A stretch of 64,000 bases of DNA from Antedon bifida (taxonomy: Eukaryota; Echinodermata; Crinoidea; Comatulida; Antedonidae). The position numbers were made by a program, and so were the translations under genes. The stretch's first letter is position 1, and every line of letters starts with the position of its first letter. The stretch covers positions 20,808,417 to 20,872,416 of the forward strand of contig OY727101.1 in assembly GCA_963402885.1 (NCBI GenBank), written 5' to 3'. The notes under the pieces were generated by a model. It was not told where the DNA came from and made no database searches. It saw nothing but the letters and a program-made list of their open reading frames with translations. Shown piece after piece: positions 1 through 64,000 of the stretch.

Positions 1-3000
1 CATGTCATGTTAGTTTTTTTTTTTTAGTTTTTGAAACAGTAAAGTAAAGTGGTACGGCCCTGCATGGTTAATTAAGCACCACCGTCTTAAGCCTGTTTGC
101 AAAAGTAAAAATTAGCGATGCTACCAGGACCGTCCTAGGTACACTGGACCTACGGTTTATAGTCCTTATATTCGAGAACCATATAGTCCATCAGAACCAT
201 GGTGGAGCGTGTGAGCCTCGAACCTTTGCCCATATTCACCATTTTTATCGTTTTTACCATTTTTATCGTTGTTACAATTATTGCCATTTTTACATTTGTT
301 TTCTCATGTTTTACTATTGTTAACCATTTTTACCATTCATCATTATTGTTGACCAATAATAACCATTAAATTACATATGTGTGTAATGTTGGACAAATTG
401 CTCTGTTTACCATATTCACAGCAAAATTTGAAATAATTATATCGATAGACAACACATCGCTGATAATAAATCTGTCAATTAAATTACAAATTGTGGTTTG
501 TCTAACAGAATCTGTTACATATATTTCAAGCCTTATAATATCAACAGTGATAGGCCTACTTACAAATTTGTTACCGTATTATTTGCATTGAACTCAACGA
601 GCTGTGAATGTACGGTTGTATTCCATGTAGAACAATATACAATCCGATCACCAATACTATAAAAGGTATAGTCATAGCAACTGCAATGTGTTGGACATAC
701 ACCTACGTTTAATAAAGAAAAATCGAATTGTTACATTAACCATTATAAGAAAACGCTATAATAATATTTCTGTTTTTTATTTTAGATAACAGACAAATGC
801 ACATAAAGTACTTAGGAATTGCCCTGCCCCAGTCTAGGTTCAAGGCTGTGTATCAAATTAATAATTAGCAAAAAGATATATATTTTGGCACATATGTATA
901 TTACTTTAGCTCAAAACCAGCATTCTAGTAATATTAATAAACAAAACTTCTAATATCTCAGAAATCAGTGTTAAATCATGGATCAAGGAATAGAAGGCCG
1001 GATATACATCGACGGTGACATCAAACAATTTTTCAACGGGCTTGCCTATACTAAAGCACTGCTGCCATTGAACTCCGTGTCTCTAACCGCGGCCCTCTAT
1101 AGAACGCTGCGAATCAACTGTTACATTTTTTGAGAACAAAACGTAGACATTTAGAAATCGTATGCGCAGTCTGATTGTTCTATTAACATGCGTGCGTCGA
1201 TGATTAATTGACAACAACAATATATTGATGAACAATTTTATTTTAATTTCATCACAATCGGACTACGAAAAGTAATTTTAAGTAGTTGGTAAGTATGCAA
1301 TTTTTATATTTGAATTATCATATTGATTATTTAATGTAAATAAACTAAAAAAAACATACACACAAATAAAACGAATCCAAATGTGTTTCCACAAATATCA
1401 ACACCAAAAGTCCAAGCGCAACATTTAATTTTGGACAATTTTTGTGTCCGTAAGCTGCTGTAGTTGTATTATTCTATAACTTATTTCATATTCATATTTT
1501 ATCATTAAAATGTTTTAATCTGCCGAATGATTGACATACTTGAACGTGCACCTCTCATGCACGTTGTCACTGTATATCCCATATCCAGTATTGCGCTTTT
1601 ATACGTACTTAATCATCCCATGCAAAGTTATATTAAGGCAGACAAGACTGTGTGGAGCACGGGTTACTGCTATAGACCACAATTTAATTACAGAAGTAGC
1701 AAATAGCTAACCAATCTCCCACACAAAAAAATTTTAAATATCAAAACCATTGAAATTAAAATAATATGTAAATGAATAACACAAACTAAACGATTCCAAA
1801 TGGTTTTATATATTGAAAACAACTTAACAATTCGTGTTTCCGCAGCAATGTATTTTTCAATCGATTTATGTTAAACTCTTTTATTTTATCTGTATGTATA
1901 ACAATTAATACACCACGAAAAAATCCAAAATAATAGCCTATAGTTTGGCATTTTATACTTTCATTAGTGTTTGCGCGCATCATCTAATTCACACAGCACA
2001 CTTTTTCTTTAGTGTCTTTTATTTTCGCAAAGTTTGAACAGTCAAAAAGTATAAAGTTCCATATCCAGTCTTTCATTTTTAGTCTTCATATATTTCGAAG
2101 TGAAGGGATAGTGTATAAAAAATCAATGGCCGCCGTAAATACAGCAGTTCCGAATAATTTTTTTCTTGATACAATTTATTTTTATTTCAATAATTTGTCA
2201 AAGTACTTTAATCAGAGTGCGCTTTATTATACTTGCCCATGCAAAGTATATAATCACATAGGGCAGAAAAAGACCGTGCGAGTAAAATATTAATCATGCC
2301 ACCAAGATAAGAGCGCGCGAAAGAATAGCCAACAAGGTTAAAGGTTGTTGAGCATGTGCAGTAAACAATATATTTGGCAAGCGACCGTTTCGTTGTTAAC
2401 GACGGTTAATTAAACTGTGTTTATTTTGTAACATTGTGGGCGGTCCGCGCTCTGTCGGCTAGAGTCATGGAAGCTTTGATCTCAAACTGATGCATATCCT
2501 TCTATTCCCTAAATTCATGGTTAAATCAAATAATAACAGTGATTCCAATCTTATATACGCCTAAAATAGATTTTCTCGCGTATAAGTATACGTTATGATT
2601 GTGAATTAAGCAAGCGTGACGAACATTACCTTATTTGGTATTCTACGCGTAAAGTGCGCTCTCAAATTGTTACTGTACGTGGTCTTAGCTAAGATTGTTT
2701 TATAGCGATGGACTAACAGGGGTGGCTTTAGTAAAAACCGTCTTCATGATAAAGCCGGCTTAAATCGGGGAGTCATTATTCAATGATAATGCCTACGTTG
2801 AGAGCCAAAACGAAAACATTGTTTGTTGAATAGGTCTTATACAGACTATTGTCCACATACATCTCATAGACTCTCTTCTCCCAGACGTGCTTTGTGATTT
2901 GAGCGTGCCCAGCCTGAGTTTAAAATTCCCATTTTGTCAGCCTCCGTAAATTATAAGCTTCCGCGCAGTTTCATAGTGCCTCCGTCCTCTTGAATATAAC

Positions 3001-4440
3001 TATCTAAAGGCGCGGCGCGAAAATACTTCACAGCGCCCTATACAAACGCTAATTTGATTGTGCAGACATTGTATTGTGCAACGGTAAATACGGTGGTAAA
3101 GCCATAGAGATAATATTAAGCCTTCCGCTTCTAGATATTTGAATAAACATAGGCCTAATTAAAAATCAATCAAAACAGACTCTCAGTGCTGTATCGCCAC
3201 ACAATGACTATGTGTCCAGTATCTTAAAAAAATACTATAGCATATCGTGTTTTACATGTGGTGCCTGTATCGGTTAGGTTATATCACTTTTCCCTGATAT
3301 ACCCAAATTAAATTCGTATTTATAAGCTCCGCCAGAGAGATTAAGGGCCTCTTTACATTTGTATTTACATTTATTACATAATTACATTTACATAAACAAT
3401 TATTATAATGTACAGGGCTTTCTATTTGAATACAGAAAACAAAGGATGGACACGAAAATCGTCGCCATAGCAACTGTTATGAGAACAGACCGAAAACATG
3501 ATTGTTTCGACCAATTTAAAGGTAAATATTTTTTTATTCATTTCTGTACTGAATACGAAATAAACTGGAATTACTGTAGTTCCATTACTTTTAGTTTTGA
3601 AGCAGATCTTACTTTTTGTAACATACATTGAGTTTTCTTTCCAGTTTAGTTTATCAACGATAGTTACAAAGATATATAGGCCTATGTATAATGTTTGACA
3701 ATTTCTACTTTATTCATAACAGTCAACTGACTAAATTTCTAAAATCAATATTGCTTTAGTTTTCATTACATTCAACCTTTATAAATTGTTGTTATCAAAT
3801 TATCAAAGTATAGAACTGAGTATAGGGGTTTTTTTTCTCTTTTGTGGCGCAAACACCACTTTTATTCACATTCATATTATCTCATGTTATTACATAAAAT
3901 CATGTTATTTAACACATTTTGTTCATTCTAAAAGTCGTTTTTACATTTATGAATTCCGTATTACTTCATTTTTTCATTTATACACTTGACAATGATCATC
4001 ATTATCATCTATCTCGTTTTAAAATATTTTACACATAAATAATTTGTGAGTTTTTCATTTTCATTTGTTTGTTTTCATTTTACAACCCGGATTATACAAT
4101 GTATTTATATACAAGATGAAACGAAAAGAAAAACATAATAGATCAGTACCACCAGTAACTCGTATCACAGTAATTCCTTTTCTGACAAATCGTATCAAAT
4201 TAGAAATTATGTTAGCATAATAGTATTTCTCTTAAAGTTACCCATTTTCTATACTTGTTTCTTTATTGTTATATGTTTCACATTCAATGTTATATAGCAT
4301 ATTGCTTTTAAATGAATTCCATAAAGATTTACCCACTGTCTTATTTAATGCTGATAACAGTTTTATTCTATAAATAGTGAAGGCTGCAAATGTGTAAATA
4401 TAATCTACTAGCTTATCTCCCGTTCCTAGTATTAATTGCT
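1..4440. other. Intergenic AT-rich DNA, no gene recognised
   Basis: I see no exon with family similarity and no RNA gene here. Short open frames (for example 379-591, 2012-2293 and 3359-3631) are low-complexity and resemble no family I know. Around 236-350 the sequence is a degenerate repeat of pyrimidine-rich CCATTTTTA-like words. Several TAGGCCTA 8-mers occur (551, 3150, 3677). Confidence 0.5.
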
Positions 4441-5300
4441 TAAATTATATATTATTTTGGTTTAAACTTACAAAGATACTAAGTATTTTCCTCCAAAATT
4501 TCTGAATAAATCTACAACTAAAAAACAAATGATTTTCATTTTCAATTTCTCCACATTTGTCACACGTTTGTGTTTCCTTAACTTTCCACTGATACAGCCG
4601 TTTGTTGGTAGGCAGTATTCTATGTAACATCTTATAATTGAATTGTGCTAGTTTCTTATCTTTCATTTTACATACTTTCCGTAACCAAGATGTTTTCCAA
4701 TCTATTTTGTTATTATTGAATTACTCTTCCCATTTTAGTTGTGCCATTGGAATAATGAAATATTCTTTCACAAACCATGAGTATATTAGTTTGGCAGTAT
4801 TAATCTCATACTTGGTCTTAACTAACTCATTATTATCATCACATTTGAAAATATCTGCATCCTTAATAATACGTTTCCACTGAATTGGTATTGCCTTAAT
4901 AATACACAAATACTCTTACATTGTAGTTTCACCAGTACTTCGTTTGATGTTAAAAAAGTGTTCTTATTAACAATGTCTTTAATACGAATAATGCCACTGG
5001 CAATCCAATGCTTGTAAAAAAGCGATTTATTTGTTATCAGTGAAATTTGCAGCATATGTTAATTTAGATAGTGCAAGACTTTTCAGGATTACTATTCTAC
5101 TAAAAATTTAGAGATTTCTAGTATTCCATGATTTTAAAGTCCTTTCTAGCTCTATTAATTTAACATCCCAGTTTTTTCTGGTACACTCTTTTTTATTATA
5201 CCCTACATATATTCCTAAAATTTTTTTCGGGTGTTTTACCAAATTTAATTCTAAAGGCCTATCTATTCGGTTCTTCCATTTACCAATCCAAAGTAAAGTA
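4441..5300 (-). pseudogene. Decayed L1-like (Tx1-type) LINE, 3' part of ORF2
   Basis: On the minus strand, broken frames read as the C-terminal part of a non-LTR retrotransposon ORF2. Around 5210-5060 comes a thumb-like segment with LGIYVGYNKKE. Then come fragments resembling the late ORF2 region of L1-type elements (5055-4822 and 4909-4721). Last is a zinc-binding zf-RVT-like tail at 4666-4445 with spacing C-x2-C-x8-H-x4-C (CDKCGE...HLFFSC). Frameshifts and stops separate the pieces, so this is a dead copy. The endonuclease and the catalytic reverse-transcriptase core are absent. The family assignment rests on recalled motif patterns. Confidence 0.7.
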
Positions 5301-6125
5301 GTCAGTTACCTTCTTCTGTTCATGCTCCTCTCTTTCCCCAACTTCCTGCTCCTCTCTTTCTTCAGCTGTCTGGTTCTTTCTTTCCGCTATTTCCTGTTCA
5401 TCTCTTTCTTCAACTTCCTGCTCCAGTCTCTTTCGTCCACTTTCTGCTCCCCTCTTTGGTCATCTTCCTGCTCATTGTGGTTTGTGTGTTTTTCTATCGT
5501 GAACTCACTCGTGTCTTTCTGCGCATTGTCATCATCTGATGATTCACTACTTTCATGAATACTAAACACTTCATCATGTGTTTCTGTATCAGATTGTACC
5601 GTAGCTCTTTTCCCGTAGTGGTTATCGTTAGTATTATCACTATCTCTACGTCAGCAACCGATAATGGTATATCCTTTATGACTATTCTCGTTGTTTCTGT
5701 GTTGCTGTATGCTAAATAAGGATTTTTATCATGTATTGTAATATTACAATTCCTAATGTTTAGTCCATTCGTAATTAGTTTCACTCTATCATTTCTATTA
5801 TTTAGATAAATTCTCCATAAGTTCCGTATTTTTTGGACACCGATTATACTTTCGGCAGCGATTATTTTAGTAGGGCTATATACATAGGTCTTCATCTCAA
5901 TGAAAGCTTTTCCCTGTTGGTATTTGATCAGCCTTAAAAAAAATTGGCTTCACTACACTATGTTCTCTGTTTACTGTTTGGCCGTTCATCATGTTGATTA
6001 CGTCACCGGCAGCCAGTGCAGCACTTGCTCTGTAACATTCCTTTGTTAGTCCCGTATCTATGGGCTTTTGTCGCCATTGTTTGGCTTTCACCGGGCTTAG
6101 ACGTGAACGATATACAAACAAACTG
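5301..6125 (-). pseudogene. Decayed LINE ORF1 (RRM-like) fragment
   Basis: Two adjacent minus-strand frames (6262-5897 and 5895-5494) read through a boundary near 5896 as an ORF1-like protein. They contain segments resembling ALAAGDVINMMNG, then IGVQKIRNLWRIYLNN and VIKDIPLSVADVEI, a pattern like the RRM-type ORF1 of L1-Tx1-like elements. A third frame (5569-5387) supplies the acidic, Ser-rich and Lys-rich linker. The remnant abuts the ORF2 tail at about 5300, so most of ORF2 is deleted. Only the part below about 6125 looks element-derived; the upstream edge runs into a MITE starting at 6171. Confidence 0.6.
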
Positions 6126-6170
6126 TTTTTTCTAATATTTCTTTGATGTAAAACTTTCACCTTAAAGATG

Positions 6171-6504
6171 TATTGTCCCCCAAAATCATGAAAAATAAAG
6201 ATTTTTAAAATCGGACTTTGAATAGGCCATTTTGCAGTTTTAATGAAGTTGTTCACTTCCATAAGAAAAAAAACGGGGGAAAAAAATTATTTTACCTATA
6301 AAAAGACAAAATAAACAGTTAAATTACCCAAAAACTCATTGTCTTCCAGACAATTTGACCATTTTTTGCTTTAAATTACATTTTTCTCAGGTAAATAAAT
6401 TTTTTCAGACCCAATTTTTTGTGAGAGTGAATAACTATTATGTGACATTAAAATAACATATTCAACAAAAAAAATTAAAAAAATATTTTTTTAGGGGGAC
6501 AATA
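6171..6504. mobile_element. MITE with TATTGTCCCCC terminal inverted repeats
   Basis: The left end reads TATTGTCCCCCAAAA and the right end reads TTAGGGGGACAATA, its near-perfect reverse complement, about 334 bp apart. Flanking TA-rich bases would fit a TA target duplication as in Tc1/mariner-type MITEs, but that is inference. The interior is A/T-rich and non-coding. An internal segment (GTGAATAACTATTATGT) recurs near 44311 in an ABCC10 intron, which supports a dispersed family. Confidence 0.7.
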
Positions 6505-8110
6505 TATTTTTAACAAGACTTGGTTTTACTTGACTTGTTTACTGTGTTATTATTCACTTATAAATCAATCGAGATTTTTAAAACGTCAAATTTTACCTAT
6601 ATTTCAGGAGCTGTTATAAACTATACCTTGGTTAGGTAAAATCACAGCGCCCTCTTCTGAGTATAGAGTTACTGTAGATTTCACAAGCCCAAAACTCACA
6701 AAAATTAAACTATTGTTTATTATCGATATAACTTAAACTGCGCGTGTTGCTGAAAGTGTAGTTCAGGCCAAGTAGGTATGAGATCACCCAAGTTTGCCTT
6801 CATGAGTTTCTCTGTTTGTTTGTCTATGTGTTAGTAAGATTACGTCAAAACTACTAAACGGTTTTTGACCAAATATTCACCATAGATATCAATAGATACG
6901 TGACCTACGCGCGATTTTCTAAAATAACGTAGGCCTAATTAATCTTAATCATAAATACAAGATATTTTGAGTGAATTCTCCCAATACGTTGTGATTTTGT
7001 ATGGGAAAATGAAATTAAAATTACAGTTTTCAAGCTTCAAGATTCAAGAAATTTTATTTACCCATAAAAATGGAAATTCACTTTGCTTGGTAGATTAAAA
7101 CAACAATAGTGCAACAATTTAAAACGTGCAGTATTATAACAGATTAAAAATACAAGATAAAAAGTTAAAAATACTGTTAAAAATGTAAAACTATTTTCAA
7201 AGATATCGATCGGACTAACTCATTTTAATATACAATCTAACAAAAGGGTTATTTATTTTGAAATGTATAGTGTATTTGACCAAATAAACGGTAGCGTCTT
7301 ACAGTTTACCGCTGAATACAACACATGAATGCGGATGTTTGTTACTGTTATGTCTAGGGCAATCCCCGAAAAAAAGCACACTTTGTGTGAGAAGGCAAAT
7401 TCATTGCTTATTATAGCTCTACCTATATTTATTTAGGCCTACAGCAATTTGTTGAGGAAATTAAATATAATAAATCAATGTAAATAGGTGGTATTGGTAC
7501 AGTTGAGTAACCTACGTATCGGCTGGTAACCCTAGAAAAAAAATAGGATGCTATAATGTAAACTACAGTACATGATACCATAGATAATTATTATAGTGTA
7601 ATATATTAATATTTACTATAATCCTCTATGATGATGATACACTATACTTCATAGCCACACATAAATACTGTAGGTAATATAACCGCAGCGTTCCATTTTG
7701 TATGTACGTCGGAAGGCTATATACTTTACTAGCAATTATATCTGCCCCAGGGCGGGTTTCAAAATTAGATTAAAGCCTTCTCCATAACACCCGACGCCAG
7801 ACTGTATCTACCTATACTCACCAACTCCTCCACTCCTCTTGAACAACACCCCACACTCAAACAAATTCTTCCCAGTGAAGGACAAATTTAATTCAACTTT
7901 AGCTTCTAATTGAGAGGGGTATACATATCTATGATAGGCCTAATAATGGTTTAAGTACGTTGTAAACTGTGTAAATGAATAGGTGTTATATTGGCTGATA
8001 ATTAAAATATCTAATTTTGGTACTGCAGCCAAACCCCCCCCCCCCCCCCCCCCGGCCTTCTTTCTCCTCTCACCATCCCAGCCACAATTAACTAATCCCA
8101 GCCACAATTA
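6505..8110. other. Intergenic DNA with dispersed-repeat traces
   Basis: No gene was seen. At about 6790-6900 there is a segment of the type 'AAGATTACGTCAAAACTACT', which I recall as part of widespread invertebrate repeats. At about 7030-7090 the minus strand reads as a LINE 3' tail ending in repeated TTGAATC/TTGAAGC words after an AATAAA. A homopolymer C run lies at about 8033-8053. Confidence 0.4.
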
Positions 8111-8863
8111 ACTAACCTCATCCCCTGGACAGTTCAAATTTAGTAACTTTTCCTAGTACAATTCCAATCACATACTTCATTACGCCAGTATTTCCGCTCC
8201 TCCTCCTCCTCCCTCCCAACACACCCAAGATACTGGTGATGTCTAAGACGGTTCCAGTACAAATTATGTTAGCCATCACTCCCAACCCATAATCTCTCAG
8301 TGGTAGTTTTCAAATGTAGTTTAAAACATTCCCAGTACAGTTTCGGTCATGGTGATAGGCCTACATCCTCACCCCAAAGTCCCAGCCCCTTCCCAGTGAT
8401 AATTAAAATATTTTCAACCACAATTCTGGTCAATTTGATAGCCTACTACCCCTAGCCTAAGCAAAATCCCCACTATCCCCTGAACCCCAACTCTCACACC
8501 CTATCTCTCACCCAATCCCCGGACTTTTTGAAATGTAGTTTAAAACCTTCCCGGTACAATTGTGATCATTTTGATACCTCATATGTATGGTTACATGCAG
8601 AAACAGAAATTTGTATAACGAACAAACATCGAAAGTGGGGAAAAGTGGGCCATTTTGACCACATTTTGGCCCCTAACTTGGATCCTAGATGGCGGATGAT
8701 GTTCAAATATAGCTTAGAACATTCCCGGTACAATTGCGGTCATTTTGATACCCCATATGTAAGGTTACGTGCAGTAGCACAAATTTGTGTAATGAACAAA
8801 CAAACAGACAGACAAACGTACAAACGTACAAACTCTCTCACTTATAATATAGATGCATGCTGA
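8111..8863 (+). repeat. Diverged repeat modules with 'ATTCCCGGTACAATTGCGGT' core
   Basis: A module containing TTCAAAT(A/G)TAG(T/C)TTA, then CATTCCC(A/G)GTACA and GGTCAT, recurs at least four times (around 8300, 8420, 8535 and 8705) at irregular spacing. The last two copies are the most alike and end in an ACAAACAGACAGACAAACG tail before CTTATAATATAGATG. The block opens a 111-codon frame at 8528-8863, but that frame only follows the repeat. This looks like an old dispersed element rather than a gene. Confidence 0.5.
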
Positions 8864-10171
8864 CTGCCGTGATCTATCAATATAGGTACGCGGTTGTCTG
8901 GCGGTGTCCTTTGTACGAATCGTTCGTGCCCAGCTCACTGTATGAGGACGATACACGCGTCATATTACATCCAGGGATTTCAGGTGAAAATCGGCAATTC
9001 ATTTGCAACTCTTAGAAATGTACAGACACGTATCGCTCGACGTACGCTCATACAGCGAAGAAGGTATCAAGTTATTCACGAACGAGTTTACGAATTTTTA
9101 ATTTACGAATAACCTTCTATTCCGTGGAGCACGTATTTGGAGGATTTTCAGAGATGAGGGTGAGGTATTGGGCATGTCGGGGATGGGGGTTCGCAGTCGG
9201 TTAAGTGGGAAGGGGGGCTTTGTTCGCAAAAAAAAAACCTGGCTACGGGCCTGGGCTGCTCTCTGGTGTTAGGATTTGTCTGCTAGGGTGGTGTTTAATA
9301 GGAGCCATCTAAATCAGCTATCAACTTATATTAGACCTATGATTAGATTTAAAAAATGACAGTCATACCTGAACAGGTAGAAAACGGCAAAACGGCCAAT
9401 ATCACGAGGATTTGAAAGATGAACATCTTTTTACACAATTCTGTATAAACGCTAAACTGTGTCTGGTTAATGTTAATATTATAATGCTGTAGTTATTGTT
9501 TACTTTTATATCGCACCTGATTTTATTCTTACAGTGTGATTGGTCAATTACGCATCACGTGTCATTTAGCTTTTTGAAACATTTTGATAATTGTTGCGAC
9601 TTTTTTGACTGATCGCATTATTGCTCGCCGTCTATAACGGTTATTATTTAAAGTGTTTATTTGTAGACCTACTGTGCACTACCGTATCTATATCGATCAG
9701 ATTGGTAGTGTTATAGTTTAATAGGTTTTGTAATACTCGCTGCACTTGGTTACGCCAGTAGTTCAGTACATAAGATGTAGAATTAAAATAAAAACTATGC
9801 TATATTTATTTATATATTCTGGTGTCTTAAACTTGCTGTTACTTCTTTCCGAGATTAAAGCTTGGCACATATTTCGAGCAACTGAAAAAAAGAATAAACA
9901 TTTTACTGTGCTTCCAGATCTTCCGAAAGCTACAAGTTGGTTTGATTCGACAAAGATTCGAATAAGATTATGTAATTTTGAATACTTTTTTTTCATTTAT
10001 TTCATTGAATTATGACTTTTAAGTCGTTTGTATACGAACTGTAGGCTATTATACAAAAATAATAAATTTAAAAATAATAAAAATTAAATTCAGTGAAATA
10101 CAAAACAACCAACCAACCTAAGAGAGCAGTAAACCTCTGTACAGTTCATTCCAAGTTTTATATAATTTAGA
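8864..10171. other. Intergenic DNA, no gene recognised
   Basis: I found no conserved exon. The stretch 8890-9110 is less AT-rich and has a short plus-strand open frame without recognisable similarity. The rest is ordinary AT-rich sequence. Confidence 0.4.
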
Positions 10172-10401
10172 TTTTGCAATTATGCATATACTTTAACACC
10201 AGTTATTGACTACCTTTGAACAGTCTATGATGTACTGTATATGTCTTTTGCAATGCATATACTTTAACACCAGTTATTGACTACCTTTGAACAGTCTAAG
10301 GATATTATGTACTGTATATGTATTTTGCAATGCATACTTTAGCACCAGTTATTGACTACCTTTGAACAGTCTAAGGATATTATGTACTGTGTATGTATTT
10401 C
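10172..10401 (+). repeat. Three-copy tandem repeat, about 75 bp unit
   Basis: The core CAGTTATTGACTACCTTTGA with flanking GCATATACTTTAACAC and TATGTACTGTATATGT words occurs three times in a row. The first copy lacks the AAGGATAT insertion present in the other two. It is non-coding. Confidence 0.85.
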
Positions 10402-10639
10402 TAATATATTCTATTGGAATTGTACAATGCCTAGGTTGTTTGAGAGCAATGCGTAAACCATTAGTTATTCTAACACATTCTAAAGGAGTCATAACCCTTC
10501 ACTACATTGTAACTTTAATACTATACATTATATTATTCAGTATTAGTTTACTATTACTTACGTCTTCAAGTGTAAATGTCAGAGATTTCTCATTTGTTCC
10601 ACCGAGCTTTTCAAATTTTCCTGCATAATAAAAATATGG

Positions 10640-11460
10640 TAGAATTTTGATGGATGAATGAAGATGGATGGATGGATGATGGAAGGAGGGATGGATGATG
10701 GAAGGATAGATGATGATGGATGTATGATGGATAGATGATGATGTATGATGATGCATGTATGATGATGGATGGATGGATGGAAGGATGGATGATGGAAGGA
10801 TGGATGATGATGGATGGAAGGATAGATGATGGATGGATGATGATGTATGATGATGCATGTATGATGATGGATGGATGAATGGATGGATGATGATGGATGG
10901 ATTGTGATGTATGATAATGCATGTATGTTGATGGATGGATGAATAGATGGATGGATGATGATGAATGGATGATGATGGATGTATTATGATGGATGGATGG
11001 ATGATGATGATGGATGGATGATGCTGTATGTATGATGCTGTATGTATGATGATGATGGATGGATGGATGGTTGATGATGGAAGGATGATGATGTATGTAT
11101 GATGATGGATGGATGGATGATGATGGATGGATGATGATGGATGAATGAAGAATGGATGGATGGATGAAGAATGGATGATGGATGATAATGAATTATGATG
11201 GATGATAATATGGACAATGATGGATGGATGATGAATGGATGGATGATCATAATAAGGAATGATGGATGATAATGATAATGATATTGATTGATGATAATAG
11301 ACAATGATGGATGATGAGGATGATAATGATGATGATGGATGAATGAATGATGATGGTTAGATGATTGATGATGATGACTATGAGGATGATGATGAATGAT
11401 GAGTATAATTGGTGAATGATGTATGGATGATTGATGAATGGATGGATAATGGATGTTGAT
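10640..11460 (+). repeat. (GATG)n-type microsatellite block
   Basis: The block is almost entirely GGAT/GATG/GATA words, with some AAGG and TGTATGAT interruptions. The long His/Ser/Ile/Pro open frames on the minus strand are translations of this simple repeat and are not genes. The distal edge (near 11425) shares a GATGAATGGATGGATAATGG segment with the second block near 20230, linking the two flanks of the duplicated region. Confidence 0.95.
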
Positions 11461-11469
11461 AATTAATTT

Positions 11470-12425
11470 CCATTAAAATCTACATCCAACCAATCGTAAT
11501 CAACTAAGATGGAACTAGTAACACTGTTATGCGTGGGTAATTTTTGAATGACTTAGTACATACACGAGCCTAGATAGGGAAGATCTGTACTGCCGTTCAT
11601 TGCAAGAGGAGAGGGAAGTCTGGTAATGTGGAATGATAATGTATCAAGCCAGAGATGAAATAAAATCACGAATACATTTAGCTGATTGTCGTTGTGTTAG
11701 TCGTCGTCAGAAATGTATTGACCGACATAACCTATCTATTTCTCATGTGTAGCAGAGTGTTTTGTTTTGTTTGTATTATAACAGCAAGTTCATTTTGGAT
11801 TTTCAGTATATTAAAAAATATGACAGCAAAGTTGGGCTTACCAATTTAAATTCAACACCTTAACTAATACATCACTACCCATTATAATATAAAATGGATT
11901 GCGTCATACGAAAATGGATTGATTGTAAAACGTAACAAAGATACGTTCTAGTCTGATTATTAGGTATCCATGCAGTGATGACGCGGAGGGTTATTTTTGT
12001 AACGTTGCATTTAAAATTAATTTGTTTACAAAGACATCTTTTGGCTGTGAAAGTCGTTAATTTCGTTGACGCAAGCATTACTTCTTTTACGAATTTTAAC
12101 AATTAAGCTAACAACAAAACATTCAGCAATGAATGATGCCCTGCAACTCTGACCCATGCCTTCATCTTTGCGTGAAAATAAAATTCATCGACGAACGAAA
12201 TATATTCAATCCATTTCCTTGTACATATTGCCAAAGCTAATAATCGATTTGTCCATAATTATTGCGTTTTTCCGGGGTTTTCATAATTTAAGGCCAAAAC
12301 ATAATTTTACGTATAGTTTTGTATTTCCGTGTAGCACCTTATTTATAAGGTTATATACCGTTAACAGAGCAAAGTTTGCTTAAATCCATCCATCGGATCA
12401 ATTTCATCCATATTTCATACATATC
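11470..12425. repeat. 0.95-kb tandem unit, copy 1
   Basis: This is the first of four copies of a unit that begins near GGAACTAGTAACACTGTTAT. It contains the AGCTGATTGTCGTTGTGTTA segment and ends with a CCATCCATCGGAT segment. It lacks the roughly 65-bp LINE-tail insertion seen in copies 2 and 3. A minus-strand open frame at 11875-12102 reappears in degraded form in other copies and is part of the repeat, with no sign of a conserved protein. Confidence 0.85.
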
Positions 12426-13430
12426 ATCCAACCAATCGTAATCGTCTAGGATGGAACTAGTAACACTGTTATGCGTGGGTAATTTGTGAATGACGTGTAC
12501 ATACACAAGCCTAGATAGGGAAGATCTGTACTGCCGTTCATTGCAAAAGGAGAGGGAAGTCTGGTAACGTGGAATAATAATATATCAAGCCAGAGATGAA
12601 ATAAAATCACGAATACATTTAGCTGATTGTCGTTGTGTTAGTCGTCGTCAGAAATGTATTGACCGACATAACATATCTATTTCTCATGTGTAGTAGAGTG
12701 TTTCTTTGATTGAATAATTTTGTTTGTATTACTGTATAACAGCAAGGTCATTTTGGATTTTCAGTAAATTATCTAACGGCAAAGTTAAGCTTACCAAATT
12801 CAACACTGTAACTATCCCTCACTATTCAATTATTATATTATTATACCATAAAATGGATTGCGTCATACGAAAATGGATTGATAGTAAAACGTAACAAGGA
12901 TACGTTCTGGTCTGATTATTATTATGTCGATCAATGAATTTCCTTTTTGAGGATCAATAAAAGTTATCTTATCTTTTCTTATCTTATCTTAGGTATCCAT
13001 GCAGGGATGACGCGGAGGAGTATTTTTGTAACGTTGCATTTAAAATTAATTTGTTTACAAAGAAATATTCAACAATGAATGATGCCCTGCAACTCTGACT
13101 TTTCCATTCACACATGAACTTTGCGTAAAAATAAAATTCACGACGAACGAAATATATTCAATCCTTTTCCTTATGCACATTGCCAAAGCTAATAATCGAT
13201 TTGTCCATAATTATTGCGTTTGCCGGGGGTTTTCCATAATTTAAGACCAAATCATTATTGTACGTATAGGCCTAGTTTTGTAATTCCGTGCAGTACTCTT
13301 TTTTCTTCATTTCCGTACGTCCGTAAATATTAGGCCGAACTTTGAAATAACCGTGCTATACTGGTAACAGAGCAAAGTTTGCTTAAATCCATCCATCGGA
13401 TCAATGTCATCCATATTTCATACATATCAT
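12426..13430. repeat. 0.95-kb tandem unit, copy 2
   Basis: Second copy of the unit, longer than copy 1 mainly because of a LINE-tail insertion at 12921-12990. The flanks of that insertion, GGTCTGATTATT and AGGTATCCATGCAG, are contiguous in copy 1 at about 11950-11975. The end of the copy shows a variant with two extra short segments around 13270-13340. Confidence 0.85.
12921..12990 (+). mobile_element. LINE/SINE 3' tail insertion
   Basis: The sequence TCAATGAATTTCC...GAGGATCAATAAA is followed by reiterated TTATC/TTATCTT words, the usual end of a short 5'-truncated non-LTR insertion. The empty site is visible in copy 1, and an orthologous insertion lies at 18534-18595 in copy 3. Confidence 0.7.
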
Positions 13431-13996
13431 CCCACCAATCATCTAGGATGGAACTAATAATTTGTGAATGACTTAGTACATACACGAGCCTAGATAGTGA
13501 AGATCATGGAACTAGTAATACTGTTATGCGTGGGTAATTTGTGAATGACTTAGTACATACACGAGCCTAGATAGGGAAGATCTAGAACTAGTAACACTGT
13601 TATGCGTGGGTAATGTGTGAATGACGTAGTACATACACGAGCCTAGATAGGGAAGATCTTTACTGCCGTTCATTGTGAGAGGAGGGGGAAGTCCGGTAAT
13701 GTGTCATGATAATGTAACAAGCCAGAGATGAAATAAAATCACGAATACATTTAGCTGATTGTCGTTGTGTTAGTCGTCAGAAAGTTATTGACCGACATCA
13801 CATAGGCCTATCTATTTCTCATTTGTAGTAGAATGTTTCTTTGATTGAATAATTTTGTTTGTATTATAAACATTTGGATTTTCAGTAAATTGAAAAATCT
13901 GACGGCATAGTTGATTTAAATTCAACACTGTAACTATCCTGGACCCTCACTATTCAATTATAATATTATTATACCATAAAATGGATTGCGTCATAC
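13431..13996. repeat. 0.95-kb tandem unit, copy 3 (left part)
   Basis: This is the left half of the third copy. Its first 60-70 bp (GGAACTAGTAA...GATAGGGAAGATC) are reiterated three times between 13444 and 13660. The copy is interrupted at 13996 by the MITE described separately and resumes at 18478. Confidence 0.8.
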
Positions 13997-14578
13997 TAGC
14001 CTGGGTGCAGTACAAATTTTGCGGGAAAAAAGTATAGGAAATTTTTTTTTTCTGATAGAGTATATCATATAGAATGTCAGAAAAAAATTCCCATCCGTGG
14101 GTCGTACACTCCATGATTCAATCACTTTTATGTTGGTTCGATGGGGTTTGCTATGTTTTTTTTAGGTTTGCGGGGGTTTTGCAGGATTTAGCAATACCCT
14201 GTTTTTCCCGCCAAATTGGACGCCATATTGGATTCTGGCATGGTGATGTCATCGTATCGACTTGATTCATCAACTACTATGAGAAGTAGTTATTAAAGTA
14301 AGCCTCTACTAATTTTAATCATTAAAACACAACTGCTAGTAACAAAAACCGTTAATTGATTTTCCCTATCCCCTATATATAGGTATTTGTGTGTGTTAAT
14401 AGTAATTTGTGTGTGTTTTATAAGCCAAAATTTAAAAGTGCCGTAAAAATTTTTCCCCATGACCCTGGGATGGGGATTTTTTTCTGACATTCTATATCTT
14501 ACTTGAATCTTACTTGAATATTCGGGCTCATGATTAAGGCAAATGCCTTTTAAACGCCCTCCATTTCTTCTGTATTTA

Positions 14579-17500
14579 CTAGAATTGGTAGCAAAATTTA
14601 TCTCCCATTGCTCTGTCATTGTTTAGTTGATCTTTGAATGCATTTATGTTTTCTGCTTGTACTGTAGTGTGGTATAGATTGTTCCATGTGTTGACGATTC
14701 TACTTGAAAAGGAGTGGCTTCTGATTTTCAGTCGGGCTCTTGGCTTTCTTAATTTGAATTTATGGCCCCTTGTTCTACTGTCCTCTCTAAAATCAAAAAA
14801 GATTTCGGCTTCAATATCATCTAAGCCCTTGATAATTTTAAACACTTGTATAATGTCCGCTCTTCTTCTTCTGTAATTCAGTGTAGGTAGTCCAAGCTCT
14901 TTTAATCTCTGATCGTAAGATTTATCTTGTAACTTTTTGACAATTTTAGTGGCCCTACGCTGCACTCTTTCAAGCTTATCCAAATCACCTTTTAGGAGAG
15001 GGTACCATATACAGCTTGCGTATTCCAGATGAGGTCGAATTATACTTTTATAAAGGGGCAGGAACATATCCTTATCCATGTAAGCAAAAGATCGCCTTAC
15101 CAGTCCAATGAGTCTATTTGCTTTATTTACAGCTTCATTCGTTTGTAGTGAAAATTTTAAAGACTGATCAAAAGTGACTCCAAGGTCCTTTTCAGTATTG
15201 GCATTTGGCAGATCCTCGTCACCTTCCTCTGTTGGCATAGTGAATTGCATTTGTGGATTTGAATTTCCATAATGTATTACTTTACATTTTTTGATGTTGA
15301 ATTTCAGCTGCCATCTTTTAGACCAATCGGATAATGCCTTGAGATCATTTTGAACAGTATCATTTCTGTTTTCATGCACTACATTAAACATCTTAGTGTC
15401 ATCTGCAAACATCCATACTTTAGATTTAACTGCATCAGGTAGGTCGTTTATGTAAATTATAAATAATAAAGGGCCTAATACGCTGCCTTGAGGGACTCCA
15501 CTTTTAACCGTAGACCATTCAGAAAATGCTGCGGCCACTCTAACTCTTTGTCTCCTCCCTGTCAAAAATTGATGTATCCATCTCAGTAGGTTTCCTTTTA
15601 TTCCGTACGCTTCCAATTTTGTTATTAATCTCTGGTGGGGGATAGAATCGAACGCCTTACTGAAATCCAAATATACAGCATCAAAGTTTTCTCCTGCATC
15701 CAGCAATTTTGTCCATTCTTCCATCACCTCCAGCAATTGTGTGACGCAAGATCTACCTTTCCGAAACCCATGCTGTGCTTTTATAATAAGGTTTCTATCA
15801 TTTAAAAACTGTATAATTTTGTCTCTCACAATTGATTCCAAAAGTTTACATATGACAGATGTCAAACTTACTGGCCTGTAGTTTCCAACCTCCGTCTTGT
15901 CCCCTTTCTTAAAAATTGGTACTACATTGGCACATTTCCAGCACTCCGGTAACTGTCCAGTCGATAGTGATTTGTTGTATATTGATGTCAATGGAGTTGC
16001 AACAATTTCTTTAAGTTCCTTCAGTACTCTTGGATGCACGTCGTCTGGTCCAGCTGATTTATTTGAGTTAATCTGCTGAAGGCATGAAAGCACTTCCTCC
16101 TTTGTCACTTCAATTGAATCCAAATGGTCATCCACGTCAACTCTTGGTGTAACTTCTGGCAATGACTCGAGGTCTTCATTTGTGAATACACTTGTGAAAA
16201 ATGCGTTGAAAATTTCAGCTTTATGCTGATTGTCATCAGCCATATTACCCTTTCCATCCTTCACCAATCCAATAGATTGAGATGTTTTGGTTTTCTCTCT
16301 TACATATTTCCAGAAACTTTTAGGATTAGTTTTTACTTCATTGCATATTTTCCGCTCAAGTGCAATCTTTGCTGCCCTTTTTTCACCTGTTACTATATTT
16401 CTTGCCTTTTTGTAACTGTCATAATCTTTCTGTTGTCTAGACCTTGTAAACTTTTTCCATGCATTGTGTTTCATTTTAATTTTCCTCTGAACGTCACCAG
16501 TCATCCAGATAGGTTTATTTTCTTTTTTTATGTTTGACTTGGGAATACAGATCTGAACAGCATTTCTTATTGATTGATTTAAAGCTTCACAGGCCTCTTC
16601 AACATTTGTATTTTCAAATTGGTAGTCCACCTCAGTAATCAATTCTTTCATTTTAATATAGTCACCCTTGTTGAAATTTAGCTTGTATTCCATTTTCTCT
16701 TGTATTTTAGTTACACAGTCATATGAAAACAAGATTGTTACGTGGTCGCTTTTTCCTAATGGTGGACCTATCTCAATATCACTTATTTTGGTTTCATCCA
16801 TGGTGATTACTAAGTCGAGTATGTTAGGTGTTTGACCATCTCGAAATCGTGTTGGTTGCTGTATACACTGGCATAGAAAATTATCTCTAAGGCATTCTAT
16901 AAACCGATTACTTTTATGTGTTTCATTTTTATTAGTACTCCAAGAAATCCAATCAATTTCAGGAAAATTGAAATCTCCTAACATGATTAAATCAGAAATA
17001 CCATTTAGTTCACTTGCTTTGTCGATAGCAGATAGTAACGCTTGATTATTTTCGTCAATACTGTTAGGACTTCTGTAAATACATCCGCATAATAGTTGTT
17101 GCCTTTTATTTGTTTCAATTTTGATCCATAGTGCTTCCACAAAATTTAAATTCAGTAACTCGTTACAGATACTGGCATTCAGCTCTTCCTTCGCAAAAAT
17201 AACCACACCTCTACCACTTCTGCCAGAATCAAATTTTGTATATCCCTTGATGCTTAACTCAACTTCCAATATGTCTGTACAAGTTTTGTTATTTACTTCT
17301 GTTATTGCAACCACATCAGGTTTCCTTTGATTTGTGACATCACGTAACTCACCTATTTTATTTCTCAGGGCATCTGCATTTGTGTAAAGAAATTTCAACG
17401 ACTTCTCATAAAAATCAACAATGTCATCGTTTCTTAAACTAGATTTATTCTGCTTTAATCCTTCTATAAAAGCTTTAAATTTTTTCTTGTCCTCTGTACA

Positions 17501-17626
17501 TTTTTTTCTTCTTATAAATTTTTGTTTCACTTTTCTTTCTAAGTTAAAATAATTTTCTTCCAAACAAAAAGATTCTGTATTCGAAAATTCTTTATGCTGA
17601 TGAACTAGGGCCTCGAAAACGATCAA
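14579..17626 (-). CDS. LINE ORF2: endonuclease-reverse transcriptase
   Basis: This intact 1,015-codon frame drives target-primed reverse transcription of the LINE. The apurinic-type endonuclease spans roughly residues 75-300, with FLYTNADALRNKIGEL, ITEV (Glu at 110), GDFNFPEIDW (Asp at about 218) and SDH (293-295). The reverse transcriptase spans about 560-760, with NYRPVSLTSV, LDFSKAFDSIPH, SGVPQGSVLGPLLF and the catalytic FADD at 740-743. A C-terminal region follows with YKSIIRPHLEYASCIW. The layout matches CR1-group elements. No in-frame ATG precedes the endonuclease: the frame opens with TTG at 17626, in the +1 frame relative to ORF1. Translation therefore probably depends on reinitiation or frameshifting from ORF1. 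It overlaps ORF1 by about 35 bp. Confidence 0.92.
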   Translation of the reverse strand: MIVFEALVHQHKEFSNTESFCLEENYFNLERKVKQKFIRRKKCTEDKKKFKAFIEGLKQNKSSLRNDDIVDFYEKSLKFLYTNADALRNKIGELRDVTNQRKPDVVAITEVNNKTCTDILEVELSIKGYTKFDSGRSGRGVVIFAKEELNASICNELLNLNFVEALWIKIETNKRQQLLCGCIYRSPNSIDENNQALLSAIDKASELNGISDLIMLGDFNFPEIDWISWSTNKNETHKSNRFIECLRDNFLCQCIQQPTRFRDGQTPNILDLVITMDETKISDIEIGPPLGKSDHVTILFSYDCVTKIQEKMEYKLNFNKGDYIKMKELITEVDYQFENTNVEEACEALNQSIRNAVQICIPKSNIKKENKPIWMTGDVQRKIKMKHNAWKKFTRSRQQKDYDSYKKARNIVTGEKRAAKIALERKICNEVKTNPKSFWKYVREKTKTSQSIGLVKDGKGNMADDNQHKAEIFNAFFTSVFTNEDLESLPEVTPRVDVDDHLDSIEVTKEEVLSCLQQINSNKSAGPDDVHPRVLKELKEIVATPLTSIYNKSLSTGQLPECWKCANVVPIFKKGDKTEVGNYRPVSLTSVICKLLESIVRDKIIQFLNDRNLIIKAQHGFRKGRSCVTQLLEVMEEWTKLLDAGENFDAVYLDFSKAFDSIPHQRLITKLEAYGIKGNLLRWIHQFLTGRRQRVRVAAAFSEWSTVKSGVPQGSVLGPLLFIIYINDLPDAVKSKVWMFADDTKMFNVVHENRNDTVQNDLKALSDWSKRWQLKFNIKKCKVIHYGNSNPQMQFTMPTEEGDEDLPNANTEKDLGVTFDQSLKFSLQTNEAVNKANRLIGLVRRSFAYMDKDMFLPLYKSIIRPHLEYASCIWYPLLKGDLDKLERVQRRATKIVKKLQDKSYDQRLKELGLPTLNYRRRRADIIQVFKIIKGLDDIEAEIFFDFREDSRTRGHKFKLRKPRARLKIRSHSFSSRIVNTWNNLYHTTVQAENINAFKDQLNNDRAMGDKFCYQF

Positions 17627-18371
17627 ACGCCAGTTCGCTATCCCGCTTCACAATTTTACCTCTTCTTATAACAAGATCAATCTCACCGTTATCTTTCCTT
17701 GTTCTTAGTTCCTGTCTTAATTCATAGTTCATTTGCCTCTCTTTTTTTGATCTATCAGGATTAATATAAATGTTCTTTAGAAATGCGTGATCCGTGCTTC
17801 TAAGTTTTTTTGCATTTACCATCACTTCCCTTTTACTTTTCAGGCTATCCAAAGAAACTCTTACCATTCTACACCCGTCTTCCGTGTATTTCCCAAGCCT
17901 GATCACTTCTGTTATTTCAACTCCCTCTATCTCCAGACACTCTTTGAATAATTTTTCAATAGCAACCCTGTCTTCCTTCAGTCTCTGTTGAGAACTTTGG
18001 TTATCAGATTCAGGTAGATTTTCAATCACAATATTTAATTTACGAGATTCTCTATCTCTATATTCTTCAATGCCTTCCTGAACACTCTCCTTAATTTTCC
18101 CATCCATTTGATCATAGCTCTCTTTTAATTCTATCAAATTATTTCTTGTGTCGACCTGGATTTTTTCAATGACTTCAATGTTTTTATTGGTTATTGATGC
18201 TCTAAGCGCCTGATCTTTTTGCGTTTTTTCCATAATATTTAATCTCACATTCATATTTTCCTGCAATTCATTTATCTCCGCAATTTTCTTCAACAAAGGT
18301 AACTGCACAAGGCATGTATCACATGACCATAAAAAATTCTTTATTTCGCTGTCAGAGAGGAGAGCATACAT
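17592..18371 (-). CDS. LINE ORF1 protein, N-terminally truncated
   Basis: This 259-residue frame begins next to the 5' truncation point. Residues 5-20 (LSDSEIKNFLWSCDTC) look like the last zinc-binding half of a PHD finger, as found in ORF1 of several CR1-group elements; the first half is gone. Residues 30-100 form a charged, probably coiled-coil region. From about 105 the protein resembles the nucleic-acid-binding half of CR1-group ORF1 proteins (KLNIVIENLPE, then VIRLGK and basic KNIYINPDRSKKER). ORF1 proteins bind element RNA. The end overlaps ORF2 by about 35 bp in another frame. The native start codon is not present. Confidence 0.75.
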   Translation of the reverse strand: MYALLSDSEIKNFLWSCDTCLVQLPLLKKIAEINELQENMNVRLNIMEKTQKDQALRASITNKNIEVIEKIQVDTRNNLIELKESYDQMDGKIKESVQEGIEEYRDRESRKLNIVIENLPESDNQSSQQRLKEDRVAIEKLFKECLEIEGVEITEVIRLGKYTEDGCRMVRVSLDSLKSKREVMVNAKKLRSTDHAFLKNIYINPDRSKKERQMNYELRQELRTRKDNGEIDLVIRRGKIVKRDSELAFDRFRGPSSSA

Positions 18372-18477
18372 TTTATTTGAGAGTTTATATGGTATACTCT
18401 TTCAAAAAAACCCAACAAAAATTTTCTTATACTTTTTTCCCGCAAATGTGTATATTAACTGTTCTGCACCCAGGCTA

Positions 18478-19118
18478 TATACGAAAATTGATTGATAGTA
18501 AAACGTAACAAAGATACGTTCTGGTCTGATTATTATTATGTCGGTCAATGAATTTCCTTTTTGAGGATCAATAAAAGTTATCTTATCTTATCTTCGGTAT
18601 CTATGCAGTGATGACGCGGTGGAGTATTTTTGTAACGTTGCATTTAAAATTAGTTTGTTTACAAAGAAATATTTTGGCTGTGAAAGTCGTTAAATTCGTT
18701 GACGCAAGTATTCTTTTACGAATTTTAACAATTAGGCTAACAACAAAACATTCAGCAATGAATGATGCCCTGCAACTCTGACTCATGCCTTCATCTTTGC
18801 GTGAAAATAAAATTCATCGACGAACGAAATATATTCAATTCATTTCCTTGTGCATATTGCCAAAGCTAATAATCGATTTGTCCATAATTATTGCGTTTTT
18901 CCGGGTTTTCATAATTTAAGGCCAAAACATAATTTTACGTATAGTTTTGTATTTCGTGTAGCACCTTATTTATCTTCATTTCCGTACGTCCGTAAATATT
19001 AGGCCGAACTTTGAAATAACCGACGTGTTATACCGTTAACAGAGCAAAGTTTGCTTAAATCCATCCATCGGATTAATTTCATCCATATTTCATACATATC
19101 ATCCCACCAATCACAATC
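18478..19118. repeat. 0.95-kb tandem unit, copy 3 (right part)
   Basis: The third copy resumes directly after the MITE at ATACGAAAATTGATTG. It carries a LINE-tail insertion at 18534-18595, at the same site as copy 2. It ends with the CATCCATCGGAT segment near 19070. Confidence 0.8.
18534..18595 (+). mobile_element. LINE/SINE 3' tail insertion (same site as copy 2)
   Basis: The sequence is nearly identical to 12921-12990, with fewer TTATC reiterations, and lies between the same flanking words. The shared site means the insertion predates the split of copies 2 and 3. Confidence 0.7.
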
Positions 19119-19915
19119 ATCTAGGATGGAACTAGTAACACTGTTATGCGTGGGTAATTTGTGAATGACGTAGTACGTGACGAGCCTAGATAGGGAAGAT
19201 CTGTACTGCCGTTCATTGTGAGAGGAGGGGGAAGTCCGGTAATGTGTCATGATAATGTAACAAGCCAGAGATGAAATAAAATCACGAATACATTTAGCTG
19301 ATTGTCGTTGTGTTAGTCGTCGTCACATATCTATTTCTCATTTGTAGTAGAGTGTTTCTTTGATTGAATAATTTTGTTTGTATTATAACAGCAAGTTCAT
19401 TTTGGATTTTCGGTAATTGAAAAATCTGACGGCAAAGTTAAGCTTACCAATGGTTTATTTAAATTCAACACTGTAACTAATCCCTCACTATTCAATTATT
19501 ATATTATTATACTATAAAATTGATTGCGTCATACGAAAATTGATTGACAGTAAAACGTAACAAAGATACGTTCTAGTCTGGTTATTAGGTATCCATGCAG
19601 TGATGACGCGGAGGGTTATTTTTGTAACGTTGCATTTAAAATTAATTTGTTTAGAAAGAAATATTTTGGTTGTGAAAATCGTTAAATTCGTTGACGCAAG
19701 CATTACTTCTTTTATTACGAATTTTAACAATTAAGCTAAACAACAAACATTCAACAATGAATGATGCCCTGCACTCTGGCTCATCTATTCACAAATGATA
19801 TAGTTTTGTATTTCCGTGTAGTACCCTATTTTTCTTCATTTCCGTATGTCCGTAAATATTAGGCCGAACTTTGAAATAACCGTGTTATACCGGTAACAGA
19901 GAAAGTTTGCTTACA
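19119..19915. repeat. 0.95-kb tandem unit, copy 4 (shortened)
   Basis: Fourth copy of the unit, without the LINE tail and with an internal deletion near 19790, where the segment containing AACGAAATATATTCAAT is missing. After the CGAACTTTGAAATAACCG segment the homology ends near 19915. Confidence 0.75.
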
Positions 19916-20029
19916 ACTTGAAACTTATTGTGTGTGGGTATATATTACATGGGTTAATTTGCCTCTTGTGACCCACAGTCAGTTATGCTTCGAAACCCAG
20001 AATGTATTAAAGTCAATATTTGACCAATT

Positions 20030-20540
20030 TTGATGGATGCATAGATGGATGGATGTATGATGATGGATGGTGATGATGGATGGATGATAATGGATATTGA
20101 TGAATGATAATGTGGACAATGATGGATGATGAGGATGATCATGATGATGTGGATAATGGATGAATGATGGTGGTTGGATGATTGATGGATGTATGATGAT
20201 GAATAAATGGATATGATGTATGGATGATGGATTGATGAATGGATGGATAATGGATGTTGATAATAATGGATATTGATGGATGATGACGATGTCAATGAGG
20301 TTGAGGAGGATGATGATAATGGATAAAGATGACGATGATGGATAATAGATAATAATGGAGGAGTAATGGATGATGTCGATGAGCTTGAGGAGGAGGATGA
20401 TGAAGATGAAGATGAAGATGATGGGTGAGGATTGATGAGTATGATGGGTGACGATGAGGAGGATTATGGATGTGGATGATGGATAAGGATGGATAATGAT
20501 GGATGTTGATGATTGATGACGATGGCGAGATATCTGTAGG
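20030..20540 (+). repeat. Second (GATG)n-type microsatellite block
   Basis: Reiterated GGAT/GATG/GATA words mirror the block at 10640-11460 on the other side of the duplicated region. Minus-strand frames rich in His, Ser and Ile (for example 19979-20632) are translations of this repeat. Confidence 0.93.
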
Positions 20541-20725
20541 CCATTGGCAGAGTTCGTGCTTGATCCAAGTAAGCAAGATATCTGATTCACACGGGCACTC
20601 GGGATCTTCACACGGAATGTAAACACAAACAAAGATACAGATATCGAAGTTTCTACAAGGTATCTATTTGTTGTAAGATGTGTGTAAATGTGAATTTGTG
20701 TACAAAGAGTAAGTGTTTGAATAGG

Positions 20726-22285
20726 CTACTTACTGATAACGTAGCGAATCTTTGAAACCATTAGGAAAAATTCGTCGTATGTTATCTTATTATCACTGCC
20801 AACGTACCGGCTCACTAGGTGCTGCAGTACAGCGTCACTGGTTTTAAGACCTGAAACAGAATCCGTTGAATAGTTTAAAAAATGGTTCTTCGTTTGCATT
20901 TAATAAACTGTAAATATTGCATACTATTTAAATATATATGTACGTTCAAGAGTGCCGCTTTTAAAAAGAGGCGTGTGCTTAAAATAAATGTTATATACAA
21001 TTATTAGTCATGTCGTACGAAAGGCATATCAAAGTCTTAATGAATGGTTGTATCCAATTAGAGGTTGAGGACTCGGTGATGAAGTGACGGGACGGGAGTT
21101 TAAAAAACCCGCGCTCCTACCCCCTGGTCACTACCGTAGATACCTGCTCGTGACAATGCATCTCGTAACTCGCTCACATCAAGAGTTTTGCTTTCGTCCT
21201 TATCAGCTCGAAGAAACATCATCTGAAATCAGAAACAAAGTCTCAACATTTAGACGATTCGCTAGCCATAATCACGTAGGCCTAAGGTCTGAGTCGAAGC
21301 TAAGTTCGAAAGGATGTAGCCATTTAAACTTGCCAACTTTGTATTGGTAATGTTTTACAACAAAATGGAGTTGAGTCAAATCCGTCTCATGTGCCACTTT
21401 TATTATTTTCTTTATTATTTATTACTTTATTAAAATGAATATGATATTTGACTTGGCAAAATAAAATGTTGTCAATTATCTACTTGCTTTGTTTTCCTGT
21501 TTATTTGTACGAGAACGTTCATGCTTTTTAAGTTATTGTCCTGTATAATTGTGGACGTTAATAGGTATCACACCTATCAAGAAAATTGATATATTGGTAA
21601 ATTATTATACAGGTATTGAAATCTCCAGTTACCCGTATCTTAGCCGAAATATTAAATAGACCGCCCTCTGTCGCTCTACATTTTGCCATGTGTTGTATTT
21701 CGCTGTATCTATTATTATTATATTATGTATTGGTACTTACATCACAGTAAAATGACCATGCTCCAATAGCAATGCCTTCATTGACAGAAAGTTTCCGAGA
21801 ATCGTCTTCCTATAGTTTTAAGCTTAAGGAATTTAGACAAAAAACTTAAGCCTAAGTCGCCATCATCCGCTTGACCGCGAGCCATAAATTGTGAACGCGG
21901 TATAAATGTTCTGTTTAATATAGAATAATTTTTATTGACATGACCAGAAACATACAGGAAGGGTAGCATACACTTTTTGCCGCTCTCAATGTTATTTATT
22001 TCTAGAGACAATAATGCCTGTATAGGCCTACTCTTGTCTTTGGATGATACGTTAACTCGTAAAATATGTTGACCTTTTTGACGATAGAGCATGAATTTAT
22101 TCTCATATGATGATGGTAGACGATGATGGTGCCTACATTGAGCCTGATCCGTGTTTTTGGAAAACTTTTTTTAAAACAAAAGGATACGTCAAACAGTGAG
22201 GCAATAGCTGCCGACGTCTCATGTGATATGTCAGAAGGAATGATATCTATAAAAAAAAATAATATTTTTTATTACATTACAAATA

Positions 22286-22317
<32 letters not shown>

Positions 22318-25300
22318 CTAGACAGATGCTCATTAGAAACTGTCGAATATAATTATCCTAAATATGACTTTACTTTAAATGTTGCAAAATACACAGTAAC
22401 GAATTTATTGTGGTGGCGTACTAACACATATAACATACTTTCTCTTTTCCAACGTACAAAGAAGTTATCCAGTTCTGAGTTGTCCATCAACCCGTCCTGT
22501 AAGATGTAATTGAGACTGTTTACGACTGGAATGCATTATACTGCATGAACACAGCATCTTCATACCATTTATCAAATTGGCTAACATTTGCGTATCATTT
22601 TTTTATAATGTCTATCTTACAACTTTAATAAATCATACTTGTTTTGTGGAACCCTTTCTCTGCTCCCAAGATGTAATGCTTTGTAAATGTTTATATTTTA
22701 TATAACAATAAATCAATTTAAAGCCAGAGTTAATGGATCTAAAGCAAATTAATATTCCTTATGCCACTACTGACTTACCTCTCCAGCATATTCTTCAAAT
22801 ACTGATTGAATGATTTCAACCATCATTGGGTCAAGCGTTTTATTCTAGAATAAAGAACAACATTGTATGTATATAATTACGATCTAATAATAGCCACAAT
22901 GCTGCTGCTGTGATTGGTGGGTTGCTCTTCTTGTGTTTTATTTTTTTTCTGTTTATTTGTCTGAATACAGGGTTCTCTGGGAGAACAGTCTTTAACTTAA
23001 GAGGTCCCCAGTAAAAATAAGAAATACATAAAAGAAAAATAAAGACATGTATTCACGGATGTTACTGTTTTGAATAATATTATGACCAATGCATTTGGCC
23101 GTTTTGTAAACCTGATGTGTATTCTTAAATTGAAGTGGAGTTGTGGCTTGGTGGTTATGATGCTTGGCTACCACTCTAAGGGTCCTGGGTTCAAGTCCCG
23201 TCACATGTCAGGATTTTTTCTAAGGACCAAATTACTCCACTCCCAAAGACTTTGTTTATGTAGAGCATCTTGTGTATATGTTTGTCTTGTGAACCTCTGA
23301 GGGTCCCTAATGATCAGCAATAGCTGGATGGATCACCCTCATTAAATATGGTATGGTGTGATGTGTCCAAATATGATTATATCCATTTATGTGCACATTA
23401 ATTTTTGTCACATAAAGTTTGATAGTGTAGACAAAGCTTAACACAAAAGCCACATATACTTTTTAGAATACACCTACCTCTGATAAGGTTGGAGTGTAAA
23501 ACGATGTGCTGTTTGCCGATCTAAAAATGTATGAATACTCAAATCAAGCTAGATTTTTTCGAGGATTTCGTTATATAAATGCATTTACGGATATAGAAAC
23601 TATCAAAATAATGTACATAACTGTGAACTATTTCTAGTAGATATGCAAAAAATGAAAATCTACGAAAGATTATGCATTTAATCTGCAGACCATTTGTAGA
23701 GTATTACAAATTACATTGATGTTTTAGTTAACAATGAATACAATACTGTATACTTACTTGGTCTTTGAAAAAGCTCTGCAAAAGAAACGCAAAAGGAACG
23801 GAAATTCTTTGTCCTTTTCAAACGTTGAAGGAATGATGACGTAATTACCCGGACCAAGATCCATGAACAGAGCAGCTTCTCGTATTCCTAGTTTGTGTTC
23901 AAATGAATGTAGTGGTTTGTTTGTTTGAATGAACTCCATATCCACTGGACATCCATCTTCTGTCTGTGAGTTAAAAACTATTATTGTAGCTAATATTAAA
24001 GAGGGTACAACAACAGAATATCACGAAGGAAAAAAATAAGAAGATGTATAAAAAAAAATGGAAAAGAATGAATGAATAAAGGTGTTAACCACGATTTGTA
24101 ACTATTTGTATTTTTGGCTGGGCTAGAAACATCATTTAGTTGTATTGCGTGTTCAAGTCATTATAATCGTACACAGAGCCATAAATGATTCTCATTTACA
24201 ATTTCACTGCGCATTTAATCTGAATAATGCTTTCTGTAGCGCTTTGACCACATTTGGCGGAGAAATGACTACAAGTATTTAATGTTCATCTGAAACATGC
24301 TCCAGCTGAAACAGTACAATTCCGGTCAGCCAATTCCATTGATCTAATTTTGGATTTCCATTAACTAAACCTAAAGGTAGCCTATCTATGTAGTAATAAG
24401 GATCTCAATGGAAATAAGATAATACGCTTTTTGGGATATCCTGGAAAATATGTTATCATTGTGTTTATTTGATATGTCAGTAATTTATGTTATCACTTTG
24501 TATGTATTTTTATGATGATTTCCTAATAAATACAAATCAAATCATGTCGGTAATGTCAAAACAATGAATGAATCTTAATCAAAATGCTGTGTCACGATCA
24601 AATTAATTCGTGAATCATTAAAACTAAATTTTAACTATTTTTTAGACAATTTAGAAAAAATTACTTTGTACACATCAAACCCGAGATTAGAGTCTTCCCA
24701 CCAGGATTCTTCTCTGTCTTTGCCAACTGCCATCAGAGAGACAACCACCAAATCACCATTATTGTCAACTTGTATGTTGTACTGGGGGTTCTTGTGGAAA
24801 TCTAAGGAAAGAGAGTGCAGTAGTATCATTAACATAACAGGTGCTTGTTATACACTTGGTGCACATGAAACACATGCAGGGCACTTCAGTGGCAGTTTGA
24901 AGAACTCGCCTGTTTCTAGAAGATAACAATCGTAGTTTCGTTTTAGTTTCCATTTTATAATGGTTTAGAATTTTAGATTGTAAATTGAGACGAATTTAAG
25001 AAGATGTGATTTCCGGCTAGAGAGTGAGTCAACTGCTAATTGTAGGCCTACGGTTGGATGTAATTGCACACACAGGAAGCGAGCCCCCGAGTAATTGCAC
25101 TGTTTGATGAAGATGTAATTGCACAAAGGAAGTGAGTTTCATGGTAATTGTACTGTTTGATAAAGATGCAATACCACACCACAATTAAGTGAGTCCGTGC
25201 GTAATTGTTGGATGAAAATGTAATTGCACACAAGTAATCATCGAGTAATAGCCAACTATGAGATTGCAGAGAGGTGAATCCGTGGGTCATTTTAGTCTAC

Positions 25301-28300
25301 TGCTGGAGGAAGATGTGATTGCACACAAGTAATCATCGGGTAATAGCCAACTATGAGATTACAGAGAGGTGAATCCGTGGGTCATTTTAGTCTACTGCTG
25401 GAGGGAGATGTGATTGCACACAAGTAATCATCGGGTAATAGCCAACTATGAGATTACAGAGAGGTGAATCCGTGGGTCATTTTAGTCTACTGCTGGAGGG
25501 AGATGTGATTGCACACAAGTAATCATCGGGTAATAGCCAACTATGAGATTACAGAGAGGTGAATCCGTGGGTCATTTTAGTCTACTGCTGGAGGGAGATG
25601 TGATTGCACACAAGTAATCATCGGGTAATAGCCAACTATGAGATTACAGAGAGGTGAATCCGTGGGTCATTTTAGTCTACTGCTGGAGGGAGATGTGATT
25701 GCACACAAGTAATCATCGGGTAATAGCCAACTATGAGATTACAGAGAGGTGAATCCGTGGGTCATTTTAGTCTACTGCTGGAGGGAGATGTGATTGCAGA
25801 GAGGTGAGTCTCTTTCTAATTTTTCTACCAACTCTTTGATATTGTATCTTTTTATTTGTTGCCTACTTTCTTTATTATTTTCATAACGTCCCATAGCAGT
25901 TGAACCTCTTTGCCATTTATTCAAATGTTCAGTCACGTGCCATTTTACATCTTTATCAGACAGCTCTGGCGGTATGTGAAGAATTCGCAGCTCGTTGAAT
26001 CTGTGCAGGATGTCTTTGAGATCCATCCTTAAATAAATGAAGCAAATGAATTTTTTAATGCGCTGTTAAAATATTGGGGATGAGGTCAATAGTCATGATC
26101 GCATGCGTCTAAATTTTATTTCTCAGTCGGCACGGTTAGTGCCATAGACAATAATTGGTTTCAATGCTATTGCGTGTGCCCGGTACGTGCGACAAATCCA
26201 CTATCTTGTTTTCTATTCGTTTGCCAATACAAAGCATTACATAGACGCACGGTCAACCGTGCCGATGGATAATGATATAACACGGTCGATAGTCTCTTCC
26301 TAGTTTAGCTTCGGTTGACTATAGTGGCTCACTTACCAGAAATCACCATCGACCTCACTTTTTATACCAAACTTTTTCTTGGTATCTTCATCCAAAGATT
26401 TCATTTCTTCTGACCTAAGATGTTAATGTAAATTGTTACGTTGTAATATGATTTTTTTCGTTCATAAACAAAATAATTAATAAAATTAATTTTACCTGAC
26501 GTGATTGTATGAAGATAACTCGTAACGAGAAATAGTTTTCAAATATGCCGTTTATATCTTACGTAACAAGTTACAGTACGGTACAACGATTTTTTTCATT
26601 TCAGAACATTTATTTCTCTTTTCTCTTCAAAAGGGACTAAAAAGAGATTTTCAAATTATGCAAACATCCATAGGTGTGTATGTAGTATAAGTAGGCCTAT
26701 CTTGAGAGCAATATATGTCTTACTTGTCACCCCATGGTCCAGTCCATTCACAGCGTTCTGTGCTTAGAATTCTGATGATACTTGCAGAGGTCATTTTATC
26801 ATTGTTGTCATACGTTACCTAAAGGTTCACAATAAGATAAGAAAAGAAACGATTTTTGGCTCAATAATATACAACTAATAAATAAATTATGACTACAAAA
26901 AAACAATTTCATGCGGTGAAAGATGAAATTATTTTGATACATTGAACGAATATAAAGCATCTATTATTTGTTTATAACAGACCATTAAAAATAAGACAGC
27001 GTTCACATTTTTGACGTGAAATAAAACAATTAGGCCTATATAGGCACTTACAACTCCAAAGCCATATATAATTGATCGAACGTGATCAGTCAAAAACAGC
27101 CTGTGAAAATGAACGCGCAAAACGAAATGCAGTACTCGCATAATAATATAACGAAATCGCACCCTCGATGACGAAATTAGGAGGTAAATAGAATATTATT
27201 ATTCATCTTTACATCAAATTAAAATGTTCGATACGTTCTTATTGCATCATTATATTGCTGCGTTTTATGATCGAAAAAACACAACAGAAACACATCAAAC
27301 AAACATCTAGGTAGGTTTAAATAAAACGTTATTTGAAATCATTGAAGTTACCAAATCTGGTAATACAAAGTTGAGTTAAATGAAGAATTAGCATATATCG
27401 TATTAAAAAGACGTGTAAAGGTTAATAAAAAGTTAATGTAGATTATAAACCCACGTGTTTTACACTTCCAGATAGAATGTACAGGCTCTGTAGTTGAAGA
27501 CCGCACAAATCAAGATTCTCGTAATTTAAAAGGCCGGTCACAAGTGATCCAGTTTTTCTCCACATCATCAACTTAGAACGAAGTATAGCCTCTGTGAAGT
27601 CAGACATATCTACTCTCTCAACAGTACCACCAGATAGATCAATCAAAGCTTCAGGGATATCAAATGTACAATCCATCGCCTCGTAACGTAATAAAAGCCT
27701 TTATTATACAAAAAAAAAATTGTTTTTAATAGGATGGATAGTCAGCAGTGTCTTTTTCACTCGAGCTACTGTGCGTTCTAATCAGCTCTCATTTGAGAGG
27801 TTTTCAAAGTGCTGGAGAATGGAGCAGTGACAATGGTTTTCCTGCGTTATCTTCAGTTTCCCTTTGTTGGTGTAAACTATTTGTATTAATAATAATAATA
27901 ATAATAATAAATAACATTTATAAAGCGCAAGAGACAAAGGTTTCAAAGCGCTGTGTTTTCCAAGATCTGTGCAAGTAGTAGCGTGTGATTATGCTTCTCT
28001 GAAGAGATGAGTTTTGAGTTTAGTTTTAAATGTGATTACAGATTTTGATGAGCGTATTTCGAGGGGTAGAGTGTTCCAGAGTTTTGGGGCTGCGACAGCG
28101 AAAGCACGATCACCGTAAAACCGAGTTCTGGAACGGGGTCCAGGTTTTAGAAGAAGTCTGCAGGATGAACGAAGCGAAGAGTTGGTTGACGGAGTAATGA
28201 TGCTATGTATTAGGTGCTATAAGACCATCATTATATTATTAGCAAACTAATATTCTGTTCCCATTAGAAAGAAACACGACCCACGTCAATGTATCACGGA

Positions 28301-30221
28301 TACAATATATCCATGGTAGACCTAGTTTCCAATAGGTTTAATTTGGATTAAGGAGTGTAAGTTGAGATGGAATTGAAGTTTTGAAGAATATGCGGCAATG
28401 ACTATAACTGTACCCTTAGGCTTCACAACGTTGTTTCTAAAATCTAAAGTCGTTACACGTTTTGATACTGCAGAAGTTGGAATATGCATTATCTTTGGTG
28501 GAGGCAGGTAAGCATGATAAAAATGATCATAAAACAGATACGATTCTTGTTAAAGTGTTTAAACATTTAGGACTTTATTATTTTAATCTCGGGTATTGTT
28601 GTGATGGTGACTTGCAGTAAAAGTGTAAAAGAACACTTACTTTGCCAATGCTTTTTCCATGAGAGGAGCCCAGAATTCATCTTTTGATTGGCAGCGACTG
28701 AACATCAGTTTACCATCCAGTGTTGGCAGTCGATCGTCAATGACAACTTCAAACCACTTTCCAAATCTCCAAAATCTGAATCTAAAGATGCCTTTGTAGT
28801 TGTCTTTGAACGACTGTTCTGGACAGACGTAGTTTATTATGGACGGAATAAGCGTCAACCCTGCCAATGCGTTCATGAATGCTGAGTTTACTGTAGGAAA
28901 CAATTTAATGGAGGATGGTGTAAATGATGGATGAGACAGTACTTAAAGATGTATTTATGATAAACGACTGTTCTTGACAAAGTTTAGTATGAACAAGCGT
29001 CAAACATGCTAATGCGTTCATAAATGACGCGTTTACTGTAGGAAACAATTTAACATAATGACATAATAATAACAGGATTTTTATAGCGCACATACCACCC
29101 AAGAGTGCTCATGATTTAAAAAATAAAAAATTACATTACATTACACATTTGATAATGGCGCTCTTAGAATGAACTATGGCATAATGACAGCGGTTGTTGT
29201 GGGGAAACAGGATAGCAGAATATCTGAATATTAATCTTTTTTATATACTCACCAAGACTTCGAACTTCTTTTACAATTACTTCATTAAACGATGCCCCAT
29301 CTTTGAAAAAGAAAGGTTTCTTGCCTCTTAAGATTTCCTATATACAATAATTTATCAATAATGTATTTGGTAGTTCTAATGGAACGTATTTTATATTTCC
29401 CTTTTAATTATATTCATATAACTAAACACTGTAGCCATGATAATTTTAAATGTATGCCCTATCTCAAAAGAGAGACTTTATATATAAAATAAAATAAAAG
29501 GAAATATTGTTGTCAAAATACGAACGAATTATTCAAAGTAACTTTTTGTGCTACAACAAGTTACTTTGATAATCCGTTCGTATTTTGACAATTGTGCTAC
29601 AAAAAGTTCCCTAATTATGTACGTATTTATTATACCGATATTTAAATAAGATAATTCAGCTTAGTTGGAGGTGGAGCGAATAATTGCTGTAAAGTACTTA
29701 CAAGATGACCCCCCCCCCCCCCCCCCTTATAAATGTTATATAATTAGTTTAGTTTATTTTCATACATTTATGGTAACCTTAACAATATTTTGCCGATTAT
29801 TTTTTAATTTAAAAGTCTCGAGAGAAATTATCAAAACAGTTGTAAGGCCCTGTCTACACCATCAAACTATATGTGATGTGTCTATATATGGACAAGATGA
29901 TGTCATAGATGTCATATTTAAGCATATAACTAATTATATATACATAAAATAATTTGGGCATATTACACTTTTTTTGTCAAACTAGTTTGATAGTGTAGAC
30001 AGAGCTTTAAACAGTCAACTTACATGTGGGCGTAGCCATCTGATGTCATTTCGCCTCTCGTAGAATGTCAACAAGGTTGTATCTTCTTTAATGAATATAG
30101 ACTCGTTACATGCCTTAAAACATGGATCTTTGAATAGGTTGTCCCTATTGTACTGACTATCTTCTATCAGATCGGCGTAGTTTTGGCCACAAATTGTGTT
30201 TATTTTGATGGACTTAGCCAT
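20726..30221 (-). CDS. Calpain-like protein lacking the catalytic triad (pseudoprotease)
   Basis: Sixteen coding exons on the minus strand: 30221-30024, 29337-29253, 28890-28641, 27698-27464, 26818-26724, 26414-26337, 26027-25867, 24801-24665, 23963-23758, 23520-23478, 22844-22779, 22496-22439, 22246-22188, 21809-21741, 21222-21144, 20850-20726. They sum to 1,944 nt (647 residues) with compatible phases throughout. The order is calpain protease core (residues about 50-315), C2-like CBSW domain (about 330-480), then a penta-EF-hand region. Family landmarks include IRWLRPHEI, FRFWRFGKWFEVVIDDRLPT, EWTGPWGD, KNPQYNI and NYVIIPSTFEKD. The GDCW motif reads VNSA (catalytic Cys to Ser97), GHAY reads QSLY (His lost, about 249) and the Asn-Pro-Trp-Gly motif is absent (about 275). 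The third EF loop, DKDESKTLDVSE, is canonical, so calcium binding is likely. The stop at 20726 also overlaps a strong donor (GTAAGT), so a further terminal exon is possible. CAPN6 is a known precedent for a calpain without its catalytic Cys. I infer a regulatory, non-proteolytic role. Confidence 0.88.
23134..23356 (+). mobile_element. tRNA-derived SINE
   Basis: The head looks like a tRNA with an A box (TGGCTTGGTGG) and a B box (GGGTTCAAGTCCC) about 40 bp apart. It is followed by a non-tRNA body and a tail with repeated ATGGT words. No acceptor-stem pairing suggests a working tRNA. It lies in an intron of the calpain-like gene, on the opposite strand. Confidence 0.75.
23360..23441. mobile_element. 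Half copy of the TCTACACTATCAAACT MITE
   Basis: It matches the right half of the palindromic MITE family whose better copies are at 29843-30010 and 53743-53889, ending in AAGTTTGATAGTGTAGACAA. It lies next to the SINE in a calpain intron. Confidence 0.7.
25048..25810. repeat. 95-bp minisatellite in a calpain intron
   Basis: From 25271 a 95-bp unit beginning GAGGTGAATCCGTGGGTCAT repeats at 25271, 25366, 25461, 25556, 25651 and 25746, with almost no differences between inner units. Before it, 25048-25270 holds older, diverged units sharing GATGTAATTGCACA. The array ends about 55 bp from the splice donor of exon 7 at 25867. Confidence 0.95.
27880..28205. repeat. Dispersed repeat in calpain intron 3
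   Basis: An ATA/AAT trinucleotide run is followed by ATTTATAAAGCGCAAGAGACA and a GC-richer segment with GTTCCAGAGTTTTGGGGCTG and AAAGCACGATCACCG. I recall this composition from interspersed repeats of many aquatic animals. No coding function is evident. Confidence 0.55.
28940..29052 (-). pseudogene. Decayed duplicate of calpain exon 3
   Basis: This segment repeats the end of the intron (AAATTGTTTCCTACAG) and the first third of exon 3. It would read VNASFMNALACLTL where the working exon reads VNSAFMNALAGLTL. Later homology breaks down, and the FRFWRFGKWFE region is missing. It still has a good acceptor, but no exon-like 3' end or donor is evident. Like the real exon it already lacks the Gly-Asp-Cys-Trp motif, so the duplication came after the catalytic residue was lost. 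Confidence 0.75.
29843..30010. mobile_element. Palindromic MITE (TCTACAC(T/C)ATCAAACT ends)
   Basis: The ends are inverted: GCCCTGTCTACACCATCAAACT on the left as GCCCTGTCTACACC plus ATCAAACT, and AGTTTGATAGTGTAGACAGA on the right. The middle holds further inverted words (GATGTCATA). It sits in calpain intron 1, immediately before the donor of exon 1. It belongs to a family with at least six copies or fragments in this window. Confidence 0.8.
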
Positions 30222-30400
30222 GTCTCAATAGACTTATAATCCAAAATGAATTGTAATATCAGGTGAGAGCAGCTTTAATACTGAACACACCACCACATCA
30301 TGATCACAAATTATAGCTATTGTATTTTCATTGGGTTATTATGATTGTGTGACGTCAAACAATAAGTTCAATTTTAATGGTACATATATTCATCGATCCA
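30222..30400 (-). promoter_or_regulatory. Putative promoter of the calpain-like gene
   Basis: Upstream of the start codon, the minus strand has a CCAAT box (30330-30334) and a perfect CRE palindrome TGACGTCA (30350-30357), about 110 and 130 bp from the ATG. The motifs are seen in sequence; their use as a promoter is inferred. Confidence 0.4.
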
Positions 30401-32130
30401 TATCATAAGCAGTAACTTCTATATGTAACCAATATACCGTAAGAAAAGACATATCGGAATTTAATTATGGAATAACAATAGTACTGCATATTATATCATT
30501 AGCGGCAGTTTAAGGAGATTATTCTAAGGCTAGTAATTTTCTATAACGCTACCATTTTTGTGTGTACTGTAAATTTACATTTATTTTTATTACAAAATAA
30601 AAAGGTTTTCAATTTAACACATGCATTTAATTGTTATGTATTATTTTATGCTCTCTGAATACGCTGTTATGGCAATAATATTAAATTTTTTACCTTCGTT
30701 CGTTAAAAAATGTACTGATAGTAATTGTTAGTCCCATCAGAAACCAGCTTGCAATTTCATTACATACAACATTATTGAAAAAAATGTTCAAAAATATTCT
30801 GTAAAATTACGTCATAGTTGGGCAAATGTCTTGCTTAACAATCTACAATTATGTTTATCCAATTCATAACTTGTATTTATACATTTTGTAAACTTGAACT
30901 CCAGCCTAGTGAATCACATGTATAATTATCTTTCTAAGTGAGAGAATGAGGTAGAGTTTACTCTATAAAAGTATGTGTCATGTATGTTTGAAGATGTAGG
31001 CCTAAAGTGTGGGACTTGTAACAACGAGGCAAGGTAACTGGTCCCAAGATAGGATGTCAAAGAAGGATGAGTCTTGGAGTCTATTGGTGGTACCTACGAC
31101 GAAAGAAGAAACAAGATGTTTGATACCCGTGATATCTAATCTTAATGTGATCTCTCCTTATTATTTTGGGCAAGACTAATTCCAGATTTAAGTAGTCGTC
31201 CTACCATTGTTTTAAATGCTGTCTTGTGTTTTTTTTTATGAACTGAAATAAGAATTCTGTTCCGTACCCGTATGTGATGCATGAAGATAAATGTAATTTT
31301 TCGCTTGAATTATCGAATTGGTTTGATCGAAATTGTTATTGATTAAATTGAAAGAACGCTCATCATTTTTACCACCTCAGTTACCACAAAGGACTGCCTG
31401 AGTAATATCATAGAAAAATATATAATATCTCTATGGTAATATCGATTTAAATATTAACAAAATATTGATCTAATTCTAGTAAGAAAAATGAATATTTAAG
31501 TGAAACCTTTTTAAATATTATAAAATCTTGGTTTGTTTGTTATTATTTTTGTGTCTTAAATATATAATGCAGGTTATTATGTTCCAAATCATGAACAGAC
31601 GGACGGAGCGAGAGGGTAAGCTGATACGAAATGTTCCGTGATGGTGAGCACTCCTCTCTGCAATTGACTTTTACAACAAAACTACCGTCATTTCTTTTAT
31701 TTGGATGAGACAGTCTCCATACATAACCTACGGAGACGGCCGAATACATTGTTTATTCACAATGTTGAGAGCGCTGAGCCCTGATCGTCGTAGGCCTACC
31801 TTCGCCTCGCGCCGAAACGTACTATGCAATTTTGTTGTAAATTATCATAATTGTTTCAAAACCTTAATATTAATATCTATTTGGTATGCCTACCATTTTG
31901 AACAATAAACTCTCTATTTTTAAACAGGAAGCCTAATGCTTGATTATTATGATTATTTTATAAATTCTTTCTTTTAATGTTTTTCTATAAATGTGTATAC
32001 ACTGTATTATTTGTATAATTATTATATTATATTGCATTACCTATCACGAACTTTTGGAAGAACACCTTTATTTATGGTGAACGAGCTTTATATTTTGTAC
32101 TATTGTATATATATTTTCGTGAATAAATAA
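30401..32130. other. Intergenic DNA between calpain-like gene and LINE
   Basis: AT-rich, no exon recognised. The last part (about 32050-32135) ends AATAAATAAAGATTTTGATTGAT, resembling the 3' end of a short retrotransposed fragment. Confidence 0.4.
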
Positions 32131-32135
32131 AGATT

Positions 32136-34250
32136 TTGATTGATATGGACAAAATTATAAAACATTACACTTTATTTGTAACAGAAACAGAGTACTGTAT
32201 TATTATAATATTGCATATTTCAGGTAGGCATTATAAGCTTAATAATATTAGTGATATATGGGAAAGTATTTCTAGTAATATCAAGTTTGCAATTTCAAAA
32301 TCTGTACCAACTAGGAAATGTAAAAAATCGAAATCTTTTCCCTGGATAACTCCAGAAATCAAAAAGCTTTGCACAAAGAAAAGAAAGTTGTACAAAATTG
32401 CTAAACAAGTAGGAACTGAAGAAAGCATAAATAAATTCAAATCTTGTAGCAGGGAATTAAAAAAGTCAATATATTGTAGCCATCGGGATTATGTTGTAAA
32501 TATTTCAAACAAAGCTACAACTGATATAAAACAATTCTGGGCGTATATAAGGTCTATAAAAAATGACTCAGATGTTATTAGCTTTAAGATAAATAACACA
32601 ATGGTATCTGATGCTAAGGTGTTGGCTAATCTTTTCAATACACAATTTGTAAACAACTTTTGCATAGATAATGATCAGCATTGTGATTTGGATACAATAG
32701 ATTGTCTTACCAACTTTGAATGTGAACCCTTTGTGATGCCTGAGGTATTTTATGCCCTCTCACAGTTAAATGTATCCAAATCACCAGGACCTGATTGTCT
32801 GCTTCCAATATTCTTAAAGTCATGTAAGGCACAATTGGCTAATGTTTTATGTACATTCTTTAATTTAACTGTACAAAAAGGTATTTTACCAAAACAATGG
32901 AAGGATGCAAATGTTGTACCTATTTTCAAAAGAAATGGAAAACCCAAAGACGAAATGAAAAGCTATCGTCCAGTGTCTTTAACTCCCATAATTTGTAAGA
33001 TTATTGAGAAATTGCTTTGCTATCGCTTAAGGGAATATCTAGAATATAATAATATCCTTTCAGAAAATCAGTTTGGGTTTAGACAAATGTATAGTACTGA
33101 ACTTTTACTTTCAAAGGTTTTTCATTCATGGGCACAGAGCTTAGAACTTAAAGGTTGTAAAAATATTGATATTATTTTTCTTGATTTTTCGTCTGCATTT
33201 GATAAGGTGTCTCATAAAAGATTAATTAAGAAACTTAATAACTGTGGCATTGGTGGAAACACTAATGCATGGATTACAGATTTTCTTTCAAATAGACGCC
33301 AAAGGGTTATTTACAGAGGAGAAAAGTCAGAGTGGGTAAATGTTACTTCAGGGGTACCACAAGGGTCAGTTTTGGGCCCTCTTTTATTTTTGATTTATGT
33401 AAGTGATATTGTAAATAATATTTCTTCTTCACTTTTTCAATTTGCTGATGATCACACATTATCACGTCCTATTTATAACAATAATGATTGTAAATTGCTT
33501 CAAAAGGATTTAGATTTAATTGCTAAATGGGCAAATGTAAACAAACTTCCCTTAAATCCTGTCAAATGCGCCGTAATGCATGTTACAAGATGTAAAGAGA
33601 TAGTTAACTGGGATTATACCATAGAATCAGACAATATTCCTAAAGTTACAGAATTCAAATTTCTAGGTGTTTATGTAAATAGTTCGTTGTCTTGTCATAC
33701 ACAAGTTAATTATATATGTTGTAAAGCAAGCAGATTGCTTGGTTTCATTTCAAAATGTAGTAAAAATATGTCCTGGTTAGCTATGTTGAACTTATACAAA
33801 GCTCTATTACTTCCAGTGGTTACCTACTGTTGTTCAATGTGGGCACCATTTGAGAAATCATATATTAATAGAATAGAAAGTATACAAAGGAAAGCAACAA
33901 GGATAATAATGTTTAGAAAGGAAGGTTCCTGGGACACATCTTATTTTCATAGGTTGAAAGTGCTTGAATTATTATCTATTGATGACTTGTTTAAATTAAA
34001 TAGACTTTCATTAGGATTTAAGGTGTTGAAAGGTTACTGTCCCCATTCTTTCAATGAGTATATTAAAACTAGTGAAAGATGTCCGGGTAGGCTTTTACGT
34101 TGGAATTCGAAAGGCAATACTTTTCATAATTCTGTTTTTGTTTCCTTTCCTAGACTATGGGAGCAAATACCAAATGACATAAAAGATTCACAAACAATTT
34201 CAATATTTAAGGCTGCTCTAACAAAACACTATATTTCATGTTATGTATAA
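32136..34250 (+). CDS. LINE reverse transcriptase fragment
   Basis: This 704-codon frame is open to its stop. The first 30 or so residues are probably flanking DNA. From about residue 35 it follows the endonuclease-RT linker (SFPWITPEIKKLCTKKRKLY). The reverse transcriptase follows, with ANVVPIFKRNGKP, SYRPVSLTPIICKIIE, FLDFSSAFDKVSH, SGVPQGSVLGPLLF (405-418) and catalytic FADD (436-439). A C-terminal region with YKALLLPVVTYCCSMWAPF comes last. The catalytic Asp pair is present. Without endonuclease or ORF1 the copy cannot transpose on its own. The sequence differs clearly from the LINE at 14.5-18.4 kb, so it is another family. Confidence 0.9.
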   Translation: MIDMDKIIKHYTLFVTETEYCIIIILHISGRHYKLNNISDIWESISSNIKFAISKSVPTRKCKKSKSFPWITPEIKKLCTKKRKLYKIAKQVGTEESINKFKSCSRELKKSIYCSHRDYVVNISNKATTDIKQFWAYIRSIKNDSDVISFKINNTMVSDAKVLANLFNTQFVNNFCIDNDQHCDLDTIDCLTNFECEPFVMPEVFYALSQLNVSKSPGPDCLLPIFLKSCKAQLANVLCTFFNLTVQKGILPKQWKDANVVPIFKRNGKPKDEMKSYRPVSLTPIICKIIEKLLCYRLREYLEYNNILSENQFGFRQMYSTELLLSKVFHSWAQSLELKGCKNIDIIFLDFSSAFDKVSHKRLIKKLNNCGIGGNTNAWITDFLSNRRQRVIYRGEKSEWVNVTSGVPQGSVLGPLLFLIYVSDIVNNISSSLFQFADDHTLSRPIYNNNDCKLLQKDLDLIAKWANVNKLPLNPVKCAVMHVTRCKEIVNWDYTIESDNIPKVTEFKFLGVYVNSSLSCHTQVNYICCKASRLLGFISKCSKNMSWLAMLNLYKALLLPVVTYCCSMWAPFEKSYINRIESIQRKATRIIMFRKEGSWDTSYFHRLKVLELLSIDDLFKLNRLSLGFKVLKGYCPHSFNEYIKTSERCPGRLLRWNSKGNTFHNSVFVSFPRLWEQIPNDIKDSQTISIFKAALTKHYISCYV

Positions 34251-34390
34251 TTTATTTGTATTTTTCTTGTATATGGTTTTATCTTTAACTGATTGTATTG
34301 TATGGAGTGAGTGCAGAATCTGTTTGGGCTTTAGCCTATTCTCATTCCTGGTTATTTTTACATTGATGACCGAATAAATATTATTATTCC
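32136..34390 (+). mobile_element. 5'-truncated non-LTR retrotransposon (CR1/Jockey-like)
   Basis: A plus-strand LINE that keeps the reverse-transcriptase half but lacks ORF1 and the endonuclease. The 3' UTR ends at GACCGAATAAATATTATTATT around 34388. The exact 5' edge is uncertain: element-like coding begins near 32225. It lies directly upstream of the ABCC10 first exon, on the same strand. Confidence 0.85.
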
Positions 34391-35097
34391 GTAAACGTAA
34401 CTAGGCTTATTTACACCGTGACGTACACAACAACAACTGCGCATGTTGAAAGCATTGTTGTTGTTGTTTGATGAGGGAAAGAGGAAGTAGAAAAATGCCG
34501 TTTCAAAACAAGGCTTAAGTAGCTAGGTACTTAAGGTAAATCTTTATTACTTTGTAATTTTTCCGTACTTGCATACTTTAAAATTAAGAACCAAAGCCAG
34601 GCCTAGGTTTAGGCATTTAAGTAGGCCTAGGCACCCGTTACGTAACACTGTTATAGCCAAGCAAAACCGAACTGAAAAAGAGTGGTCTGGTGGGGGTTTT
34701 CCCCATTTCATGATTTACAGCTAGGCCTAGTTAGAATGGCTACTAGCTTAGCTAGGCATACAGTACAGTAGGTCCAGTTAGAGTCACTTTACGTACACCG
34801 TACGGCTAGAGGCCTAGCCCTACTAGGACTAGGTGGTCTATGGTCTATACTATGAATGTATTAAATTGTCTCAGGGCATGCCTATATGATGTATGTTAAC
34901 TGCAAGAAGAAAGAAGTTTCAACAAAGGCTAAGCATATTTAAATTTGTAAAGAATATTAATTGTCCTACAGTAGGCCTATTATTTATATACAGACATGCC
35001 CGTCTAAACATTTTTTTAGTCAATATCATTTTTAACAACACATATAAATTGCCAGTTTTGTTTCATTTCAGTTACTAAATTTGATGCATTTGTTGCT
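34391..35097 (+). promoter_or_regulatory. ABCC10: ABCC10 promoter and 5' UTR region
   Basis: A non-coding first exon probably ends at 34535 (TTAAG before GTAAAT). The 5' UTR then resumes at 35072 after TTTCATTTCAG. Candidate elements near the probable start are TGACGTAC (34421), TGCGCATG (NRF1-like half site, about 34438) and GAGGAAGTAG (ETS-like, about 34480); there is no obvious TATA box. The transcription start is inferred, not seen. Confidence 0.45.

Positions 35098-35110
<13 letters not shown>
35084..35110 (+). CDS. Short uORF overlapping the ABCC10 start codon
   Basis: ATG at 35084 opens an 8-codon frame (MHLLLWQY) that terminates with TAG at 35108-35110, overlapping the main ATG at 35098 in another frame. 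It lies in the same 5' UTR exon. Overlapping uORFs commonly reduce main-frame initiation; whether this one is translated is unknown. Confidence 0.4.
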
Positions 35111-45557
<10,447 letters not shown>

Positions 45558-45674
45558 ACCCTTCGGTTATAAAATGTATTAAGAAATTTAGAAAACCAGT
45601 GAAAGTTTATGCAGCTGAAGGTAAATTAGAATTATGTAATCGGTTTCTTTATGGTTAAAAGTTTTTATATATAA

Positions 45675-45680
45675 AATAAA
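45675..45680 (+). terminator. Candidate ABCC10 polyadenylation signal
   Basis: AATAAA about 118 bp after the stop codon and just before the satellite starts. It is the first canonical hexamer downstream of the stop. Confidence 0.5.
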
Positions 45681-45734
45681 ATAATGCTATATTAGAAAAA
45701 AACATTTTTGGAAACATTGTAGTAAATTTATATT

Positions 45735-48700
45735 ATAGTACCATAGAAAGCAGTTAATTGGAAAAATGGCCAAAATATCAAGTTTTTAAAATTCAATTAT
45801 TATTCGATAATATTGCTGTATATGATCATACATTGCGTTGTTATCATCTTATAGTGCCATAGAAAGCAGTTAAGTCGAAAAATAAAATGGTCGAAAATTT
45901 TTTGAAAAAAATCCCTTAACTATTATAGTACAGGGAAAAATGGCCAAAATATCTAGTTTTTAAAATTCTATTTTTATGCGATAATATTGCTGTATATGAT
46001 CATACAACATCTTATAGTGCCATAGAAACCATTTATGTCGAAAAATAAAAGGGTCGAAAATTTGCCATTTTTGGAAAAAAATCCCTGTACTATAGTAAGG
46101 GATTTTTTCGAAAAATAGCCAAATTATCAAGTTTTTTAAATTCAATTTTTATGCAATAATATTGCTGTATATGATCATACAACATCTTATATTGCCATAG
46201 AAACCATTTATGTCAAAAAATAAAAGGGTCGAAAATTGGTCATTTTTGGGAAAAATTCCTGTACTATAGTACAGGGATTTTTTCGAAAAATGGCCAAAAT
46301 ATCAAGTTTTTAAAATTCAATTTTTATGCGATAATATTGCTGTATATGATCATAGAACATCTTATAGTGCCATAGAAACCATTTATGTCGAAAAAAAAAG
46401 GGTCGAAAATTGGTCATTTTTGGAAAAAATCCCTGTACTAATAGTAAGGGATTTTTTTCGAAAAATAGCCAAATTATCAAGTTTTTAAAATTCAATTTTT
46501 TTGCGATAATATTGCTGTATATGATCATAAAACATCTTATAGTGCCATAGAAACCATTTATGTCGAAAAATAAAAGGGTCGAAAATTGGCCATTTTTGGA
46601 AAAAATCCCTGTACTATAGTAAGGGATTTTTTCGAAAAATAGCCAAATTATCAAGTTTTAAAATTCAATTTTTATGCGATAATATTGCTGTATATGATCA
46701 TACAACATCTTATAGTGCCATAGAAACCATTTATGTCGAAAAATAAAAGGGTCGAAAATTGGTCATTTTTGGAAAAAATCCCTGTACTATATAGTAAGGG
46801 ATTTTTTCGAAAAATAGTCAAATTATCAAGTTTTTAAAATTCAATTTTTATGCGATAATATTGCTGTATATGATCATACAACATCTTATAGTGCCATAAA
46901 AACCATTTATTTCGAAAAATAAAAGGGTCGAAAATTGGTCATTTTTGGAAAAAATCCCTGTACTATAGTAAGGGATTTTTTCGAAAAATAGTCAAATTAT
47001 CAAGTTTTTAAAATTCAATTTTTATGCGATAATATTGCTGTATATGATCATACAACATCTTATAGTGCCATAGAAACCATTTATGTCGAAAAATAAAAGG
47101 GTCGAAAATTGGTCATTTTTGGAAAAAATCCCTGTACTATAGTAAGGGATTTTTTCGAAAAATAGTCAAATTATCAAGTTTTTAAAATTCAATTTTTATG
47201 CGATAATATTGCTGTATATGATCATACAACATCTTATAGTGCCATAGAAACCATTTATGTCGAAAAATAAAAGGGTTGAAAATTGGCCATTTTTTGAAAA
47301 AATCCCTGTACTATAGTAAGGGATTTTTTCGAAAAATGGCTAAAATATCAAGTTTTTAAAATTCAATTTTTATGCGATAATATTGCTGTATATGATCATA
47401 CAACATCTTATAGTGCCATAGAAACCATTTATGTCGAAAAATAAAAGGGTCGAAAATTGGTCATTTTTGGAAAAAATCCCTGTGCTATAGTAAGGGATTT
47501 TTTCGAAAAATGGCGAAAATATCAAGTTTTTAAAATTCAATTTTTATGCGATAATATTGCTGTATATGATCATACAACATCTTATAGTGCCATAGAAACC
47601 ATTTATGTCGAAAAATAAAAGGGTTGAAAATTGGCCATTTTTTGAAAAAATCCCTGTACTATAGTAAGGGATTTTTTCGAAAAATGGCTAAAATATCAAG
47701 TTTTTAAAATTCAATTTTTATGCGATAATATTGCTGTATATGATCATACAACATCTTATAGTGCCATAGAAACCATTTATGTCGAAAAATAAAAGGGTCG
47801 AAAATTGGCCATTTTTGGAAAAAATCCCTGTGCTATAGTAAGGGATTTTTTCGAAAAATGGCGAAAATATCAAGTTTTTAAAATTCAATTTTTATGCGAT
47901 AATATTGCTGTATATGATCATACAACATCTTATAGTGCCATAGAAACCATTTAGGTCGAAAAATAAAAGGGTTGAAAATTGGCCATTTTTGGAAAAAATC
48001 CCTGTACTATAGTAAGGGATTTTTTCGAAAAATGGCGAAAATATCAAGTTTTTAAAATTCAATTTTTATGCGATAATATTGCTGTATATGATCATACAAC
48101 ATCTTATAGTGCCATAGAAACCATTTATGTCGAAAAATAAAAGGGTCGAAAAGTGGCCATTTTTGGAAAAAATCCCTGTGCTATAGTAAGGGATTTTTTC
48201 AAAAAATAGCCAAATTATCAAGTTTTTAAAATTCAATTTTTATGCGATAATATTGCTGTATATGATCATACAACATCTTATAGTGCCATAAAAACCATTT
48301 ATGTCGAAAAATAAAGGGGTCGAAAATTGGTCATTTTTGGAAAAAATCTCTGTACTATAGTAAGGGATTTTTTTCGAAAAATAGTCAAATTATCAAGTTT
48401 TTAAAATTCAATTTTTATGCGATAATATTGCTGTATATGATCATACAACATCTTATAGTGCCATAGAAACCATTTATGTCGAAAAATAAAAGGGTTGAAA
48501 ATTGGCCATTTTTGGAAAAAATCCCTGTACTATAGTAAGGGATTTTTTTCGAAAAATGGCGAAAATATCAAGTTTTTAAAATTCAATTTTTATGCGATAA
48601 TATTGCTGTATATGATCATACAATATCTTATAGTGCCATAGAAACCATTTATGTCGAAAAATAAAAGGGTCGAAAATTGGTCATTTTTGGAAAAAATCCC

Positions 48701-49960
48701 TGTGCTATAGTAAGGGATTTTTTCGAAAAATGGCGAAAATATCAAGTTTTTAAAATTCAATTTTTATGCGATAATATTGCTGTATATGATCATACAACAT
48801 CTTATAGTGCCATAGAAACCATTCATGTCGAAAAATAAAAGGGTTGAAAATTGGCCATTTTTGGAAAAAATCCCTGTACTATAGTAAGGGATTTTTTCGA
48901 AAAATGGCCAAAATATCAAGTTTTTAAAATTCAATTTTTATGCGATAATATTGCTGTATATGATCATACAACATCTTATAGTGCCATAGAAACCATTTAT
49001 GTCGAAAAATAAAAGGGTCGAAAATTGGCAATTTTTGGAAAAAATCCCTGTACTATAGTAAGGGATTTTTTCGAAAATTAGCCAAATTATCAAGTTTTTA
49101 AAATTCAATTTTTATGCGATAATATTGCTGTATATGATCATACAACATCTTATAGTGCCATAGAAACCATTTATGTCGAAAAATAAAGGGGTCGAAAATT
49201 GGTCATTTTTGGAAAAAATCCCTGTACTATAGTAAGGGATTTTTTCGAAAAATAGTCAAATTATCATGTTTTTAAAATTCAATTTTTATGCGATAATATT
49301 GCTGTATATGATCATACAACATCTTATAGTGCCATAGAAACCATTTATGTCGAAAAATAAAAGGGTTGAAAATTGGCCATTTTTGGAAAAAATCCCTGTA
49401 CTATAGTAAGGGATTTTTTCGAAAAATGGCGAAAATATCAAGTTTTTAAAATTCAATTTTTATGCGATAATATTGCTGTATATGATCATACAACATCTTA
49501 TAGTGCCATAAAAACCATTTATGTCGAAAAATAAAAGGGTCGAAAATTGGTCATTTTTGGAAAAAATCCCTGTACTATAGTAAGGGATTTTTTCAAAAAA
49601 TAGCCAAATTATCATGTTTTTAAAATTCAATTTTTATGCGATAATATTGCTATATATGATCATACAACATCTTATAGTGCCATAGAAACCATTTATGTCA
49701 AAAAATAAAAGGGTCGAAAATTTTCCATTTTTGGAAAAAATATCTGTACTATAGTAAGGGATTTTTAAAAAAAATGGCCAAAATATCAAGTTTTTAAAAT
49801 TCAATTTTTATTCGATAATATTTCTGTATATGATCATACAACATCTTATAGTGCCATAGAAACCATTTATGTAGAAAAATAAAAGGGTCTAAAATATTGA
49901 ATATTTTTTGAAAAATTGCCAAATTTCGACCATTTTGTATTTTGAAATAAAGACTTGCGC
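45735..49960. repeat. 174-bp satellite array, about 24 units
   Basis: The word TGTATATGATCAT recurs 24 times from about 45818 to 49824 at 173-177 bp spacing, usually 174. Inner units are nearly identical, while the first and last are diverged, a normal edge effect. Each unit holds a long inverted repeat centred on CTGTACTATAGTAAGG, with arms running through AAAAAATCCC / GGGATTTTTT into TTGGCCATTTTT / AAAAATGGCCAA. Open frames in it (46310-46654) are by-products. It separates the convergent ABCC10 and MED6 3' ends. Confidence 0.97.
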
Positions 49961-50262
49961 AGAATCACATCAATACATTATTTTAAACAGTCGATATTTA
50001 GCAGTTTTTTGAAAAACATCACTGTACTACATATAATAATAGTACAGGGAAATTTTCGAAAAATTACCTAATTTCTACCTTATATGTATCTTGAAATATT
50101 GACTGTTCTGTTCTGCATTCTGTACTCTTGCAACCAAGTCAAACCACACAGGTTTTTTCCCCACCTTTTCAATAAAGTTATGTTATTATATTGCTATGTA
50201 CATATTGTATATTCGTTATATATTCATTATTGAACAGATTTCAGGTACCAGGAGAATTTCAG
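49961..50262. other. Satellite-flank DNA
   Basis: The first part (to about 50090) is a heavily diverged satellite relative (TGTACTACATA...AGTACAGGGAAATTTTCGAA). The remainder is AT-rich, with AATAAAG on the plus strand near 50171 but no clear MED6 poly(A) signal on the minus strand. Confidence 0.4.
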
Positions 50263-50930
50263 GAGTGATTCTCTTGGTTCATTTACTTAGCTTGCGTTTC
50301 TTAGCTAGTGGAGGCTTCATGTTTGAGCCTGGAGAGACAAAGCCATCTCACTGTCAGAGTGATTCTCTTGGTTCACTTACTTTAGCTTGCGTTTCTTAGC
50401 TAGTGGAGGCTTCATGTTTGAGCCTTGGGAGACAAAGCCATCTCCCTGCCTGAGTGATTCTCTTGGTTCATTTACTTAGCTTGCGTTTCTTAGCTAGTGG
50501 AGGCTTCATGTTTGAGCCTGGAGAGACAAAGCCATCTCACTGCCTAAATGATTCTCTTGGTTCACTTACTTAGCTTGCGTTTCTTAGCTAGTGGAGGCTT
50601 CATGTTTGAGCCTGGAGAGACAAAGCCATCTCACTGCTAGAGTGATTCTCTTGGTTCATTTACTTAGCTTGCGTTTCTTAGCTAGTGGAGGCTTCATGTT
50701 TGAGCCTGGAGAGACAAAGCCATCTCACTGCCAGAGTGATTCTTTCAGTTCACTTACTTAGCTTGCGTTTCTTAGCTAGTGGAGGCTTCATGTTTGAGCC
50801 TGGAGAGACAAAGCCATCTCACTGCCAGAGTGATTCTTTCAGTTCATTTACTTAGCTTGCGTTTCTTAGCTAGTGGAGGCTTCATGTTTGAGCCTGGGGA
50901 GACAAAGCCGTCCCCACTGCCTGAGTGATT
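50263..50930 (-). repeat. Seven-copy 94-bp array built from the MED6 terminal coding segment
   Basis: The word AGTGGAGGCTTCATG recurs at 50307, 50402, 50496, 50590, 50684, 50778 and 50872, an interval of 94-95 bp. The copy at 50872 is the genuine end of the MED6 reading frame ([18 protein letters not shown] then TGA at 50844). The other six lie downstream of the stop, in the 3' UTR position. They keep the basic AAKKRK-type coding words but differ from the genic copy at shared positions (CCATCTCACTG versus CCGTCCCCACTG). Confidence 0.95.
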
Positions 50931-53900
50931 GTCTACCTTCTCTTCTTTGATGTTGCTAGGGTCTATAAAGTCAGGGTTGTTCTTATGGTCCATTACTATA
51001 GGTTTATCACCTGGTTTATGCTAGAATACAAAATAAAAAACAAATAAACAATATTTATATTTTATTTAAAAATTTAAATAGTGACCGTTTATTTAAATAT
51101 TCACATTCAATATTCAAATTCTCTAAGAAATTTGAATTCAGAAAACTAGAAGTTTATGAAAACTGACATTTAGGGCTCGGTAAAAGAAGAGCTGACTGTA
51201 GAAGGATACAGTAGTCTAACTCTGGGTTTCACACACCAGGGCATCAACACCATCATTTTGTGTAGTGTGTGACCCGGTGTCTGTAAACTAACAAGGAGAA
51301 GTATATGTTTTACACTGCGTCCAGCCTGTATTAGGGGATACTTAACTATTTAATTTATTAACTACATACATACATATGGGATCCTCCTCTTCTACGTCGT
51401 AGAACTGGAGTCGAAAACCTATTCAGCACCAAATAGCCTACTAAGGTTAAGGGGACTAAGGGTCCCAAATTCTACTGTAATGGTAGTATATTGGACAAAC
51501 CTGTACAACTTTAGGTGGGAATTTGTCAGCTAGCTTGCTTAGTAACACATCTACTTTCTGACGTTGAAACAACGATGCCGGCTCTTCTTTCTTTGGTTTC
51601 TTTTTATCTAAAACAATAATTAAATATTATGTAACTGTGTCAGTCATTTCAATTCACAGTGGTGTATACTGCTTTGTTTAGTATCTTAGTTTTGACGAAA
51701 CAGAATCACAGGATTAAATAAAAAAAACCATTTTCATTCGGTATCTTGTTTGATAAATGGCGTTGACTCAAAACACAAGAGGTCGCTTCTGATTCAACAA
51801 AATAAAGTAAAATGATATATATATATATATAGGTATTGTTTATAGTAAGTGTATTATAGTTATAAAGTAGTAGGTGTGTGTGAATGGTGTCTGAACGGTC
51901 TGATACAGTACTGTATTGTATGTATCTCGATAAGCCTAAGACTACTTACTGCATGTGTGAACTCAACCTTAAATTTATATTTGTATAAATAATAATAATC
52001 AATAATTTTCATTTATATCAATATCAATTAAATCAATAATAATAAAAGTACCACAAGTCAATATAACATCTTTCCCTATCCCAATAGAATTTTTTCTAAG
52101 AGATTGTTACCTTTTTCTTTTTTCTCTTTATCTTTAAATTCCCACCAGTATCCACAGGATGATTGGTATCTAGAGTATGACAATGTCTCCTCAAAAGCTG
52201 ACTGGATGTTGTAAGTTGCTGTCAACTAGAAAATAAACAAAAACTATTTTCACTAAAGCTCTGTTTTAATACAAAATGATGGTGTTGCTCTGTCCACACT
52301 ATCAAACTAGTTTTACAAAAAAATAGTGATGTGCCCAAATATAGTAGTAATATGATGTCATCATGTCCATATTATGTGCACATCACATTGTTTTTGTCAC
52401 ATGAAATTTGATTATTAAATTATAAATTCATTTTAATGACATTAAAACTAAAGGTAAAGGACCAGATCAAAATTATTCTTTACTGCAGTAAATATATATT
52501 TGACTGCAATAACATATACCATCATTTTATTTTTGTTTTCAATGCAGAAGTTTGAGACATATCATATCACTGCAATAAAAAGTGTGTAATGATTAACACT
52601 GCACCCAAAATAAAACAACAAACTTGCTAAAAATAATTTAAAAAAAAATAATATAAATAATAACAAGAAATATTTCTTACAAAAAACACTGCTCGACATT
52701 TTAAAATTAATCATTGTTCTTTCTTCAGATATATTTATGATTTATGATTTATTTATTAAAAAGATGTCCTTTAATCCCAAAAATACAAAGATAGTTCTTT
52801 AATTATGAATCCTATGCCCATTTAAAAAAGGCATGCAACTAATACCCTCTAGAGACAACGTGACTTCAACAAAATCTAATTAATGCAGTAACTATACAGT
52901 AGAATAATGTTCACATGGCCCCTAAATAAAATGGGGTTTTGTTTTTTTGATACACTACATCATGATGAACAGTACATAAAGTGCACAAGATAGAACATGG
53001 GGTTAACTTTAGCACTTCATAGCCATTTGGGAAAGAAAAACAATAGAAAAAAGAACGAAAAAAGTTTGGAATTGATTGTATTGGGATTTTGGAATTCAAC
53101 GCAAGTGTTGCAATTGGCATTGCCTAATAAACATAAACTTTCTTCTTCCAAGAATGAAAAAAACAAAAGTAGTAAAGATAAGATTAGATAAAGATTGGGA
53201 ATTCCATGTTTAAGTAAATATAAACATTTGTATTACAAATTATAATAACAGTACAGTACTCAAAAGTGAAACAGGTTCTTTAAAAACAAAATGTAACCTT
53301 TAATTGTTAATAAAAGATAGATAGATTTACTTATTTTCTGTAACTGTATTTCAAAATATGTAATAAAAATAATGAATTTAAACACTTCATATAATTTTTA
53401 AAAATTAAAATCACATAAGATACTGAATGTACTGAATTGTATTATTTTCTCATTGCTTTGACAGTATGAACAAATATCATCTAATAAACATCCATTATTA
53501 GTGCTGTATGTTGAGTATGAAATTGAATAGTAATAGCACCCTCAATGTTTGGGAGTGTTGGCCAAGACTACCCTACAGTTATATTGTATAACATACAAAT
53601 TACTGTATCTCTCTTACTTATTCTAGATTTTTCCATAGAGGAAAAAATAATATTATTTTTCCTCCAAGATTTTTCTAAAACAAAAAAATAAATATTTGGC
53701 TACCATTATGTTACATACATGTACAAGTAAGATAGTAGGCTAAAGCTCTGTCTACACTATCAAACTTTATGTGATTTGTCCATATATGGACATGATGATG
53801 TCATATCACTACCATGTGGGCATCATTACCATATTTGGGCACATCACACTATTTATGTCAAACTAGTTTGATAGTGTAGACAGAGCTTCAATCAAAACGT

Positions 53901-56900
53901 CATCTAAACTGTCAGTTTGAGCAAGGTGTTGCAATTGCTGTAGTTATTTCACCATAGCATTCCTATAACTTCCTTAATATGCTTCTATGAAATAAAGTCA
54001 GACAGAAATTGAAACAAATAATTATTAAGAATAAGATCATAGTAAGAATCTATTTCTGAATACTTTGATGAGTTTTAAAACATTATTGAGAAACTCGCCC
54101 TTGTCCAGATTTTCCGAAAGGTTTTTTTTTAGAATGTTTTAATTTTGATTTCTTGGAGGTTTAAAGGAATAATATAACCACAAGATGACAAGGTTTAATA
54201 ATACTTTGAATAATTGTTAAATTTTAAATATTTTACAATAATTTTATTATTACATTTTAAAATAATATAATAATATTTATATAAAATACTGTAATTTAAG
54301 TAATTTTTCTAAAAACTACAGTAGTGTAATTATTATTCTATATTCAATTCTTTAATTTTTTTTGCTAGGTTTTTTTTAACACATGCACTTGTGATATTTA
54401 ATTTAGGCCAAGCACGCAAGAAAAAAAAGTAGTTAATACGTACATTTTTCAAAGAAACCAAACTTTTCTTAAGAAATAAAAAAAATCTGTTTATTTGAAA
54501 TTATTAAGATGTTTATATTGATATGATCAAGACCCTCTGTGGTCTAGTGGGACTTTCCCTAATGGTAGTTACAGGCTGAAATCCGGCCAGACGAGATTTT
54601 ATCATGCAGTACAAAACTTATTTTATTGTTTGTTTCTATTCTAATAATAGTGATAATATTCTATAATAGTAACTTTTACACAAGATTATTTAAAGATTTT
54701 ATAACACACCCAAATGTATCCTTGCCTTTTGATTGGTTAACTTATATCATGTGCCATTCATTATACGTTTTATTGCACCGTAAAAGTTCTATTGAATGGT
54801 TCTATTATAATGTGCAGTGTATTGTTTTGTTTTGCCCTGCATATGCTTGGTGACCTAGGATGTTTGTTACATTTACTTGAAATAAAGGGTGATTCTATAT
54901 TATATACAGTAAATATACATTTTAAAAACCACCATTGTATTTTGTGTCCACATTTGTTTGTCATATAAAGTTTGATAAGTGTAGACTGAGCTTTACATAT
55001 TGGGAAATAATCAAAATGAGGCTGTTCATATTTTATAGTCATCTTGTATAAACACTGAGAATTGAGGAATTACCAAAAAAAACCCCAAATGCCAAATTAT
55101 CTACATTAGTCATGTTTATATATAATATACTCACCATTCTAGCATTGAGGACTGAACAAAGATCCGGAGCTTGGTAGATAACACCATTTATTATGTAATA
55201 GTTTGCTAGTGCTTTCACGTTAGTCGGTGAGTTTCTGTACTGTTTTCGTATCACATAAAGAATTGGGTCATGAACGTGAAGTAGATGATATTCAACACCC
55301 GTCATATTACTGAAAAAGAAATAGCAATTTTTTTCTTTTTTTTTTTAAATGAATTTTAAAAAATACCTAACCTAGGCCTACATGAAAAAAGGTCTATTTT
55401 GAAACAGCATTTTATTCTGAATTTCTGATATTAAAATTAATGTATGGCATATTCAAGTGCCTTTTCTCCAAAAAAAATCAAAAGGGTGGGCTTATATATA
55501 CCCGAAGATGGGCCTATAGCTGATCAGTATGGTATTTTTGACTTACACAAGTTGTTCAGGGTTCAAACGCTGCATCTTTACAATTTCATTGTTGCACGTA
55601 CGATCGTAAAACGGATTGCTGCGTTCGCTGAAATAGTTCATAACGTTTGATGGATCCAGCATGGGTATCCAAGCACTGTCGTGCCATGTCATATGCAGTG
55701 AATGATCTATGATAAAAAAAAAAGAAAATAAGTTTTATTACAATGGATAATAATTTTACAGATACTGTATTGTCTCCGCACGCCTGAAAACATAATCTTC
55801 TACAAGATTCTTTGTTTAATATTCACTTTGTTTGACCAAAAATGGATCTAAACAAAAAATGAGTCACAAAAACTGTAATTTAAAACAAAAAATATAGTTA
55901 AGTTAACCAGAAGGCCATGTCTGCCTGACTGTAACTTTTTTTTGTACAATTTATCTTGTCCTTTTATTTAGTGAAATCATTATTTTTGTTGCCCTCAATC
56001 CTACGTAATACACCTGAGTCAAGAATTATGGTCGAGGGATGCTCGTAGGAAATCTTAACTTGTCTCCTTGCTAAAACAGGGTGTTGGCATGTTCTCAATG
56101 CTTTCCCACACTTGTTTGGCACAAGTGGTGTAATGCAGGCGCTTCTATCATGTTTAATTCTGTAAGATTTTTTTTAGTTTGAATCAGGTAAATATTTTGT
56201 CAAAATTACTTGTTGATTCAATACCGTAGCATTGTATTAAATTATTTAATGTATAGAATAAATTAAATAAATAAAATATTATATACAAAAAAAAATGGTT
56301 TTCTCGTCTGTACAGAACACAAAATTTCCCATGAAACGGGTTTCATGGCATAACGGATGTACTGCATGAGAAAGAAGAGACTAAACAGAGCACTAGACTT
56401 GGGACAGACCCTAACCCAAACTAGACACAAGTACTTCCTATGTTAGTGTTATAATATTGGAAGTACAGAAGAGGAACAACGATTTTAATTGTTTGGTACT
56501 ACAGTTCTACGCAAATTAAAGTTTCCTTATAATCATGGAAGTTTCCCAATGTTTTGATTGATCTTGCATCTCTCGCTAACTATTAAAGGTGAAATATTTG
56601 TTAAGCTACAAACAACAAAAAATCTGATACTGCTAAAAATGACCATGTACCATTTACTTATTTTTCATGCACCTTTGGAAAAAAAACCTAATAAGTTTAA
56701 TCGAGGGAAGTGATTATAATAGACCTATAATACTGTAGGTCCATGGTTTTTTTTTTAATTCAAGTGTTTTTTTAGTGTAAAATGACAACATATCAAAAAT
56801 ACATAGGGGTGGAATGCTGTGTTTATTCAAAGCAGAATGTACTACTATATGGTAAACAAATTTCAATATTTATTTATGATAATTAAATATTTTATTCGTA

Positions 56901-59900
56901 CTTGAATTATAATTATTTTCTCATACAGTACTATCTGCTTTTTAAACTTCGATATCATTAATCAAGAGTTCTCATACCAAATTTAATAAATAATTGTCTT
57001 TAAAATTGATTAATTTCAATTAAAAAATGTTTCAATATTTGAATTTTGTTTTCAACTTTTTAAAATAACGTACTTCTTGAGTAAGATTGAGTGTTTTGAA
57101 AAAAAAAAACTTTTGTTGTTTAATTTCTTGTAAACATGCTTTTAATTCACTTATTATAATTTTATAATCAATATTTTATTTAGCCTTAATAAAATCTATA
57201 TCTATGTTACTCAACAATTTCAGTTTAGTAAATAATAAAGTGGAATTTCCAGTTGATTGAATAATTTCGACAGACAATTCATAACTGACCAAATAGTTAA
57301 GCTTAGTACCAGCCACCCAATTTACTAAACAACATGTTTGCAAGGTACTTTGAGATGACTCATCTACCAAATGCCAAATCATTTCAATCAATGAACTATA
57401 CAACATGTGGGCGATCAATAATTGTTTAATAGTGAAAAGGCATTCAGGTATTCTGGTGCATTGTTCAAATGGCCAAACAACAAAGATTAATATAACCAAT
57501 TAGCTCATAAACTGTATAGTTTAAATTCCAATTCCTTTTATTTGTTATATACAGTAGTATTAAATCATTGCTAGAAATATGAGATGGCTTAGATTTCTGT
57601 GGGTCTATTTCTGCCGTGAAAATAATGCCTCACTTTTTTTCAAAAAAAGTTCAAATGTCTGATAAATTTAGCATTCTCAAAAAAAAGAGAGTAAAAAATA
57701 GGTTTGAATTGAACGTAATATTTCATACAAGTTATCACTGTGCAACTTTTAGTCACATGTGCAAAAAAAAAAAACCAACTATTGACCGCTGCTGACCTTG
57801 AGTCATGTTTTTTTTCGTAGACAACCATCTACTGATTTCAACGATTATTATTTAACCTGTTTGACGGAATTAGTTTGCAAGCTTCTTTTTAGAAATTGGA
57901 GTGAATAAACGAACTAAACAAACTAAAATCATACGTCATTGCAGTAAAAATATAGTTACTGCAGTAACTGCAGTTAGAATAATGTTGACATAGTATCCCT
58001 TTATAAACACACTATCAAAACTGGTTGGGTGGTACTGTTCTTTGGAAGTAGAAACATGATCATAATGTACTTTGTTTCTAAATGAAAGGACAGTCCAAAT
58101 TTAGTTTTCCTGTCACTATTTGCAATAATGTAACCATATTTTCTATTTAAATTTGAAAATAAAAGAGAAACACTTTACGCCTACTTACTTCTAATAATAC
58201 TAAGTATCACAACCACTAAGGAAAATACTTCTATAGTTTTAGTGACAATTAAGGAAACTATAATTATTAAACTATCAAAATAAGGAAAAATATTATTGTT
58301 AAAATAAACGTAATAGACAAATTTGTTTCAGTTCCAAACAATAAAAAAATAAAACGCAAGTCATTGAAGTTATTAATAACATCGCGATTGGTCTATCCTG
58401 GTTGTAGTTTAAATATATTAAGACATTTAAAAATCTATCCAAGTCAATAATAAGGGAAACACTTTAAACTACAATTAAATATGTTTATGATATGGTATGG
58501 AGTTAACATTGCAAAAGAGAAACATGGACACATCTTCAATTCAAGCCCTTCATTTATTCAGACTTACTAGTACCGAAACCTTTACTTTATTAAACTGTCT
58601 CCCCCTAAAATATTGGAACAATAATACTAATTAGTCACTCCAAAGTGTAAATAGTCAATCCAAAGTGTAAATAGTCAAAAAGTGTAAATAGTCAAAAAGT
58701 GTAAATATAGTGTTTTTATGAGTGAAAAGTAAGCTAGGGAATGATGAATTTCTATACAATTTGTGTTTTTTATACCAATTTCTTTGAGAAAGCCTTCACA
58801 ATTATTTCACCCCACCAAAGAAAACATTTTGTGACCTAAAGTTTATAAAAAATTTAAATATACAAAATATTATTTATTATATAAAAAAGAGTGTATAAAC
58901 AAAGCTTGATGAGTAATAACTTTTAAAATAACGTTAAAAAGTACCTGGTAATTTTAGATCTTTTTAAGTATTACTAGGTAAATGTCAAGTTTAAATAAAT
59001 AAAAGACCTGCTTTGCTTATTTCATTGCTAATAAAGCAATTAAATTATTAACATGGTTGCTATGACTGGTAAACCAGAATGGCTTTGTTTGTTTTCAAAA
59101 CTAAATGTTTTTCCTCGTCCACCCACTTCCTTTCACATAGCCCTTCTGTCATTTCAATATCTTAATTTACACAATACAATGCGGTTTGCCGTACAATACC
59201 TTAGTTTCAAACAGGATACTGTATTCAAGCTTCAAGTTTATTTCTACAACAGGATATACACTTTGAATTTGAATTTCATTTTAAAAATCAATAACATAAC
59301 ATGGTAGTACCATCATCGACTTTAAAGAAATTTTCCCTATAATGTTTGCAATAATGCATATTACAGGTACTTAAAAAAAGACATTAAACCAGGTCATTCC
59401 TTGTCTTAAATGTAAATGTTATGGTCTATTTATATGATAAAATGCAGGCCTTGTCTTTTGAAAATGATAGGTGTGCTACAAATTGTTTGTATTTTGGTAA
59501 GTAGAAGTTTACCAAATTTAAGCGTACGTGTTGTAAATCGCACAAGTGCATTTTAGGAGTGTGTTAGGAGTAGGTTAGACTACTGTAGCTATGAGCCTAC
59601 TGTCTGGTATGAGGGTGTAGCCTGGGCCTACTGTAGACTGGTGTTGTCTTCTTAATGAATTTAATTATCTGCCTTTTTTTTGGGGCATAATCTGTTTATA
59701 CAAATCGGGGAATACTCAGTATTTTCGCTAACAAGTTATGGTTCTTCCATTGTTTTCCCATCACGATATCACAGCAAGTGCATCGCAGCCAGAAACAGAA
59801 CGATATCAATCAATGGGCTTCTTTTTTATCACTTCTGGGTGGGCTTCTATTCGAGATGGGCTTCTTTTTATGGCAAATTAAAAGATAAGAGGGGATCTTC

Positions 59901-60422
59901 GAAATGAATGATGTAAATTGTGTGAATTCTACCATCTAGGCTAGCCTATTTATGTAGGGGCCTATAGGCCTACATAATAAAAAAAAACAATATTTTAATA
60001 TTTTTTTTTAGACAAACCATAATATCAATAATTAATAATTTAATAAACAAGCAAGCAACAATATTGACAGAAGCTAGTATTTAATAATCTAGAAAACTAA
60101 GCTTAGTAGTAATGCAAAAAAATAAATAGATTGTCGAGGGCTAGGCCATAATTCGCCGCATCACTACACGCTTGACAGAGTAGGCATCGCCTGCCAGGAG
60201 GTAGGGAGAGAGGTGGAATCATGACGAGCTCTTGCCCACTCTCTAGATAGTAGAGGCCTAGCTAAAAGACCTGACCATTATTTTATTAATTGTATCTAAA
60301 AATAATCATTAAGTCATTTACAATCAATAATCACATATCTACATAATCTATTTATAAATATGATTCAAATCACCTTCATTAAGGTCATTCCCCTGATTTT
60401 GATTTCGGTTATTACCACTCAT
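50844..60422 (-). CDS. MED6: Mediator of RNA polymerase II transcription subunit 6
   Basis: Six coding exons on the minus strand: 60422-60374, 55706-55547, 55309-55135, 52225-52111, 51607-51501, 51020-50844. They total 783 nt (260 residues, human 246), in phase throughout. MED6 is a head-module subunit of Mediator, relaying activator signals to RNA polymerase II in the nucleus. The conserved N-terminal half includes [54 protein letters not shown] and [15 protein letters not shown], then [11 protein letters not shown]. The tail contains [16 protein letters not shown] and ends in a basic KKRKLSK stretch that could help nuclear import. The first 16 residues (Asn/Gln-rich) are longer than in vertebrates. 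Intron 1 is about 4.7 kb. The last exon runs into the 94-bp tandem array. Splice sites are canonical. Confidence 0.96.
52286..52413. mobile_element. Truncated copy of the TCTACACTATCAAACT MITE, MED6 intron 3
   Basis: Begins GCTCTGTCCACACTATCAAA, has GATGTCATCATGTCCATATT in the middle and ends in a degenerate GAAATTTGATT without the terminal TAGTGTAGACAGA. Confidence 0.7.
53743..53889. mobile_element. Best-preserved copy of the palindromic MITE, MED6 intron 3
   Basis: The ends AAGCTCTGTCTACACTATCA and TGATAGTGTAGACAGAGCTT are perfect inverted repeats, continued inward by AACT / AGTT. The middle is also nearly self-complementary (CATGATGATGTCATATC). The 147-bp element could fold into one hairpin. 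Confidence 0.85.
54943..54995. mobile_element. Short end fragment of the TCTACACTATCAAACT MITE
   Basis: TGTTTGTCATATAAAGTTTG is followed by ATAAGTGTAGACTGAGCTTT, the right terminus of the family. It lies in MED6 intron 3. Confidence 0.65.
58636..58708 (+). repeat. Short tandem repeat AAAGTGTAAATAGTCAA
   Basis: Four copies of a 17-20-bp word (AAAGTGTAAATAGTCAA), in MED6 intron 1. Confidence 0.75.
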
Positions 60423-61935
60423 CCTTTTTATTTTTGTACAAAATTCCCCTCCTCATACCGACCGCCCTCTATATCCTCAGAAAAGGAGCGAGCTTTATAT
60501 TTGGGATTTCCCCAATGTCGTAATGCTTTTTAAAATCAGAGTTTCGTCATCGTGCAATTACAATTCACAGAATTTCAAGTACAGTAACGGAGAGTAAATA
60601 AGAGATACTCACAAATTTTACATGAAAAAAACAATGTGAAGACATAGGTTTACACAAAATGTCCATAACATAATATTTCTGAGTCTTCTTATGGGAAATC
60701 CCGATTTAACCCGAAACGTAGCTAACTTCTCAAGATATTGAGTTTAATGTTAAAATGATCCCATGGGTAACTTCATATTTAAATATGTGTTTCTTGGAAT
60801 GTTTTTTTTTCGGAGAAATGTGTGTGAACAAAGTTTAAACATTACATACTTAGTATCAGTATCAGTAATTGGATCACTCTGTCAAACCAAATCAATTTTT
60901 TTCAAACATGGATTTGGGGATCTTGGAAACCAGGTCTTCAACGATTGGGAGATGTATCCCTGCAGAGTGGTCAAAGCTCAAAACGTCTGTAGAACTTAGG
61001 CCTATGTTACTGTACATACTTTGATGGTGGACCCAGGATTGGAGGGGCAAGGGGGAGGGAGCGGTGGATTGCAAAAATTGAAACATGCATTGGTTAAATT
61101 TAAGAAGTATTATTCAATAAAGCATTCTATTTTAAACAATAAATGGTCAAGGACTATTTGAGTTTCGGTTCGGAGTTCTTACGTCATGTTTGTATAACAG
61201 AGGCCTACATAAATGACAGATATTTGAACTTTTGTGACCTGGCCTATTAATACAATTGTGTCTCTTCAAATGTATAATTCTCACAGGTTAAATGATAATA
61301 AACAGCGGTGTTCGTCTGTAAGGGTAAATACTAAATAGGCCTAGTAACTGTGACAAGTTACACTATAATTATAAAGCAGTAACTGTGCTTGAAAACAGCG
61401 ATGTTGGCATGTAAGGGCCGGCTAGAGACACATAATTGATAGACGACACTAATCTGTCTACTGTGATTGCAATATAAAGCACTGTAAATGTGCTCAAAAT
61501 GCTTCAAACATTGCACTTATGAACATTTAAATGACACACAATAACAATTTTAATATTAAAATGACACGTGACAACTAATAAAAAGCCACTAGCTCTGCAA
61601 CCTCATTAATCTCATCATCATTTGCCGTAAATACTATTTCTTGACCTGAATTTAGGTAGGATTTATTTATTTATTTTTTTTAATTTAAGGGTTTATTTTG
61701 TCCCTTTTAAGATGACCAGGCCACGGGCTTGTTGCGATGCATGACATTTCCGATAATTATAATGATGATGTTGTTGATGATGATTATTATGACTATTCAT
61801 GTTGATTTTGCTTTGTTTCCTTTCATTATTTTGCTCAATTGTTTTAAAGTTTTATTTTGGTTGCACCACTAACGACAGTGTGTGTCACTGATAAAAAAAA
61901 AAAGTGATGACCAATAAATAAATTAACAAATAAAA
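60423..61935. other. MED6 upstream region, no further gene seen
   Basis: The first 200 bp upstream of the MED6 start are less AT-rich than average (GACCGCCCTCT, GGAGCGAGC) and probably hold the promoter. I could not name a confident core element. The remainder is AT-rich with TAGGCCTA words at 60997 and 61336 and no exon. Confidence 0.4.
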
Positions 61936-62406
61936 CAATAGTGGTCCGTTAAAGGATTGATAACAATAGAGGTCCGATAAAGGATTGATAACAATAGTGG
62001 TCCGATAAAGGATTGATAACAATAGTGGTCCGATAAAGGATTGATAACAATAATGGTCCGATAAAGGATTGATAACAATAGTGGTCCGATAAAGGATTGA
62101 TAACAATAGAGGTCCGATAAAGGATTGATAACAATAGTGGTCCGATAAAGGATTGATAACAATAGTGGTCCGATAAAGGATTGATAACAATAGTGGTCCG
62201 ATAAAGGATTGATAACAATAGAGGTCCGATAAAGGATTGATAACAATAGTGGTTCGTTAAAGGATTGATAACAATAGAGGTCCGATAAAGGATTGATAAC
62301 AATTGTGGTCCGATAAAGGATTGATAACAATAGTGGTCCGATAAAGGATTGATAACAATAGTGGTCCGATAAAGGATTGATAACAATAGTGGTCCGATAA
62401 AGGATT
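61936..62406. repeat. 28-bp minisatellite, about 17 copies
   Basis: The unit AACAATAGTGGTCCGATAAA plus GGATTGAT (28 bp) repeats with almost no change; variants replace GTGG with GAGG or CCGAT with CCGTT. Because 28 is not a multiple of three and no frame contains a stop on the minus strand, three overlapping repeat-encoded frames appear. They are artefacts. Confidence 0.97.
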
Positions 62407-64000
62407 GGTGACCAAAGTTAACTTAAGACAACACAATACATGACCGGAACTATTGGACCAGTACAAATGAGTCGGAACAATTCTGTTTCAAAATGACACA
62501 AATTTTATGAATAAAACCGCAACTTCTAAAAAACAAAATTCCTGATATTAGACGATTATCGATAAATAAAACCACTGGACTACAGAAGGACGGGTTTCCG
62601 TATACGCTAAATAAAAACTATTATTATAATAATAATGATAATCGTGATTCGCCTCCCACATGATCAGGAAAATAAAACACGTACACGGAAGTCAGACAAT
62701 AACATACCAATTACAGCATTATCATTTAATTTCTGTTTTCTTGTATTTTTTATCACGATTTTGTTTATTATTATAAAATTATTTTAATTAAATGCATTAT
62801 TAATTAAAAAATAATTATTAAAGTATTTTTATTTTTAAAAGCTATAAGAGTATGATAAACGGTTCATCTGTTTATGACATCATAGTCGTCTGCCGTTGAG
62901 CGATATAATTTACACATAATCATAAGATATTCAATCAACGTTTTATTGTTTAATCAACTTTGATTTGCTGGTGATGAAGAGATCAGTCGACAGACCGACC
63001 GATAATTAGTCATAGGCCTAATCAATCAAACAATCAAAACAAAGAAAAAACCGACTAATATTAAATTATCAAATCTGAAAATGTATGTGCCTCGTTTTTA
63101 TATCTTGAAATATTCACAATGGGTCACATGACCGAGGCAACTAACAGCTGCCTTCCCTTGCCATGGAATCATAACCCCGATGGAAAGAAGTACATATACG
63201 AAACAGCTTGTTCAAATATCTAGTAGATGTCGTGAAAGGCACTCTGAAAGCTACGGGGTGCTCTCGAAGGAACATGGCTCTATTTGAGTGCACCACCACT
63301 ACTACATCCTCCCTTTCCCCTCCAAGCGGGCCACGCCATCGAAAAAGGGGAGGGGCCGGGATGTATAATCCCCTTAAAAAATAGGTAGACATGGCTTCCA
63401 CATCACCGAGCATGTGAGGTTCTAGCGGCACAATCCCGATATAAAAAGAATACCGCAACCCCAACAAACAAACAAACATGATTTTGCAGCAAATCACACA
63501 GTAAACTGATCCAGAATGTTAAATAGAGGCATGGGGTCTAAACATTGTGAAAGTGAATTGTTAACCTATATATGATCTATTTTTGTATTATAAGGCCTAT
63601 GTGGATCTTGGGCCTCCCTCCGCCAATGACGCCAATCCTCTGCCTCAATTTGTATATACGTTGTAATTACAACATCCCTTTCACCCATTGCTCAATGTTT
63701 AGCACGCGGGATATTAAATATGTGATTGCAATGATTGACTGGTATTTAATTGCTAAATGCAATAAGAAATCAATTCATTTATTTTATTATCCGTATTTTC
63801 TTCCACAAATGCAAGAAGTCGTAAAGAGAATATTTATTCATCATGTTTCAAGCGGTATCCAATCATTTAAGACAATCGATTTTTGTTCATTAGACTGCAT
63901 TCACGGAAAAGTCGAACCTCGTAATTCCGTGAAAATATAGATTTAGTGAATATCGATGAGATTTAATGGTTGTTTACAATGTATACTTACTATTACGACT
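62407..64000. other. Intergenic DNA, no gene recognised
   Basis: AT-rich with one GC-richer patch at about 63290-63372, containing an imperfect inverted CCCTTTCCCCTCC / GGGGAGGGG pair. The plus-strand 122-codon frame at 63572-63940 has no recognisable motif. The window ends without a clear exon. Confidence 0.4.

Follow-up and report, generated by a model that had tools for sequence, protein, structure and literature searches.

Here we describe a calpain gene in which the positions of the catalytic Cys, His and Asn all read Ser, located in a 64,000-nucleotide stretch of the Antedon bifida genome (hereafter the window). The gene is probably a classical calpain that had already lost its catalytic centre when the copies found in the same genome arose, and that has been kept as a pseudoprotease that is probably still calcium-responsive.

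Gene model and domain architecture

The gene is composed of 18 exons with AG/GT borders on the minus strand, running from window position 30221 to 9855. Its spliced product of 676 residues comprises a protease core, a C2-like domain and a penta-EF-hand region. Exon 1 (30024–30221; domain I, LFKDPCFKA motif) is open from its ATG start codon, ends in the donor GTAAGT and has counterparts in three sister genes (L010, L011 and L012). Exon 2 (29253–29337) encodes the DGAS segment of core calcium site 1 and the changed oxyanion Gln position. The triad positions lie in exon 3 (28641–28890), exon 4 (27455–27698) and exon 5 (26724–26818). The initial annotation had placed the gene at 26724–28890, a span that covers only exons 3–5 of the larger gene. 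Intron 2 contains a partial duplicate of the exon 3 acceptor and 5′ part (28963–29053, minus strand) without GDCW; its 63-nucleotide core is 87% identical, and a longer gapped alignment was also made.

Exon 6 (26337–26414) contains VDGDFW, with a Glu-to-Asp change at core calcium site 2. The C2-like domain begins in exon 7 (25867–26027) and extends through exon 8 (24665–24801), which lacks the acidic loop found in triad-bearing calpains, and exon 9 (23758–23963; IPSTFEKDKEFPFLLRFF). Exon 10 (23478–23520) encodes a linker and exon 11 (22779–22844) the start of the EF-hand region. EF1 (DGLMDNSEL) lies in exon 12 (22439–22496), the EF2 helix and first loop Asp in exon 13 (22188–22246), and the remainder of the EF2 loop (DEDDSRKLSVNE) in exon 14 (21741–21809). 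The canonical EF loop singled out by the initial annotation, DKDESKTLDVSE, is that of EF3 in exon 15 (21144–21222). EF4, with a non-canonical loop, occupies exon 16 (20734–20850). Exon 17 (10562–10620), at the EF5 position, follows about 10 kb downstream, and exon 18 (9855–9881) encodes LLEICAKL and the stop codon. The intron before exon 17 holds a reverse-transcriptase frame and satellite repeats.

The calpain fold signature is retained, as had been claimed. The Pfam families Peptidase_C2 (PF00648; 202.5 bits against a cut-off of 23.8) and Calpain_III (PF01067, C2-like domain III; 78.7 bits against a cut-off of 21) were matched, and generic Pfam EF-hand matches scored below cut-off. With the 648-residue product of exons 1–16 as the query, the top Protein Data Bank (PDB) match was the rat mu-like calpain 1qxp (E 8e-77), aligned across residues 24–641; residues ~512–645 matched chains of sorcin, grancalcin and PDCD6 together with the calpain-1/-2 EF region. 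Exons 17 and 18, which lie outside this query, are common to all four paralogues, and the loop at EF5 is non-canonical. The domain order is that of the calpain-1 and calpain-2 large subunits, from which the window gene differs in lacking the catalytic triad, the oxyanion Gln and the acidic C2-like loop.

The catalytic centre and the calcium sites

On the minus strand, NSA replaces DCW at 28888–28880, with Ser at the Cys position (codon 28885–28883), Asn for the preceding Asp and Ala for the following Trp. QSLYILSG replaces GHAYSVTG at 27490–27467, with Ser at the His position (codon 27487–27485), and the Asn-side segment reads STERCEWTGPW at 26764–26732, with Ser at the Asn position (codon 26764–26762). 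The initial annotation had claimed the replacement of all three residues, and each substitution was found where it had been placed. The intron at the Cys motif interrupts the Gly codon, which is also the case in the triad-bearing genes L013 and L009 (raw sequence CAG, then GTGA(T/C)TG(C/T)TGG) and agrees with the calpain position it had proposed. The L009 and L013 models were guided by the window gene and are usable only across about exons 2–9 (for L009, exons 3–9 were placed by script and exon 2 was chosen by eye from a frame listing). The script requires the intron phases of the window gene, and phase agreement in these two models is thus partly imposed and was not counted as evidence.

A hidden catalytic exon at the locus, such as the unseen GDCW exon raised by the initial annotation, was rejected after a three-frame minus-strand scan from 30400 to ~9700, in which no DCW, GHAY, GH[AGS][YF], NP[WYHF]G or C[WF][FLM][LM]A occurred. 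Cys-to-Ser replacement alone reportedly abolished autolysis of Aplysia CCal1 (PMC5650170), and Cys-to-Ala replacement alone abolished the paralysis caused by Caenorhabditis elegans CLP-1 (PMC3315469).

The three sister genes also lack the triad and have open frames across matching exons (exons 10 and 11 of L012 scored 0 and 22, under the script threshold, and were placed by hand). In the window gene, L010, L011 and L012, the Cys position reads S, A, A and G, and the His position S, T, T and G, respectively; the Asn position is Ser in all four. The oxyanion Gln, which precedes the Cys and is present in L009, L013 and rat, is replaced in all four, at a position adjoining an alignment gap. The acidic C2-like loop is absent from all four, which may have removed a portion of the normal calcium switch. 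The rest of the protein had been described as undamaged: the remainder is indeed in frame, but the acidic loop and the oxyanion Gln are also gone. The cleft is conserved unevenly. In the Asn-side segment, STERCEWTGPWGD, the window gene, L010 and L012 all agree at 12 of 13 columns, compared with 173 of 305 in the core, and in the His segment two of eight columns are conserved, which is below the core level.

All four triad-less genes retain the EF-hand region, exons 17 and 18 among it. Putative EF-hand-only genes adjoin L010 and L011. When the genome was queried with the rat EF-hand region to find a small subunit, only three weak matches were obtained, on C13 and C9. EF loops 2 and 3 are canonical; those of EF4 and EF5 are not. 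Core calcium columns were mapped through rat 1qxp, with an offset to calpain-2 numbering that we take to be 10. By the residue list in PMC4631099, four of the eight core calcium residues are identical, and Gly91, Glu175, Glu292 and Asp299 are retained in all four triad-less genes; exon 5 of the window gene keeps the Glu (26749–26747) and Asp (26728–26726) of site 2. The altered residues are Asp96 to Glu and Glu323 to Asp, both conservative, and Ile89 to Lys; the Gln319 position adjoins an alignment gap and its placement is uncertain. From the sequence, we infer that the window protein binds calcium and lacks activity.

Relation to known inactive calpains

Inactive calpains, EF-hand-bearing ones included, are already documented (PMC4631099, PMC3315469 and PMC5650170), and the window gene is probably one more case among them. 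It shares EF-hands and the loss of critical catalytic residues with the Drosophila, Daphnia and Branchiostoma members of classical calpain family C, a group with a bootstrap of 36 in PMC5650170. Because these have been reported, the remark in the initial annotation that such a combination is less usual is only partly right; for loss of the whole triad in a calpain that retains its EF-hands, no description was found in the available portions of the literature. In Drosophila calpain C, the His is replaced and the Asn is changed to Asp, and the protein is not named among the Cys-lacking calpains in the available text of PMC4631099, whereas the window gene is altered at all three triad positions and at the oxyanion Gln. 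C. elegans CLPR-1 to CLPR-4 are lineage-specific paralogues described as lacking the Cys in PMC3315469. They resemble the genes described here in being a paralogue group without a catalytic residue, but are atypical calpains missing Cys.

Calpain-6 (CAPN6, also known as calpamodulin) is not known to carry an EF-hand domain. It is classed as non-classical and considered non-proteolytic, with functions that do not depend on enzyme activity (PMC3731218). The window gene would share the non-proteolytic condition, but has core, C2-like and EF-hand regions and thus departs from the calpain-6 architecture. The listings of a literature search with echinoderm terms contained no account of a triad-less calpain from an echinoderm (supplementary lists of inactive homologues were outside its scope), and we make no claim that such a calpain is unreported.

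Selection and possible functions

Between the window gene and L010, dN/dS is 0.20 (95% interval 0.15–0.25), and 0.24 (0.17–0.36) in the protease core. Counting comparisons involving L012 were saturated (pS 0.79–0.80), and codon likelihood was therefore used, giving an omega of 0.154 among the paralogues (lnL −5918.8 versus −6180.3 with omega fixed at 1). The frame of the window gene contains no stops; neutral drift simulated at half the dS of the window gene versus L010 produced a mean of 21.7 and a minimum of 11 (300 runs). In the comparison of L010 with L011, four differences, all synonymous, fall in 2034 exon bases, against 55 in 2885 aligned intron bases (Fisher 4e-9). No nonsynonymous differences were observed against 30.6 expected at the intron rate, and the four synonymous differences (8.1 expected) are not significantly below it (P 0.09). 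The two genes may have arisen by recent duplication or through an assembly artefact, and their exon divergence may have been reduced by gene conversion. The introns of the window gene and L018 differ at 129 of 2416 bases with the poorly aligned intron 10 (103 of 576 mismatched) and at 26 of 1840 without it (Fisher 0.004).

A decayed gene was rejected on the open frames, omega and the drift simulation. That an ordinary calpain without an active site is drifting in slow decay might be suspected because its introns harbour retroelement frames along with satellite and tandem repeats, and because a truncated copy and a fragment of an exon lie close by; it is highly improbable given 18 bordered exons without a stop where drift would yield ~22, an omega of 0.15–0.20 among paralogues and the L010/L011 exon–intron contrast. 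These data favour the maintained, probably non-proteolytic calpain that the initial annotation had proposed. That the protein is still a protease, its catalytic centre rearranged, has a precedent in brown-algal and oomycete calpain-like proteins with displaced Cys and His, which might act according to the authors (PMC13413365), but here the three triad positions and that of the oxyanion Gln are all altered, and the Cys and His positions vary among the sister genes, which makes this reading extremely improbable.

For the pseudoprotease that we favour, an ancestral classical calpain with core, C2-like and EF-hand regions would have lost its entire catalytic centre ahead of the duplications seen in this genome; purifying selection acts on the protein, the former protease core included. 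It would cut nothing, calcium would still alter its shape, and it may act by binding, either by pairing through its EF-hand region with a second calpain or a different EF-hand protein, or by holding on to a client or cytoskeletal protein, much like mammalian calpain-6, for which a non-proteolytic mode of action is reported. Given that the triad is missing from the sister genes as well and that the proteins are preserved by selection, the product most probably works by binding and not as an enzyme. One special form of this explanation, put forward tentatively, is a regulator that would pair either with the large subunits of active calpains or with a partner bearing EF-hands, and in this way limit or position proteolysis; the EF-hand region common to all four genes, the triad-bearing L009, L013, L014 and L015 in the same genome and the putative EF-hand-only neighbours are consistent with it, and the divergent EF5 speaks against it. 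Another, which by analogy with calpain-6 at microtubules would be a scaffold on the cytoskeleton or a client, independent of other calpains, is put forward with slightly less confidence: non-proteolytic CAPN6 has cellular roles (PMC3731218 and PMC13413365) and the Asn-side segment is highly conserved, but CAPN6 is non-classical and thus not the closest architecture. We regard as improbable the broader proposal of a triad-less classical calpain subfamily, represented by three or more distinct proteins in this animal, in which the calpain fold would be a pure calcium-driven binding switch, with the Cys and His positions free, the Asn-side segment fixed, the acidic loop removed and the EF-hand-only paralogues beside two genes serving as partner subunits.

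That L010 and L011 differ so much less in their exons than in their introns suggests a protein sequence of importance to the animal despite the lost enzyme. In active enzymes, what a classical calpain does without proteolysis is difficult to tell apart from cutting; a maintained EF-hand calpain without a catalytic centre, alongside triad-bearing calpains, would naturally separate binding and cutting.

Gene structure and active site

The calpain-like gene lies on the minus strand of the window. Its 18 exons run from position 30221 down to 9855 and are bordered by AG acceptors and GT donors; exon 1 carries the start codon and exon 18 the stop codon, for a predicted product of 676 residues. The interval 26724–28890, initially annotated as the gene, corresponds to exons 3–5, and the gene extends in both directions. 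Exons 17 and 18 are separated from exon 16 by a gap of about 10 kb, and intron 16 houses a reverse-transcriptase frame and satellite repeats. The retroelement frames (reverse transcriptase and an adjoining frame; 14579–18401) lie on the minus strand, that of the gene. A tandem repeat with a 95-bp unit (6.1 copies, 99% matches; 25218–25798) is located directly downstream of exon 7. A second reverse-transcriptase frame (32127–34250, plus strand) lies upstream of the gene. The window also contains plus-strand frames at 35020–41733 with a resemblance to multidrug-resistance-protein-type ABC transporters, and a tandem repeat with a 174-bp unit (23.3 copies, 95% matches; 45845–49895).

Pfam models for the protease core (Peptidase_C2, 202.5 bits) and the C2-like domain (Calpain_III, 78.7 bits) matched the window protein above cut-off; EF-hand models matched below it. 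The closest solved structure to the exon 1–16 product is rat mu-like calpain (residues 24–641, E 8e-77), and residues ~512–645 also match solved structures of sorcin, grancalcin and PDCD6.

The active site was aligned among rat calpain, two calpains from the same genome that carry the triad, and the triad-less genes, namely the window gene, L010, L011 and L012. The window gene has Ser at all three of the Cys, His and Asn positions. In L010, L011 and L012, respectively, the Cys position is Ala, Ala and Gly and the His position Thr, Thr and Gly, and the Asn position is Ser throughout. The oxyanion Gln is replaced in all four genes, at a site adjoining an alignment gap. The intron of the Cys motif falls within the Gly codon in the window gene, as it does in the triad-bearing L013 and L009, in line with the conserved position proposed initially. 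When the minus strand of the locus was scanned in three frames, none of the motifs GDCW, GHAY and NPWG turned up, nor did an unseen GDCW exon of the kind that the initial annotation had considered. GDCW is likewise absent from a 91-bp stretch of intron 2 (28963–29053) that duplicates part of exon 3 (its acceptor and first part). According to PMC5650170, changing the Cys alone abolished autolysis of Aplysia CCal1, and according to PMC3315469 it abolished the paralysis caused by Caenorhabditis elegans CLP-1. Given this effect of a single change, a protein without all three triad residues is, by analogy, very unlikely to cut.

Calpain relatives in the genome

Three queries (the Pfam family, the sequence of exon 3 and the product of exons 1–16) were run against the 315.6-Mb assembly (27 contigs; the window is C14:20808417–20872416), and the resulting counts are lower bounds. 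At least three further triad-less genes were found, all on C14, each readable as 18 open exons: L010 and L011, starting ~101 kb and ~220 kb from the window gene start, and L012 at 3.63 Mb, whose exons 10 and 11 were assigned manually from weak similarity. The L010 and L011 proteins are identical (677 residues; 680 for L012), and both genes lie within a repeated block; the pair might stem from a recent duplication or from an assembly artefact. The triad is present in the calpains L009 (GDCW, GHAY, NPWG), L013 (GDCW, GHAY, NPYG), L015 (SDCW, GHSY, NPWG) and L014 (GNCW, GHAY, NPWG); at L016, a candidate calpain locus, only GNCW and NPWG were seen. A genome search for a small subunit gave three weak matches.

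In a tree of seven rows (six different; three outgroup), one branch separates the four triad-less rows from the rest (support 100/100); 26 of 500 label shuffles were equally low. The simplest account is one triad loss predating the duplications, with three outgroup rows leaving room for more losses.

Directly upstream of L011 and L010, respectively, L019 (C14:20621500–20631400) and L020 (C14:20740400–20750300) contain exons matching EF1–EF4 of the triad-less family. Their main blocks are 92–98.5% alike; the protease core had no match in the fetched stretches, and from sequence both look EF-hand-only. On contig C27 (L022), COX1 and a neighbouring frame that looks NADH dehydrogenase subunit 1-like are encoded on different strands in head-to-head orientation. 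At COX1 positions where Asn is conserved in animals, AAA codons translate as Asn with genetic code table 9 and as Lys with table 5. Echinoderms and flatworms both use table 9; taken together with the strand arrangement of the two frames, an echinoderm is the more likely source.

Coding constraint

Between the window gene and L010, dN was 0.150 and dS 0.745 (dN/dS 0.20, bootstrap 0.15–0.25), and the protease core alone gave 0.24 (0.17–0.36). Codon likelihood on four genes returned omega values of 0.154 (MG), 0.153 (GY) and 0.181 (MGK), with an MG lnL of −5918.8 versus −6180.3 at omega fixed to 1. Drift simulated from the L010 coding sequence at half the dS between the window gene and L010 produced a mean of 21.7 stops, with a minimum of 11 in 300 runs.

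L010 and L011 differ at 4 of 2034 exon bases, all synonymous, versus 55 of 2885 aligned intron bases after exclusion of 364 gapped columns (Fisher 4e-9). Had the exons diverged as fast as the introns, 30.6 nonsynonymous (0 observed) and 8.1 synonymous differences (4 observed; P 0.09) would be expected. Gene conversion is possible in this pair but would not account for the older pairs.

A 5′-truncated copy of the window gene, L018 (C14:20722100–20732000), runs from C14:20731341 down to 20728198 and covers exons 9–16, beginning 12 bases into exon 9. It differs from the window gene at one synonymous site in 685 coding bases. The introns show 129 differences in 2416 bases, or 26 in 1840 when intron 10, which aligns badly, is left out. 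Such similarity exceeds what a dead fragment would be expected to show, unless gene conversion has acted.

Predicted calcium sites and inactive calpains

Core calcium residues were mapped onto the triad-less genes via rat 1qxp, using a numbering offset to rat calpain-2 that we assume to be correct. With this assumed offset, Gly91, Glu175, Glu292 and Asp299 are retained in all four genes, Asp96, Glu323 and Ile89 are changed to Glu, Asp and Lys, and the Gln319 position adjoins an alignment gap. The eight residues of rat calpain-2 are those given in PMC4631099. The EF2 loop DEDDSRKLSVNE and EF3 loop DKDESKTLDVSE are both canonical, which bears out the earlier claim of a canonical EF loop; EF1 of the window gene resembles calpain EF1 by eye, and EF4 and EF5 have non-canonical loops. 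An acidic loop in the C2-like domain, present in L009, L013 and rat, is missing from all four triad-less genes. A comparison of the window gene, L010 and L012 shows 12 of 13 columns invariant in STERCEWTGPWGD, 7 of 10 in the Cys segment, just 2 of 8 in the His segment and 173 of 305 in the core overall.

Because the core is constrained, EF loops 2 and 3 are canonical and the core sites are partly kept, we infer that a triad-less calpain would bind calcium and partners. The partner may be another calpain or an EF-hand protein or, with about equal weight, a client or cytoskeletal protein, by analogy with calpain-6, which is reported to act in this way (PMC3731218 and PMC13413365).

PMC4631099 counts 337 non-peptidases among 3795 calpain homologues, and PMC5650170 describes an EF-hand-bearing classical family C (bootstrap 36) whose Drosophila, Daphnia and Branchiostoma members have lost catalytic residues. 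The window gene is like these members in having EF-hands and lacking catalytic residues. Its triad loss, initially called less usual, is so in that all three residues are lost with EF-hands kept, and in copy number, but not in kind: inactive EF-hand calpains are already documented in these sources, and the window gene therefore adds another.
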